From a virus, in the IMG/VR virus record IMGVR_UViG_3300010042_000010, positions 1-49,725 of that record: 49,725 nt of DNA; one strand, given 5' to 3'. Positions 1-49,725 of the stretch are shown here, in pieces; within the stretch, counting starts at the first letter, position 1; the number at the start of each line of letters is the position of its first letter. The notes beneath the pieces were generated by a model that saw only the letters and a list, made by a program, of their open reading frames with translations, was not told the DNA's origin and made no database searches. Both the position numbers and the translations under genes were made by a program.

Positions 1-901
1 CACCCCCGAGCAAACGTTTGACCGCATCCACGGCCATGCCTTGCACCGTCTCGCGGATAAAGTCGACCTGCGCTGGAGTGAAACCGCCGAACTGTGGCTG
101 CGCGCGATCCGAGAACAGTGCCGCGTCGGTGTTCGGGAGGGCTACGAATTTGCAGGTTAGCAGCAGCTCGCGGGCCCGGGCGAGGTGGGGCGAGTCATGG
201 CGTAGGCCGCTACGTTCGAGAGTGGCTATAAGACCGGTCGTAACCTCGGCGAATTCGGCCACGCGCTGCGCGGCGGTCGCGGCTTCGTTCTCCGCGTCGT
301 TGGCATCCGCTGCGGCCACGTCGGCGCGCAAGGTCTCCTGCTCGAGCTGCCGGCGTAACTCGTCGCGCTCCTGGGTCAGTTTGTCCCACGCTGCCGGGCC
401 TCGCGAGCTGTCCTGAGGCAATGGCGGGGGTGGCGGAGGCGTAGCGATACCGGAGCTGTGCAGATAGTTGGCCACCTCTTTACGTAAGCCGACCGCCGGG
501 GCGACGTCGTGCCACATGTCGAGGTACGCAACGACCTCGCCAAGCAAATTAAGCGCGCCGTTGTGCGTAGGCACTCGGGCCGGCGCTGGCGCAGGCGGCG
601 GGCACGGCGGGGGAGGCGTTACTACGAGGGTTGCGGCTGGTGCGTAGCCGGGAAGCTGGGGTGGTAAAGCTGGGGGCTGCGTGGGCTGTTCCCAAGTGCC
701 GGTCGAAAAGTCCAAAGCCGGATAAAGGCTTTCCACTTTGGCGCAAAGCGTACAAAAACGGGACACACCATTCTCGAAAACTTGAAACTCACCTGTGACA
801 GGCCCACCGAAAAATTGAATGTCGCCGAAGCTACCTAAACTGAAGTGTCGGCCCAAATAAATCGGCTCGCCGTTAAGCTTTGCGGAAAATACTTTGTTCA
901 T
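1..901 (-). CDS. Proline-rich protein with coiled coil, partial at left edge
   Basis: This frame is open from ATG at 901 to base 1 and runs off the window; about 300 residues are visible. The start is set by AGGAG at 911-915, nine bases upstream. The N-terminus (MNKVFSAKLNGEPIYLG) is followed by a CTLC pair near residue 50, a proline-rich linker with PPPPCPPP, a second PPPPPP tract near 155, and a charged Gln/Glu/Ala-rich stretch at about 170-215 that looks like a coiled coil. I do not recognise the family. It is the first gene after the promoter at 932-960 and follows the DNA polymerase, so a replication or early accessory role is likely but not shown. If the window is circular the frame continues about 45 codons to a TAG, overlapping the HD gene. 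Confidence 0.75.
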   Translation of the reverse strand, partial: MNKVFSAKLNGEPIYLGRHFSLGSFGDIQFFGGPVTGEFQVFENGVSRFCTLCAKVESLYPALDFSTGTWEQPTQPPALPPQLPGYAPAATLVVTPPPPCPPPAPAPARVPTHNGALNLLGEVVAYLDMWHDVAPAVGLRKEVANYLHSSGIATPPPPPPLPQDSSRGPAAWDKLTQERDELRRQLEQETLRADVAAADANDAENEAATAAQRVAEFAEVTTGLIATLERSGLRHDSPHLARARELLLTCKFVALPNTDAALFSDRAQPQFGGFTPAQVDFIRETVQGMAVDAVKRLLGG

Positions 902-931
902 CGGATGTTGCTCCTATGCGTTAGAGACCCA

Positions 932-960
932 AGATTAATGCGCTATGACCGAACCGTCAA
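932..960 (-). promoter_or_regulatory. Conserved phage promoter
   Basis: Read on the minus strand, a -35 TTGACG (960-955) and -10 TAATCT (937-932) are separated by 17 bp. The spacer contains CGGTCATAGCGCAT, shared with other promoters in this window. It overlaps the stop codon of the polymerase gene and lies about 30 bp before the ATG at 901. Confidence 0.8.
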
Positions 961-3665
961 GCGTCCTTACGATAGCGTTTCGCGCGCCAGCCGCCCGCTG
1001 CACGGATTGGCCAGCCTTTGGCCCAAGCCGGCAACGTCTGCATGATCGCCTCGAACTGCTCGATTGTGCCGACGCCCTCCGGAACCTCCGACACCAGCTC
1101 GTCGTGTACACGCAACACCACCGGGTAGCCGGCCTTTTCGAGGTTGACCACGGCGTAGGCCATAATGTCGCGGGCCACGGCCTGCACGACGTTTTCAAAC
1201 AACCGCCCGCCGAAGGTTTTCATACGGACCCAACCAAGCGGCCCCATCTTTGGGTTGTTGTTCCACGTCATAAACGTTATCTCGAGCTGCGACGGCCAGT
1301 CGGGCTTGCGCTTGTGTGAACGCAGGCGGGGGCTGTGGTAGCTGAGCCGGCGCCCGCTGGGGAGAATCGCGTAGAGTACGTCCGACACCACCTCGTAGCT
1401 GATCAGCCGGTAGGTGTACCGCTTGCCCGGGTTTTGAATCGCCGCGATGGCCGCGCCTTCCAAACCGAACAGCTCGTAGCTCGAAGGCTTCCACGGCTTG
1501 CCACGGGTCTGGCCGCCCCATGCTTCAACGATCAGCGGCGAGGCGTCGCGCCATTGCATGATCAGCTCTTTTACTTGGTCGTCGGTCCATGTGTCCGAGT
1601 CGTCAAACTGACGCCAGGCTGGCAGGTAGCCGCCGAAACCTAGACCCAACTCGGCGGGCTTGCCGATCTTTTGCCGGTCCGGGTGTTTCTTGTAGCCGTT
1701 GGCCCTGTACCAGTCCATCGAATGGCCGGTAATGCGAGACGCGGACGCCAAGTAAATGTCGTCTTTACGCTCAAATGCGTCCAAGCGCCATTGCTCGCCG
1801 GCCAGGACTGCGGTTACGACCGCTTCGATAGACGAGTAGTCCGAGCAAATCAGGTCTTTACCCGGGGCGGAAATGAACATTCCCCGGATCACCCCGGAAA
1901 TGGTCAGCATCGCATCGCCAAAGTAATACTCGAGCACGTCGACCGACTGCGTAGCGATCACCGCCAGGGCCGCCGGCACGGCTTCCCAGCACCAACCCTT
2001 CGCCTCTACTTCGGGGTCGGGCGACGTCTCGGTACTGAACGCAGCAGAAGCATTGCACCAAGGGCAGCTGGCACGGTCAAAGGCATAAGGCTGGCGGCAA
2101 GGCATTGCATCGCACCAACGGATTTTGGGGCCAGCCTTCGGCAAATTACCCGGCTGGATATCCGCGTGGGTGTCGCGGCCGGTCCTCGCTCCGTGGTACA
2201 CGAACAGGTCGCAGGCGCGGCCGTCGCGGTTCGAGTGGTACAGCATGGCGAACACTTTTTTAACGCTCGCTGAACCGGTCAGCGCGCGCAGCTCGAGCAC
2301 GCGGCGGACGTCGGCGCCGAGGTCGGTCCGCTTCAATTCGTCTTCAATGCTGTCCGCGTCCATCTTGTCGAGATTTACGCCACGCTCGGACAACCACACC
2401 TTGAGCTTTTGCAGTTGGCTCGGTCGCAGGCCGCACAGCGCGACGGACTCCTGGCCGTAGACGTCCAGCACCTGATTCACAATCGCGATGCAGTTGCGCA
2501 CCGATTCAAGGTCGATGCCGACGCCTCGAAAATTAATCTCCTGATCGGCTAACCAGTAGTCCAGCTCCTGCGGAATAAGGTCCGGAATTAACCGGCTTGC
2601 GTCGCCTTCCGACTCAATGTCGGTATCGCAGTACGCCTCGAGCTTCGCTCCATCCTCCGGGGCGTCCTCGGGTCGCACGCGTAGTGCCGGCGCCTTCTTG
2701 CTGGGCTTCTGCGGCTTACTGAACAAATCGAGCAGCCGTTTGCCCTCGGCGTCTTTTTGCGTTGAGGTGTTGAGCACCTTGCCGAGGTTGGCCAGCGCGC
2801 CGGGCATACTGAACGCGCGGGCCTTGGCCATTGAACAGCGCAGCTGCTTCGGGTTGAGCGGGGGAAAGCCGTACTTGACCTGACAAACAAACGTCCAGAT
2901 AACGCGTTCAAACATGGCGTTGTGGGTTTCGATCAGGCCGCCCGCCGCCAGGTGGTCGAACAAGTCTTGCGGCAGGCCCTGGCCAGGCTTCCAGCGCCGT
3001 TTGCCTTTGCCGTCTTTCAGGTCGTACGACATGGTCAGCACTTCGGTGCTGGGGTGCTCGGCATACACGCGGGCGCCTACCGCGAACAGGCCTTTTTCTG
3101 TGGCGTTGGGCAGGCCGCGAAACGCTCCGAAGGGGTATTTTTCACACGGCGCGACGTACACATAGCCGGACTCGCTGTAGGTCTCAAAGTCCATATCGGC
3201 GAGGACGGTACTAAAGCGACCGCCGGCAGGAACCCGCGTACCGGCGTACAGGAGGCGCGCGGTTGGCTGCTTCTTACCCGGGCGCGGATCGGCTACGCCA
3301 TAAGCTAGCGCCATCGCCTCGTGTTCGGGCACGCCGGTAACGTCGTGTACGTGGCCGTCGGTCTCGAAGGTGCGCCCCCAAAAGTAGCAGGAGGACTCCG
3401 GGCGGTAATGCAGCACCCACGGCTCGGCGGCCTCGGGGTCGTTGGGGTTGACCTCGCCGGCCAGGTAGGCGGCGGCGACGTGGTCGGGGTAGGCCGTGAC
3501 GTTGTACACACGGTCCTCGGCGCGCGGCTCGAAGCCAGACGCCCAAAAATAAGTGCCGCTATCGGCGAAAAACCAAAGCTCGTAAACACGCCCGCCAGGA
3601 TCGGCAACCATTTGCACGGTGGGCGCTTCGTATTTCATCGTTGGAGACCACGCAGGCACCGTCAT
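957..3665 (-). CDS. DNA polymerase, family A, with 3'-5' exonuclease
   Basis: This 902-residue replicative polymerase has exonuclease motifs DFET (159-162), THNAMFE (247-253) and a YCDTD stretch (345-349), then the palm motifs: A, SDYSSIEA (608-615); B, K669 with GFGG (676-679); C, VHDE (853-856). All three polymerase motifs and the exonuclease acidic residues are intact. Two oddities stand out: an N-terminal extension of about 150 residues built from two similar units, and a cysteine cluster (C518, C523, C534, C537) inside the polymerase domain that could bind zinc. The start overlaps the preceding 64-aa gene by 4 bases (ATGA). M10 is a possible later start. It would act as the phage replicase with the SSB and primase-helicase of this window. 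Confidence 0.95.
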   Translation of the reverse strand: MTVPAWSPTMKYEAPTVQMVADPGGRVYELWFFADSGTYFWASGFEPRAEDRVYNVTAYPDHVAAAYLAGEVNPNDPEAAEPWVLHYRPESSCYFWGRTFETDGHVHDVTGVPEHEAMALAYGVADPRPGKKQPTARLLYAGTRVPAGGRFSTVLADMDFETYSESGYVYVAPCEKYPFGAFRGLPNATEKGLFAVGARVYAEHPSTEVLTMSYDLKDGKGKRRWKPGQGLPQDLFDHLAAGGLIETHNAMFERVIWTFVCQVKYGFPPLNPKQLRCSMAKARAFSMPGALANLGKVLNTSTQKDAEGKRLLDLFSKPQKPSKKAPALRVRPEDAPEDGAKLEAYCDTDIESEGDASRLIPDLIPQELDYWLADQEINFRGVGIDLESVRNCIAIVNQVLDVYGQESVALCGLRPSQLQKLKVWLSERGVNLDKMDADSIEDELKRTDLGADVRRVLELRALTGSASVKKVFAMLYHSNRDGRACDLFVYHGARTGRDTHADIQPGNLPKAGPKIRWCDAMPCRQPYAFDRASCPWCNASAAFSTETSPDPEVEAKGWCWEAVPAALAVIATQSVDVLEYYFGDAMLTISGVIRGMFISAPGKDLICSDYSSIEAVVTAVLAGEQWRLDAFERKDDIYLASASRITGHSMDWYRANGYKKHPDRQKIGKPAELGLGFGGYLPAWRQFDDSDTWTDDQVKELIMQWRDASPLIVEAWGGQTRGKPWKPSSYELFGLEGAAIAAIQNPGKRYTYRLISYEVVSDVLYAILPSGRRLSYHSPRLRSHKRKPDWPSQLEITFMTWNNNPKMGPLGWVRMKTFGGRLFENVVQAVARDIMAYAVVNLEKAGYPVVLRVHDELVSEVPEGVGTIEQFEAIMQTLPAWAKGWPIRAAGGWRAKRYRKDA

Positions 3666-3856
3666 AGCGACAGCTCAGCGAGGCGCTGGGTAAACGCTTC
3701 GGCGCTGGCCGCGTCCGTGAAAATAATCTCATCGCCGAGAAACAGCGCCCCAGTTTGGTCAGCGATCCGGTACAGCTCGCGGATATACGCCGCCGCCTTG
3801 ATCAGCTGGGCCGTGTGGATGCGGTCGGTCGGTTGGTAGGTGCGGGGGGTGGCCAT
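3662..3856 (-). CDS. Small hypothetical protein (64 aa)
   Basis: The ATG at 3856 is preceded by GTGAGG with a suitable gap, so it is preferred to the GTG at 3868. The protein has the N-terminus MATPRTYQPTDR, is helical and charged, and is rich in Ala and Glu, with no cysteine cluster, signal peptide or membrane segment. I do not recognise the family. It lies between the SSB terminator (3876-3897) and the polymerase, whose ATG overlaps its stop by 4 bases, so the two are probably translationally coupled. Transcription must come from read-through of the terminator or from an unrecognised promoter. Confidence 0.75.
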   Translation of the reverse strand: MATPRTYQPTDRIHTAQLIKAAAYIRELYRIADQTGALFLGDEIIFTDAASAEAFTQRLAELSL

Positions 3857-3875
3857 TGCGAACCTCACAGAGACG

Positions 3876-3897
3876 AAAAGCCCGGCCGGAGCCGGGC
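3876..3897 (-). terminator. Intrinsic terminator after the SSB gene
   Basis: On the minus strand a perfect 7-bp stem GCCCGGC/GCCGGGC with a 4-base loop is followed by TTTT. It lies 17 bp after the SSB stop codon and would reduce transcription into the polymerase gene. Confidence 0.8.
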
Positions 3898-3913
3898 GAT
3901 TTATACGCTTACT

Positions 3914-4876
3914 TTACTGCCAAGCGGCCAAGCCGTGCGCTACGAGCACTTCGTCGGTCCAACCGGCTTTACGCAGCGAGTCGACGGTATGGCCGGCGTA
4001 TTGCCCGGTCGCCAGCGCTGGCGTGCCTACGAGTTGAGGCACAGCCGCTGCCGGGGCAGGAGATGGCGGTGGCGGCGGTGGTGGGGGAACAGCGCCGGCC
4101 GCTGGCGGAATGTAACCTGTATGCGGTGCAACAGCTGCCGGTGGCGGCGGAGGCACAGCCGCGCCAGGCGCAGGCGGAGGTGGCGGAACAGCCGCGCCCG
4201 GAGCTGGTGGTGGCGGGGGAACTGCACCGGCCGCAGCAGGTGGCGGCGGAGGCGTGCCAGGCATACCGCCCACAGGCACCTCGGAAGCGCCGGCCGCCGT
4301 GGTTTGGCCGAAGCCGACACCGGACGCGTCCACGGTCTTGGTCAGGACGATTTCCGGGCCGTAACCGTTCTTGGCAATCATTTCATAATTGAGATACATG
4401 CCGGGCGATTCGGTCGACTTGTTAAACGCTGTCGAACCCTTCACTTGGATGTAATCACCTGGGCGGATAGCGTTCGGGTCGGTCAGTTGCGCCGAGCCAT
4501 CCTTGTTGAACAGCTTCGGCTGGTAGCTGCCGGAGAACCAAATAACCCAGTGGCCTTTATAGCCTTCTTGGTCGCATGGCTTATTGCCCTTCTTGTTCGG
4601 CACGGCGCTGTCGCCGTCTTTGATTTTCCACGCGAACGTCGGAGCTTGGGCAACCGGGCCGGCAGCGCCGTGGCCTTCGGCCCAAATCTTGGCGCCCCAT
4701 TCGGTTTGAGACCAGTGCTGTTCACCTTGCTTGGCGATGGCACAGGCGAACGACCACTGCGTACGCGGGTCGCCGCTGGAGAACGTCAGCGGTACGCCCT
4801 TGCTGTCTTTGGACTCGCCTTCGTACAACGAACCGCCGACCATGCGGCCGGGCGGAAACAGAATTTCTACACTCAT
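3914..4876 (-). CDS. Single-stranded DNA-binding protein, DUF2815-like
   Basis: The 320-aa protein has an N-terminal OB-type domain of about 190 residues, with segments typical of phage DUF2815 SSBs (IRPGDYIQVKGS, SPGMYLNYEMIA). A long Pro-Ala linker with five or more PPPPP tracts follows. It ends in a short conserved tail containing GHTVDSL and GWTDE, often seen at the C-terminus of phage DNA-binding proteins. It would coat single-stranded DNA during replication and recombination. The ATG overlaps the stop of the DUF2800 gene (ATGA). A consensus-like promoter at 4945-4973 lies inside that upstream gene and a terminator follows at 3876-3897, so SSB can be made as a separate abundant transcript. 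Confidence 0.88.
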   Translation of the reverse strand: MSVEILFPPGRMVGGSLYEGESKDSKGVPLTFSSGDPRTQWSFACAIAKQGEQHWSQTEWGAKIWAEGHGAAGPVAQAPTFAWKIKDGDSAVPNKKGNKPCDQEGYKGHWVIWFSGSYQPKLFNKDGSAQLTDPNAIRPGDYIQVKGSTAFNKSTESPGMYLNYEMIAKNGYGPEIVLTKTVDASGVGFGQTTAAGASEVPVGGMPGTPPPPPAAAGAVPPPPPAPGAAVPPPPPAPGAAVPPPPPAAVAPHTGYIPPAAGAVPPPPPPPPSPAPAAAVPQLVGTPALATGQYAGHTVDSLRKAGWTDEVLVAHGLAAWQ

Positions 4877-6027
4877 GGGGTAAACACCTTTTTGGCGTGG
4901 TTGGTATCAACGGGAACCAGTTTCATGGCCCCCGGTACGTGCTCATAATAACTCGCTATGACGGCAGGGTCAATGCGGAGTTTCTTCAATTTCTCTTCCG
5001 CTTGCGGCGGGGTCAAAGGCTTCTGTTCGGCCATCAAATCGACACCGCCCAGCAATGCCCCGAGCGAACGGAACTCTTGCGGTTTAACGTCTGGCTTCCA
5101 CTTACGGCGGCCAGCACCTGCGCGCATACCATAGAACGGCACGCTTTGGCCGCGCTGTTCGTAGTACGTCGCCTGCTCGGCTAAACCGCTGCGGCGGGCC
5201 TCGAGTAGCGCCAGCTTTTGGTCAAGCCAACGCAGTTCCAAACCAACCGCCTGCGGAGGCAAGTCAACAGGCAACGACTGCTGCGCTTGGTCCATCGCCG
5301 TGGCTGCCTCCTGGGCGAGCACCGTACAAGCGCGGCGGCCCGGACAGAACTCGCATTCGGGGCCGGTGTGATAGTGTTTCTCCGCGTCCGGACCGAGGGC
5401 CAGGGTGGTACGTTCGGTGATGGTGGCCCACAGCGGCCGCAGACGAGCAACCGTTGTTTGCCAGGTACGTATCGGCCCTTCGAAGTGAAAGGCACGAGGC
5501 TGGCAAATGTGGATAAAGATTTTTACCCGCGCCAAATCCTCTTCGCTCAAATTCAGCCGCTCGAGGGCGCCCCGTGCGTATGCCACGACCTGCCAGCATT
5601 CGTACGGGTCGACCTTTAAGTGGCCGGTTTTGAGGTCGAACAGGTGCAGCTCGAACACACGCGGCAACCACACGTCACTGTCGGGCGTGCCGAACATTTC
5701 CGGGTGCAGCATGGTCAGCGACATGCGCCGTTCAACGTTGAGCAGACCCCATGCCGATTGTGGGTCAACGATGGACGCAACGTGGTTTACGTAGACCTGA
5801 GCCATGTCAATAAGCTCGTCGTCTAACAAAATCCCATTCGGCGCCATGTCTCCCGGTTTCGGTTCGTGGGTCTTTAACAGGCTGTACATTGCCCAGTGGC
5901 TCGCCTCGCCTTCGGCCGCCGACGGGTCTTCGATCAGTGTCGGAAACTTGAGGCTAAGCGGCACGGAGGCCGGGCACTGTACGACCCGTGCCAACGTGGA
6001 CGGGCCTACCGGACTATGGGCACTCAT
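4873..6027 (-). CDS. DUF2800 family RecB/Cas4-like nuclease
   Basis: This 384-aa protein shows the PD-(D/E)XK pattern of DUF2800: GTPDSD (113-118), FDLKTG (D131 and K133), and QVVAY (146-150) in place of the usual QxxxY. One cysteine near the N-terminus (C18) and a cluster C225, C228, C234 match the 4-Cys iron-sulphur arrangement of Cas4/AddB-type nucleases. The likely role is a DNA exonuclease in phage recombination or replication, paired with the SSB encoded next. The ATG at 6027 overlaps the preceding stop by 4 bases and is preferred to TTG at 6033. Confidence 0.85.
   Translation of the reverse strand: MSAHSPVGPSTLARVVQCPASVPLSLKFPTLIEDPSAAEGEASHWAMYSLLKTHEPKPGDMAPNGILLDDELIDMAQVYVNHVASIVDPQSAWGLLNVERRMSLTMLHPEMFGTPDSDVWLPRVFELHLFDLKTGHLKVDPYECWQVVAYARGALERLNLSEEDLARVKIFIHICQPRAFHFEGPIRTWQTTVARLRPLWATITERTTLALGPDAEKHYHTGPECEFCPGRRACTVLAQEAATAMDQAQQSLPVDLPPQAVGLELRWLDQKLALLEARRSGLAEQATYYEQRGQSVPFYGMRAGAGRRKWKPDVKPQEFRSLGALLGGVDLMAEQKPLTPPQAEEKLKKLRIDPAVIASYYEHVPGAMKLVPVDTNHAKKVFTP
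4945..4973 (-). promoter_or_regulatory. Internal conserved promoter for SSB
   Basis: On the minus strand TTGACC (4973-4968), a 17-bp spacer and TATTAT (4950-4945). The spacer contains GTCATAGCG, the core of the recurrent promoter family, although the site lies within the DUF2800 coding sequence. It is about 70 bp before the SSB start codon. Confidence 0.65.
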
Positions 6028-6935
6028 GCACAAACCGCTTCGAGGTCGGCCAGAACTTTAGCGCGGCCTTCCGGTGTGATTTTGGTCACTTCCATCATGC
6101 CTTTAAGGTTCGACTCGGCGAGCACCATTACCAGCATGTCAGGCGTGAGCTTGCCCAGCTCTTGCAACTGCGTGATGCGGCGGAAAATGTCGCCAGGGGC
6201 CACAGTCGCGCCAGCTGCTGGAGGGGGCGGAGGTGGTGCCGGTTGCTCAGTCGCCGGAGCGGTCGCAGCTGGCGGTGGTGGCGGAGGGGTTACGGCAGCG
6301 CCGCCTTGTGCCACAGCGCCGGCCGAAGGGTTGGCGTTGCGCGCCGTGTCACCCGGGGCGTACTCGGTTGGCGCTGGCGGCGGAGTGCCGGCGCTCGCAT
6401 TGGCCGCCAACAAGGCGCGGTTTTCGGCCTCAATCGCCGGAACAATGGAACGGTCCAAATTCTTGCGGTACTTCCAAGTTAAATCTTTGTTCTTGGTCTT
6501 CGCTTCGCCATGAATGCGGGCGTCCCACGGCATACCGGCGCTATCTAGCTCGCCGCTCGCGGTTGAAGTGGGGGCGGGCGGCACGTTCGCGGGCGGCGTC
6601 GTATCGCTTGCAGGTGGCACAGTCGCAGCGCCAGGCGTGGAGTCCAAAGGGGCGGTAGCCGGGGCCGAACCCCCGAACGCCTGACGTGCTTTTGCCATCA
6701 AGTCGGCGTCTTCGGCATTCGCTGCCGGCGGCACAACGGTGGTCGTCAACGACACGTCGCCGACTTGTTCGGTACGCTGGACGGCGCCCGGCGGCAACGG
6801 CGCGGAAGCGGTCGCGGTGCGCTGCACCTGGCCATGTTGGTGCACGTCTTTGGCGATATCTGCCAACACCTGAGCAAGCATAAGCAGCTCGCGTGAGGTG
6901 TGGCTGTGGGGGTTGGTCACTTCGATTTTAATCAT
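6024..6935 (-). CDS. Proline/alanine-rich replication-module protein
   Basis: The 303-aa protein has a short helical N-terminus, long low-complexity Pro/Ala/Thr stretches with two PPPPPP tracts, and a central segment AGMPWDARIH followed by a lysine-rich stretch. That WDARIH segment recurs in uncharacterised phage proteins encoded beside SSB and RecB-like nucleases. The C-terminal 60 residues look like a helical domain. Its function is not known. Position at the head of the SSB/nuclease/polymerase operon suggests a replication or recombination accessory, possibly a scaffold binding SSB. The ATG overlaps the previous stop by 4 bases. Confidence 0.8.
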   Translation of the reverse strand: MIKIEVTNPHSHTSRELLMLAQVLADIAKDVHQHGQVQRTATASAPLPPGAVQRTEQVGDVSLTTTVVPPAANAEDADLMAKARQAFGGSAPATAPLDSTPGAATVPPASDTTPPANVPPAPTSTASGELDSAGMPWDARIHGEAKTKNKDLTWKYRKNLDRSIVPAIEAENRALLAANASAGTPPPAPTEYAPGDTARNANPSAGAVAQGGAAVTPPPPPPAATAPATEQPAPPPPPPAAGATVAPGDIFRRITQLQELGKLTPDMLVMVLAESNLKGMMEVTKITPEGRAKVLADLEAVCA

Positions 6936-7309
6936 TCTGGCGATACCTGGCTGATGTGAAAGGGGTTAAGCGAATTGACGTTCGCGCAACGGTGGTGGGT
7001 GGGGTTGTTGGTCCAACTGCGCGCGGCGTTCCAACGGTTGCGTACGCCTCGTTTTGCGCGGCGCATAACAGCGTCGATAAGCTCCGGCGACTGCGGATCG
7101 CGGTTGGTCGAATTCCAGCGGCTGGTGCGAACAGCCCGATACCAGAACGCCCGGGCTTTGCTCGGCGCACCGCGCCCTTTGCCGCCGGTAGAAGCGGTTT
7201 GCACTTGCGCTTGGCTTACTTTGGTCAAGGCCGCACCGAGCCCCGTAGAGGCGCTGAGACCCAACGCCATGGCCGCCAATACGGAACGGCCGATACCTGT
7301 TGAACGCAT
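6932..7309 (-). CDS. Hypothetical basic protein with hydrophobic N-terminus
   Basis: This 125-aa protein is the first gene of the minus-strand replication operon. Start ATG 7309 has AGGAG eight bases upstream. The N-terminal 30 residues (MRSTGIGRSVLAAMALGLSA) resemble a signal sequence or weak anchor; the rest is Arg/Asn/Trp-rich and basic, with an ELIDAVMRRAKRG stretch and no acidic catalytic motif. I do not recognise a family. The promoter at 7343-7371 lies about 35 bp upstream and the stop overlaps the next ATG. Confidence 0.7.
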   Translation of the reverse strand: MRSTGIGRSVLAAMALGLSASTGLGAALTKVSQAQVQTASTGGKGRGAPSKARAFWYRAVRTSRWNSTNRDPQSPELIDAVMRRAKRGVRNRWNAARSWTNNPTHHRCANVNSLNPFHISQVSPE

Positions 7310-7327
7310 TCGTTTAACTCCTGTTGG

Positions 7328-7357
7328 TTGACTTCGGAGCGAACACTAATCGACAAT
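7328..7357 (+). promoter_or_regulatory. Possible promoter for the SF2 helicase operon
   Basis: TTGACT (7328-7333), an 18-bp spacer and GACAAT (7352-7357) lie 30 bp before the ATG at 7388. The -10 is weak (4 of 6). It physically overlaps the opposing promoter at 7343-7371. Confidence 0.4.
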
Positions 7358-7371
7358 GACCGCAACGTCAA
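7343..7371 (-). promoter_or_regulatory. Conserved phage promoter, replication operon
   Basis: Minus-strand TTGACG (7371-7366), a 17-bp spacer containing CGGTCAT, and TAGTGT (7348-7343). It is a divergent member of the recurrent promoter family. The transcript would start about 30 bp before the ATG at 7309. Confidence 0.7.
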
Positions 7372-7387
7372 CTAGCGGTTAAATTCA

Positions 7388-9316
7388 ATGGCTCAATTCC
7401 AACCACTCGCCACGCCACTGGCTGGCGCGGTCCGGCAGGTTATCCATTTACGTTGGTATCAAGCCAAAGCTTTTGAAGAGATTAAAAGCGCCTGGGCGCA
7501 AGGCTTCCCGAACGTTTTAGCGGTGCTGCCGACAGGCGCGGGCAAGACGGTGCTGTTCTCCGAGATTGTCCGAGACCACGGCGCGGCGGCCTGTGTAATC
7601 GCCCACCGCCAGGAGCTGGTTTACCAAATCTGCGCGGCCCTAAACCGGGTCGGTGTGCGCTTCCGGATCATCGCGCCTAAACTGGTGGTGCAGAAAATTA
7701 CCGAGCTGTTGCACAAGAAGCAGGGCGTCTGTTTTTACGACCCTAACGCGCTCGTTGCCGTGGCCGGTGTGGATACCCTGAACAATATCGACAAGGGGCA
7801 ACGCAAGCATACTTACGAACGCTGGTGTAAGAGCGTTAGCCTTTGGGTGATGGACGAAGCGCACCACGTCCAAGCCAACAACAAATGGGGCAAGGCGACA
7901 AAGAAATTCCCCGACACCGCTAAAGGGCTCGGCGTGACAGCCACACCTGAGCGCGGCGACGGCTGCGGCCTGGGCCGTGACCCGGTTGGCTCCGGGCTGT
8001 TCGACTACATGGTGCTCGGGCCGGATATGGCCTACCTCATACAGGATGGCTACCTAACGCCGTACCAAATCTGGACGGTGCCTTGCACCATTCAATACGA
8101 GCAAATCGACGTCGGCGCGTCCGGCGACTTTGTGCAAGCCAAGCTCGTGGCTGCCGAGGACGCAGACGGCAAGCTCGTAGGCAACATCGTAGAGACCTAC
8201 CTAAAGCGCACGCCAGGTAAACGGGCCATTGCCTTTGTGTCCAGCGTGGCGCGGTCTGAGCTGCTGGCCGAAGCCTTCCGCGCCAAGGGCGTACGCGCCA
8301 AAGCCCTGGATGGCAACACCGACCCCGCCGAGCGATCCAACACCCTGGAAGCGTTCGAGCGTGGCGAACTGGACGTGCTGACCAACTGCGCGCTATTCGG
8401 CGAGGGTACGGACATTCCGGCGGTTGAGGTCGTGATAATGGGCACCGCCACGGCCTCGCTGGTGAATTACACGCAGTGGTTTGGGCGAATGCTGCGCCTG
8501 TTCCTGACCAAAGCCGAAGCGCAAGGCTACGACCAATTGACCAGCGAGCAGCGCCGGGCTGTGATCGCCAACAGTGCGAAGCCGTTCGGCATCTTGCTTG
8601 ACCACGGTGGCAACGTCCTACGCCACGACGGCCCGCCGGACATTCCAAAGGTCTGGACGCTGGCGCACCGGCCAAAGCGCACCTCCGCCAATGCTCCGAT
8701 GCCTTATCGCATGTGCCCCAATCCGGGTTGGGCGCCTGTCGAGGGCGTCGACTGGGTCGCCTACCGCCTGGCTGGCTGGAGTAACGAGCAGATGATAGAG
8801 CACCGGTTGCTGTACGACCGTGGCGTGGCCTGCATTCAACCTTACCCGCGCCTGCACCGGTCTTGCCCGCACTGCGGCTTCATTCCGGAACCGCAAGGGC
8901 GCAGCGAGCCGGGGCATGTGGATGGTGACTTAGAGCTGTTGGACCCGGAAACCCTGGCCGAACTGCTGGCCGCGCGTAACGCCGCGCTGTTGCCGGAGGG
9001 TGAGTATTGGGCGTGGGTCTCTTCGCAAAACTTTGACCACTTTACGAGCATGGGCAAATTGAACCGGCACAAAGAGAAATTGGCGGAAGCGTTGGCGCTG
9101 GAGTCGGCCATGGGCTGGTTCGGCGGATTCTGGAAAACCCGTGGCGACAGCGACACGGAAATACAGCGGCGGTTCTATATTTACTTCCGCGTCGACGTGG
9201 TCACGGCCTGCACGCTTCCCCGCGCCGACATGGCCAAATTGCGCGACCAAATCGTGGCGCGACTCTCGTTTGACGGCTTCGTCATACCGGGTTACTCTGA
9301 CGCTTCCGTAGCCTAA
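7388..9316 (+). CDS. SF2 DEAD/DEAH-type DNA helicase
   Basis: This 642-aa protein carries the full set of SF2 motifs: Walker A PTGAGKT (48-54), DEAHH (156-160), TATP (184-187), a GEGTDIP motif V near 338 and QWFGRMLR (363-370) as motif VI. It resembles the restriction-type/RecQ-like helicases encoded by many siphophages. After the helicase core, cysteines C443, C482, C493 and C496 (RSCPHCG) could form a zinc finger, followed by an unassigned C-terminal domain of about 140 residues. It probably unwinds or remodels DNA during replication or recombination. It is divergently transcribed from the replication operon, with the promoters overlapping. Confidence 0.93.
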   Translation: MAQFQPLATPLAGAVRQVIHLRWYQAKAFEEIKSAWAQGFPNVLAVLPTGAGKTVLFSEIVRDHGAAACVIAHRQELVYQICAALNRVGVRFRIIAPKLVVQKITELLHKKQGVCFYDPNALVAVAGVDTLNNIDKGQRKHTYERWCKSVSLWVMDEAHHVQANNKWGKATKKFPDTAKGLGVTATPERGDGCGLGRDPVGSGLFDYMVLGPDMAYLIQDGYLTPYQIWTVPCTIQYEQIDVGASGDFVQAKLVAAEDADGKLVGNIVETYLKRTPGKRAIAFVSSVARSELLAEAFRAKGVRAKALDGNTDPAERSNTLEAFERGELDVLTNCALFGEGTDIPAVEVVIMGTATASLVNYTQWFGRMLRLFLTKAEAQGYDQLTSEQRRAVIANSAKPFGILLDHGGNVLRHDGPPDIPKVWTLAHRPKRTSANAPMPYRMCPNPGWAPVEGVDWVAYRLAGWSNEQMIEHRLLYDRGVACIQPYPRLHRSCPHCGFIPEPQGRSEPGHVDGDLELLDPETLAELLAARNAALLPEGEYWAWVSSQNFDHFTSMGKLNRHKEKLAEALALESAMGWFGGFWKTRGDSDTEIQRRFYIYFRVDVVTACTLPRADMAKLRDQIVARLSFDGFVIPGYSDASVA

Positions 9317-9329
9317 AGGACCGCACGTT

Positions 9330-9530
9330 GTGAACTATTTGCTGATGACTATTTGCCTGCACCTGACGCCTTGCGAACCCGACGAAGTCGTGGCGGTGTT
9401 CCCCAACCCGTTGGCGGGCCAGGAGCTGTGCGAGCGCGTCCGGCAAGACCTCGAGACGGCCTTTAAACTGCGTGCGCCAGAAGGCGCAACGCTGACCCTG
9501 CACTGTGAACCCGAGGAACAATTGCCATGA
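9330..9530 (+). CDS. Small hypothetical protein (66 aa), GTG start
   Basis: A GTG at 9330 follows AAAGGA with a gap of about nine bases. The product begins MNYLLMTICLHLTP and is acidic in the middle (PCEPDEVVAVF). No known domain or membrane segment is evident. It sits 13 bp after the helicase stop, and its own stop overlaps the next ATG by 4 bases, so it belongs to the same operon. Confidence 0.7.
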   Translation: MNYLLMTICLHLTPCEPDEVVAVFPNPLAGQELCERVRQDLETAFKLRAPEGATLTLHCEPEEQLP

Positions 9531-10060
9531 CCACCGAAGCCGAATTTGCGAGCCTGCGTAAACCAACCGATATCCTCTACTCCTGGGCGCTACGCCACGG
9601 AATCAGCGCGGCGGCGCTGGACGACCTGCGCCACGAGCTGGGCGAGTTTTCCGCGCCGGTAGAGGGACGCTACGAAGACGAGACGGGGCCGGAGGGTCTG
9701 ACTCAAGCCAACATCCGTCTAAAGGCGGCCAGCCACGGGTTTATCCTGCACCGCAACAACAATGGCCAATTGCTGGACAAGAACGGTCGGCCTGTTCGTT
9801 TCGGCCTGGCCAATGACAGCAAGTCGATAAACGCGGTGTTCAAATCCTCCGACCTGATCGGCTACAGCCGCGAGCTGGTAAACGACGACTGGCTGGCCCG
9901 CAATTACGGCCAACCTATCGCGCGGTTCGCGGCGGTCGAAGTCAAGAAACCTGGCTTCGTGTTCGACCCCACGGACGAGCGCCAGGTGGCGCAAAAACGA
10001 TTCATCGACACGGTTGTAGCTCACGGCGGATACGCGCGCTTTTCTACGGGTGACCTGTGA
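9527..10060 (+). CDS. VRR-NUC domain nuclease
   Basis: The 177-aa protein fits phage VRR-NUC (PD-(D/E)XK) nucleases: a basic N-terminal helix region, HRNNNGQ (75-81), GRPVRFGL (87-94), the catalytic SSDLIGY (107-113, D109), and EVK (138-140, E138 and K140), ending in an AHGGYARF segment. Family members include structure-specific endonucleases such as Holliday junction resolvase-like FAN1 domains. Beside an SF2 helicase it likely processes replication or recombination intermediates. The start overlaps the preceding stop (ATGA). Confidence 0.85.
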   Translation: MTTEAEFASLRKPTDILYSWALRHGISAAALDDLRHELGEFSAPVEGRYEDETGPEGLTQANIRLKAASHGFILHRNNNGQLLDKNGRPVRFGLANDSKSINAVFKSSDLIGYSRELVNDDWLARNYGQPIARFAAVEVKKPGFVFDPTDERQVAQKRFIDTVVAHGGYARFSTGDL

Positions 10061-10206
10061 CCGCGACCACGACCAAAGCTTGTCCCAAATGCGGCTGTAC
10101 GGACCTCGTGAAGCTGCACAGCATGAGTCTTAAAATTTGCCCGGACTGCAAAACGGAGATCGTTTGGCAACTTACCCCGGGCCAGAAACCGGTGCTTACC
10201 AAATGA
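10057..10206 (+). CDS. Small zinc-ribbon protein (49 aa)
   Basis: GTG at 10057 overlaps the VRR-NUC stop by 4 bases (GTGA). The protein has two CxxC-type knuckles (CPKCGC and CPDC) separated by about 19 residues, then a WQLTPGQKP tail. Small phage zinc ribbons of this pattern are common; a role in binding RNA polymerase or DNA is possible but unproven. Its stop overlaps the next ATG by 4 bases. Confidence 0.8.
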   Translation: MTATTTKACPKCGCTDLVKLHSMSLKICPDCKTEIVWQLTPGQKPVLTK

Positions 10207-10388
10207 AAAAGACCCCTTACACAGAATCCCGCTGGTATCTCGAAGGCCTCGAAGCGGCCACCCTTGACCAGATGGAACGCGAACGGCTGCCGGCCGTACA
10301 GACCGCCAACCCTTACGGCGCGGGCTCGCCAAAAGCCTATCTTTGGGACGCGGGCTACACCGACGGCTGGGTAGAGGTGCCGGCGTGA
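10203..10388 (+). CDS. RMF/CrpP-like small protein (61 aa)
   Basis: The start ATG at 10203 overlaps the preceding stop. The C-terminal half, NPYGAG followed by AYLWDAGYTDGW, fits the ribosome modulation factor-like family (PF04957), with its small-polar-Tyr pattern and terminal GY/GW segment; phage and plasmid members include CrpP-like proteins. Bacterial RMF dimerises ribosomes into inactive 100S particles; whether phage relatives bind ribosomes is unknown. A second relative follows immediately. Confidence 0.7.
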   Translation: MKKTPYTESRWYLEGLEAATLDQMERERLPAVQTANPYGAGSPKAYLWDAGYTDGWVEVPA

Positions 10389-10687
10389 TCGATAATAAAG
10401 AGTTTCAAGCGGGCTATGACGCGGGGCGCAAAGGCGGCCGCGTGTCGTGCCCTTACGTATGGGGGACGCTGTCGGAGGCGTTCTGGTGTGCAGGCTATGA
10501 CGAGGGAAATAAATTGATTTACATGACACCGTTTGACCCCGAAACAATGCAGTACACCGGCCCCAGCGAGGATTGTGGCTGCGCGACGATGGAACAGGTC
10601 GTGTCGATGTTTGGCCAGCCGCAGTCTTTCACGCAGCAAACCGTTATTTACCCCGGGCTGATCTTTACGCGGATGGTGCGTAAGTGA
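10385..10687 (+). CDS. RMF/CrpP-like protein with C-terminal extension (100 aa)
   Basis: GTG at 10385 overlaps the stop of the first RMF-like gene (GTGA). Residues 1-42 repeat the family pattern: FQAGYDAGRKGG, CPY, then AFWCAGYDEGN. An additional C-terminal 55 residues with an EDCGC motif are not part of the family and are unassigned. The tandem arrangement suggests duplication or paired function. The stop overlaps the next GTG by 4 bases. Confidence 0.68.
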   Translation: MIDNKEFQAGYDAGRKGGRVSCPYVWGTLSEAFWCAGYDEGNKLIYMTPFDPETMQYTGPSEDCGCATMEQVVSMFGQPQSFTQQTVIYPGLIFTRMVRK

Positions 10688-11175
10688 TCCTAGCCGGCAC
10701 CGGCCACCGTCCGGAAAAGCTCGGCGGTTACGAGCCGCGCGCCCGGGCTGAGTTGATCCGGGTCGCCGGCTTTTGCCTTGACCACTACAAGCCGCGCCGG
10801 GTCATTTCCGGCATGGCGTTGGGCTTCGACCAAGCGTTGGCCTTGGCTGCGTTGCTTCGCGGCATTCCCCTCGTGGCGTGCGTACCGTTCGCCGGCCAGG
10901 AACTGCGGTGGCCGCTGGAGTCACAGCAGACGTATCACGCGATTCTCGCCAAGGCCGACGCCGTAGAAGTGGTCTGCAAGCCAGGCTATGACGCGCAGAA
11001 AATGCAGCTGCGGAACATTGCCATGGTTGAAGCCTGCACGTTGCTGTTGGCTTGCTGGGACGGGACAGCCGGAGGAACGGCCAACTGTATACGGTACGCG
11101 GAGCGCGGCGACGTCAAGCGTCCGATTTTCAACTGTTACCCCTACCTTGACCGGTCCGCCATAGCTGCACTATGA
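10684..11175 (+). CDS. SLOG-domain (YpsA/DprA-like) nucleotide-binding protein
   Basis: The 163-aa product begins VILAGTGHRPEKLGGY, the signature of the YpsA/DUF1273 branch of the SLOG superfamily, followed by SGMALGFDQALA and a C-terminal WDGTAGGTANC segment matching the second nucleotide-binding loop. SLOG proteins bind nucleotides or nucleotide-derived ligands and in other systems act in DNA uptake, NAD-linked defence sensing or cell-division control. The role in this phage is unknown. The gene is the last of the helicase operon, and a promoter for the next gene lies in its 3' end. Confidence 0.85.
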   Translation: MILAGTGHRPEKLGGYEPRARAELIRVAGFCLDHYKPRRVISGMALGFDQALALAALLRGIPLVACVPFAGQELRWPLESQQTYHAILAKADAVEVVCKPGYDAQKMQLRNIAMVEACTLLLACWDGTAGGTANCIRYAERGDVKRPIFNCYPYLDRSAIAAL

Positions 11176-11176
11176 T
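11147..11176 (+). promoter_or_regulatory. Promoter for the double-HTH gene
   Basis: TTGACC (11147-11152), an 18-bp spacer with CATAGC, and TATGAT (11171-11176). The -10 spans the SLOG stop codon. The core partly matches the recurrent promoter family, one base longer in the spacer. Confidence 0.55.
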
Positions 11177-11200
11177 GCCGCGAACTGGAGAAAAACCCCT

Positions 11201-11662
11201 ATGAACGAACAAGTTTTGGCAGAAGCGGTAAAGCTCGCCCGCGAGGTGGGCTACCGCAACGTCACCCGAAAGCAGCTCGCCGAACGGCTGGACAAATCTT
11301 TGTCGTGGCTCCGGCTACAGGGCAGCCACACCGACGTGTTGGCCTACCTCGAGCAGAACGCGCAGGCGCTGGGCCTGTCCGAAGGCGAGCAGGGCGCGAC
11401 GAACGCAAGCCGTGGCCGCTCTTGGGTGGCCGCGAACGCTAACCGCGTGCTCGAGGCTGCTTACGACCTGGCCGACGAGCAAGGCCTGATGAATATGACC
11501 CGCAAGAACATCGCGAACCGTGCGGGTGTCGGCACCGGCACTGTGACGCTGCGGTGGGGTGGCATGGACCAGCTGCGCGCGGCCGTGGCCGACCTGGCCG
11601 ACCAACGCGGGAACGAGTCGCTGTTAAATCAGGCGCGTGCGCTTGGTATCCTCGCCGCTTGA
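11201..11662 (+). CDS. Tandem helix-turn-helix regulator-like protein
   Basis: The 153-aa protein contains two similar TetR-like HTH units, at about residues 5-50 and 82-130. Both show the pattern A..LA.E.G..N.TRK..A.R, followed by a turn and recognition-helix segment (SLSWLRL; GTGTVTLRW). There is no TetR ligand-binding domain. It is likely a DNA-binding regulator recognising a bipartite or repeated site. It has its own promoter and is followed directly by a recurrent-family promoter at 11659-11687. It is the best in-window candidate for the regulator of the shared promoter family (inference). Confidence 0.75.
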   Translation: MNEQVLAEAVKLAREVGYRNVTRKQLAERLDKSLSWLRLQGSHTDVLAYLEQNAQALGLSEGEQGATNASRGRSWVAANANRVLEAAYDLADEQGLMNMTRKNIANRAGVGTGTVTLRWGGMDQLRAAVADLADQRGNESLLNQARALGILAA

Positions 11663-11687
11663 CGTTCCGGTCATAGCGCGTTAGTCT
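11659..11687 (+). promoter_or_regulatory. Conserved phage promoter, small-gene operon
   Basis: TTGACG (11659-11664), a 17-bp spacer ending CGGTCATAGCGCGT, and TAGTCT (11682-11687). It overlaps the stop of the HTH gene and lies 35 bp before the ATG at 11722. Confidence 0.8.
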
Positions 11688-11721
11688 TTGCCTCGGACTA
11701 CCCAAAAACGAGGCTTTACCC

Positions 11722-12015
11722 ATGCAAACCGAACACAGCGCACGGCGTACCGGCTCCGGCCAGTATGAGTGCAGAACCTGCGGCGCTACCTGGGATTACG
11801 ACGAGGGCGACGTGTGCCCTAACAACGGTCGACCCGCCAGCACTCCGCCCAAAGGCGTCAACGTCCGCCCTTACCCGACCCGCCAACGTGGCTTTACGAA
11901 CCAGCAATTATTGGCGGCCGTGCTGCTGTGCGTGGCGTTCGTGATGCTTGCCGGTGCCAGCTATTTGGCCTACGGCCCAAACTCCCCGCAGACCTATCAG
12001 GTGCCGCACAAATGA
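11722..12015 (+). CDS. Zinc-finger protein with one membrane segment (97 aa)
   Basis: GAGG is eight bases before the ATG. The N-terminal half has CRTCGATW and a further cysteine (VCP), resembling a rubredoxin-like or zinc knuckle. The C-terminal half holds one strong transmembrane helix (LLAAVLLCVAFVMLAGASYL). The predicted form is a bitopic inner-membrane protein. I do not recognise a family. It is the first gene of the promoter-led small-gene operon and overlaps the next ATG by 4 bases. Confidence 0.75.
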   Translation: MQTEHSARRTGSGQYECRTCGATWDYDEGDVCPNNGRPASTPPKGVNVRPYPTRQRGFTNQQLLAAVLLCVAFVMLAGASYLAYGPNSPQTYQVPHK

Positions 12016-12272
12016 GCCGAGCAGTTAACCCAAACGAGCTTGATCAGATGGGCTCCTATATCGAAAAAGAAGGCTACCGCGACGAGGGCCGGTTGGCACG
12101 CAAGGCAGCGTCGGAGCTGCGCACCGCCTACCGCGACCTGCACGACCGCTACACCATGGCGGCGTTGTCGGGTCTGCTCATGCGTGGTGATTACCACTCT
12201 ATCGAGGCCGTCGTTAACAAGGCGCGGGAAGTTGCTGACAGCGCCATGCAAGCCCGGAGCGCGCCACTATGA
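12012..12272 (+). CDS. Hypothetical helical protein (86 aa)
   Basis: The ATG at 12012 overlaps the preceding stop by 4 bases. The product begins MSRAVNPNELDQMG and is charged and helical, rich in Ala, Arg and Glu, with no cysteine, membrane segment or recognised motif. It is co-transcribed with neighbouring small genes and its stop overlaps the next ATG. Confidence 0.7.
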   Translation: MSRAVNPNELDQMGSYIEKEGYRDEGRLARKAASELRTAYRDLHDRYTMAALSGLLMRGDYHSIEAVVNKAREVADSAMQARSAPL

Positions 12273-12568
12273 AAGTGACCAGCAGCAACGGCAATAAACG
12301 CAACGGGCTGCGCGGCCAGCGTGTGACCTTTACCGCGCGTGACGGCGTGGTACGCCGGCTGATGCTTCCGGTCGGCAGCGCTTTGCAGCGGGGAAGCTAC
12401 GCCTATCTCGTCTTTGAGATTGCCCGCGCGGAGCTGCGACAGGAGGCCCGGCGTCTGCACGAACCACGCGTGCCTCGGCTGTCCACGGACGCGCGGGAAA
12501 TGCTGACGCTTTTTACCGATTGCAAGGCGCGCTTGATCGCGTACCACGGCCGGAGGGCTTTTCCTTGA
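12269..12568 (+). CDS. Hypothetical basic protein (99 aa)
   Basis: The start overlaps the upstream stop by 4 bases. It is strongly basic (N-terminus MKVTSSNGNKRNGLRGQ), with a beta-rich first half (VTFTARDGVVRRLMLPVG) and a helical, Arg-rich second half. A nucleic-acid-binding role is possible on charge alone. No family is recognised. Confidence 0.65.
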   Translation: MKVTSSNGNKRNGLRGQRVTFTARDGVVRRLMLPVGSALQRGSYAYLVFEIARAELRQEARRLHEPRVPRLSTDAREMLTLFTDCKARLIAYHGRRAFP

Positions 12569-12813
12569 TACCGGCGAAAATCATCGACGATGGGGAAGCG
12601 TACAAACGCCGAAAGGCCGCCGAAGCGCTGCGTAAAATGGCGCACCTGCTGGAAAGCGGGGCCGAATACGGCGGCACCTTGGACGTGCTCGAAACGTTCG
12701 ATTGTGACGAGGTGCCGATAGAGTCGCGCGGTCAGTCCGTGCTGGCGCTTAGCGGCTCCGGTTACCTGCAAATAAGTGGCGAGCTACGCGTGAGGGTTAC
12801 TGCTGATGATTAA
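12565..12813 (+). CDS. Hypothetical protein (82 aa), TTG start
   Basis: The chosen start is TTG 12565, which overlaps the previous stop (TTGA) and has GGAGG at 12552-12556 with a spacing of eight. Earlier in-frame starts would overlap the upstream gene by 45 bases. The protein has a helical segment (AAEALRKMAHLLESG) and a beta-rich C-terminus (GYLQISGELRVRV). No family is recognised. Confidence 0.65.
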   Translation: MIPAKIIDDGEAYKRRKAAEALRKMAHLLESGAEYGGTLDVLETFDCDEVPIESRGQSVLALSGSGYLQISGELRVRVTADD

Positions 12814-13093
12814 TCGAAGCCTACCGCTGATAGAACAGCTGCGGCGTGGTTGCGGGCCGAACCGTAAGCATACCGCCGAGCTGATGACTCGTGCAGCTGA
12901 CGAGCTGGAGCGTCTAACGACCATCCGCGCGCTGTCGGCGAACCTGCATTTGCCCGGCAGCCTGACGCCGACCGAAGCCCACCGCATTGGCCAGCGCCTT
13001 GTCGAAGCCTACGAGCTGTTCGACGCGCACCTGGCAAAGCACGGCTTACGTGTGCCGCGCACCGCCACAACTCATGTCGAGCTGATCGAATGA
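12806..13093 (+). CDS. Hypothetical helical protein (95 aa)
   Basis: The ATG overlaps the previous gene by 8 bases. The N-terminus MINRSLPLIEQLRRG is followed by an amphipathic stretch (AADELERLTTI). The product is helical with no cysteine cluster or membrane segment. Its function is unknown. The stop overlaps the next ATG by 4 bases. Confidence 0.65.
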   Translation: MINRSLPLIEQLRRGCGPNRKHTAELMTRAADELERLTTIRALSANLHLPGSLTPTEAHRIGQRLVEAYELFDAHLAKHGLRVPRTATTHVELIE

Positions 13094-13461
13094 AGAAGCA
13101 AATAGACCACCTGGGGGCGCTGTTTACCGGTACACCCGAAGAGTTTCGCCGGCATCAAGACAAGCTGCGCAAGCGCTTGAACCGCGCCAAGAACCCGGAA
13201 ATTGTCATTCCGTGGCCCTCCGGCACGGCAGCGGCCGCAGCGCAAGTGTTGAGCCGTACCGAGGGCCGCTTTAACAGCATCCGTGACCTGTTCGCCTACT
13301 TTGTGCACAGCCTGGCCGCTATGCCGGACGGTCCGGAATTTACCGCAGCCACAACGCGGACTGTCCAGCTCGGCGACATGTCCAAGTGGCTCGAACTGGC
13401 CGGCGCCATACCGCTACGGGAGGATGACAGCGACGATGAAGAAACAGACGAGAACGACTAA
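13090..13461 (+). CDS. Hypothetical protein (123 aa)
   Basis: The start overlaps the upstream stop. The N-terminal third is basic (FRRHQDKLRKRLNRA) and the C-terminus highly acidic (REDDSDDEETDEND). The acidic tail resembles DNA-mimic or SSB-like tails, but that is only a compositional remark. The next gene begins inside its 3' end in another frame, a 26-base overlap. Confidence 0.65.
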   Translation: MKKQIDHLGALFTGTPEEFRRHQDKLRKRLNRAKNPEIVIPWPSGTAAAAAQVLSRTEGRFNSIRDLFAYFVHSLAAMPDGPEFTAATTRTVQLGDMSKWLELAGAIPLREDDSDDEETDEND

Positions 13462-13615
13462 ATACTGGGTGCACGACGAGCGCCAAGACTGGGTCGTGAC
13501 CTTTACCGCAGACGCGGAGCAAGCACCAAAAGCAGAAGGGTTCCGGCGGGTAAGCCCCGGACAATTTGAACGATTCGCGGAGGCGGTACGATGCAAATTA
13601 AACAAAACGTTGTGA
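13436..13615 (+). CDS. Small protein, paralogue of the next gene (59 aa)
   Basis: Start ATG 13436 lies within the preceding gene; GGAGG at 13419-13423 is somewhat distant (12 bases). The segment TADAEQAPKAEGFRRV aligns with SKADAEQARLEGFREV in the next gene, so the two are related by duplication. Both look like small single-domain proteins with an aromatic N-terminal half (YWVHDERQDWVV). The function is unknown. Confidence 0.6.
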   Translation: MKKQTRTTKYWVHDERQDWVVTFTADAEQAPKAEGFRRVSPGQFERFAEAVRCKLNKTL

Positions 13616-13863
13616 CCATGTCGGTAGACGAGCTGCGGGCCTTGGTCCACTGCGACGACGGGACGCGCGAGCGGTTCCGGCAAGTGTTGGCCGAGTACAA
13701 CGACAACCGCACGCGGCACTGGATACGCCAGGGTGATAGCTTTCGCTCCGGCCGCACCACCACGAGCAAAGCCGACGCCGAACAAGCCCGGCTCGAAGGG
13801 TTTCGCGAGGTCGACGAAAAGACCTACCGCGAGTTTCTGCGTAACGTTGATTCGAGGGGCTGA
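13591..13863 (+). CDS. Small protein, paralogue of the previous gene (90 aa)
   Basis: GGAGG precedes the ATG at 13591 by seven bases. The C-terminal half (SKADAEQARLEGFREV, then TYREFL) is similar to the 59-aa product upstream. The N-terminus adds a helical segment (MSVDELRALVHCDDG). No known family. The gene overlaps the upstream one by 25 bases. Confidence 0.68.
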   Translation: MQIKQNVVTMSVDELRALVHCDDGTRERFRQVLAEYNDNRTRHWIRQGDSFRSGRTTTSKADAEQARLEGFREVDEKTYREFLRNVDSRG

Positions 13864-13866
13864 GGC

Positions 13867-14094
13867 ATGAGCCGTGCGATTAGACGATGCGTTCAGAGTC
13901 CGCTAAACGGCGAATTCACGCTTTGCGGTGATGCTTGCGACGGGCCTGCTAGCGAGGCGGACATGCCTGACCACCGGGTAGCGCAGGCCGACGAATCCGT
14001 AACCTGCGTTCAGTGCTGCGAATTCATTCGAGCGATGAAAGCAATCCGCAACCGACTGCGGCCTACACACGACTTTATGGGGCAATCCGAATGA
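13867..14094 (+). CDS. Cysteine-rich small protein (75 aa)
   Basis: GAGGGG lies seven bases before ATG 13867. The product contains cysteines arranged as C8, LCGDAC, and CVQCC, consistent with a small metal-binding fold, plus a basic C-terminal helix (AIRNRLRP). I do not recognise a family. The stop overlaps the next ATG by 4 bases. Confidence 0.65.
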   Translation: MSRAIRRCVQSPLNGEFTLCGDACDGPASEADMPDHRVAQADESVTCVQCCEFIRAMKAIRNRLRPTHDFMGQSE

Positions 14095-14303
14095 GCACAA
14101 ACGACAAAATCAAGATTCGGCTAAGTGTCGAAACAGGCTTTGCGAACTGTAAGCATGTGGACCACGAGGAAGTCGACCGGGCCGAGTGGGAAGCGATGAC
14201 AGAAAAGCAACGGGAGGAATATCTCAATCAAGCCGCTATGGACTACCTGTTCAATTGCGTTGAGTCGTCCGCCTGGGTTGTCGAGGAAGGTGACGAAGAA
14301 TGA
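14091..14303 (+). CDS. Small acidic hypothetical protein (70 aa)
   Basis: ATG 14091 overlaps the previous stop. It has a short beta-strand N-terminus (KIKIRLSVETG), then an acidic helical part (REEYLNQAAMDYLFN). Similar small proteins with an EWEAMTEKQRE-type segment occur in phages of several hosts, all of unknown role. Its first 16 bases are identical to those of the next gene. Confidence 0.68.
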   Translation: MSTNDKIKIRLSVETGFANCKHVDHEEVDRAEWEAMTEKQREEYLNQAAMDYLFNCVESSAWVVEEGDEE

Positions 14304-14725
14304 GCACAAACGACACATTGCGCGGGCGGGTAGTGGGGTATTTCGCAGCAAAGCAGGCGCTACGGGACTTTGAAACGGAGAACCCTTACAACTCTGGCAA
14401 GCGCTGGGAGGCGTGCTTTTACGCACTGGAAGCCGCCGAGGCTGCTATGGGTGCTGCCCTGGCTGAGCCGGTATCTGGCGGGGTGGTGCTACCTGACAAC
14501 CTCGAATCGCACCGGGGAACCTGGCTTGACGCGTTCGACCGCCTTATCGAGTTGGAGCCGACCAGTAGCGACCCGGAGTCGTGTCACTACGGTCAGCGCG
14601 AGTTATGGCAGCACGAGCGCAAAGCGATGCTCGCCATGTACGCAGACCTTGACCGTCTAAAGGCCCCGAAGGTCTGCGACTGCCGCCAGGGCCGCGATGC
14701 GTGCACTTGCAAGCCGACCGCGTAA
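14300..14725 (+). CDS. Hypothetical protein with C-terminal cysteines (141 aa)
   Basis: ATG 14300 overlaps the previous stop by 4 bases. The protein begins MSTNDTLRG, is helical, and ends with a cluster of cysteines (CDCRQGRDACTC) that may bind metal. It is the last gene of the small-gene operon; a 14-bp palindrome and a terminator follow. No family is recognised. Confidence 0.68.
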   Translation: MSTNDTLRGRVVGYFAAKQALRDFETENPYNSGKRWEACFYALEAAEAAMGAALAEPVSGGVVLPDNLESHRGTWLDAFDRLIELEPTSSDPESCHYGQRELWQHERKAMLAMYADLDRLKAPKVCDCRQGRDACTCKPTA

Positions 14726-14728
14726 CCG

Positions 14729-14742
14729 TTTACTCGAGTAAA
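14729..14742. other. Perfect 14-bp palindrome
   Basis: TTTACTCGAGTAAA is a perfect dyad lying 4 bp before the terminator stem. It could be an operator or the upper part of an extended terminator. It matches no regulatory site I know. Confidence 0.4.
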
Positions 14743-14746
14743 ACCC

Positions 14747-14768
14747 GCCCGCCTTGTGCGGGCTTTTT
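14747..14768 (+). terminator. Intrinsic terminator, recurrent stem
   Basis: A 6-bp stem GCCCGC/GCGGGC with loop CTTGT is followed by five T. It closes the small-gene operon. The same stem recurs at 24058, 29782 and 32209. Confidence 0.9.
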
Positions 14769-14827
14769 ATTGGGCGTATCGTAGACAGAACAAGACTCTG
14801 CGAGACTATAAGGAACACAGGAGCAAT

Positions 14828-15295
14828 ATGGAAAAGCTATTGACGCGTCCCGAGATGGCCGCGCTACTCCAAGTGAGTGCCAAAACCGTACAGCGGTTGA
14901 CCACCGCCGGCACCATCCCCCACCTCAAAGTTGGCAACGAGTCGCGCTACGACCGACAGGCCGTTGTGGCTGCCTTGACCGTGGCACCTGAGCCCGATCC
15001 GGACGCGGTGCGTTGGATGCTGGTATTTGCCCCGGGCGCTGTGTCGCCTATCAGTGAGGTGTCATTCTCGAGCCGCGATTTGGCCGACAAATACGCCGAC
15101 ATTTGCGCGAAGCCTACGCCGCTTTTCCCGGAAGGGCAGCCACGGCCGCGCGTTGTGCCACTGTACCAACACGCCGACCGCGTGCGCGAAGCCGCACAAG
15201 AGCTGGTTCACAACTGCGCGCCTGTAGCGCCTCAACGCCTGTCGTGGGCTGCGTTGGTCGCTGCGCTGGAGGCTTCCCCATGCTCGACACGGTAG
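14828..15295 (+). CDS. HTH (MerR/excisionase-type) DNA-binding protein
   Basis: AGGAG at 14819-14823 supports ATG 14828; an upstream in-frame ATG at 14756 lies in the terminator and is rejected. The N-terminal 50 residues are a classical HTH_17 domain (LTRPEMAALLQVSAKTVQRL, then a VGNESRYDRQAV wing). The remaining 100 residues are unassigned. Its position directly before the primase-helicase, with an overlap of 16 bases, suggests a role in origin recognition or regulation of that gene (inference). Confidence 0.8.
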   Translation: MEKLLTRPEMAALLQVSAKTVQRLTTAGTIPHLKVGNESRYDRQAVVAALTVAPEPDPDAVRWMLVFAPGAVSPISEVSFSSRDLADKYADICAKPTPLFPEGQPRPRVVPLYQHADRVREAAQELVHNCAPVAPQRLSWAALVAALEASPCSTR

Positions 15296-17883
15296 CCGAG
15301 GCGTTAAGCCCTGGCGGACCGCTTCACGCGCTTACGGCTTACCGGCATTTTTGCGTCTATGAGATACGGCCGAAGGCTGGCCGCGAATACAAATCCGATA
15401 AGGTGCCGGTGCTGCCAAAGAAATGGGGCACGCCGGCCAATCTGCTGACCGCTGACGAGGCGATAATGGCGGCCTACAGCTGGCAAGGTGCGCACCCGGT
15501 AGGCATTGGCTACCTGTTGCAGCCGACCGACCCTTTCTTTTTCGTCGACGTCGACACGGCGGTAACCGACGCCGGCCAGTGGCAACCGCTGGTACACGAG
15601 CTGTTTCAGCTGCTGCCAGGCGCTGCCTTTGAGGTGTCAACCTCCGGTCGCGGTTGCCACTTTATCGGCCGCTGCCCGGACTTCCCGCACTCGTGCCGCG
15701 ACGACTCGTTGGGCCTCGAGTTCTACACGCAGAACCGCCTGATCGCACTGACCGGACAGTCAGCCGTAGGCGATGCGCTGGCGTGGTTGCCCCTCGAAAC
15801 GGCTGCGCTCGGAGCCAAATGGTTTCCGCCCAAGGACGAGAACACCACCGCCGTTGACTGGGTCGACGAGCCCGTAGAGGAATGGGAGGGGCCGGAGGAT
15901 GACGACGAGCTAATAGCCAAGGCGCTTAAATCCTCCCGCAAGGTCGACGCTGCCGAGGTGTTCGGCGGTAAAACCAAAGTGCGCGCCGAATTCCATCACC
16001 TTTGGGAGGCCGACGTGGCAACCCTGGCCGCCGTCTACCCGACCAAAGAAGACAAGCCCTACGATGCGTCCGGCGCCGACCAAGCCCTGGCCAACGCCCT
16101 GGCCTTCTGGACCGGTAAAAACCCCGTCCGGATTGAGCGCCTTATGCGCCGCTCCGCGCTCGCCCGCGACAAGTGGGACAGCCACACGCAGTACATGACG
16201 TGGACCGTAGAGAATGCCGTGCGCGACTGTACGTCGGTGCTCGGGTCCGGCAAGAAGCCACTCACAGAACTGCCCGCCCATATCGCGCCCGCCATCGCCG
16301 GTTCGCGCCCTCCGATCGACACGCGATCGCACACGCTGGCCAACACTGAGACCCCCGGACTAGAGCCCTCCGCGCCTGCTGCCGCGACACTGCCGGCGGG
16401 CGTGCCGAGCTGGGAAGAGGTGGCCAGCGCACAGCAGCCAACCGGCCTTGCACCGCTGCACCGATCCGGTCACCAACTGCTGCCGCCCGAGCTGCAAGAG
16501 CAACTGTTTGCCGGCTGCGTGTACATCCGCGACAGCAACAAAATTGCTATCCCCGACGGCACCTATCTGGATAGTGCACGCTTTAACGTGGCGTACGGTG
16601 GCTATGAGTTCCAACTGAACCCAGCCGAGCGCAAAGCGGTAACGACCCGCGCCTGGGACGCCTTTACACAGAGCCAGGTGCTCGACTGGCCAACGGCGCA
16701 CTCGGTCTGCTTCCGTCCGGAGGAACCGCCAGGCGCCCTTATTGAGGCCGAAGGCTGGCGACTGTTTAATGGCTTCGTGCCAATCCATACCAAGCGCATC
16801 GCGGGCGACATTGCACCGTTCCTGGGTCTACTGGAGCGCCTGCTACCGGACGAGCGCGACCGCCGCATTCTGCTTACATGGATGGCTCGCGTCGTCCGCT
16901 CGCCAGGCTTCAAGGCGCAGTGGTGGCCGGTGCTGCAAGGCGCTGAGGGTAATGGTAAAACGATGCTGATTCAGGCGATGGAATTCGCCGTGGGCAGCCG
17001 ATACAGCTACATGCCGGACATGGCCAAGATGGCCAAGAAAGAGGGCGGGTTTAACGCCTGGGTCCGCAACTGCCTGTTTATCGGAATGGAGGAAGTGTAC
17101 GTACAGAACCGCCGCGACTTTCTCGAAGCGATCAAACCTTGGGTAACCAACACCCGGCTCGAAATCGAAGGCAAAGGCGTTGACCAGTACACAGGCGACA
17201 ACCGCGCCAACGGCATGATGACCACCAACCACCGCGACGGCGTGCCGACCAACATCGACAACCGCCGCTACTGCGTGTTCTTTACCGCCCAACAGTGTGC
17301 CGAGGACGTGGAAGCCGCCGGCATGATGGGCAACTATTTCCCCGACCTCTACGACTGGTTTTATGGCCGCCGCAAGTGGGCGGAGCACGGCAGCAACTAC
17401 GGCCGGGCGATTATTAACAACTATTTGCACGAGTACGAGCTGTGCGCCGAGTTCGACCCTATGGGTGGCTGCCAGCGCGCGCCGCAAACATCCACATCGG
17501 CGGAGGCCCGCGAGGCTAGCCAAGGGAAGCTCGAGCAGGAGGTGCTGGAGGCTGTACAGAGTGGCGAGCCTGGCTTTGCCGGCGGCTGGGTATCTACCAC
17601 CATGTTGGCCAAGCTGTGCGACCGCCTGCGTACCTACCTGCCACCCTCCAAGCGCGACAAGCTGCTGGCTGACCTCGGCTACGTAAAGCACCCGGCGCTG
17701 GCGGATTATGGCCGCACGCCTAACCCTGTGCAGCCGGACGGGAACAAAACAAGGCTGTACGTCAAACGCGGTCATTTGGCCCTCAACCTGCAAAAGCCTG
17801 CCGAGGTGTCCAAGGCGTATAGCGACGCGCAACAGTCGGGAGGTGTGCTTGCAGCAGCGGCCGCAGCGTTCGGAAACCAATAG
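15280..17883 (+). CDS. Primase-helicase (AEP primase plus SF3-like helicase)
   Basis: GGAGG at 15268-15272 sets ATG 15280, giving 867 aa. The N-terminal third is an AEP/Prim-Pol-type domain with FFVDVD (87-92), STSGRGCHF (120-128) and LEF (146-148) as catalytic motifs. Next comes a helical segment seen in NrS-1-like primases (ALAFWTGKNPVRIERL, ARDKWD). The C-terminal half is a DUF5906/SF3-type ATPase with Walker A GAEGNGKT (554-561), Walker B LFIGMEEV (599-606) and a sensor-1 TTNHRD (648-653). It should prime and unwind for the family A polymerase. The repeat-rich non-coding region follows at once. Confidence 0.92.
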   Translation: MLDTVAEALSPGGPLHALTAYRHFCVYEIRPKAGREYKSDKVPVLPKKWGTPANLLTADEAIMAAYSWQGAHPVGIGYLLQPTDPFFFVDVDTAVTDAGQWQPLVHELFQLLPGAAFEVSTSGRGCHFIGRCPDFPHSCRDDSLGLEFYTQNRLIALTGQSAVGDALAWLPLETAALGAKWFPPKDENTTAVDWVDEPVEEWEGPEDDDELIAKALKSSRKVDAAEVFGGKTKVRAEFHHLWEADVATLAAVYPTKEDKPYDASGADQALANALAFWTGKNPVRIERLMRRSALARDKWDSHTQYMTWTVENAVRDCTSVLGSGKKPLTELPAHIAPAIAGSRPPIDTRSHTLANTETPGLEPSAPAAATLPAGVPSWEEVASAQQPTGLAPLHRSGHQLLPPELQEQLFAGCVYIRDSNKIAIPDGTYLDSARFNVAYGGYEFQLNPAERKAVTTRAWDAFTQSQVLDWPTAHSVCFRPEEPPGALIEAEGWRLFNGFVPIHTKRIAGDIAPFLGLLERLLPDERDRRILLTWMARVVRSPGFKAQWWPVLQGAEGNGKTMLIQAMEFAVGSRYSYMPDMAKMAKKEGGFNAWVRNCLFIGMEEVYVQNRRDFLEAIKPWVTNTRLEIEGKGVDQYTGDNRANGMMTTNHRDGVPTNIDNRRYCVFFTAQQCAEDVEAAGMMGNYFPDLYDWFYGRRKWAEHGSNYGRAIINNYLHEYELCAEFDPMGGCQRAPQTSTSAEAREASQGKLEQEVLEAVQSGEPGFAGGWVSTTMLAKLCDRLRTYLPPSKRDKLLADLGYVKHPALADYGRTPNPVQPDGNKTRLYVKRGHLALNLQKPAEVSKAYSDAQQSGGVLAAAAAAFGNQ

Positions 17884-17904
17884 ATAGACAACCGCTGTAT
17901 CTCG

Positions 17905-17930
17905 AGCGCTCCTAGTGGGCGCTTCTTTTT
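17905..17930 (+). terminator. Intrinsic terminator after primase-helicase
   Basis: A 7-bp stem (AGCGCTC paired with GGGCGCT, one G-T wobble) with a 5-base loop is followed by TCTTTTT. It lies 22 bp after the stop codon. Confidence 0.8.
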
Positions 17931-17940
17931 GCCTGTAGTT

Positions 17941-17962
17941 ATTCGGTGTACGAATCGATTCG
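17941..17962. other. Nested ATTCG/CGAAT dyads
   Basis: ATTCG-GTGTA-CGAAT (17941-17955) overlaps a perfect 12-bp palindrome CGAATCGATTCG (17951-17962). Three half-sites stand in 22 bp at the entrance to the repeat region, suggesting a protein-binding site. Confidence 0.5.
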
Positions 17963-17986
17963 ACCGTTCTAATAGGCGGTAGAAAA

Positions 17987-18265
17987 TGGGGTATGGTTTG
18001 GGGTAAACCATTTGGGGTATCGCAAGTTATTGAAATGTATAGCAAAAGGGGCGTTTTACCCCAAAAACCCAATTTTATGCCCAGTCCAATACACACACAT
18101 GTGTGCACACGTAGCGCGTGTGTGCGTAGCGTGCGCATGCGTATAGCAAGTGTGTATATATTTGGGGTATTGGGGTATTTACAGTATAAATACTAATAGA
18201 ATCAGTAAGTTAGCGTATACCCCAAATCATACCCCAAGCGTACCCCAACGGAAAATTTGGGGTAA
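17987..18265. repeat. TTGGGGTA iteron-like array, candidate origin or packaging site
   Basis: Ten copies of (T)TTGGGGTA(T/A) lie in 280 bp. Those on the plus strand start at 17987 (TGGGGTAT), 17997, 18011, 18161, 18170 and 18256; those on the minus strand (TACCCCAA) are at about 18056, 18217, 18229 and 18241. Two close pairs and a cluster of four flank an AT-rich stretch (18141-18220). The array sits between the primase-helicase and the terminase small subunit, with no convincing gene in 17884-18341. Iterons at a replication origin, or terminase-binding sites of a cos/pac locus, would each fit. Confidence 0.75.
18089..18145. repeat. Alternating purine-pyrimidine tract
   Basis: Three contiguous blocks of perfect purine-pyrimidine alternation (18089-18113, 18114-18128, 18129-18145), rich in CA/TG and GC steps, lie inside the iteron-like array. 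Such tracts can adopt left-handed or easily melted structures. This is sequence composition only. Confidence 0.6.
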
Positions 18266-18341
18266 ACGGGCTCCGGTTTGGCTTGGGGCGTGGTTGTGGC
18301 GTAGGCTGGGCGCTATCGGAACGCATTTAGGGGCTTTTATC

Positions 18342-19064
18342 GTGGCAAGACATGGTCCGGAACTGGACGCTAAAGAGAAATTGTTCGTCGAAACGTACAT
18401 ACAGACGCGGGACGCTCGCGGATCGGCTTTGCACGCTGGATACAGCCTCACAGTCGCACGTTCTACCGCTTACCTCTGGGTCAGTTCGCCGTTTGAGAAA
18501 AAACGCGTATATGAGGCCGTACAGGACGGTTTAGAGAAACTGGTACGAAAGTCCCGAATCAGCAACGCGCAGATCGAGGAACGTTTAGAGCGGATCGCCT
18601 TCGCCAACCCTCGCGACCTAATCGACCTGCAACGCGGGTGCTGCCGGCACTGCTACGGCGAGAACGGCGGCTATCAGTGGACCGAGGCGGAGTATTACGC
18701 GGCGGTTGAGGGGGCCGAAAAGGCGCGCGGAAAAATGCCAGCCTGGGGCGGGGGCATCGACTTTGACCCGTTCAAAGACCCCAACCCGGAGTGCAAGAAC
18801 TGCGTAGGTGTAGGTGTCGAACGGGTCGTACCAAAGGACACCCGCGACTACTCGCCGGACGCTGCGGCGCTGTACGCAGGCGTCAAGATCACAAAGCAGG
18901 GCCTAGAGATTAAGACCCACAACCAGCTCGAGGCGCTGCAACTGCTCGCCAAAATGCGCGGCGTGTTGGTCGACAAAAAAGAGCTGTCAGGGCCTGGCGG
19001 TGCCGCGCTGATACCGAGCCGCATTGAGCTGATCGCCGTAGACGAAGCGGAAGACGAAGAATGA
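18342..19064 (+). CDS. terS: Terminase small subunit
   Basis: The chosen start is GTG 18342, with AGGGG at 18329-18333, eight bases upstream; upstream in-frame ATGs fall inside the repeat array. The 240-aa product begins ARHGPELDAKEKLFVETYI, the HTH start typical of Terminase_2 proteins, with ARSTAYLWV as the recognition region. A CxxC pair (C101, C104) and a second pair (C151, C154) suggest a zinc-binding insertion before the oligomerisation region. It binds the packaging site and activates the large subunit, which is encoded next with a 4-base overlap. Confidence 0.88.
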   Translation: MARHGPELDAKEKLFVETYIQTRDARGSALHAGYSLTVARSTAYLWVSSPFEKKRVYEAVQDGLEKLVRKSRISNAQIEERLERIAFANPRDLIDLQRGCCRHCYGENGGYQWTEAEYYAAVEGAEKARGKMPAWGGGIDFDPFKDPNPECKNCVGVGVERVVPKDTRDYSPDAAALYAGVKITKQGLEIKTHNQLEALQLLAKMRGVLVDKKELSGPGGAALIPSRIELIAVDEAEDEE

Positions 19065-20320
19065 CCGAGACCGCACAGGTACGACTGCCGCGCAAGCTGG
19101 TAAAGGTGTTCCGCAAGCCTCGCGGCTCTGTCCGCTACCGGTGCGCGCACGGCGGCAGGGGCTCGGGTAAGTCGTTCGGCTTTGCCAAGATGGCAGCCAC
19201 CTTTGGTGTGGTTGAGGGCCTGCGCTTCCTGTGCGGCCGTGAGCTGCAAGGGTCCATTAAAGAATCGTTCTACGCGGAGCTGAAAAACGCCATCGCGAGC
19301 GAGCCGTGGCTAGAGGCTGCCTACGACGTCGGGGTCGACTACATCCGGTCGCGGATCAACAGCACGGAATTCCTGTTCAAGGGCCTGCGGCACAACCTGG
19401 GCTCGGTCAAGTCGATGGCGCAAATCGACATTTGCATTCTCGAGGAAGCCGAAGACATTCCGGAGGAAAGCTGGTTAGCCCTCGAGCCGACCATACGCGC
19501 CCCGAAGTCTGAAATATGGGTCATTTGGAACCCTCGTACCGAGAACAGTCCGGTAGACACCCGATTCATCAAAACGCAAGACCCGGACGCGGTCTGTGTC
19601 GAGATGAACTACACGGATAACCCATGGTTTCCGCAGGTGCTGGAGACGTTGCGCGCCAAGCAACAGAAAAGCCTCGAGCCGGAAATGTACGCGCACATTT
19701 GGCTGGGCAAATACCTCAAGCACTCCAAGGCAACAATCTTTGCCAAGAAATGGCGCGTCGATACGCTGCAAACCGGCAGCGATTGGAACGGCCCCTACTT
19801 CGGCCTCGACTTCGGCTTTGCCAACGATCCGACAGCGGCGGTCAAGTGCTGGATCAGTCCGGACGAAACGACGCTGTATATCGAGCGGGAGTGTGGACGC
19901 GTGGGCCTGGAGCTGGACGAAACCGCCCAGTATCTAATCGACCGCCTGCCAGGGGTCGTAACGCATACCATGCTGGCGGACAACGCCCGTCCGGAGTCCA
20001 TTAGCCTGCTTAAGCGACGCGCACCTGGGCGGCCTAACCTGCCGCTGATCGAAGCCACAACGAAGGGGCCGGGCAGCGTCGAAGACGGCATAGAACACAT
20101 GAAAACGTTCGACATTGTCGTGCACCCGGACTGCACGGAGATGCAAAACGAATTCACCCTGTACAGCTACAAGGTCGACCGACTCACAGGCGACGTACTG
20201 CCGGTGATCGTCGACGCGAACAACCACTACGTAGACGCCACACGCTACGCCCTGGAAAAGGTGATGAAAGCCAAGCAAACGGGCGGCCTGATGATTCCAG
20301 CACGGCATGTTCGCGGGTAG
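19061..20320 (+). CDS. terL: Terminase large subunit
   Basis: This 419-aa packaging motor ATPase/nuclease has Walker A GGRGSGKS (31-38), Walker B CILEEAED (125-132) with catalytic glutamate, and the coupling motif WNPRT (156-160). The RNase H-like nuclease domain has acidic residues in GLDFGFANDP (D250) and LADNARPES (D307), and a terminal HYVDATRYAL. It belongs to the PBSX/Terminase_3-type large subunits. It is coupled to terS by an ATGA overlap. The next gene is under a separate promoter. Confidence 0.95.
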   Translation: MTETAQVRLPRKLVKVFRKPRGSVRYRCAHGGRGSGKSFGFAKMAATFGVVEGLRFLCGRELQGSIKESFYAELKNAIASEPWLEAAYDVGVDYIRSRINSTEFLFKGLRHNLGSVKSMAQIDICILEEAEDIPEESWLALEPTIRAPKSEIWVIWNPRTENSPVDTRFIKTQDPDAVCVEMNYTDNPWFPQVLETLRAKQQKSLEPEMYAHIWLGKYLKHSKATIFAKKWRVDTLQTGSDWNGPYFGLDFGFANDPTAAVKCWISPDETTLYIERECGRVGLELDETAQYLIDRLPGVVTHTMLADNARPESISLLKRRAPGRPNLPLIEATTKGPGSVEDGIEHMKTFDIVVHPDCTEMQNEFTLYSYKVDRLTGDVLPVIVDANNHYVDATRYALEKVMKAKQTGGLMIPARHVRG

Positions 20321-20349
20321 TTGACGGCTGCGTCATAGCGCATTACTCT
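20321..20349 (+). promoter_or_regulatory. Conserved phage promoter after terL
   Basis: TTGACG (20321-20326), a 17-bp spacer containing GTCATAGCGCAT, and TACTCT (20344-20349). It begins directly after the terL stop and lies 40 bp before ATG 20389. Confidence 0.82.
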
Positions 20350-20388
20350 GTGCACCTCGAACAACGAATTGCACGGAGTTGCTGACCA

Positions 20389-20784
20389 ATGAAAACCGAA
20401 TATCTGATAGGCAACGGGCGCCAGTTCAAGCGCTACACGGACGACGTGGGCGGCGTGCGGCATTACGAGCTGTTGAACGGCGTTACCTGGGCGCGCATCG
20501 GCGGCCGTGAGGTGCCGCAGTGGCTCATGATCGTTGACCGTGCGCAGTTCGAGACGATGGCCGCCTACCGTAAGCAGCCACCGGTAAACCTGATTCTCGA
20601 CTACGGCACGCACCCGTCGAAGTACGAGCCAACCCAACCGCCGCCCATGCGCGTCGGAGACGGCCAAGCGCCCATGCGCGAGGGCTTCAAGCGCGTGTTC
20701 TACTTCCTGAGCTTCGTAGCGGCGGTGGCCTACGCCTGGCCGGTGCTGGTTCATTTCGCGGAGGCAGTCGTATGCAAACCGTAG
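20389..20784 (+). CDS. Hypothetical protein with C-terminal membrane segment (131 aa)
   Basis: CGGAG stands 12 bases before the ATG. The product is soluble for about 100 residues, with a proline-rich linker (PTQPPPMR), then has one hydrophobic helix (FYFLSFVAAVAYAWPVLVHF) near the C-terminus, suggesting a tail-anchored inner-membrane protein. No family is recognised. It is the first gene of a promoter-led operon inserted between terminase and portal genes. Confidence 0.7.
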   Translation: MKTEYLIGNGRQFKRYTDDVGGVRHYELLNGVTWARIGGREVPQWLMIVDRAQFETMAAYRKQPPVNLILDYGTHPSKYEPTQPPPMRVGDGQAPMREGFKRVFYFLSFVAAVAYAWPVLVHFAEAVVCKP

Positions 20785-21215
20785 ACCCCAAACACCGCTA
20801 TTTCCGCTATGACGACGTCCTGCTGCGTACCGACGCGGAGGGCGGCGTAGAGTGCTGGGCGCTTGATCGCTGGGTAGATATTAGCAACAACAAGGCGCAC
20901 ACCTTCGACGAGGCCCACGAGGTGACCTACGAAGAGGCCGAAGCCTGGAAACTGGAGCGGGCCGACTACCTGGCGCGCCTGAACGGCTATTCGCAGTGGT
21001 TCGGGCGCGTACAGCGTGTGCCGGCGCCGTTGGCGGAAGCGGCGTGTAGTCACCTGAACTGGCGGGTATCCGACGACGAAGAGTTTAGCCAGGAAGTCGA
21101 GCAGCTGACCAAGCGGTACAACAAACGCCGTTGGGTCGACCGCGTAACGCTTGGCGGGTCGCTTTTCCTGCTCGGCTTCGTCTTGGGGCAGCTGTGGCTG
21201 GGGTGGCCGCGATGA
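20772..21215 (+). CDS. Hypothetical tail-anchored protein (147 aa)
   Basis: GGAGG lies about seven bases before ATG 20772, overlapping the previous gene by 13 bases. The first 120 residues are acidic and soluble (HTFDEAHEVTYEEAEAW). The last 20 (LGGSLFLLGFVLGQLWLGW) form a transmembrane helix. Two successive genes with C-terminal anchors suggest a membrane-located pair. Function unknown. Confidence 0.7.
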   Translation: MQTVDPKHRYFRYDDVLLRTDAEGGVECWALDRWVDISNNKAHTFDEAHEVTYEEAEAWKLERADYLARLNGYSQWFGRVQRVPAPLAEAACSHLNWRVSDDEEFSQEVEQLTKRYNKRRWVDRVTLGGSLFLLGFVLGQLWLGWPR

Positions 21216-21520
21216 CGGGGCGTCTCGAGGTGGGCGGGCTGGCGTTGGTGATCAGGTGCGCGGAGAACCCGGAAATGGTCGGCAAATGCGTAACGCTCGA
21301 ACGGCGGGTAGCACCGGGCGAGGCTGTCCGTTTTGGGGGTATGTCGTTCCGTCCCGCAAAAGACGTGTGCTGGATCGTTTCCGGCGACGGCCTGCAATCC
21401 TTTAACGCTTACCGGGGCAATCGGTCGGTGCCTTACGCCGGTTTTGCCGAGCGTAACCTGATGCCACTGCGCGGCGACGAACAACCACAACTGCAACGAG
21501 TAGAGGAACTGACGACATGA
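21212..21520 (+). CDS. Hypothetical protein (102 aa)
   Basis: ATG 21212 overlaps the previous stop by 4 bases. The product is beta-rich (LEVGGLALVIRC, GKCVTLERRVAPGE), compatible with a small SH3-like or OB-like fold, but no motif identifies it. Its stop overlaps the next ATG by 4 bases. Confidence 0.68.
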   Translation: MTGRLEVGGLALVIRCAENPEMVGKCVTLERRVAPGEAVRFGGMSFRPAKDVCWIVSGDGLQSFNAYRGNRSVPYAGFAERNLMPLRGDEQPQLQRVEELTT

Positions 21521-21966
21521 GCTTACGCAAGAACTGCACCGCGCGAGGCTGCACGCGGGTGGTACAAAACACCGGCAGCGATTTTTGCGGGGAACACGCC
21601 CGCCCGGACGTGCCGCCCAAAGCGCCCCCGCCGCGCACCTACCGCTGTGCGTGCCCGGGTTGCCTGTCGAAGGTGGCGAATAAAGGCGATTGGTGCGAGG
21701 AACACGGCCGCCGCAGCAAGTCCATTGCCGATTGCAGGGCTAAGTTCACCGGGCCGCAATATTTCGGAGGCATCCCCGAGCAAACGCTTGGCACGCTAAC
21801 CGATGCGGAACGCCAGGTGGTAAACCTGCTCGCCGAAGCCTGGAACCGCTACCTGGACCTGCCCGAACAGAAGCCAGGCAGCCACCCGGAAATGTGCGCC
21901 ATGATCAACCATTGCCAGGAGCACGTTCTGGCCCGGGTCGGGTGGCGGCTACTGAACAACAAATAA
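21517..21966 (+). CDS. Double zinc-knuckle protein (149 aa)
   Basis: Two successive C-C-C-H type units are visible: CTARGCTRV with FCGEHA, then CACPGCLSKV with WCEEHG, separated by a proline-rich linker. The C-terminal half is helical, with three more Cys/His residues. It is likely a zinc-binding DNA, RNA or protein-interaction module. No family name is assigned. It is the last gene before a second conserved promoter. Confidence 0.72.
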   Translation: MSLRKNCTARGCTRVVQNTGSDFCGEHARPDVPPKAPPPRTYRCACPGCLSKVANKGDWCEEHGRRSKSIADCRAKFTGPQYFGGIPEQTLGTLTDAERQVVNLLAEAWNRYLDLPEQKPGSHPEMCAMINHCQEHVLARVGWRLLNNK

Positions 21967-21970
21967 TCGT

Positions 21971-21999
21971 TTGACGTGTCGGTCATAGCGCATTACTCT
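21971..21999 (+). promoter_or_regulatory. Conserved phage promoter
   Basis: TTGACG (21971-21976), a 17-bp spacer TGTCGGTCATAGCGCAT, and TACTCT (21994-21999). From the spacer core through the -10 and beyond it is nearly identical to the promoter at 20321-20349. It lies 40 bp before ATG 22039. Confidence 0.85.
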
Positions 22000-22038
22000 G
22001 TGCCTACCGAAACGAACAACGCCCCGGAGGGCAAGACG

Positions 22039-22245
22039 ATGACCTACGCCGAATTGATCGCGAAGCTGCAAGCCGCCGAGGAAGCTACCGGTCTCTATCT
22101 GTCCGACCAGCTCATCGACCTGCAAAACGCCGCTAATCCGAAGGACGAGGCTAGCCTTTTCCGTGCGGCTGCTACCGCTGCCGGGTTTCGTGCTGAGGAA
22201 GCTGGCTACGACATCAACGACCTTATCGGCGTGCAAATCTACTAA
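22039..22245 (+). CDS. Small helical protein (68 aa)
   Basis: GGAGG at 22026-22030 sets ATG 22039; an upstream in-frame ATG at 21976 lies within the promoter. The product is an acidic, Ala-rich helical protein (AELIAKLQAAEEATG) ending INDLIGVQIY. No family is recognised. It is the first gene after the promoter at 21971-21999. Confidence 0.7.
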   Translation: MTYAELIAKLQAAEEATGLYLSDQLIDLQNAANPKDEASLFRAAATAAGFRAEEAGYDINDLIGVQIY

Positions 22246-22253
22246 CCAATCCC

Positions 22254-22272
22254 GCCCGGTTCGCCGCCGGGC
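22254..22272. other. GC hairpin in an intergenic gap
   Basis: GCCCGG/CCGGGC with a 7-base loop lies 9 bp after a stop codon. There is no T run, so it may be an attenuator or RNA-stability hairpin rather than a terminator. The rest of the gap holds two copies of GGACCGTCC (22280 and 22323). Confidence 0.4.
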
Positions 22273-22334
22273 AGCACCCCACCGACTGCGGACCGTCCGT
22301 AGTTTATCTCTGATCGAAAATAGGACCGTCCAGC

Positions 22335-22520
22335 ATGGCCGCACAAGATGCAAAGTTGACCATAACCGACGCGCACTACGCGCAACGCTACGAAATCCGC
22401 CAGGAGCTGCGCAAACGCGGGCTAGTGCGCGGCAAGACCCCGAAGACAATCGAGGCCCTACCGGCGGACATGCGCCACATGTTCGAGATGCGCCGCCCCG
22501 ACTTTATTTTGGCCCTTTAG
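22335..22520 (+). CDS. Small hypothetical protein (61 aa)
   Basis: TAGGA is about nine bases before ATG 22335. The product is basic and helical (YEIRQELRKRGLVRG) with no other feature. It is separated from the previous gene by an 89-bp gap that holds a hairpin, and lies 12 bp before the next gene. Confidence 0.6.
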   Translation: MAAQDAKLTITDAHYAQRYEIRQELRKRGLVRGKTPKTIEALPADMRHMFEMRRPDFILAL

Positions 22521-22532
22521 GAGCTGTCCAAT

Positions 22533-23171
22533 ATGCTTATTCGACAAATCGCCAACGCCACGGCCACCCTCGGGCGTCCGGAAGACATGACCGACGAAGA
22601 GTGTGCACCGCTCGCTGTTCGCCAGGAGCTAGTCGACGGCCTGCCCTGCATGACCTCCGAATGGCAGCCTACCGAAGAGGAACGCCAGCAAATCGCAGCA
22701 GGCGGGGCAGTGTGGCTGCGCGTCTTTGGCCACGCTCATCCGCCGGTAATGGTCGAAGCGGCGCCGTTCCAAGCGCAGGGCCTTATGGACGTCTTCGCGC
22801 CGCTGGCGGAAGCGGCCACCACCCTGGCGACCGACTGCGTCGTGCCGGTGCGTGCGCTGCAAGGCCTGTTGCTCGCGCATAACTCTCAGCTGGTTGAAGT
22901 GGTCCGCCTGCGGGGCACCATCCACGGCATGAACGAAGCGCACGCGGCTGTCGTGGCGCGGCTGGCCAACAGCGTTGACCTGGCTGTGTTGCAGGAGCAA
23001 GGCCAGGTGATCGTGCCGTACGTGCTAACCAGCGCCATGCGTGCGGCTTTCCACGAAGCACACGAGGAATACGAAGAGGGCGGCTTTGATAGCCCGGACC
23101 ACCAATGGTCCGCGATGGTCAACGCCTATGAAGTGCACGGCGGCGAACAGGAGCCAGACCAAAATGTGTAA
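22533..23171 (+). CDS. Phage conserved hypothetical protein (212 aa)
   Basis: The start follows AGGAGC at a normal distance. The first 75 residues contain MTDEECAPLAV, then SEWQPTEEERQQIAAGG and HAHPPV. A related short module occurs alone in many phages of proteobacteria, of unknown function. The C-terminal 130 residues are helical and unassigned, so this may be a fusion of that module with another domain. Confidence 0.7.
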   Translation: MLIRQIANATATLGRPEDMTDEECAPLAVRQELVDGLPCMTSEWQPTEEERQQIAAGGAVWLRVFGHAHPPVMVEAAPFQAQGLMDVFAPLAEAATTLATDCVVPVRALQGLLLAHNSQLVEVVRLRGTIHGMNEAHAAVVARLANSVDLAVLQEQGQVIVPYVLTSAMRAAFHEAHEEYEEGGFDSPDHQWSAMVNAYEVHGGEQEPDQNV

Positions 23172-23613
23172 CTGCCACAGCGAGTTGACCGTAAAGCTCA
23201 AGGAACGGCTATTGCCCTCGCTTCCCAAGAACGCCTCGAATTTCGAGCTTGAGTTGGGCGGCTATGTGTTCGGCATCCCAAACGACGGCGGCCCCATCAC
23301 CCACCGCCCGGCGTTGCCTATCGAGGTGCGTTACGCGCTGCCGAAGAAAACCGGCGGCTACCGGAACGTAAAGAAAACGCAGAACATGCACGCCACTTAC
23401 TGCCCATTTTGTGGGCTGTCGTTTACGACCGGACTGCCTGCAACAGCCGAAGGCAAGGACCAGCAACCGGCCGAACTGACTGCGGTGAACTTGGACGCTG
23501 TGCGGCTGCTCAATTACCCGTATCTGCACGAGTATGCGAACGGGCACCACCTGAACTACAACCGACTGTGCGCCGCGCTGCGTGACGCACTGCCCAAGGA
23601 GCTGCCGCTATGA
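23164..23613 (+). CDS. Hypothetical protein with cysteine motifs (149 aa)
   Basis: ATG 23164 overlaps the previous gene by 8 bases. An N-terminal MCNCHSEL and a central YCPFCGLSF give one CxC and one CxxC, possibly forming a single metal site, followed by a helical C-terminus. Phage proteins with an N-terminal CNC start and internal CxxC are known but uncharacterised. The stop overlaps the next ATG. Confidence 0.7.
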   Translation: MCNCHSELTVKLKERLLPSLPKNASNFELELGGYVFGIPNDGGPITHRPALPIEVRYALPKKTGGYRNVKKTQNMHATYCPFCGLSFTTGLPATAEGKDQQPAELTAVNLDAVRLLNYPYLHEYANGHHLNYNRLCAALRDALPKELPL

Positions 23614-23882
23614 AGTCCATCGTAAAAGTTTTCCAGCACCCGAAACTGGGCGAGGTGGTCGTGCTGTTGGACCGTTGCGAGCATGGTGCGGCTATCCGTG
23701 TGCTGTTCGCGGTCGACAGTGAGCACCGCAGCGAAGTGCACTTGCACCCGGAGAACCCTGTACCGGAATTTGAGGCGCTAAACGAGATTGCTGCGCTTTG
23801 GTTGGTCGACCAAGCCGCCGAAGCATTCGTAGCTGTGAGTGAGGTCCGACAGGAGCTTGCGGAAGGCGCCACGGTCCATTAA
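23610..23882 (+). CDS. Hypothetical protein (90 aa)
   Basis: ATG 23610 overlaps the upstream stop by 4 bases. A beta-rich N-terminal half (GEVVVLLDRCEHGAAIRVLF) is followed by an acidic helical half. No family is recognised. It is the last gene of the plus-strand accessory run before the non-coding region 23883-24078. Confidence 0.68.
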   Translation: MKSIVKVFQHPKLGEVVVLLDRCEHGAAIRVLFAVDSEHRSEVHLHPENPVPEFEALNEIAALWLVDQAAEAFVAVSEVRQELAEGATVH

Positions 23883-23888
23883 TCTGGC

Positions 23889-24079
23889 CTGGCTTGCGTT
23901 ACCTGCGTACGACCCGCGCCCACTCGGGAAGCTGGAAGCGTTAGCCAGGGGTCAGGCTCCACGGCTCATACCCCCGGCGCGCTAAGCCAGTGAATAAGCC
24001 GGCATGACATGTTGCGTCATTAGCACCTCCTATGCGTTTTACCTCGTGATTGAAACGGCCCGCCTCGTGCGGGCTTTTT
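23889..24079 (+). ncRNA. Candidate structured RNA or long 3' leader
   Basis: No convincing plus-strand gene is present here. Nested complementarity is: an outer stem CTGGCTT (23889-23895) with AAGCCAG (23984-23990); an inner CCAGGGGT (23945-23952) with ACCCCCGG (23970-23977, one mismatch); CCCG/CGGG around 23913-23928; ATGAC/GTCAT (24004-24020); and a terminator at 24058-24079. It lacks a T-arm and is not a tRNA. It could be a phage small RNA or an elaborate 3' untranslated region. Confidence 0.35.
24058..24079 (+). terminator. Intrinsic terminator, recurrent stem
   Basis: The stem GCCCGC/GCGGGC with loop CTCGT is followed by five T. It ends the plus-strand accessory run and touches the stop codon of the converging MuF-like gene. 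Confidence 0.9.
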
Positions 24080-25092
24080 CATGCCGCCATTTTGGCCTCG
24101 TACAGGTCGCGCTGCTTACGGGCCGCAGCCACAATGCCGGGCGACAGCGGTTTGCCTTCCTTGTCGACGAGCACCGCAATAGTTGAGCACTTGCAGTTGA
24201 TCGCGTTGCCGTCCTCCGACCACCATGCCTCCTGCTCTTCTACGGTGTGCAGCGTGCCGTGTCGCGCGGCATGGGTTAGACGTGTGGTTGGGCTCAACGC
24301 CGACAGGTGCAGCTGCATGGTGCGAAAGCCAAAGTCCTGCATGGCCTGCACGTCTTCCTGCATCCGTGCGGTGCGCATGGCCTGGCCAATCTCTGTGCGC
24401 GCGATCCGGTTCGCCCTTCGCTGCTCGATACCTACCTGGGCGGATAGGCGCCGGCCAATCTCCCGAGGCCCTAAACCAGTCACAAGGCCTTGGGTCAGCA
24501 CCTGGCTCATTTGCTGCTTAATGCCGGCGCTGAGACCCTGCATTAGCTCGAATTCGCGGCCACGAATAAGCGCGATTCGGCGCTGATAGACGTCGGTTTG
24601 CAGCAGCTGCCAAAGCTCGCCGCGTGCGCGCCGGTACTCAACCGACTGCGCCCCGAGGTTGGCCCATTCCATAGCGGTGCCTTGCTGGTACGCAGGCAAG
24701 ACGTACTGCAACGAGAACCACAAACTCGACTCGCCACCCTCGAGCATGATCGCGTCGACAAGGCGCTGTGTTGCCTGGGTCAGCGACAGGAACACGCTCG
24801 GGTCAGTGCGGAACTCGTAGCGTATGGCGTTGACCGCCAGGCGCTGCATGGAAACGACCCGCCGCGTGCCAGGGGCGTACACCGGTTTAAGCTCGGTCCT
24901 GTTGACGGTGTACGACTCGAAGTCGATGCGCGCTAGCAGGTCTTGGTAGGCCTTGCCACACGCCGCGATCCGACGTTTAAAGTCCGCCATGGCCGCCCGC
25001 TCGCGCTTGTCCTGGCCGGCAGGATCGGCCCAACTGCGCGGCAGTATCGGCTTACGGGCTTTAGCCGCGTTGGCGGCGAGCCGGTGGCGCAT
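24079..25092 (-). CDS. Phage head morphogenesis protein, MuF-like
   Basis: The 337-aa product starts at ATG 25092, overlapping the portal stop by 4 bases; the upstream in-frame ORF extension is portal sequence in another frame. The C-terminal half shows the Mu gpF/SPP1 gp7 pattern: ARTEIGQAMRTARM, then LSPTTRLTHAARHG, AWWSEDGN and INCKC. Such minor head proteins bind the portal and enter the procapsid. The gene is on the strand opposite to the rest of the head module, together with the portal. Confidence 0.88.
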   Translation of the reverse strand: MRHRLAANAAKARKPILPRSWADPAGQDKRERAAMADFKRRIAACGKAYQDLLARIDFESYTVNRTELKPVYAPGTRRVVSMQRLAVNAIRYEFRTDPSVFLSLTQATQRLVDAIMLEGGESSLWFSLQYVLPAYQQGTAMEWANLGAQSVEYRRARGELWQLLQTDVYQRRIALIRGREFELMQGLSAGIKQQMSQVLTQGLVTGLGPREIGRRLSAQVGIEQRRANRIARTEIGQAMRTARMQEDVQAMQDFGFRTMQLHLSALSPTTRLTHAARHGTLHTVEEQEAWWSEDGNAINCKCSTIAVLVDKEGKPLSPGIVAAARKQRDLYEAKMAA

Positions 25093-26507
25093 CACGCTAC
25101 AGCACCCGGTGCAGGCGCAGGAACTGGCGGCGTGGCTGCTGGGTCGTCCTCTTCCGCGTCTTCGTCGTCGGCGTCTTCCAGCGGCTCGGGCAGCTCGTCG
25201 TTGTCGTAGCCTGCGGCCGTGCGCAGCTCTTCGATTGAGAACACCGGGGCGCCCATGGCGATGGACTTCTGATTCGTGTCGGCCATCTTGTTGGCTTTCT
25301 CGAGCTTTTCCATTTCGGTCGGCTCTAACAGGTTGTCCCAAATAACGGAAAACTCTGTAACTGCCTTGATAAAACCAATGTCGATAAGGTGCTTTGTCGC
25401 CTGGCGAATGTCTTTTGCGAGCCGGTTAACGCGGCGGCTTTGGCAGGTGCCTTTAAAGTCTTTGACGTCCTCCACGCTCGCGCGCTCGCCGGTCTGGTTA
25501 CCAACAATGATTTTCGCCGGCATCATCACCGACGCGGCAAACTCTTGCAGCGAGACGTCAAACGGCGGGATTGGGTCGGGAACGGTCGCGGTCAAGGCGT
25601 TGACCTGGGCGCCCTTGGTAATCAGCGCGGCGTCGCGGCCTCGGTTGATATCGCGCACCACACCGTCGAACACGCCTTGCAGCTCAGTGATTTTTACACC
25701 AGCAGAACGGGCGATGCTGTCTAAGTCGGTGTCTTTCTCAAAGTTGATACCCAGCTGGCGCGCGGCATTCTTTAGGTACGATTCGGCCGAACCGCCGCTT
25801 ACCTTTTCCATATTCGAGCAAGCGTTTAGCCCCGGCTCGAGCCAGCTGCGGCCGGTGTGGATGTCGCCAAGGATGATGACCCGCGACGGGTGAATGTCCA
25901 GCTCGCGCATACCACTCGACAGGTGCGAGTCGAGCTTGGGCAGCTCCGATTCCTTGTAGGCCCACATGGTGACGTCGCCGTAGGTCTCGCTTGTTTTGTC
26001 CTCGTCGAACGTCTTCGGTTTTAGCTGGCCTTCCCACGCGGGAATCAGCTTTTTAAGCACGGGCGTACCCGATACAGCGTCGCTCCACTCGCGGCCGGCG
26101 CCTTCCATTTGCAGGATGATGCCAGCGTAGCGGCCCACGAGACGGCGTACGTCAGCTTCCTTGAAAGCGTCCCAAAAATCGCAGTCTTTGAGCTTCTTGT
26201 TAGTGTCGCGCTCCCACGCGGTAACGTCCTTGCTGTCGTCCTCTTCGTCGCCTTCGATTAGCTCCGGTAGGGTCGTCCAACAGGTGTCCGTCATTTTGGT
26301 GACCGCACCGTGTGGGATGCCGCCGCGCATGTAGAGCCGGTAGAATGTCTCGAAGGTCGGCGACTCGATATAGCCGAACTCACACCACGCGTTAGTGCGT
26401 TTGGCGTCCAAGCCGAACCCGCCGGCCATGGCCATGCCTCGAATCGTGTCGGCAAGCATGTTTGTTGCAAAGGCCAATTTTTCGTCGGCGTTGTCGGTCG
26501 GCTGCAT
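25092..26507 (-). CDS. Portal protein, DUF1073-like
   Basis: AGGA nine bases before ATG 26507 sets the start (471 aa) rather than the in-frame start at 26570 inside the divergent intergenic region. Family-like segments include FETFYRLYMRGGIPHG near the N-terminus, HPSRVIILGD, a central DLDSIARSAGVKITEL, and QEFAASVMMPAKIIVG with a GERASVED loop typical of DUF1073 portals. The C-terminus is an acidic Pro/Ala-rich tail. The portal forms the dodecameric DNA gate of the head. It stands 3.6 kb past terL on the opposite strand, an unusual arrangement. Confidence 0.88.
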   Translation of the reverse strand: MQPTDNADEKLAFATNMLADTIRGMAMAGGFGLDAKRTNAWCEFGYIESPTFETFYRLYMRGGIPHGAVTKMTDTCWTTLPELIEGDEEDDSKDVTAWERDTNKKLKDCDFWDAFKEADVRRLVGRYAGIILQMEGAGREWSDAVSGTPVLKKLIPAWEGQLKPKTFDEDKTSETYGDVTMWAYKESELPKLDSHLSSGMRELDIHPSRVIILGDIHTGRSWLEPGLNACSNMEKVSGGSAESYLKNAARQLGINFEKDTDLDSIARSAGVKITELQGVFDGVVRDINRGRDAALITKGAQVNALTATVPDPIPPFDVSLQEFAASVMMPAKIIVGNQTGERASVEDVKDFKGTCQSRRVNRLAKDIRQATKHLIDIGFIKAVTEFSVIWDNLLEPTEMEKLEKANKMADTNQKSIAMGAPVFSIEELRTAAGYDNDELPEPLEDADDEDAEEDDPAATPPVPAPAPGAVA

Positions 26508-26523
26508 GTCAAAAATTCCTGTT

Positions 26524-26552
26524 ATGTTAGGCTCTGTCCATCTTACAACCAA
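26524..26552 (-). promoter_or_regulatory. Possible promoter for portal and MuF
   Basis: Minus-strand TTGGTT (26552-26547), 17 bp, TAACAT (26529-26524). It lies 17-45 bp before the portal ATG. It lacks the GGTCATAGCGC core of the other family. Confidence 0.5.
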
Positions 26553-26570
26553 TTTTCGAGGGTTACCCAC

Positions 26571-27866
26571 ATGCGTCTATGGCCTCGCGTTCTGCAAGTG
26601 AACAGCAGTCCTGCGCCAGTGTTGCAGGAACGCGAACACATTAACCTCGTGTTTCGTGTGAACAAGGAACACATTCGCTACGAGGACTACAACGGCCGGC
26701 CGCACCTCGTGATAAGCAGCAAAACGCTTCCGGACAACGTCGTAATGAACGACGGCCTGTACACCAAAGAGGAAATCGACAAAGCCTACGCCGGGCTCGA
26801 GGGCACCTTTGCCCCGCTCGGGCATCCGGTCGTTAACGGCGAGTTTGTGTCGGCTATGACTCCGGAAGCAGTCAACGCCCACCACATTGGCGCCTGGAAC
26901 CGGAACGTAAAGCGCGATGGGAACCGCGTAGACGTCGAAAAGTGGGTAGACATTGAATTTGCCTCCAATCTCGAGCAGGGCCGCGCGTTCCTGAGCGCCG
27001 TAGAGAAAGGCGACCCCATCCACACCAGTACCGGCATTTTCTTGCAACGCGAACCAGTGGCCAACGCCAAGGGCTATAAATGGATCGCGCGGAATATGCT
27101 GATGGACCACGACGCGATCCTGTTGGGCGAGGTTGGCGCCGCTACGCCTGCCGAGGGCGTGGGCTTGATGGTCAACGTCGCCGACGCCAAACCGCTGGCC
27201 GTAAACGAGCCAGGCAAGCCAGTGCTGAGCGCTGACAGCTACCGTGCACAGGCGGAGCGTTTGGAGCGTGCCGCGCGTGAGCGCTTCGGCAATGGCAACA
27301 CGTATGTATGGGTGCCCGACTTCGACGCGACCACCGCGATAGTCGAAACCGAAGGCGGGAAACGCGACGCATACAGCTACTCTATCGTTGACGGCGCGGT
27401 TAAATGGGCCGACGATTCGACACCTGTAGAAAGCAAACAGACTTGGACCACTGTTAACGCCTTGTTGCAGCGGCTGGGTTTTAAAGTAAACTCCAACCCG
27501 TCTAACCCTGACCCCGGCCCGGAGGCTGATCAAATGGACCCTAAAGAACTGGCGGCGGCACTGGAGAAAAACCAGAACGCCACCCTCGCCGCTGTTGGTG
27601 ACCTGCTCAAGCCGCTGACTGAGGGCATTGCGGGGCTGCAAGCTAACCAAGCCAAACTCGAAGAAACCTTGACCGCCAACACCCGTGCGGCCGAGACCGA
27701 AAAACGCGCCGTAGTTGCCAAGGCCATGGGCGACGATATCGCCAACAGCCTGACCGGCAACGCGCTTGACCAGATGGTGGCCAAGCTCAAAGGCGGTACT
27801 CCTGGCCTGGGCGGTGCGCTGGAAGGCAACACCGAACAGCCTTACAAAATGGAACTCCCGGAGTAA
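26571..27866 (+). CDS. Prohead protease and scaffold fusion, DUF2213-like
   Basis: GAGGG nine bases upstream fixes ATG 26571 (431 aa). The N-terminal 220 residues match DUF2213-type maturation proteases (GHPVVNGEFVSAMTPEA, VEKGDPIHTSTGIF, MDHDAILL). The C-terminal 120 residues, after a proline-rich linker (SNPDPGPEAD), are a charged coiled-coil-like region (QANQAKLEETLTANTRAAE) typical of an internal scaffold. The polypeptide would chaperone and process the procapsid, with capsid genes following directly. Confidence 0.85.
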   Translation: MRLWPRVLQVNSSPAPVLQEREHINLVFRVNKEHIRYEDYNGRPHLVISSKTLPDNVVMNDGLYTKEEIDKAYAGLEGTFAPLGHPVVNGEFVSAMTPEAVNAHHIGAWNRNVKRDGNRVDVEKWVDIEFASNLEQGRAFLSAVEKGDPIHTSTGIFLQREPVANAKGYKWIARNMLMDHDAILLGEVGAATPAEGVGLMVNVADAKPLAVNEPGKPVLSADSYRAQAERLERAARERFGNGNTYVWVPDFDATTAIVETEGGKRDAYSYSIVDGAVKWADDSTPVESKQTWTTVNALLQRLGFKVNSNPSNPDPGPEADQMDPKELAAALEKNQNATLAAVGDLLKPLTEGIAGLQANQAKLEETLTANTRAAETEKRAVVAKAMGDDIANSLTGNALDQMVAKLKGGTPGLGGALEGNTEQPYKMELPE

Positions 27867-27872
27867 GCCGAC

Positions 27873-28331
27873 ATGCCTGCATTGGTTCCTGGCGCTAAGC
27901 GCAAAATTTATCGCGGTGACGTGAGCGAAAACGTCCCACAAATCCGCGAAGCCCTGGCCGCAGTTGCTGGCCTCAAACCCGGCTGCATTCTGATGCAGGC
28001 CGCCGCCCCGAACGCCGCTAAACTGGGCTTTGGTGTGGCTGCATCCGGCTACTTCGTCGTGTGTAACGCTCCGATGCACCAGCATTTGGAATACGTGCAC
28101 GCCGCTGACGAAATGGTACAGGCGTACATTCCCCGCTCCGGTGACGTGTACCTCGTGCGTGCAACTGCTGGCCTCGTCGGTCCAAAAGACACCCCGTTGT
28201 CGATTGGCGCCAACGGCCGCGTAGTTGTTGCAGCTGCTGACGCAAATGACCGTGTGATCGTGGGTTACCTCCACGAAGCACTGACCTCCGCCGTGCTTGT
28301 CGACGCTCTTGTCGATATGCGCATTAAATAA
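27873..28331 (+). CDS. Putative head decoration protein
   Basis: The 152-aa product lies between the protease/scaffold and the major capsid gene, where head-stabilising proteins are usually encoded. It is small, beta-rich and Ala/Val-rich (GRVVVAAADANDRVIVGYL) with no catalytic motif. The assignment as a capsid decoration or cement protein is from position and composition, not from a recognised motif. Confidence 0.6.
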   Translation: MPALVPGAKRKIYRGDVSENVPQIREALAAVAGLKPGCILMQAAAPNAAKLGFGVAASGYFVVCNAPMHQHLEYVHAADEMVQAYIPRSGDVYLVRATAGLVGPKDTPLSIGANGRVVVAAADANDRVIVGYLHEALTSAVLVDALVDMRIK

Positions 28332-28343
28332 GGAAAGGCAGCT

Positions 28344-29366
28344 ATGTCGTTCATCCTGAATAAAAAGGCCGCCTTGACTGACGGGGGCGCCCAGCAGTAC
28401 CGCCAGATTGAAGAACTGCGCCGTATCGCGATCAACCAGAACAAGCACCTGCAAACGCTGACCACGAACGCCATTCCGGACCTGGCCCCGAAAGCCTGGC
28501 TCGAAATGGACAACACCACCGTGCAGCTGATCGGCCAAGAGGCCGACGTTATCTATCAAGACCTCATGCCGCTGAGTAAATCGGTGGGTATCGGCACGCT
28601 GGTAAGCGCGTACCGTCGTCTTGGTGCGATGGATGCGGGCGAGGTCTCGCTGTCCGGTCAAACTACCAAGCTCATGGGCCAGGTAGCCGACGACTACGAC
28701 GGCGTCGTAATTCCGATCCACTCGAAAAGCTTCGGCTTTCAGTGGCGCGAATTCGAAGGTAAGCGTCAGCTGCCCTACGATATCGTGGCGGAAAACCAAG
28801 CGGCCGCGACTCGCGAAGTTATTCGCCTGATGACCAACACCATCATGGTGGGTAACCCGGGCATTAACTACCAAGGCTTCGGCTCGTACGGCATCCGTAC
28901 CAGTCCTAACACCTTGAAAGTGGTACTGGGCGCCGACTTCACCGCACCTGCGACCACGTTCGAGGCGATGGACACCGCCCTGGGCAACTTCCTGTACAAC
29001 GTGCGCGGCCCGAACAACCGCGTAGTACAGAACGGTACGCTGTACATTTCCTCGGAAATCGAAAAGAACTGGGGCCGCCGTACCGGTCCGTTGACCACCG
29101 ATCAGACCTACATGGCTGCGTTGGGTCAGACCCCGGGCGTCAGTGAGATTAAAACCTCGCTGGAACTGTCGGGTAACGAAATGCTGTTTATCATCCGCAG
29201 CACGCAGTTTATCCAGCCGATTACCGGCATGGCGGTAACCAACACCCCAATTCCGCGCCTCGTACCGATGGCCGACTACCATTACCTGACTTGGTCGGCG
29301 ATGGGCTTGGCGATCAAAGCGGACCAAGATGGCCGAACCGGTGTGCTCCTGGGCACCGCCAGCTAA
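28344..29366 (+). CDS. Major capsid protein, HK97 fold
   Basis: The 340-aa protein follows GGAAAGG. It contains segments typical of the DUF2184/DUF6260-type HK97-fold capsid proteins: SVGIGTLVSAYRRLG, DYDGVVIPIHSKSFGFQWRE, NTIMVGNPG (E/P-loop region) and GTLYISSEIEKNW with ITGMAVTNTPIPR near the C-terminus. It has no N-terminal delta domain, consistent with a separate scaffold in the upstream gene. It forms the icosahedral shell. Confidence 0.85.
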   Translation: MSFILNKKAALTDGGAQQYRQIEELRRIAINQNKHLQTLTTNAIPDLAPKAWLEMDNTTVQLIGQEADVIYQDLMPLSKSVGIGTLVSAYRRLGAMDAGEVSLSGQTTKLMGQVADDYDGVVIPIHSKSFGFQWREFEGKRQLPYDIVAENQAAATREVIRLMTNTIMVGNPGINYQGFGSYGIRTSPNTLKVVLGADFTAPATTFEAMDTALGNFLYNVRGPNNRVVQNGTLYISSEIEKNWGRRTGPLTTDQTYMAALGQTPGVSEIKTSLELSGNEMLFIIRSTQFIQPITGMAVTNTPIPRLVPMADYHYLTWSAMGLAIKADQDGRTGVLLGTAS

Positions 29367-29378
29367 GGAATCGACAGC

Positions 29379-29759
29379 ATGGCTAACAAAAAACAGTGGT
29401 TCCAAATCGTTGCCCGTGTTGTAGACGCCGAGGGTGTTTTGCACCCTAACGGCGAAATTCTGCAACTCGAAGTGGGCGACGACGGCTTGCCGGTGCAGAA
29501 GGTCTACCACGACCGAATCCGCGACGCGAAAGTAAGCGGCAGCACCGACGAAGCCGACGGCCTGGACGAGAAAGGCGCCAAGACCAAAGCGGGCGAGATT
29601 ATCGCCGCTGCCAAGGTCAAAGCCGCTGAAATCGAAAAGGCTGCGAACGACAAGGCGGCCGAAACCGCCAAGCAAGCCGAAGAAGCAGCCAATAAGGTGC
29701 TTTTGGACGCGCAGAAAGAAGCGGACAAGATTACCGAGGCGGCCAACAAGCCGAAGTAA
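29379..29759 (+). CDS. Hypothetical head-module protein with coiled-coil tail (126 aa)
   Basis: It is 12 bp after the capsid gene and closed by a terminator. The N-terminal 60 residues are beta-rich (FQIVARVVDAEG). The C-terminal 65 residues are an Ala/Lys/Glu heptad-like stretch (KVKAAEIEKAANDKAAE) predicted to be a long helix. It may be a head fibre or minor head component, but this is inference from position. Confidence 0.68.
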   Translation: MANKKQWFQIVARVVDAEGVLHPNGEILQLEVGDDGLPVQKVYHDRIRDAKVSGSTDEADGLDEKGAKTKAGEIIAAAKVKAAEIEKAANDKAAETAKQAEEAANKVLLDAQKEADKITEAANKPK

Positions 29760-29781
29760 TCGAAACCCGCGCTACGGAAAG

Positions 29782-29805
29782 GCCCGCCATCGTGCGGGCT
29801 TTTTT
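29782..29805 (+). terminator. Intrinsic terminator after capsid genes
   Basis: The stem GCCCGC/GCGGGC with a 6-base loop is followed by six T. It uncouples the abundant capsid transcript from the neck genes. Ten bases downstream is an inverted repeat GCGCTA-ACC-TAGCGC (29815-29829). Confidence 0.9.
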
Positions 29806-29850
29806 GTGTTCGGTGCGCTAACCTAGCGCCATCATCCGGAGGCGTTACAC

Positions 29851-30252
29851 ATGGTCGAACTGACAATTGAGCAGGCAAAAGATTACCTGGCGTCCGTGGG
29901 CATAACGCTGCCTGACATGCTGCTGGGCCTGCTCGTGTCCAAGGTCAACGCCATGGACCCGTGTTTGATCGGCGCCGGCTACGACGACGAAACAGCGCTA
30001 CTCATCAAGTATTACACCCTCGCCGTGTTCGGCGTGGTTTCCGGTGATCGCCTCGTGACAAGCCAGCGGGCGCCATCCGGTGCGGCACAGACCTACGCCT
30101 ATGGCACGCTGTCGGACAACTACAACAAGGCTACGGCGCTGCTACGCGCGTTCGACCCGTCGGGCTGCTCGGACGCAATCATTCCCATGGACCCCACGGC
30201 CGCCTCGGCAGGCATTTGGGTAGCGGTCGCCTCGTGCGGGTGCGATGAATGA
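29851..30252 (+). CDS. Head-tail adaptor, gp6-like
   Basis: CCGGAGG is about eight bases upstream of the ATG. The 133-aa helical protein (LTIEQAKDYLASVGITLPD) resembles the adaptor/head completion proteins that attach below the portal, such as those of the HK97 gp6 and DUF7370 type. It is the first gene of the neck cluster. Its stop overlaps the next ATG by 4 bases. Confidence 0.7.
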   Translation: MVELTIEQAKDYLASVGITLPDMLLGLLVSKVNAMDPCLIGAGYDDETALLIKYYTLAVFGVVSGDRLVTSQRAPSGAAQTYAYGTLSDNYNKATALLRAFDPSGCSDAIIPMDPTAASAGIWVAVASCGCDE

Positions 30253-30587
30253 GTAGCGTCAGCCGGTGGGCGTACAAGAACACAGCCACAGTCCGGCCGT
30301 TCGTAGAAGAGGACGGCGAGGCCGGCGGCATCATTTACGGCCCCGAATACACCATTGCCTGCACTTGGTCCGCCGAGGCGAAGGCGATGCGCGAAGCCAG
30401 CGCGCCGGCCGGCAACGGCGAGGAATTCGTAAGCGCCTACCTCATCTACACCGAGGACGCGCGGCCACAATATCGCGACATGATCAAGCTCAACGACCCA
30501 ACCATTCCTGACCAAGAGATACGCGCACGCACGGTGTGGGACATGGCCATGTTCAACGATACGCCTGATTACCTATTGGTGACCTGA
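30249..30587 (+). CDS. Head closure/neck protein
   Basis: The 112-aa beta-rich protein has the layout of neck stopper proteins: an N-terminal RWAYKNTATVRPF, a GEEFVSAYLIYTED middle and VWDMAMFNDTPDYLLVT at the end. Its place between adaptor and HK97 gp10-like genes supports the call. The stop abuts the next ATG. Confidence 0.68.
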   Translation: MSSVSRWAYKNTATVRPFVEEDGEAGGIIYGPEYTIACTWSAEAKAMREASAPAGNGEEFVSAYLIYTEDARPQYRDMIKLNDPTIPDQEIRARTVWDMAMFNDTPDYLLVT

Positions 30588-31024
30588 TGCCAGCCAAGGG
30601 ATTTAACGAGGTGCGCCAAAATATCAACAAGATATTCGAGCGAATCGACGGACCTATGGCGCAACAGGCGCTGTACGAGGCGTTAAGCATTGGCGGCGCT
30701 TACTCGGACCTGATAACGCCTGTCGATACCGGCAACTTGCGCCGCAGTCGCTTCACGCAGGTCATAAAAACCCCGTCCGGATGGATCGGCAAATACGGGT
30801 ACACGGCCAACTACGCGCTCTACGTGCACGAGGCCAGCGGCAAGCTAAAAGGCAAGCCGCGCAGCTCGGTAGGCGCGTTCGATACCAAGTCGGGCCAGGC
30901 GTTTGTTAGCGACAGCGGCGAGTTTTGGGAACCCCACGGCGAGCCCGAGTTTCTGCGCAAAGGCTTCGAGCGTGACGGGCGAGCCGAAATCAACGAGGCA
31001 ATACGGCGGAACATGAAACTATGA
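30587..31024 (+). CDS. HK97 gp10-like neck/tail protein
   Basis: This 145-aa protein shows the gp10 family pattern: an N-terminal helix, TPVDTGNLRRS, then YGYTANYALYVHEASG, and a C-terminal EPEFLRKGFERDG-type segment (here GEPEFLRKGFE). Members are needed for head-tail joining. It shares a 1-base overlap with the upstream gene and 4 bases with the next. Confidence 0.83.
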   Translation: MPAKGFNEVRQNINKIFERIDGPMAQQALYEALSIGGAYSDLITPVDTGNLRRSRFTQVIKTPSGWIGKYGYTANYALYVHEASGKLKGKPRSSVGAFDTKSGQAFVSDSGEFWEPHGEPEFLRKGFERDGRAEINEAIRRNMKL

Positions 31025-31410
31025 GCCCGATTTACGAGCTTACCGAGTGGCTAAAACTGTCGCCTGACCTGGCCAACCATAAGTTTTTTGTAGGGCTGTG
31101 GTCGGACAGTAGCAGCAGCGCGGGCGACAAGGTCGTGTCGCTGATGAGCGAAGGCGGCCCGAGCCGTGATGTAGACGTGGGCCGGCGCAACGTGCGCGTG
31201 CGGATTATGACCGAGCAGAATGCCACCTCTACGGCCAACGCCAAAAAAGCCTTGGTCTACACGAGCGAACAGCTGACCCAGCGCCTGCGCACGGACTACC
31301 GAACTTGCGGAATAGCGCAAATTCGTTTAATTGGTGACATAATCGGACCGGGCCAGACCGCCGAAAACCGGCTATGGTGCGAACTGAACCTGCAATTAAC
31401 GACCTTCTAA
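31021..31410 (+). CDS. Tail terminator protein
   Basis: The 129-aa protein is placed between the gp10-like gene and the major tail gene, where the tail terminator lies in lambda-like phages. It is an alpha/beta protein (NVRVRIMTEQNATS, then a GDIIGPGQTAENRLWCELNL end) compatible with the lambda gpU fold. Identity rests mainly on order. Confidence 0.68.
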   Translation: MSPIYELTEWLKLSPDLANHKFFVGLWSDSSSSAGDKVVSLMSEGGPSRDVDVGRRNVRVRIMTEQNATSTANAKKALVYTSEQLTQRLRTDYRTCGIAQIRLIGDIIGPGQTAENRLWCELNLQLTTF

Positions 31411-31422
31411 GGGGGCCATACC

Positions 31423-32181
31423 ATGGCTGGCTGCAAACTTCCCGGTTATGTCGGCCGCGACGTCTCGCTAGAAATAGCGTACGCGTGCGGCGACGTAGAC
31501 GTAAACACTCTCACTTGGACCGCTTTTGGTTCGCTGCGTACGAAGAGCTTTGAACTCACCTGGGACACTGCCGACGCCTCGAGCGATTCGAGCATTAACA
31601 GCCTGCGCGAGAACCTGGCGACCTTCCAAAACTTCACCATCTCCGGCGACGGCGTGGCGAAGCGGGCCGTAGAAGCCGGCGAGGTGTCGACCTTTACCCA
31701 ACTGACCAAGCACGTAGCGCGCCCGGGTCCGGACTATTCCAACCAGCCGGTGGCGTGGTTGCGGATCACCTTCCCCGACCTGACCTTTATCGCGTACATG
31801 CTGATTACCACCCTGTCGCGGAACGCTACCTACGACGACGTCGTTACGTTCGATTTCGAGGCGTCGGTGGCCAGCTCGGACGTGGGCTTGCTCGTGCAAG
31901 ACACCCCGGACCCGGACGCCCCGGCGCCGACTTCCGTTACGACCACGCCGGCGACTGCGACCATCGCTGTAGGCGGCACTCAACAGCTGGCCAGCGTCGT
32001 GGCGCCAAACAACGCGACCCAAACTGTCAGCTATTCCAGCTCCGCGCCTGGCGTTGCCACGGTGTCGACCACTGGTTTGGTCACTGGCGTAACCGAGGGT
32101 ACTGCGACGATTACCGCGCGCAGTACCGTAAACAACGCCATTAACGACACGGTCGCCATCACCGTGGACGACACCCCGTAA
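31423..32181 (+). CDS. Major tail protein with C-terminal Big_2 domain
   Basis: The first 165 residues form the tail-tube domain (N-terminus AGCKLPGYVGRDVSLEIAY; SDSSINSLRENLATF). After a proline-rich linker, residues 170-252 are a bacterial Ig-like Big_2 domain, recognised by ATATIAVGGTQQL, VSYSSSAPGVATVS and GTATITARS. Such Ig domains decorate tail surfaces and may aid adhesion. The gene ends the head-neck-tube transcription unit at a terminator. Confidence 0.88.
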   Translation: MAGCKLPGYVGRDVSLEIAYACGDVDVNTLTWTAFGSLRTKSFELTWDTADASSDSSINSLRENLATFQNFTISGDGVAKRAVEAGEVSTFTQLTKHVARPGPDYSNQPVAWLRITFPDLTFIAYMLITTLSRNATYDDVVTFDFEASVASSDVGLLVQDTPDPDAPAPTSVTTTPATATIAVGGTQQLASVVAPNNATQTVSYSSSAPGVATVSTTGLVTGVTEGTATITARSTVNNAINDTVAITVDDTP

Positions 32182-32208
32182 CAACCAGCGCCACCGCAAC
32201 AGGAAACG

Positions 32209-32230
32209 GCCCGCCTTGTGCGGGCTTTTT
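32209..32230 (+). terminator. Intrinsic terminator after major tail gene
   Basis: The stem GCCCGC/GCGGGC with loop CTTGT is followed by five T. It also faces the converging four-gene minus-strand cassette, whose last stop codon begins 1 bp away. Confidence 0.9.
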
Positions 32231-32938
32231 CTATTTACGGTGGCGGCCGGGGTCAAACAAACCACCAAAGGCGTCAGGCCATTCCGGGGCCGGCACAGCG
32301 AACGGGTCGTAGCGCATCATTTGCGGGGGCCGGCGAGGCGCATTCGGATCGCGAGGCGGCATGTCAGCCAACGCCTTGGCGACGTGGGCATAAATGTCGG
32401 CAGCGGTGGCCGGCGGTTCGTTCGGGTCGCGCTGTTGTGTGCAGACAGCGTCCCACTCGAGGCCTGGCGGCATAGGGAAGGCAGCCCGGTAGCGGGCGAG
32501 GGCTTCGAGCATGGCCACGTCAGAACGCGCGTACCCGGAGAATGTCTCGAAGGCGTTACGCTGCGACTCGACTGCCCGGCGCTCGAGCTGCTTTTGGCTC
32601 GGCGGAGCCTTACGGCACGACACGCGCGGAAAGCGCTCGCTACGGCGCCAGGTCTTCGAGCCGTTGTTGCTGCGCTCGATATAGCGCAAGAGCTTTTCGA
32701 GGCGGGCAACCACACGCGCCGGCACACGCTGCTTACTGTACCAAGCCCAGCCGTACACGGTATTTTCCCCGCCTTTAAAGCCGTACAGCGCGGCCAGGCG
32801 GTCAAACTCTTCGTTGTACGGCGTCCAAATCTGCGCGCTATGGCGTCGAACGCATACCGCCCCGGGATAGTCCTCGAGCACAGTCAGCATTGCCGAAGAC
32901 TTACCCGAAGCGGCCGGCCAGCGTAGGGACTTTTTCAA
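32231..32938 (-). CDS. Unknown protein of minus-strand cassette (235 aa)
   Basis: The TTG start at 32938 overlaps the preceding stop (TTGA), with AGAGG about ten bases upstream. The product is basic, with SLRWPAASGKSSAML near the start (a P-loop-like GKSS, but without supporting motifs), several aromatic and Arg-rich segments, and a proline-rich C-terminus. I do not recognise the family. It is the last and largest gene of a four-gene cassette inserted between the major tail and tail-chaperone genes. Confidence 0.7.
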   Translation of the reverse strand: MKKSLRWPAASGKSSAMLTVLEDYPGAVCVRRHSAQIWTPYNEEFDRLAALYGFKGGENTVYGWAWYSKQRVPARVVARLEKLLRYIERSNNGSKTWRRSERFPRVSCRKAPPSQKQLERRAVESQRNAFETFSGYARSDVAMLEALARYRAAFPMPPGLEWDAVCTQQRDPNEPPATAADIYAHVAKALADMPPRDPNAPRRPPQMMRYDPFAVPAPEWPDAFGGLFDPGRHRK

Positions 32939-33150
32939 AATGGCTGCACCTCTTGGATAAACTCGTGTGTCATGCGCTCTACGAGCAAAGCGCCGACATG
33001 GATCAAAGCAACCTCCCGAGGGAGCCGCTCGGTGCTGGTAAGGCGGCGATAAACGCGGCCATCCGGCAGTGTGGCTGTCAGCTCCACAAAAATGCCGAAG
33101 CGGTGGCGACGGCTTGCCCAGTGCGGGACGATTTTAAAGACACGGCTCAT
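32935..33150 (-). CDS. Small unknown protein of cassette (71 aa)
   Basis: ATG 33150 lies 2 bp after the previous gene's stop. The protein is basic and beta-rich (FVELTATLPDGRVYRRL) with a helical C-terminus. No motif is recognised. It is translationally linked to the 235-aa gene by a 4-base overlap. Confidence 0.68.
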   Translation of the reverse strand: MSRVFKIVPHWASRRHRFGIFVELTATLPDGRVYRRLTSTERLPREVALIHVGALLVERMTHEFIQEVQPF

Positions 33151-33152
33151 GG

Positions 33153-33356
33153 CTACAGCTCCAACTTACGCGGCATGAGGGTGTAACGCTCGAGCAGGTG
33201 GCGAGCGGCGGCCAGGGTGTCGAACTCGTCCAAGTCGTTATAGAACTTGTCCAGCTCGTCGCGCAAATCGTGCAGCTCGTCGTGGGCGTCAGCTTCCGCC
33301 TCGCTATCAAACAGCGTGCCGCCTTTGCTGGCCCACTTTGTAACTTGCTTGGCCAT
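33153..33356 (-). CDS. Small acidic coiled protein of cassette (67 aa)
   Basis: GAGGG five to six bases upstream selects ATG 33356 rather than the longer ORF to 33512. The product begins MAKQVTKWASKGGTLF and is dominated by an acidic helical segment (AEADAHDELHDLRDELDKFY). It may be an interaction or DNA-mimic type protein on charge alone. No family is recognised. Confidence 0.7.
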   Translation of the reverse strand: MAKQVTKWASKGGTLFDSEAEADAHDELHDLRDELDKFYNDLDEFDTLAAARHLLERYTLMPRKLEL

Positions 33357-33400
33357 CGTTTGGCCCTCGGTAAGGCCCGGAGCGATCCGGGCGGGGTTGG

Positions 33401-33679
33401 TTAGGCGTTGTAGTTGGCTACGCGGGTTTTGGCGGTGTGGTACGCCCAACGGCGCGCCTCTTCCTGGGTTTTGAACTTCTTCGAGCCCTGCATAACGCCG
33501 AAGTCTTGCCACTCGCCGTTGACGCGGCGGGCGTTCTGCACGTAGGCGAAAAACGAGGTTTCGTCGTTGGTCAAGCCGACGGTGTAGCCAACCTCGCGGC
33601 CCTTGCTGTCTTTCTTGCCGGTGCTCAGGGTTGTCTCAAAGCGGTTTTCGTCGTAGATGCTGGTGGTCTGTGCGTTCAT
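33401..33679 (-). CDS. First gene of minus-strand cassette (92 aa)
   Basis: CGGAG nine bases upstream supports ATG 33679. The product (MNAQTTSIYDENRFETTLST) is predicted alpha/beta, with an internal GYTVGLTNDETSFFAYVQNA stretch and an EEARRWAYHTAK helix. No known family. A recurrent-family promoter is 42-70 bp upstream, so the cassette can be expressed early although it lies in the late region. Confidence 0.75.
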   Translation of the reverse strand: MNAQTTSIYDENRFETTLSTGKKDSKGREVGYTVGLTNDETSFFAYVQNARRVNGEWQDFGVMQGSKKFKTQEEARRWAYHTAKTRVANYNA

Positions 33680-33720
33680 TCTGACTGGCTCCGGCTGGGG
33701 TTGTTTGCTCCGATGTGTCT

Positions 33721-33749
33721 AGACTAATGCGCTATGACCGACCCGTCAA
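33721..33749 (-). promoter_or_regulatory. Conserved phage promoter of the moron-like cassette
   Basis: Minus-strand TTGACG (33749-33744), a 17-bp spacer GGTCGGTCATAGCGCAT and TAGTCT (33726-33721). It is the only family member found within the structural region. Confidence 0.85.
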
Positions 33750-33759
33750 CACATTATTT

Positions 33760-33789
33760 TTATCGGCTCGGCGGGCCGTGCGATACTCT
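33760..33789 (+). promoter_or_regulatory. Possible promoter of the tail operon
   Basis: TTATCG (33760-33765), 18 bp, TACTCT (33784-33789), lying 27 bp before ATG 33816. The -10 equals those at 20344 and 21994, but the -35 and spacer match the family only weakly. A promoter is expected here because a terminator stops transcription at 32230. Confidence 0.4.
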
Positions 33790-33815
33790 ACCGCGACACA
33801 ATCGGAGGGCAGGCT

Positions 33816-34466
33816 ATGCGGGTGCTGGTGAACATCGGGGAAATGGGCATAACGGTCGGCCGGCGTGACGTGCTGCTGCGCCCGTCGTTCTACGCCATGT
33901 CCAAGCTAGGCACCGGTCCGGAGATAATCGAAACCTTCGCGCGCCTGCACGGCCACTTCGACAAAGTGCACCCACTCTTCGACGACGGCAACGCTAAGCG
34001 CCAAATCAACCGCCTGTACGGCCTGGCCGTCGATGTGGTTGCGGCCTGCACCGAAGAGGACATAACCGAGCTAACAGGCCACCTTGGCACGCGGTACAAC
34101 TCATGGGTGCCCGGGCTAATTCCGATTGACGAGCTTACGGTGCTGGCGCGCCGGCTGATGCAGTACGGCGTGGTCGGTGTGGTGCCGCCCGGGCCGAAGC
34201 TGTCCGAAGAGGAAAAGGCCAAGCAAGCCGCCGAGGCGTTCAAGTCCGAGTTTGATCCGCGCGACTTCGTGGCGCAGGCGGTGGCGCACCTGGGGCTGTC
34301 CGAGGGGGACGCTTGGAGCATGACCATTACGTCATTCATCCTGGCAATGCGGGCTAAGTTCCCGCCGGCACCCGTGGCCAGCCAAAAAGCACCCAACAGC
34401 GAAGAGTTAGCCGAACGTATGAAGTGGCTAGAACGCGTTAACGCACAGCGCAAGGGGTCCAAGTAA
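33816..34466 (+). CDS. Tail assembly chaperone
   Basis: GGAGGG precedes ATG 33816. The 216-aa protein sits directly before the tape measure gene and is helical, with a DPRDFVAQAVAHLGLSEGDA segment like those of gpG/DUF6246-type chaperones. A programmed frameshift product (lambda GT) is not evident, because the tape measure ATG follows the stop immediately and leaves no room for a T-like ORF. Confidence 0.75.
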   Translation: MRVLVNIGEMGITVGRRDVLLRPSFYAMSKLGTGPEIIETFARLHGHFDKVHPLFDDGNAKRQINRLYGLAVDVVAACTEEDITELTGHLGTRYNSWVPGLIPIDELTVLARRLMQYGVVGVVPPGPKLSEEEKAKQAAEAFKSEFDPRDFVAQAVAHLGLSEGDAWSMTITSFILAMRAKFPPAPVASQKAPNSEELAERMKWLERVNAQRKGSK

Positions 34467-37400
34467 ATGGCCGAAGAGAACGCCGGTTCCATTGTCTATA
34501 CGGTCGATATCGACACCGACAACATGCTGGGCGCGCAGAAGAACGTGACCAAAGGCCTAGACGACCTGCAAAAGCAGATGGGCCAAACGGACACCGCCGC
34601 CAAGCGTACAGAAAACCAAATGACCAAGCTGGCCACGAGTGTACGCGCGGCGGCGGTGGCGTCGGACAGCAGCACGAGCAGCTTTACCAATCTTGTACGC
34701 GTCCTGGGCGGCCTGGCCAGTATCCAAGGCGTGCGCACGCTTATCGACATGGCCGAACGTTACGGCGAGATGGCCGAACGTATCGGAATGGCCACCGACA
34801 GCGCCGAGGAATACGCACAGGTACAGGCCCGGCTGTTGTCCACGGCGAACGCCACCTACCGGCCTTTGTCCGAGGCGCAGGAACTCTACATACGCACGGC
34901 CAAGGCCCTAAAGTCGATGGGGTACAACACCTCCGGCGTGCTCGATATCACCGACTCGTTTAGCTTCTCGTTGGTGAAAAACGCGGCCAGCGCCGAGCGT
35001 GCCGAGGGGGCTTTGTCCGCCTACGCCAAGTCTATTCAGACCGGCAAGGTACAGGCTGATCAGTGGGAATCGATCACCTCCGCAATGCCGACGATTATCG
35101 AAGACATTGCCAAGGCGGCCAACATGTCGTCGGCGGAGATTCGCGCGCTGGGCGCCGCCGGCAAACTGACCGCATCGCAGCTTAACGAAGGTTTGCGCCA
35201 GTCCCTGGACGAGAACAAGAAAGCTGCCGACGGCATGGCCGTAACGGTCAAAGACGCCTACAACAGCCTGATAAACAACCTTACCGTGTACGTCGGCGAG
35301 TTGAACAAGGCGGAAGGCGCGACGTCGCTCATAAGCTCCACAATCGTGGCGCTGGGCGAGAATATCGAAGCCGTGTCGAAGGTCGTCGCCATTGGTGCCG
35401 TGGCTGCCTTGACACAGTTTGCAGCAGCACAGGGCGCGGCCTTGCTCGGCGCCGCCAAACTGATCATTGCGAACCGCGCGCAGGCGGTCGAAACGCTACG
35501 ACTCGCCGCAGCCGAAGAGACCGCAGCCGGTGCCGCTGTAATGCGCGCGCGGGCCAACGTAGGGCTCGGCACCACGGCAACCACGCTAACGGCGGCGGAG
35601 ACCGGTTACCAAGCCGCCCTGGCGCGCACAGCTGCGGCACAAACGGCGGTCGCCGGCACAGGCCGCGTGCTGCTCGGCGTGCTCGGCGGCCCGGTCGGAA
35701 TAATCGTGCTGCTGGCCTCGGCGGCTGCCGCGTTTCTGCTGTTCCGCGACAACGCAAAAAGCGCCAAGCCGCCGGTAGACGACCTGACCGTGTCGGTAGA
35801 CAAGCTGTCGGCGGCACAGGTGAAGCTGGCGCAAATCAACAACGCCGAGAAAATCGCCGAACTCGAAAAGCTGGCCAAGAACGCTGCCGGCATCGTCGAT
35901 TACTACGCGGCTATGGCCAAGGCGGGGAAAGAAGACCAAACCGGTACGAAGTGGTACGCCGAACAAGTGGTGGTGCTGGAGCAAACCAACGCCCAGCTCG
36001 CCGAACTGAAAAAGCGCCAAGAAGACCTGGCGGCCTCGGTCCAATCACGCGCACCGGAGGCAGGCGCAGCACCGGCAGCCTCGGAAACAACCCCGGGCGG
36101 TCAGGAGCGTATCAAGGCGCTTAACGACGAGCTGGCCTTGGCCAAAGAGGTAGGGCGCTCGCGGGCAATGCTGGCGGCGCAGCAAAAGCTGGGCGCTGAC
36201 GCCACGGAGAAAGAGATAGCCACGGCGCGTGACCTGGCCGGCCAAATCTACGACCTCGAGACCGCCCGCAAGACCGAAGCCAAGACCGCCACCAAAGCCT
36301 CGAGCGACAAAGAGGCGGCGGCCAAGCGCGCGGCCAAAGCCGAGTCGGACGGCATACAGCAGAACATCAAACAGTTCGAAGAGCTAGGCATTCGCCTGGC
36401 GGCGGTCAGCATGTCCGGCCGCGAGGTCGCCATGATGCAGGCGCAGCTGTCGCTTAACCAGTACGCCACGCCGGAGCAAATCGAGAACGTGCGCCAGCTT
36501 GCGGCGGCGGTTTACGACCTCGAGCAGAAGAAGGCCAACCGCGAGAAATACGGCGAAGACCCGGCAGCTACCATTCGCGGCACCGTAACGCCGTTGAGCG
36601 GCGGCGAGTTTGATAATCAGGACGCCCGCTATCAGGCGGAGGCCGACAGCGAAACAAAGCGCTACGCGGATCAATTGGAGCGGTTGCGCAAAGCCAAAGA
36701 GGCGCAGGTAGAGGTGACCGGGGGCTATCAAGCGCTCGAGGAACAAATGGCTACCGAGCACTCCGCGCGTATGGCTCAAATTGAGCAAGCCCGCACGCAA
36801 ATGATGCTGGCCAATGGCGAGAACCTTTTTGGTAGCCTGGCGGACGCGGCCAAGAACTATGCGGGCGAGCAATCGGGCATCTACAAAGCGCTGTTCGCCG
36901 CGTCCAAGGCGTTCGCGATTGCTGACGCTACAATAAAAATTTCGCAAGGTATCGCGGCGGCCGCGTCCCTCGGCTTCCCCGCAGGCATCCCAGCCATGGC
37001 AAGCGTGGCTGCCGCTACCGCTGGCCTGATCAGCAATATTTCCTCGGTCACCATGACCGGCCGCGCGCTTGGCGGGCCTGTCGATGCGGCCAACATGTAC
37101 CGCGTCAACGAAGGCGGTGCGCCGGAGGTGTTCAACGCCGCGAACGGCCAGCAGTACATGCTGCCCAACCAACGGGGCGACGTCGTCAGCAACAAGGACG
37201 CCACAGGTAACGCTGGCGGCGCGCCAATTTACGTTACGATCACCGTCAACAGCGACGGCACCTCTACCGCGACCTCGAGCAGCAACGCCACCGACGACAG
37301 CAAGGCAATGGCGCAAGGCATCCGGGTCGTAGTGCAGGACGAGCTAGAACGCCAGTCGCGGCAAGGCGGGATTATTTGGAGGCAACGCAATGGCAGTTGA
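34467..37400 (+). CDS. Tape measure protein
   Basis: At 977 residues it is the second-longest tail protein here. It has an N-terminal tape-measure domain (residues about 60-240, with YTRT-like YIRTAKALKSMGYNTS and SITSAMPTIIEDIA), hydrophobic segments around 300-425 (VLLGVLGGPVGIIVLLASAA), long Ala/Lys/Glu-rich helical regions and a Gly/Ala-rich C-terminus. It sets tail length and helps DNA exit. It starts at the base after the chaperone stop. Confidence 0.93.
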   Translation: MAEENAGSIVYTVDIDTDNMLGAQKNVTKGLDDLQKQMGQTDTAAKRTENQMTKLATSVRAAAVASDSSTSSFTNLVRVLGGLASIQGVRTLIDMAERYGEMAERIGMATDSAEEYAQVQARLLSTANATYRPLSEAQELYIRTAKALKSMGYNTSGVLDITDSFSFSLVKNAASAERAEGALSAYAKSIQTGKVQADQWESITSAMPTIIEDIAKAANMSSAEIRALGAAGKLTASQLNEGLRQSLDENKKAADGMAVTVKDAYNSLINNLTVYVGELNKAEGATSLISSTIVALGENIEAVSKVVAIGAVAALTQFAAAQGAALLGAAKLIIANRAQAVETLRLAAAEETAAGAAVMRARANVGLGTTATTLTAAETGYQAALARTAAAQTAVAGTGRVLLGVLGGPVGIIVLLASAAAAFLLFRDNAKSAKPPVDDLTVSVDKLSAAQVKLAQINNAEKIAELEKLAKNAAGIVDYYAAMAKAGKEDQTGTKWYAEQVVVLEQTNAQLAELKKRQEDLAASVQSRAPEAGAAPAASETTPGGQERIKALNDELALAKEVGRSRAMLAAQQKLGADATEKEIATARDLAGQIYDLETARKTEAKTATKASSDKEAAAKRAAKAESDGIQQNIKQFEELGIRLAAVSMSGREVAMMQAQLSLNQYATPEQIENVRQLAAAVYDLEQKKANREKYGEDPAATIRGTVTPLSGGEFDNQDARYQAEADSETKRYADQLERLRKAKEAQVEVTGGYQALEEQMATEHSARMAQIEQARTQMMLANGENLFGSLADAAKNYAGEQSGIYKALFAASKAFAIADATIKISQGIAAAASLGFPAGIPAMASVAAATAGLISNISSVTMTGRALGGPVDAANMYRVNEGGAPEVFNAANGQQYMLPNQRGDVVSNKDATGNAGGAPIYVTITVNSDGTSTATSSSNATDDSKAMAQGIRVVVQDELERQSRQGGIIWRQRNGS

Positions 37401-37749
37401 GGTGTTCACCTGGCGCGTACAAGCGGCGCCGGCCGGTCAAATCGGCTTCCGGACACTGGAGGCGGGGTTTGGCGATGGCTACGTGCAGGCAGCGGCCGAC
37501 GGCATAAACAACCGTGACCAAGCTTGGCAAATCAGCATGCGCGGGCTGCGCGACCCGGGCTGCGTAGGGGCCACTGACATGGACGCCGTAATGAATTTCC
37601 TAGACGCGCGGCAAGGCTATCAGTCGTTCGAGTGGACCACGCCACGCGGCGACACAAACACCTTCCGCTGCGTGACATACGACTGCATCCACGAAGGTAA
37701 CGGCGTGTGGTCGCTTACGGCTTCCTTTGTGCAGCGGTGGCAGGCATGA
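37390..37749 (+). CDS. M: Minor tail protein M-like
   Basis: The 119-aa product matches the lambda gpM family (Phage_min_tail): FRTLEAGFGDGYVQ near the N-terminus, WQISMRGL in the middle, and SFEWTTPRG followed by WSLTASFVQRW. It joins the tail tube to the tip complex. It overlaps the tape measure gene by 11 bases and the next gene by 4. Confidence 0.85.
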   Translation: MAVEVFTWRVQAAPAGQIGFRTLEAGFGDGYVQAAADGINNRDQAWQISMRGLRDPGCVGATDMDAVMNFLDARQGYQSFEWTTPRGDTNTFRCVTYDCIHEGNGVWSLTASFVQRWQA

Positions 37750-38411
37750 GCCTCGCGGCGGATATACAAGGCCTCGAACCGGGGCAGGTGGTCTACCTCT
37801 ACGACTTGGACGCGACCGAAATCGGGGCGGAGCTTTACCGCTTCCATAGCTACCCCAACATCGGCAACATCCTTTGGCAGGGGAACCAATACCAGCCGTG
37901 GCCGCTTGAGGCGGAAGGCTTCGACCTGGCCAGCGGCACGTCGCCGTCGCCTAAAATGAAGCTGGGCAACGTGGGTGGCTTTATAACCGCGCTTACCCTG
38001 TCGTTTGACGACCTGAACGGGGCGGTTTTGACCCGACGCCGCACACTCGGCAAATATCTTGACGGGCGCCCCGACGCGGACCCGGACGAGGAATTTCCGC
38101 CGGATGTTTGGTACGTGGAACAAAAGCTTACCGAAACGGCCGAATACGTCGAGTTTGAAATGGCTAGCGCCATGAACTTTGACGGTGTAAGGCTGCCTCG
38201 TCGGCAAATCATCGCCAACAACTGCCCCTGGCGCTACCGTTCGACCGAGTGCAGCTATACAGGGCCACCCGTGGCGGATGAACGCGACATCATCACCACG
38301 GACGCGGCCAAGGACAAATGCGGCAAGCGCCTACAGAGTTGCAAACTCCGGTTTGGGCAAACGGCGCCGCTGCCCTTTGGCGGTTTCCCAGCAGCAGGTT
38401 TAATTAGATGA
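37746..38411 (+). CDS. L: Minor tail protein L-like
   Basis: ATG 37746 (ATGA overlap) gives 221 aa. The C-terminal part carries four cysteines (NNCPW, TECSYTG, DKCGKR, QSCKLRFG) in the arrangement that binds an iron-sulphur cluster in lambda gpL. A tip component; order M-L-K-I-J is conserved here. Confidence 0.9.
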   Translation: MSLAADIQGLEPGQVVYLYDLDATEIGAELYRFHSYPNIGNILWQGNQYQPWPLEAEGFDLASGTSPSPKMKLGNVGGFITALTLSFDDLNGAVLTRRRTLGKYLDGRPDADPDEEFPPDVWYVEQKLTETAEYVEFEMASAMNFDGVRLPRRQIIANNCPWRYRSTECSYTGPPVADERDIITTDAAKDKCGKRLQSCKLRFGQTAPLPFGGFPAAGLIR

Positions 38412-39205
38412 AAATTCCCCAAGCGGCCATCGCCCACGCTGTCGAGCAATACCCCAAAGAGTCGTGCGGCCTGATCGTTGCCGGCGAGTACATTCCGTGC
38501 TTCAACGCGGCTCGCGATCCTCTCGAAAACTTTGCGATTGGCCCGGGCGAGTACAAACGGGCTTTGGCCAAAGGCGCAGTCGAAGCGGTCGTGCACTCGC
38601 ACCCCGACGCGACCTCGGCGGCCAGCGCCACTGACCTACGCAACTGCGACGAATCGCAAGTGCCTTGGCTGATTCTGTCGGTCTGCGAGGGCGAGTACAC
38701 AGGCGGCCAATGGCATACCCCCGACGCACCGTTGCTGGGGCGCCACTTTGTGCACGGTGCGCACGACTGTTTGGGCCTTGTGCTGGATTACTACAAACGC
38801 GAGATGGGCATTGACCTGGGGCAGTACGAGCGCAAGGACAATTGGTGGCACGAAGGCGGCGACCTTTATCGCGAGTACCTGCCGCAAGCCGGCTTCGTGC
38901 AGGTGCCCTCCGCTGACCTGCAACAGGGCGACGTCATTCTGATGCAGATTCGCGCCCCGGTGCCCAACCACGCGGGCGTTTACCTGGCCGACGGCAAGCT
39001 AAAAACCGAGCCCGAGCATTTCCCAGCGCCCGGCTGTATCATCCATCACCTATACGGTAGAGATTCCGTCCGCGACCCTTACGGGGGCATGTGGTTGGAG
39101 AGAACAGTAGGGGTATGGCGCTATGTCGGAAAAACTGAGAACAATCCGCCTGTACGGAAAGCTGGGCGCAAAGTTCGGCCGCGTGCACCGTCTGGCAGTA
39201 GGTAG
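38408..39205 (+). CDS. K: Tail tip peptidase K-like (JAMM plus NlpC/P60)
   Basis: The 265-aa protein has an N-terminal JAB1/Mov34 metalloprotease domain with HSHP (H63, H65) and D76, and a C-terminal NlpC/P60 domain with HDC (C121 nucleophile) and NHAG (H188). It is a lambda gpK-type protein that cleaves peptides in tail assembly or peptidoglycan on entry. Its 3' end overlaps gene I by 83 bases in another frame, longer than elsewhere in the cassette. Confidence 0.9.
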   Translation: MKIPQAAIAHAVEQYPKESCGLIVAGEYIPCFNAARDPLENFAIGPGEYKRALAKGAVEAVVHSHPDATSAASATDLRNCDESQVPWLILSVCEGEYTGGQWHTPDAPLLGRHFVHGAHDCLGLVLDYYKREMGIDLGQYERKDNWWHEGGDLYREYLPQAGFVQVPSADLQQGDVILMQIRAPVPNHAGVYLADGKLKTEPEHFPAPGCIIHHLYGRDSVRDPYGGMWLERTVGVWRYVGKTENNPPVRKAGRKVRPRAPSGSR

Positions 39206-39680
39206 CGCGCGCGAGGCAGTGCGAGCCCTGGCCATTCTTGTGCCGGGGTTCGAAGAGTACCTTTCGGACAACACCAGCTACGCCATTTTCTACGGCAAAA
39301 CCAACATCGACGAATCGCAGCTTGGCTACCCGCCTGGCGACGATGACATACGCATAGCTCCCATTCCGCACGGCTCCAAGAACGGCGGCATTTTTACGCT
39401 GGTGCTCGGAATTATCCTGATCGTGGTCGGCGTGTTCACCTACCAGCCGAGCTTGATTTATGCCGGTATCGGCCTGGCGATCGGCGGTGCAATGATGATG
39501 CTTTCACCGCAGCCGGCCTCGCCTGACAGCGGCGACAGCGTGACCAACCGCGCGAGTTATTCGTTTAACGGCGCGGTAAACACCGAAGCACAAGGCAACC
39601 CCGCACCGCTGCTGTACGGCGAGGCAATCGTGGGCAGCGCGGTAATCTCCGGCGGCATCTACGTAGAGGGTCGCGCATGA
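39123..39680 (+). CDS. I: Tail assembly protein I-like
   Basis: The 185-aa protein matches lambda gpI: IRLYGKLGAKFGRVHRLAV near the start, an ubiquitin-like N-terminal region, then two hydrophobic segments (FTLVLGIILIVVGVF and a Gly-rich one) and a C-terminal NPAPLLYGEAIVGSAVIS. It helps assemble protein J into the tip. The stop overlaps gene J by 4 bases. Confidence 0.88.
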   Translation: MSEKLRTIRLYGKLGAKFGRVHRLAVGSAREAVRALAILVPGFEEYLSDNTSYAIFYGKTNIDESQLGYPPGDDDIRIAPIPHGSKNGGIFTLVLGIILIVVGVFTYQPSLIYAGIGLAIGGAMMMLSPQPASPDSGDSVTNRASYSFNGAVNTEAQGNPAPLLYGEAIVGSAVISGGIYVEGRA

Positions 39681-42600
39681 TCCGGGGCGCAAAAGGCGGC
39701 GAGAGTGAATCGCGCACACCGGTAGAGTCCCCCGATAGCCTCGTTTCCATCGCCTACGCCCGGGTCGTCGACCTGATCAGCGAGGGCGAGGTGGGCGGGC
39801 TGGTAAACGGTGCGCAATCCATCTTTCTAAACGAAACCCCCGCCGAAACTAACGGCGTCCGGAACTTTTCGGGGTTCACGTTCGACACCCGCGTAGGCAC
39901 GCAGGACCAGACGCACCTGCCAGGCTTCCCACAAGTCGAGTCGGAGACCGTCGTTAACGTTGAGGTAACCACGGGCATTCCTTACGTGCGCGCGGTAACT
40001 AACAGCGACCTATCGGCGATCCGGATCAATTTCAGCGTGCCTCGGCTGGTTAAACAGAACCAGAAAAATGGCGACTTGACCGGCACATACGTCGGCTATG
40101 CCATCGACGTGGCCATGGGTAGCGGGCCGTTCGTTGAGGTGCTGGCGTCAGGCTTTAACGGCAAGACCACCGGGGGCTACGAGCGGTCCGAGCGTATCGA
40201 CTTGACCGGCGCACCTGTTGGCGGCTGGCGAGTGCGTGTGCGCCGCACTAGCGCCGACTCGACAAGCTCAGCGATTACCGACGCGTTCTTTGTAAAGAGC
40301 GTAACGGAAATCATCGACGCCAAGTTTCGTTACCCAAACAGCGCCATTGTGGGTGTCAGCTTCGACGCCCAAACGTTTGGCGGCCAGATTCCGAAACGTG
40401 CCTACCACATGCGCGGGCTCATTATCCGCGTGCCGTCCAACTACGATCCGGTCACCCGCTCCTACTCCGGCGTGTGGGACGGCACGTTTAAAACCGCGTA
40501 CAGCAACAACCCGGCGTGGGTCTATTTCGACCTGCTCATAAACCGCCGTTACGGCCTGGGCGAGCGGATCAACGCGGCCCAAATCGACAAGTGGGGCCTG
40601 TACCAAATCGCCCAGTTTTGCGACGAGCTGGTAGACGACGGTTTAGGTGGCCAGGAGCCTCGCTTTACCTGCAATGCTTACATTCAAAAGCAGGTAGATG
40701 CCCTCCGCCTGCTGCAAGATATCGCCTCTATTTTCCGGGGCATGACCTATTGGGGCGCCGGGCAAGCGTACGTGTCGGCGGACATGCCTTCGGACCCTGT
40801 CTACACCTACACGAACGCCAACGTTATCGGCGGCCGCTTTTCCTACAAAGGCTCGAAGCGGAGCACCCGCTACAGCGTCGCGCTGGTTTCGTGGACCGAC
40901 CCTAACGACTTTTTCCGCCAGAAGACCGAGTACGTACCCAACGACGAGGCCATAGGCCGGTTCGGTGTGCGCGAGGTGCAAATCTCGGCGTTTGCCTGTT
41001 CGAGCCAGGGCCAGGCACAGCGGGCCGGTCGGTGGTCGCTGCTGACCAACCTGCTAGAAACCGAGACCGTCAACTTTTCGGTAGGCCTGGAAGGCATCAA
41101 GGCGCGCCCGGGGCAAATCATCCGTGTGGCGGACAATGACCGCGCGGGCAGGCGCATCGGCGGGAGAGTGCACGCAGCCACACTCAACAGCATTACCGTG
41201 GACAGCATTGGGCTCGTAGAGGACGGCGACGAAATCACCGTTATAACGCCGGCAGGCGAGGCGGAGACGCGAACCGTACAGAGCGTTGCAGGCCGCACAA
41301 TAACGGTTACGGTGGCCTTTAGCGCCGCCCCGTTGCCCGCGTCAGTGTGGGCTGTGGATGCCGAGGCGCTGGCAACTCAACTTTTCCGCATCATCGCCAT
41401 TGGCGAAACAGGTCCGCTCGAATACTCGATAACCGCGACCAAACACATTCCGGGCAAATCGGCGGCGGTCGACAGCGGGACGATTATCAGCACGCGGCCG
41501 ATAACCAGTATCCCCAACAGCGTGCAGGCCGCGCCCACCAACGTCCGCGCGCAAACCGACTTCATTATTGACCAGTACGCCGCGACTACCACCATGTCGA
41601 TTCTGTGGGACGCGGCCGAGGGCGCCACCTCCTATGATGCGCAATGGCGGCGGGGGAACTCCGATTGGGTCTACGCCGGCCAGGTGGCCAGCACACAGAT
41701 AGACGTGGTCGGCATCTATGCGGGCGATTACTACATACGCGTGCGCGCCAATAACCCGCTCGGCGTGTCCAGCCTTTGGACCACTGTTGGCCCACTCGCG
41801 CTTCAAGGCAAAACCAACGAGCCGCCGCTGGTAGAAGGCCTGCGGACCGAGACACAGATTTTCGGCATACGCGTACGCTGGGGCGTGCCCGTGGGTGCTG
41901 AGGACACCGCGTTTACGGAGCTGCAATACAACAGCACGCCGGACGCGGAAACCGCCACCTCGTTGGGTCGGCTGGCCTATCCTACGGACGACTTCTTGTT
42001 GTCCGGCCTGGCCGCCGCCGTTACGCGCTGGTTCCGTGCCCGCCTAATCGACAAGACCGGCAACATCGGTGCGTGGTCGCCTTGGGTCTTTGGCACGTCC
42101 AGCGGCGACGCTTCCGACATTCTGACCTACCTGACCGGGCAAATTACCGCCACCGAATTGGGCCAGGGCCTGCTGACCGAAATCGAGAAAATCAGCGGCA
42201 ACGGGCCGGGCTCGGTAAACGTCCGGATTGAGGATGGTGACAACATCCTGCAAAGCCAGGTAGATGCGCTAAACGCACAGGTCGCCGACATTACCGGCGC
42301 GCCCGATTGGAGTGACACGGAAGCCTACTTGGCCGGCTCGTTGGTCAAGTTCGACGGCTCGCTGTATCGGGCGGTGCAGGACGTACCCGCCGGCACACCG
42401 CTAACGAACACCGCCTACTGGGAAAACATCGGCGACTATGCGTCGCTGGGCGAGCTGGTAACCGCCCTCGCTGTGCGCATCGACGAGCAGGACCAGCAAA
42501 TAGCGACCATAGACGGCCAGGTTACCGCCCTATCTACCTCCGTCGACGGCGTGGTAGCGTACGTCTACCCGCCAATGGCTGGCAGCACCAACGACTATGC

Positions 42601-43345
42601 AGGCGGAACCACGGGCTACGCGGGCGTGTGGTCGATACAGTCGGCGTTCGCCTCCGAAGACCTCGTGCTAGCTCAACGCATCGACACAATCGAGGCGAGC
42701 GTGGGCGAGGACGTCGCCGCCCGGATCACCGAAGAGACCGAGGCCCGCGTAACGGCCGACACCGCCCTGGCGCAGCAGATAACCACGCTCGAAAGCACTG
42801 TAGGCGGAAACACGGCGTTGATTCAGCAGGAGGCCAGCGCGCGAGCCGACGCCGACAGCGCCTTGGCCGAAACGGTCGACAGCGTACAGGCCACCGTCGG
42901 CGAGAACACCGCCGCGATTGAGGTCACCAGCAGCGCCCTTGCCGACACACAAAATGGCCTGCAAACCATGTACAGCGTTAAGCTGGGGCTAACCTCGGAT
43001 GGCCGGTATTACGCCGCCGGAATGGGCATCGGCATTGAAAACACCCCGGCGGGTATGCAGTCGCAGGTGTTGTTTCTGGCGGATCGCTTCGCCGTTATGC
43101 ACAGCGCGGAGCCTGGCGCTACGCCGGTCGTCCCGTTCGTGGTGCAGGGTGGCCAGGTGTTTATCAACTCGGCGGTAATCAGCAAGGCGACCATACAGGA
43201 GGCAATTGTGGGCGCCACGCTCAAGTCGGAAACGCTCGGCACCACCGGGCTGCCCATCCTGTCGGTCGACTTCGACATTGGGCAAATCAACGTGCGGAGC
43301 AACAGCGGCCGCCTGCGTGTGCAAGCGGGTAAATTAGATGGCTGA
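39677..43345 (+). CDS. J: Tail tip attachment protein J-like
   Basis: At 1222 residues this is the central tip/host-specificity protein. It begins with the J family segment (SPDSLVSIAYARVVDLISEG), has tail-hub domains to about residue 600, a fibronectin type III-like domain around 630-730 (TTMSILWDAAEGATSYDAQW), a coiled-coil-like region with repeated VTADTALAQQ-type units around 1030-1110 and a DUF1983-like C-terminus. It links the tail tube to receptor-binding proteins encoded downstream. Confidence 0.95.
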   Translation: MIRGAKGGESESRTPVESPDSLVSIAYARVVDLISEGEVGGLVNGAQSIFLNETPAETNGVRNFSGFTFDTRVGTQDQTHLPGFPQVESETVVNVEVTTGIPYVRAVTNSDLSAIRINFSVPRLVKQNQKNGDLTGTYVGYAIDVAMGSGPFVEVLASGFNGKTTGGYERSERIDLTGAPVGGWRVRVRRTSADSTSSAITDAFFVKSVTEIIDAKFRYPNSAIVGVSFDAQTFGGQIPKRAYHMRGLIIRVPSNYDPVTRSYSGVWDGTFKTAYSNNPAWVYFDLLINRRYGLGERINAAQIDKWGLYQIAQFCDELVDDGLGGQEPRFTCNAYIQKQVDALRLLQDIASIFRGMTYWGAGQAYVSADMPSDPVYTYTNANVIGGRFSYKGSKRSTRYSVALVSWTDPNDFFRQKTEYVPNDEAIGRFGVREVQISAFACSSQGQAQRAGRWSLLTNLLETETVNFSVGLEGIKARPGQIIRVADNDRAGRRIGGRVHAATLNSITVDSIGLVEDGDEITVITPAGEAETRTVQSVAGRTITVTVAFSAAPLPASVWAVDAEALATQLFRIIAIGETGPLEYSITATKHIPGKSAAVDSGTIISTRPITSIPNSVQAAPTNVRAQTDFIIDQYAATTTMSILWDAAEGATSYDAQWRRGNSDWVYAGQVASTQIDVVGIYAGDYYIRVRANNPLGVSSLWTTVGPLALQGKTNEPPLVEGLRTETQIFGIRVRWGVPVGAEDTAFTELQYNSTPDAETATSLGRLAYPTDDFLLSGLAAAVTRWFRARLIDKTGNIGAWSPWVFGTSSGDASDILTYLTGQITATELGQGLLTEIEKISGNGPGSVNVRIEDGDNILQSQVDALNAQVADITGAPDWSDTEAYLAGSLVKFDGSLYRAVQDVPAGTPLTNTAYWENIGDYASLGELVTALAVRIDEQDQQIATIDGQVTALSTSVDGVVAYVYPPMAGSTNDYAGGTTGYAGVWSIQSAFASEDLVLAQRIDTIEASVGEDVAARITEETEARVTADTALAQQITTLESTVGGNTALIQQEASARADADSALAETVDSVQATVGENTAAIEVTSSALADTQNGLQTMYSVKLGLTSDGRYYAAGMGIGIENTPAGMQSQVLFLADRFAVMHSAEPGATPVVPFVVQGGQVFINSAVISKATIQEAIVGATLKSETLGTTGLPILSVDFDIGQINVRSNSGRLRVQAGKLDG

Positions 43346-43628
43346 TTATGGCCTTCGGATAATGACCGAAACAGGGGCGGTCCGTTTGGACAGCTCCACT
43401 CGGGTGCCTCGAATAGTGGTTATGGATAGCTTCGCTATACAACGGACAATAACTGTCCCGGGCTTCGGGGCTAAGTTTGCGGCGGGCCGGGCGCGAGTGG
43501 TTATCTTGACTCGAGAACTATTCGACAACTTAAAGCCTGACGAGCTTGTAATAACGGGGGACACAATCGCGATGACCTCCCCAACTGAATACTCGATTAG
43601 AACTTACATGGTTTTGGAGTGGGGCTAG
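43338..43628 (+). CDS. Tail-tip accessory protein, DUF6453-like (96 aa)
   Basis: The start overlaps gene J by 8 bases. The N-terminus ADYGLRIMTETGAVRLDSST is the pattern of small tip proteins of the DUF6453 type encoded after J in many siphophages. The same pattern recurs twice in the next gene. Base composition is visibly more AT-rich than gene J. Likely a tip or fibre-base component. Confidence 0.72.
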   Translation: MADYGLRIMTETGAVRLDSSTRVPRIVVMDSFAIQRTITVPGFGAKFAAGRARVVILTRELFDNLKPDELVITGDTIAMTSPTEYSIRTYMVLEWG

Positions 43629-44356
43629 TGGCAAGATATGGTTTAGACAATTTTAACGAAGCCGGCGAGCTGATTTTTAGCACCGATTACCCCTGTATGA
43701 GCTTGCTAACCACAGCCACGATGACGGGTACAGATACGCCGGACTATGGGGCGCAAGTTATAGACCCTTTGGGCTTTTGTATGCCGCAGGGGCTTAATCA
43801 GTTCTGCTCGCCTATGACTACTTTTTTTAACGACCAAGGCGAGCGAGCTAATCAACTGCGCGTACTGACTGTTGACCGGAATGGCAACTATGTAAACGGC
43901 GTCCCGATCAAATACGGTTTATTTAAACGCGGAGCTACACGCGGGTTTGACGACTACGGGTTGCGGACGTTTAGCGAAGACGGCGTGCTGACATTCGACA
44001 GCAGTACGCCCTTTTTGGAGGTTACCGGCATTGCAGCGGCAGGGGACTGGGTTTACGTGCGCCGCTACGGGCCTAATCGGGGCAATGCGGATTGGAGCTA
44101 CATACCGTCTGGCGAGCCCTTCTTTTACGCCTACATTTACGAGGTCACGTTGCCGCAAGGCACGGAGTTTGCGCTTGTAGACACAAGCTACATGTATTTC
44201 GCCAACCTGAACGCACAGGTATTTTGCTACTGTGGCCATGACCAAGACTTAACGAAATTTGCCCTTATGGCGCGGGTGGTGTCGACAAACCCAAACAATC
44301 CGCCGACGGCTTCGTTAAAATTCCCGACAGTGATTTTCGGCCGCGCATCCCCGTAA
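43628..44356 (+). CDS. Tail-tip accessory protein with two DUF6453-like units (242 aa)
   Basis: GTG 43628, eight bases after GGAG, is preferred to GTG 43619. Two copies of the YGL-x5-G pattern are present: ARYGLDNFNEAGELIFS at the start and DDYGLRTFSEDGVLTFDSS near 105. The rest is beta-rich and AT-shifted. It probably assembles with J or the fibre; direct receptor contact is possible but unproven. Confidence 0.72.
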   Translation: MARYGLDNFNEAGELIFSTDYPCMSLLTTATMTGTDTPDYGAQVIDPLGFCMPQGLNQFCSPMTTFFNDQGERANQLRVLTVDRNGNYVNGVPIKYGLFKRGATRGFDDYGLRTFSEDGVLTFDSSTPFLEVTGIAAAGDWVYVRRYGPNRGNADWSYIPSGEPFFYAYIYEVTLPQGTEFALVDTSYMYFANLNAQVFCYCGHDQDLTKFALMARVVSTNPNNPPTASLKFPTVIFGRASP

Positions 44357-44370
44357 CAGGAAACCTACCC

Positions 44371-46005
44371 ATGTCCCAACAAGACATTAACCTCGGCACA
44401 CCCCCGCTAGGCCAAGACGGCGACACGTTCCGCTCGGCGTTGCAGAAGTGCCAGGCGAACTTTAACGAGTTGTACGCCGCGCTCGGTGGCGGTGGGACCG
44501 ACGTTATCGTTAAAACCGTAGCCGGCGTAGCCGCGCTCGAGGCTGACAACAACGTGCCGGCGGCCGGGCTGAAAACCGCGCTTGGTATCGACGCGATAAA
44601 CGCCCGCATCGGCGAGCTGGCCAGCACCACGGGCCTATCAGAAGGGACCAATCTCTATTTTACCAGTGCGCGGGTACGCTCCACGCCGCTGGACGGCGTC
44701 GACGTGTCCCTGGCCGGCACTGTGGATGCTGGCGACTCGGTCCTGGCCGCTATCGGCAAGCTGCAACGCCAAATCACCGCAGGCGGTGGGGGCGGCAGCG
44801 GCCCGACGAACACGGACGGCTTAGCCGAAGGCTTGACCAACCTGTATTTTACACAGCCGCGCGTGCGCTCCACGCCTTTGACCGGGCTCGACACAACTGG
44901 TGCCGGCGCTGTGATCGTAGCGGGCGACAGCGTGTTGTCAGCGTTGGGTCGCTTGCAGGCGCAAATCAGCACGCAGGGCAGCGCGATAACTTCGCAGGGC
45001 CAGACCCTCGGCACCCACAGTACCCAAATCGGCGACCTGCAAACGGCGGTGGGCCTGAAAATGGCCAACCCAATGACAGCGGTAGGTGACCTGATCGTAG
45101 GGGGCACAGCCGGTGCTCCGCAACGTCTCCCGCGCGGGGCCAATAACCAAGTGCTGACGTCCAACGGTACGACAGTGGCATGGGCCGATCCGACTGGCGG
45201 CGGAGGCAGTAGCAGCTTTACTCCGCTGGACACCCCGGCGGCCACGGCCAACGGCCAGACCGTCTTTACGCTGGCACACACCGCCGGGCTCGGTTGGTGG
45301 TCGCAAGGCGGCGTAGCGTTGCACCCGTCGGCCTACACAGAGACCAATGCGGGCATAACGCTGTTGGACGGTTCCAATATCCGTATCGGGCAAAAGCTCA
45401 CCTGGCGCGGGTTTAATGGTTTCACCGTTCCGGACGCGCTTCCGGCAGGCGGCACGGCGGCGGACAGCTTCAAGCTCGGCGGGGTGGCTGCTGCGACGGT
45501 GCTGGCGGACGTGGCTGACCGGATGCGGATTCGCCAGGCTACAGCCCAGCTGACGACGTCCGGCACACTCAAAGATTTTACGGGGATTGATTCATGGGCC
45601 AAGCAAATCGTGCTCAGTGTGTCGGGCGTTATGGTCGGCGCCCCCGATACCTTGATTGCCCAGCTGGGCACGTCCGCAGGCGTGGAAAACACCGGCTACG
45701 GTTCGGGTGTGTCTTATGCCGGCGGAACTAACTTGAGCGGCGGCGCAAATAGCACTGCTGGTATGCTTATGACTTCCGGTCTAGACGCAAATATTGCCGT
45801 TGTTCACGGAACAATAACGTTTACAAAACAAACCGGTAATACCTGGGTGCAGTCGACCACTTCGGGCCGCAGCAATACCAATTTTAACCACTTCGGCGGC
45901 GGCTCCAAAACGCTGGCTGGAGCCCTTGACCGGGTACGCCTGACGACCCTTTCCGGTGCTACAGCCTTTACGGCGGGCTCTGTTAACGTAACTTGGATGG
46001 GCTAA
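44371..46005 (+). CDS. Tail fibre protein
   Basis: This 544-aa fibre begins MSQQDINLGTPPLGQDGD, a typical capsid-distal attachment start. It carries two repeats containing EGTNLYFTSARVRSTPL and TNLYFTQPRVRSTPL (about residues 88-135 and 150-198), then glycine-rich hinges. The C-terminal 150 residues are beta-rich with GYGSGVSYAGGTNLSGG, typical of a receptor-binding tip. Composition shifts in the last 250 bases. It likely determines host range together with the next two genes. Confidence 0.88.
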   Translation: MSQQDINLGTPPLGQDGDTFRSALQKCQANFNELYAALGGGGTDVIVKTVAGVAALEADNNVPAAGLKTALGIDAINARIGELASTTGLSEGTNLYFTSARVRSTPLDGVDVSLAGTVDAGDSVLAAIGKLQRQITAGGGGGSGPTNTDGLAEGLTNLYFTQPRVRSTPLTGLDTTGAGAVIVAGDSVLSALGRLQAQISTQGSAITSQGQTLGTHSTQIGDLQTAVGLKMANPMTAVGDLIVGGTAGAPQRLPRGANNQVLTSNGTTVAWADPTGGGGSSSFTPLDTPAATANGQTVFTLAHTAGLGWWSQGGVALHPSAYTETNAGITLLDGSNIRIGQKLTWRGFNGFTVPDALPAGGTAADSFKLGGVAAATVLADVADRMRIRQATAQLTTSGTLKDFTGIDSWAKQIVLSVSGVMVGAPDTLIAQLGTSAGVENTGYGSGVSYAGGTNLSGGANSTAGMLMTSGLDANIAVVHGTITFTKQTGNTWVQSTTSGRSNTNFNHFGGGSKTLAGALDRVRLTTLSGATAFTAGSVNVTWMG

Positions 46006-46008
46006 CCA

Positions 46009-46449
46009 ATGGCACTTTTACAGGAACAACTACTAGGCGGTTTAGGTGGCGATCTAAAAACGCAGTACGACGCGGCCAACGGGAAAGTTTACGGTATCCG
46101 CAACGGCGTACTAGTAGAGATTCGAGAGACTGTTTATAGCGGTCTCTCTATGGCACTTAATAGCACAATCACCATCGCGCACGGCGTTTTACCCGCGCGC
46201 GTTAAAGTTGAGTTGGTTTGTACCGTGGCAATTAACGGCTATGCCGTCGGAGACATTGTAGACATTACGCCGATTGTTTTTTATTTAACGAATGCGCTTT
46301 ATGGTGTAACCATTAGTGCCAACGCGGCCAGTATTTATCTAACGGTGTGTTCGCAACTGTCCTTGCCTTTACGCCCTTCGTCGGGAGTGGGCTTTAACCC
46401 AACATCGGCCAACTTCACAATGCGGGCGCGTGTATATGATTACTTCTAA
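46009..46449 (+). CDS. Tail-fibre-associated protein (146 aa)
   Basis: It starts 3 bp after the fibre stop. N-terminus ALLQEQLLGGLGGDL; the rest is beta-rich and hydrophobic, with a run VFYLTNALYGVTISANAASI. Its codon and base use is distinctly more AT-rich than the core tail genes. Probably a second receptor-binding or fibre-tip protein. No family is recognised. Confidence 0.65.
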   Translation: MALLQEQLLGGLGGDLKTQYDAANGKVYGIRNGVLVEIRETVYSGLSMALNSTITIAHGVLPARVKVELVCTVAINGYAVGDIVDITPIVFYLTNALYGVTISANAASIYLTVCSQLSLPLRPSSGVGFNPTSANFTMRARVYDYF

Positions 46450-46837
46450 TGAACTGGACGCCGTGGAAGTTGAAAGCGGCAATATGTTTTATGTCGACCC
46501 GGAAGGTAAATATCTCGGTCAGTACGTTCTCACCGCTGAGCAAGACTTGCCCGAAGGTGCCGTACAGGTTCCATACGCGCCCGAAGTCGGAGACCAGATT
46601 TGGCAGTTTCCGGAAGGGCCGTACGGGCCGAGCTTATCGGCGGCGGTCACCCGGGAAAACGCTTGGCGCGAAGCTGAGCTGGCAAGCGTACCGGATCAAA
46701 TCGCGATGATCGAAGACGACGACCCGGCAGCGGTCGGGACGGTTGAGCAGTGGCGTACCTATCGCAAGGCGTTGCGCTTGTGGGTCGAAGGTGGCCCGGG
46801 CTTCCCGTTCGGCACCCGCCCCGCGCGGCCGGAGTAA
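46436..46837 (+). CDS. Tail fibre assembly chaperone-like protein
   Basis: ATG 46436 is used; GTG 46430 two codons earlier is also possible. Both lie inside the 3' end of the previous gene. The 133-aa product has an acidic N-terminal half with a GQYVLTAEQDLPEGA segment and a C-terminal helix RTYRKALRLW, with PDQIAMIEDD before it. This matches the pattern of caudoviral tail fibre assembly proteins, which end in an RxxLR-type helix and act as intermolecular chaperones. Confidence 0.75.
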   Translation: MITSNELDAVEVESGNMFYVDPEGKYLGQYVLTAEQDLPEGAVQVPYAPEVGDQIWQFPEGPYGPSLSAAVTRENAWREAELASVPDQIAMIEDDDPAAVGTVEQWRTYRKALRLWVEGGPGFPFGTRPARPE

Positions 46838-46875
46838 TCTGTTAACATCGCCCAAACTCGAACAAGGGGCGGGCC

Positions 46876-47268
46876 GTGACGGAACGACTAGGCGAATTAC
46901 TTCTGGCGCTGCTTATTGCGCTGGGCGCGGCGATTAACCACTGGGCGGCAGCCGGCGCCATGTTCGGCTGCTGTTTCTTTCTTGCCACACCATCCACGAC
47001 GGTGGGCTGGGGCCGTGTTGGCCTAGGCATGTTTTCCTTTGGCATTGGCTATGCGGCTGGAATCTTTCTGTACGGGGGCGGTCCGCCTTTTAACGAGAAA
47101 GCTATGTTCGTCAGCGGGGGCCTGTCCGCAATTGCAGCGGGCGCCTGGGCGAGCCTCGGCAAAGCAATTGACAAATCTGGCCCTTTGCCGCCGTGGCTGT
47201 CCGATATCTTGGACCGCGTGCCTTTCTTGAAACGACAAGAACGCAGCGGAGACGACAACATTGGATAA
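46876..47268 (+). CDS. Membrane protein, candidate holin (130 aa)
   Basis: GTG 46876 follows GGGGCGGG. At least three hydrophobic segments are visible (LLLALLIALGAAINHWA; AGAMFGCCFFLA and GMFSFGIGYAAGIFLY; GLSAIAAGAWASL), followed by a charged C-terminus. Position directly before a second small membrane protein and the endolysin suggests a holin or antiholin. Which of the two membrane proteins is the holin cannot be decided here. Confidence 0.65.
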   Translation: MTERLGELLLALLIALGAAINHWAAAGAMFGCCFFLATPSTTVGWGRVGLGMFSFGIGYAAGIFLYGGGPPFNEKAMFVSGGLSAIAAGAWASLGKAIDKSGPLPPWLSDILDRVPFLKRQERSGDDNIG

Positions 47269-47572
47269 CATCGACAGCCTGTTGTGGGGCACTCGTGCCG
47301 CGCTTCACCTTGCGACCTTTCTAATCGTGGCCAGCTACCACGACACCGGGGCGCGTTTCCGTCTCGAGGTCACCACCGTGGCCATTTGCTTGTGCGGCTC
47401 GTCCGGGGCCCTGGGTATGCTCGCCGTTACCCGCTGGACGCCTGGCCGGTTCGGTACAGAATACAATCTGCTTTTCCTGCTCTTTGTGCTGGCGGTGTTT
47501 GTGATCGTCGTCAAGTCCAAAGGCAACGTCGCCAAAATGTTTCCCCGTATACCTTGGAGGTATCGCCCGTGA
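47261..47572 (+). CDS. Small membrane protein, holin candidate (103 aa)
   Basis: TTG 47261, preceded by CGGAG at about nine bases, overlaps the previous gene by 8 bases. It has hydrophobic segments at about 17-27, 40-56 and 69-85 (LLFLLFVLAVFVIVV), ending with a basic tail (KSKGNVAKMFPR). It is upstream of the endolysin with a 4-base overlap. A three-segment topology and basic C-terminus fit class I holins. Confidence 0.7.
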   Translation: MDNIDSLLWGTRAALHLATFLIVASYHDTGARFRLEVTTVAICLCGSSGALGMLAVTRWTPGRFGTEYNLLFLLFVLAVFVIVVKSKGNVAKMFPRIPWRYRP

Positions 47573-48066
47573 CGCCACTACAAGCCCTGCACGACTCTTA
47601 CCGCCTCCTGCCGTTGCCCCTCAACACGCCCGAAGCAACCCTAGAGCTGATCAGCATACAGCGCCAGGAATCGCCGCAGCTCCTGCAACAGCAAGTGGGC
47701 GGCCCGGCGCGCGGCCTTTGGCAGTTTGAAGAGGCCGGCGGCGTGCGTGGCGTACTGCAACACCAGTCGACCAAGCGGCTTGCGGTTGAATTCCTGGGGC
47801 ACCTGGGCATTGAGCCAACCGAAGAGGCGGTTTACGCAGAACTGCGCACGACTAACGACGTGCTGGACGCCGGCTTTGCGCGGCTGTTCCTGTACACCGA
47901 CCCGCACCGCCTGCCGGAGATTGGCAACGAAGAAAGCGCATTTGCCTGCTACCTGCGCACCTGGCGCCCTGGCGCGTGGTTTCGTGGCGACGAGCAACAG
48001 CGCAAAAAGCTACGCGCTAAATGGGCTGGTTCCTACGCTTACGCCCGTGGCATATGCCGGCTGTAA
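47569..48066 (+). CDS. Endolysin (lysozyme-like)
   Basis: GGAGG at 47556-47560 selects GTG 47569 (165 aa). The core segment QRQES (E34) followed by GPARGLWQFE (45-54) and GGVRGVLQH belongs to a phage peptidoglycan hydrolase group with a lysozyme-like fold common in Pseudomonas phages. E34 is the candidate catalytic acid. There is no signal peptide, so export depends on the holin. Spanin genes follow. Confidence 0.85.
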   Translation: MTPLQALHDSYRLLPLPLNTPEATLELISIQRQESPQLLQQQVGGPARGLWQFEEAGGVRGVLQHQSTKRLAVEFLGHLGIEPTEEAVYAELRTTNDVLDAGFARLFLYTDPHRLPEIGNEESAFACYLRTWRPGAWFRGDEQQRKKLRAKWAGSYAYARGICRL

Positions 48067-48554
48067 TCCTCCGAGCGCTGCCCTACGCAATTGCCGCCGC
48101 GCTGGGCTTTGCCCTGGCGTGGTTCTGGCAGTCCAACGACTACACCGGCCAGCTGGCGAGCCAGCAAAGCGAATTCGACAGGGCGGCCCGTACGGCGGCC
48201 GAAGACGCACAGCGCGAGTTGATCCGAGCAACCACAGCCAAAGACGCGGCGTTAACCAAACGCGAGCTCGAAGTGGCCGACTTGAACCAACGCCTACAGA
48301 GTGCAGAAAATGAAACAAAGCGTATTGCTGCTGGCGTTGCTGCTGGCTCTATCCGGTTGCGCGTCGACGCCAAGTGTCCCGCCGCAAGTAACGTGCCCGG
48401 CGCTGCTGCCGTACCCAGCGGAACAGCTCGAACCGGCGCCGAACTTAGTCCAGCTGCTGGACGCGCTTATAACGCCCTACGAGCCGGCGCCGAACGAGCC
48501 GTAGAGCTGTTAGAGCGCTGCCGGATTGACCTTAGGGCGCGGTCAGCGCCTTGA
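48054..48554 (+). CDS. Rz: i-spanin (Rz-like)
   Basis: The chosen start ATG 48054 overlaps the endolysin by 13 bases; an in-frame ATG at 48021 is an alternative. The product has an N-terminal signal anchor (LRALPYAIAAALGFALAWFW) and a periplasmic coiled coil (EFDRAARTAAEDAQRELIRA) typical of inner-membrane spanins. An o-spanin is embedded in another frame. Its 3' end overlaps the converging minus-strand gene by 23 bases. Confidence 0.85.
   Translation: MPAVILRALPYAIAAALGFALAWFWQSNDYTGQLASQQSEFDRAARTAAEDAQRELIRATTAKDAALTKRELEVADLNQRLQSAENETKRIAAGVAAGSIRLRVDAKCPAASNVPGAAAVPSGTARTGAELSPAAGRAYNALRAGAERAVELLERCRIDLRARSAP
48310..48504 (+). CDS. Rz1: o-spanin lipoprotein (Rz1-like), embedded in Rz
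   Basis: This 64-aa frame lies wholly inside the i-spanin gene. It has a lipoprotein signal, MKQSVLLLALLLALSGC, with the lipobox LSGC at C17, and a short proline-rich mature part. Paired i- and o-spanins fuse inner and outer membranes in the last step of lysis and imply a Gram-negative host. Confidence 0.9.
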   Translation: MKQSVLLLALLLALSGCASTPSVPPQVTCPALLPYPAEQLEPAPNLVQLLDALITPYEPAPNEP

Positions 48555-48813
48555 CCAGTTGTTTGCGTAGGTCTATCAGAACTTTGACGTCTGCCGGGTA
48601 GCTTATGGGGACGGCCCCGGCGGCTATCGCTTTGTCACGCTTCGAGCTGCACACGTCGAAGTGTTCGTGCAAGGTGCCGGCCTTTTGAATCCATTTACGC
48701 TGCACGCCAATACGATCAACGAAATCTAAAAGCTCGTCGGTAGAATCAGCGAACAAATGGCACATTTTCATGCGGCCGTAAGCGGCAAACATATCGTCAA
48801 CATAAACGGTCAT
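48532..48813 (-). CDS. DUF4031 family protein (93 aa)
   Basis: Start ATG 48813 overlaps the preceding stop (ATGA). The sequence TVYVDDMFAAYGRMKMCHLF, RIGVQRKWIQK and HEHFDVCSSKRDKAIAAGAV matches DUF4031, a small family of phage and bacterial proteins of unknown function. It is the last gene of the minus-strand run entering from the right edge. Confidence 0.85.
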   Translation of the reverse strand: MTVYVDDMFAAYGRMKMCHLFADSTDELLDFVDRIGVQRKWIQKAGTLHEHFDVCSSKRDKAIAAGAVPISYPADVKVLIDLRKQLVKALTAP

Positions 48814-49040
48814 TTTCGCTTGTACCAAGTTATTTGAAAACAGCGGCCGTCCGCAGGTATCTCGGCAACCGGCCATCTAAGGCATTGCAGGTGCTTACGC
48901 TCGGGCCGGTTCCGGTTTTGCCGGATTGCCTGGACGAGGTAGGTGGAACCGGCGGCTGTCGTGATGAAATCCCCCACGTCCAAACCGTCGGCCCCGTCGA
49001 CGTACAGTTTGCAGGGTGTGTAAGGCTGGCGCCTTACCAC
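48810..49040 (-). CDS. Hypothetical protein (76 aa)
   Basis: The chosen start is GTG 49040, which overlaps the preceding stop by 7 bases; GTG 49082, which would overlap the previous gene by 49 bases, is an alternative. The product is beta-rich (CKLYVDGADGLDVGDFI, STYLVQAIRQN) with a basic C-terminus. No family is recognised. Confidence 0.6.
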   Translation of the reverse strand: MVRRQPYTPCKLYVDGADGLDVGDFITTAAGSTYLVQAIRQNRNRPERKHLQCLRWPVAEIPADGRCFQITWYKRK

Positions 49041-49225
49041 GTCTGCGGCCCGAGCGCCGCCGTACAGCGCAGACACTCGCACGTTTTGGCGTCGGGCTTG
49101 GCGTCGCCGTAATGACCGCAGGACAGCTTGTAGCGGATCAATCCGAGCGCGATAAGGCGCACCGGCTGCACACGGCTAACCTTGACGACGTCGCGGCGCC
49201 GGTTCTTAGGGTTTTTGGCCCTCAC
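49034..49225 (-). CDS. Small zinc-knuckle protein (63 aa)
   Basis: GTG 49225 overlaps the HD gene stop by 4 bases, giving 63 aa. The basic N-terminus (MRAKNPKNRRRDVVKV) is followed by LSCGHYG and a CECLRC motif, a probable zinc site. Nucleic-acid binding is plausible from charge and cysteines. No named family. Confidence 0.68.
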   Translation of the reverse strand: MRAKNPKNRRRDVVKVSRVQPVRLIALGLIRYKLSCGHYGDAKPDAKTCECLRCTAALGPQTW

Positions 49226-49725
49226 AACGTCAGCTCCGCGAAACGATTCATAAACGAGCGCTTGGCTGTGTAAGCGTTCCACGCGGTTACCCGGTTGCGC
49301 TGCGGTTCGATACCTTTGAGGCAGGGCCAAGCCCAGCGATGTGCCGGCAAGAGGTCGCGGCGTTCGGTCGCCAAGGCTGACAGGTCAGCGTGTTTTACGG
49401 CAGGGTCCGAAAGCGAAAGCAGGCCGAAGGCTTCCGCAATGGCGGCCTCTAATCGGCATTCGATACGCTTTATTTCCTCGCCCAAGTGACGTTTCAGCGG
49501 GCCGGTGATATCCCCCATGTATGCCTCGGCAGCGTCGTGCAGCAAACCCACCAAAGCGCGTTCGGGAGGCACAATTCGCGAAACATAAACGCTATGTTGC
49601 GCAACGCTGTAAGCGTGCAGCGTGTGGCCAGCAAAGCGGTTGCAGTGGCTCAGCGCGTGCGCAATGTCCTCGATACAGACCATGTCCGGTGTCGGTTCGA
49701 GCAAGTCGAAGCGCCGGCCCGTGGC
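49222..49725 (-). CDS. HD-domain phosphohydrolase, YfbR-like, cut at right edge
   Basis: The frame is open to the edge. The visible 167 residues include ATGRRFDLLEPTPDMV at the edge, IEDIAHALSHCNRF, QHSVYVSR (H), LLHDAAEAYMGD (HD pair) and a later D, matching YfbR-like phage 5'-nucleotidase/phosphohydrolases. The first 8 residues resemble the family's second segment, so the true start lies outside a linear window. Joining the edges gives ATG at 27-25 and a 176-aa product. The likely role is dNMP or nucleotide metabolism during replication. Confidence 0.85.
   Translation of the reverse strand, partial: ATGRRFDLLEPTPDMVCIEDIAHALSHCNRFAGHTLHAYSVAQHSVYVSRIVPPERALVGLLHDAAEAYMGDITGPLKRHLGEEIKRIECRLEAAIAEAFGLLSLSDPAVKHADLSALATERRDLLPAHRWAWPCLKGIEPQRNRVTAWNAYTAKRSFMNRFAELTL

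Follow-up and report, generated by a model that had tools for sequence, protein, structure and literature searches.

A two-orientation octamer array beside an NrS-1-type PrimPol-helicase gene is very probably a phage replication origin

The window analysed here is a stretch of viral DNA of 49,725 nucleotides (IMG/VR record IMGVR_UViG_3300010042_000010), a linear record without end repeats. It contains a gene (15280–17883, plus strand) for an 867-residue protein that Pfam and PDB sequence and fold matches assign to the NrS-1-type PrimPol-helicases and that is our proposed initiator. Upstream of it lies the gene of a small HTH protein (14756–15295, plus strand; excisionase-like by HTH_17, Pfam E 2.9e-9, and by PHROG), which is a possible accessory DNA binder. 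Downstream are terS (18342–19064, plus strand; Terminase_2, Pfam E 4.7e-16), a neighbour that is not thought to be part of the site, and terL (19061–20320, plus strand; Terminase_3, Pfam E 5.9e-24), a further neighbour. The phage also encodes a family A DNA polymerase (957–3665). A short protein encoded after terL (21517–21966) has Cys/His pairs at its N-terminus, and over its final 57 residues it matches a PHROG that is named DNA ligase.

In the PrimPol-helicase, Pfam recognises the helix-bundle domain (HBD) NrS1-1_pol-like_HBD at residues 264–320 (E 2.8e-19) and DUF5906 (E 7e-17), with DUF5906/VapE-like helicase matches at residues 511–672. The best PDB matches are NrS-1 chains, by sequence and by fold, and the NrS-1 C-terminal chain 6k9e is also matched (E 3e-5). 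The AlphaFold model, covering the first 335 residues (mean pLDDT 87), has NrS-1 N300 structures as its top fold match (E 5.6e-15), with a TM of only about 0.42, either because the domain arrangement differs or because the relative placement is uncertain. The catalytic acidic residues D90/D92 are invariant with NrS-1, and R296, K298 and Y305, which align with R249, K251 and Y261 of the NrS-1 HBD, are invariant in all aligned relatives. Judged by its sequence, the window enzyme is an NrS-1-type PrimPol with an HBD and a C-terminal helicase domain. In vitro, the NrS-1 PrimPol starts DNA synthesis de novo at 5'-TTTGGTTA-3' and, less strictly, at GTG; priming is severely reduced in its HBD mutants R249D, K251D and Y261A (PMC8718748).

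The gap between the primase stop at 17883 and the terS start at 18342 holds nine exact copies and one near copy of the octamer TTGGGGTA, six on the plus and four on the minus strand, spanning 17986–18264 (about 280 bp). The near copy, ATGGGGTA, with one mismatch, comes first (17986–17993, plus) and is followed by exact copies at 17998–18005 and 18012–18019 (both plus), 18057–18064 (minus), 18162–18169 and 18170–18177 (both plus, the conserved tandem pair in alignments of relatives), 18218–18225, 18230–18237 and 18241–18248 (all minus) and 18257–18264 (plus). Sixty first-order shuffles of the window gave at most five copies of any octamer per 280 bp, as against the nine observed, so that the ten copies in both orientations described in an earlier note on this DNA are real and beyond chance. 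The same note held that coding cannot explain them, and this agrees with our findings: the array is intergenic, and the open frame that crosses half of it in the terS frame (18150–19064) shows Terminase_2 homology only after 18342. The array ends 78 bp ahead of terS. Across the remaining 49.4 kb there are only two more exact copies, at 37851–37858 and 38450–38457; they lie among the tail genes, 600 bp from each other, and both read on the minus strand.

The copies form two blocks. On the left are three plus-strand boxes, an IHF-like site on the minus strand and one minus-strand box; on the right are three minus-strand boxes and one plus-strand box. An alternating purine-pyrimidine core (18086–18160, unstranded), running CACACA...TGTGTG...GCGCATGCG, follows the left block, and an A/T-rich segment (18178–18217, unstranded) lies between the tandem pair and the right block. 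This segment, with 75% A+T in a genome of 60% G+C and its best 35-mer in the top 1%, is a candidate DNA-unwinding element. Segments of this sort are local extremes of composition in most arrays examined as well as in the window. The AT-rich core of the earlier note has two parts, of which 18178–18217 is A/T-rich, while 18067–18160 alternates almost perfectly between purine and pyrimidine and is not AT-rich. The best 40-mer of the core at 18086–18160 is 97% alternating, a level never reached elsewhere in the sampled window. Z-DNA-prone alternating stretches occur mid-array in the window and in six other loci (L256, L301, L270, L315, L298 and L281), in which they are rare elsewhere; other arrays do without them.

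Two putative IHF sites, so named from their sequence, frame the middle of the array. The right one, AATCAGTAAGTTA (WATCARNNNNTTR; 18200–18212, plus), has a position that is conserved among relatives and meets the IHF consensus WATCAANNNNTTR (PMC8942017) if R is accepted at the sixth position. The left one, TTTCAATAACTTG (18023–18035, minus), has one mismatch to WATCARNNNNTTR and is inverted with respect to the right site, with 177 bp between them. The array region folds as a large imperfect dyad (z -6.9), which the inverted iterons alone would yield, and it has no match in Rfam. An intrinsic terminator (17904–17937, plus; a stem of eight pairs and a T run) lies 3' of the primase gene. It is followed by an ATTCG dyad, ATTCGgtgtaCGAAT (17941–17955, unstranded), recognised by sequence and fold; the nested ATTCG dyads that had been described as flanking the array are limited to this one, on the left side only, and conservation of it was not seen.

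The window box TTGGGGTA agrees in six of eight letters with the NrS-1 octamer TTTGGTTA, for which Zhu et al. 2017 is reportedly the primary source; the probability that a random octamer matches this well is about 0.015. Since the two words are not identical, we infer by homology that the window PrimPol is specific for its box. In the NrS-1 genome (AB746912, L247), the only exact copy of the octamer is the complement, TAACCAAA, at 17198, and it falls within a two-orientation array (17062–17377) of no fewer than 11 AAGTGTAAC/GTTACACTT units. As in the window, this array stands between the PrimPol gene, which it directly follows, and terS. This genome is said to hold two copies of the 8-nt recognition sequence, one per strand, and the octamer sites have been suggested by the authors to be the origin (PMC7102993), whereas we found no TTTGGTTA on the plus strand of AB746912. 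The two phages share a homologous PrimPol with an HBD and a ring helicase, an array between primase and terS, and a G/T-rich box ending in TA with copies on both strands. They differ in the box itself, which is TTTGGTTA/GTTACACTT in NrS-1 and TTGGGGTA in the window, and in that the window phage additionally has a family A DNA polymerase and IHF-like sites; no IHF-like site was found in the NrS-1 array. ORF NRS1_29, annotated at 17055–17456 of AB746912, is read through these repeats and is unlikely to be a real gene.

A search with an HBD-primase alignment yielded 80 viral loci whose primases share about 40% identity with that of the window. For the genome scan, a mixed-family alignment (A1) was too diverse and a closer one (A3) worked. 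Near-identical phages were found neither in INPHARED by megablast nor by single-sequence search of viral and genome contigs. Many of the 80 loci carry two-orientation noncoding arrays. Their boxes are of the TCGGGGTAT, CGGGGTA and GGGGTAT types in L314, L259, L321, L270 and L290; GGGGTA, GGGAGTA, GGTGTA and GGGTA are frequent, and CGGGAGTA, AGGTGTA, TGGGTA, CCAGTA and CCCCGTAT are variants. With G+C-only words set aside, the top hexamer for two-orientation clusters was GGGTAT (7 of 72 loci), GGGGTA reaching five, and Markov controls gave no GGGGTA clusters of this kind. Tandem-repeat clusters in coding regions (Scuro, MSW-3, L281, L289 and L293) were not counted as arrays, being almost all in one orientation.

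This variety of boxes bears on the idea that the GGGG runs are a G-quadruplex signal and not a sequence-specific box. TTGGGG is a known G-quadruplex-forming repeat, and the GGGG runs in the window boxes are what the idea has in its favour. Its chances are very slim given that the copies are divided between the strands, with at most two G4 runs adjacent, and that relatives use GGGAGTA, AGGTGTA, TGGGTA, CCAGTA, AAGTGTAAC or TGTGACA at the same place.

Beyond the boxes, many relatives share a core of a box pair, an A/T-rich spacer, an IHF-consensus site and an inverted box. Thirteen aligned cores read, in order, A/T-rich sequence, GGGGTA-TA-GGGGTA, about 20–25 A/T-rich bases, the 13-mer AATCAATGACTTA, which is the IHF consensus WATCAANNNNTTR, a few bases and ACCCC. 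A box pair followed by the IHF consensus was found in 15 of the 80 HBD loci and in none of 238 controls, which were viral contigs selected for holding TTGGGGTA pairs (loci from an octamer-first search were reused for this purpose); among pair-bearing loci the association has P = 8e-9, by regular expressions tuned on the same loci as were counted. Mirrored IHF-like pairs 163–180 bp apart occur in 8 of 88 HBD loci (the window, with 177 bp, included) versus 3 of 306 controls, and the other orientations tested were not enriched. The architecture itself was recognised by inspection, and the tuning of the expressions on the counted loci applies to these locus counts generally. The octamer by itself has no diagnostic value, as none of the 49 viral loci from the octamer-first search, each with three or more TTGGGGTA copies, has an HBD primase.

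The position of the array, 78 bp before terS, also raises the question of whether it belongs to the terminase. Packaging sites classically lie beside or inside terS, and in most relatives in which terS was found the array directly precedes it, which would fit a cosB- or pac-like site, as the earlier note had offered, at which TerS would attach to the boxes and packaging would begin from a cut nearby. We compared 80 loci with related TerS proteins, sorted by the presence of an HBD, a test largely independent of the tuned expressions above. At least two GGGGTA boxes stood upstream of the related terS in 9 of 12 HBD-positive records but in none of 37 HBD-negative records (P = 1e-7), which were required to be at least 28 kb long and to have enough sequence on the upstream side; limited to HBD-positive records outside the discovery set, the count was 6 of 8 (P = 3e-6). 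In the few HBD-negative loci with boxes, terS lies within 2.3 kb of a contig end, so that the primase side is missing. Conversely, in three HBD-PrimPol relatives (L270, L261 and L273) the array is ahead of a minor tail gene, with no terS; this gene is phrog_4688 in L270 and L273 and a clear homologue in L261. In Psp6 (L250), a GTTACC/GGTAAC array sits directly 3' of the primase and about 1 kb before terS. Arrays 3' of the primase are also present in the bacterial genomes of Marinobacter halodurans (L416) and a Thiotrichaceae MAG (L422), in neither of which a recognised terS directly follows. From the TerS comparison and the arrays before the tail gene, we conclude that the array tracks the PrimPol and not the terminase, and a packaging site is accordingly improbable.

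Two further observations concern repeats near terS. In Psp6, a second repeat cluster (GATAGAG, 7199–7594) lies directly before terS, apart from the GTTACC array. Eight loci (L368–L371, L374, L376, L380 and L383) carry four copies of AACG(T/C)CACT, in two orientations, within 600 bp upstream of a related terS, with no HBD primase in those tested (all eight but L369).

Among the other named phages, Vibrio phage 138 carries a TCTGTCACA/TGTGACAGA array in the gap from primase to terS, together with two oppositely oriented matches to the IHF consensus. The virulent phages JD001, SppYZU01 and Scuro, whose primases have an HBD, show no detectable array or core in their whole genomes, and no array was seen within the stretches fetched from 9NA, MSW-3, OLIVR4 and RHph_Y21. 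The link between array and HBD is therefore common and not universal, and other origin designs must exist, as the three array-free genomes indicate. Looking for the array in relatives had been proposed in the earlier note as a way of refuting it; applied in part, this check counts those three phages on one side and the many array-bearing relatives on the other.

The array-free phages also bear on a regulatory reading, in which the upstream HTH protein or a repressor binds the boxes as a multi-site operator controlling a late (terS) promoter. The array does lie where early genes give way to late ones, and the primase has an HTH gene as its neighbour in the window and in relatives. Yet HTH- or TetR-annotated genes adjoin the primase in array-less JD001, SppYZU01 and Scuro as well, no sigma-70-like promoter was matched at 17800–18420, and the mirrored layout around an A/T-rich middle, like the NrS-1 octamer, suggests priming and not repression. 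We regard an operator as having only a small chance of being correct.

We are instead confident that the array is the phage's replication origin, with (T)TTGGGGTA as the box that its own PrimPol-helicase, encoded just upstream, recognises. Features expected of an iteron origin are present: the repeats are clustered beyond chance, noncoding and beside an initiator gene, a candidate unwinding element lies within them, and array and initiator are linked across relatives, if not universally. The origin option of the earlier note is thereby strongly supported, by the adjoining HBD PrimPol, by the NrS-1 octamer inside an equivalent array and by recurrence with HBD PrimPols. The array is very probably where the primase-helicase starts DNA copying, the start being deduced from these features. 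The GC skew of the window, which had been suggested as a check, has no switch at 18 kb and is uninformative at the array.

From the established enzymology of the NrS-1 and pRN1 PrimPols, we infer that the HBD recognises the boxes, that the helicase ring melts the DNA and that both strands are primed. The origin would be a mirrored array around an easily melted middle, made up of the left block, the alternating stretch, the box pair, the A/T-rich segment and the right block. The PrimPol-helicase would collect on the boxes, and IHF (or HU), going by the consensus matches, would bend the DNA at the two mirrored sites and so join the half-origins. The SF3-type helicase domain would then open the A/T-rich middle, the HBD would read the boxes, now single-stranded, as priming sites on each strand, and the primers would be extended in both directions by the phage family A polymerase. 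Priming by the window PrimPol would be expected next to TTTGGGGTA and to depend on R296, K298 and Y305. As the NrS-1 assays used single-stranded templates, recognition of the duplex box could depend on another domain.

A broader reading, to which we give about even odds, is that these sites make up a widespread family of phage origins that has so far gone undescribed. Each would consist of iterated, mirrored copies of the word at which its PrimPol primes, set between two inverted IHF sites 160–180 bp apart, and one protein would recognise, open and prime the origin. The IHF frame and A/T-rich spacer would be fixed and the box variable (GGGGTA, GGGAGTA, GGTGTA, CCAGTA, TGTGACA or AAGTGTAAC), as if box and HBD coevolved.

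Several known origins resemble the proposed one in part. In the origins of satellite phage P4 and the staphylococcal SaPIs, one initiator joins origin binding, helicase activity and, in P4, priming, and iterons flank a meltable segment. By description these share with the window a multifunction initiator and iterons around a meltable segment, but their iterons are unrelated in sequence, the primase of P4 alpha is of the TOPRIM type, and no HBD PrimPol is fused to SaPI Rep. Iteron plasmid and lambda origins likewise combine iterons, an IHF-consensus site and an A/T-rich element, whereas in the window the initiator is itself the primase, not a loader of host DnaB, and the iterons are in both orientations. 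In the replicons pRN1 and Bordetella phage BIP-1, an origin or putative origin lies directly 3' of a prim-pol/SF3 helicase gene and is described as a stem-loop, explicitly non-iteron (PMC4234260). The window site shares this place 3' of an archaeo-eukaryotic prim-pol/SF3 helicase gene, but it is an array of box repeats, whose inverted copies would by themselves give its dyad fold; we see it as an iteron form of the prim-pol 3'-origin arrangement with a mirrored IHF frame added.

The earlier note had expected a new site type. This applies to the exact octamer and not to the kind, as an iteron origin of a PrimPol initiator is already known. The family-wide architecture appears to be undescribed in the open-access papers searched, a set of incomplete coverage, and the in vivo origin of NrS-1-type PrimPol replicons had previously only been suggested, from octamer sites in one genome. 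The arrays provide a signature by which origins can be recognised in a large group of uncultured phages. They tie it to an enzyme whose structures have been solved and whose priming residues are known, and they offer natural pairs of HBD and box sequences from which a recognition code could be derived. Because they lie beside related primases in many phages, the origins of a poorly mapped group become predictable and testable, and the start of replication can be predicted for many phages from metagenomes, as well as for prophages in named hosts, Marinobacter halodurans among them.

Two annotations near the primase genes deserve mention. In Klebsiella phage JD001 (L005/L246), gp48, beside the primase, is annotated as terminase large subunit, as is gp34; gp48 may be a DEAD helicase, as found at that position in relatives. 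In Psp6, the primase (3779–6321) is annotated as two overlapping genes, as if frameshifted.
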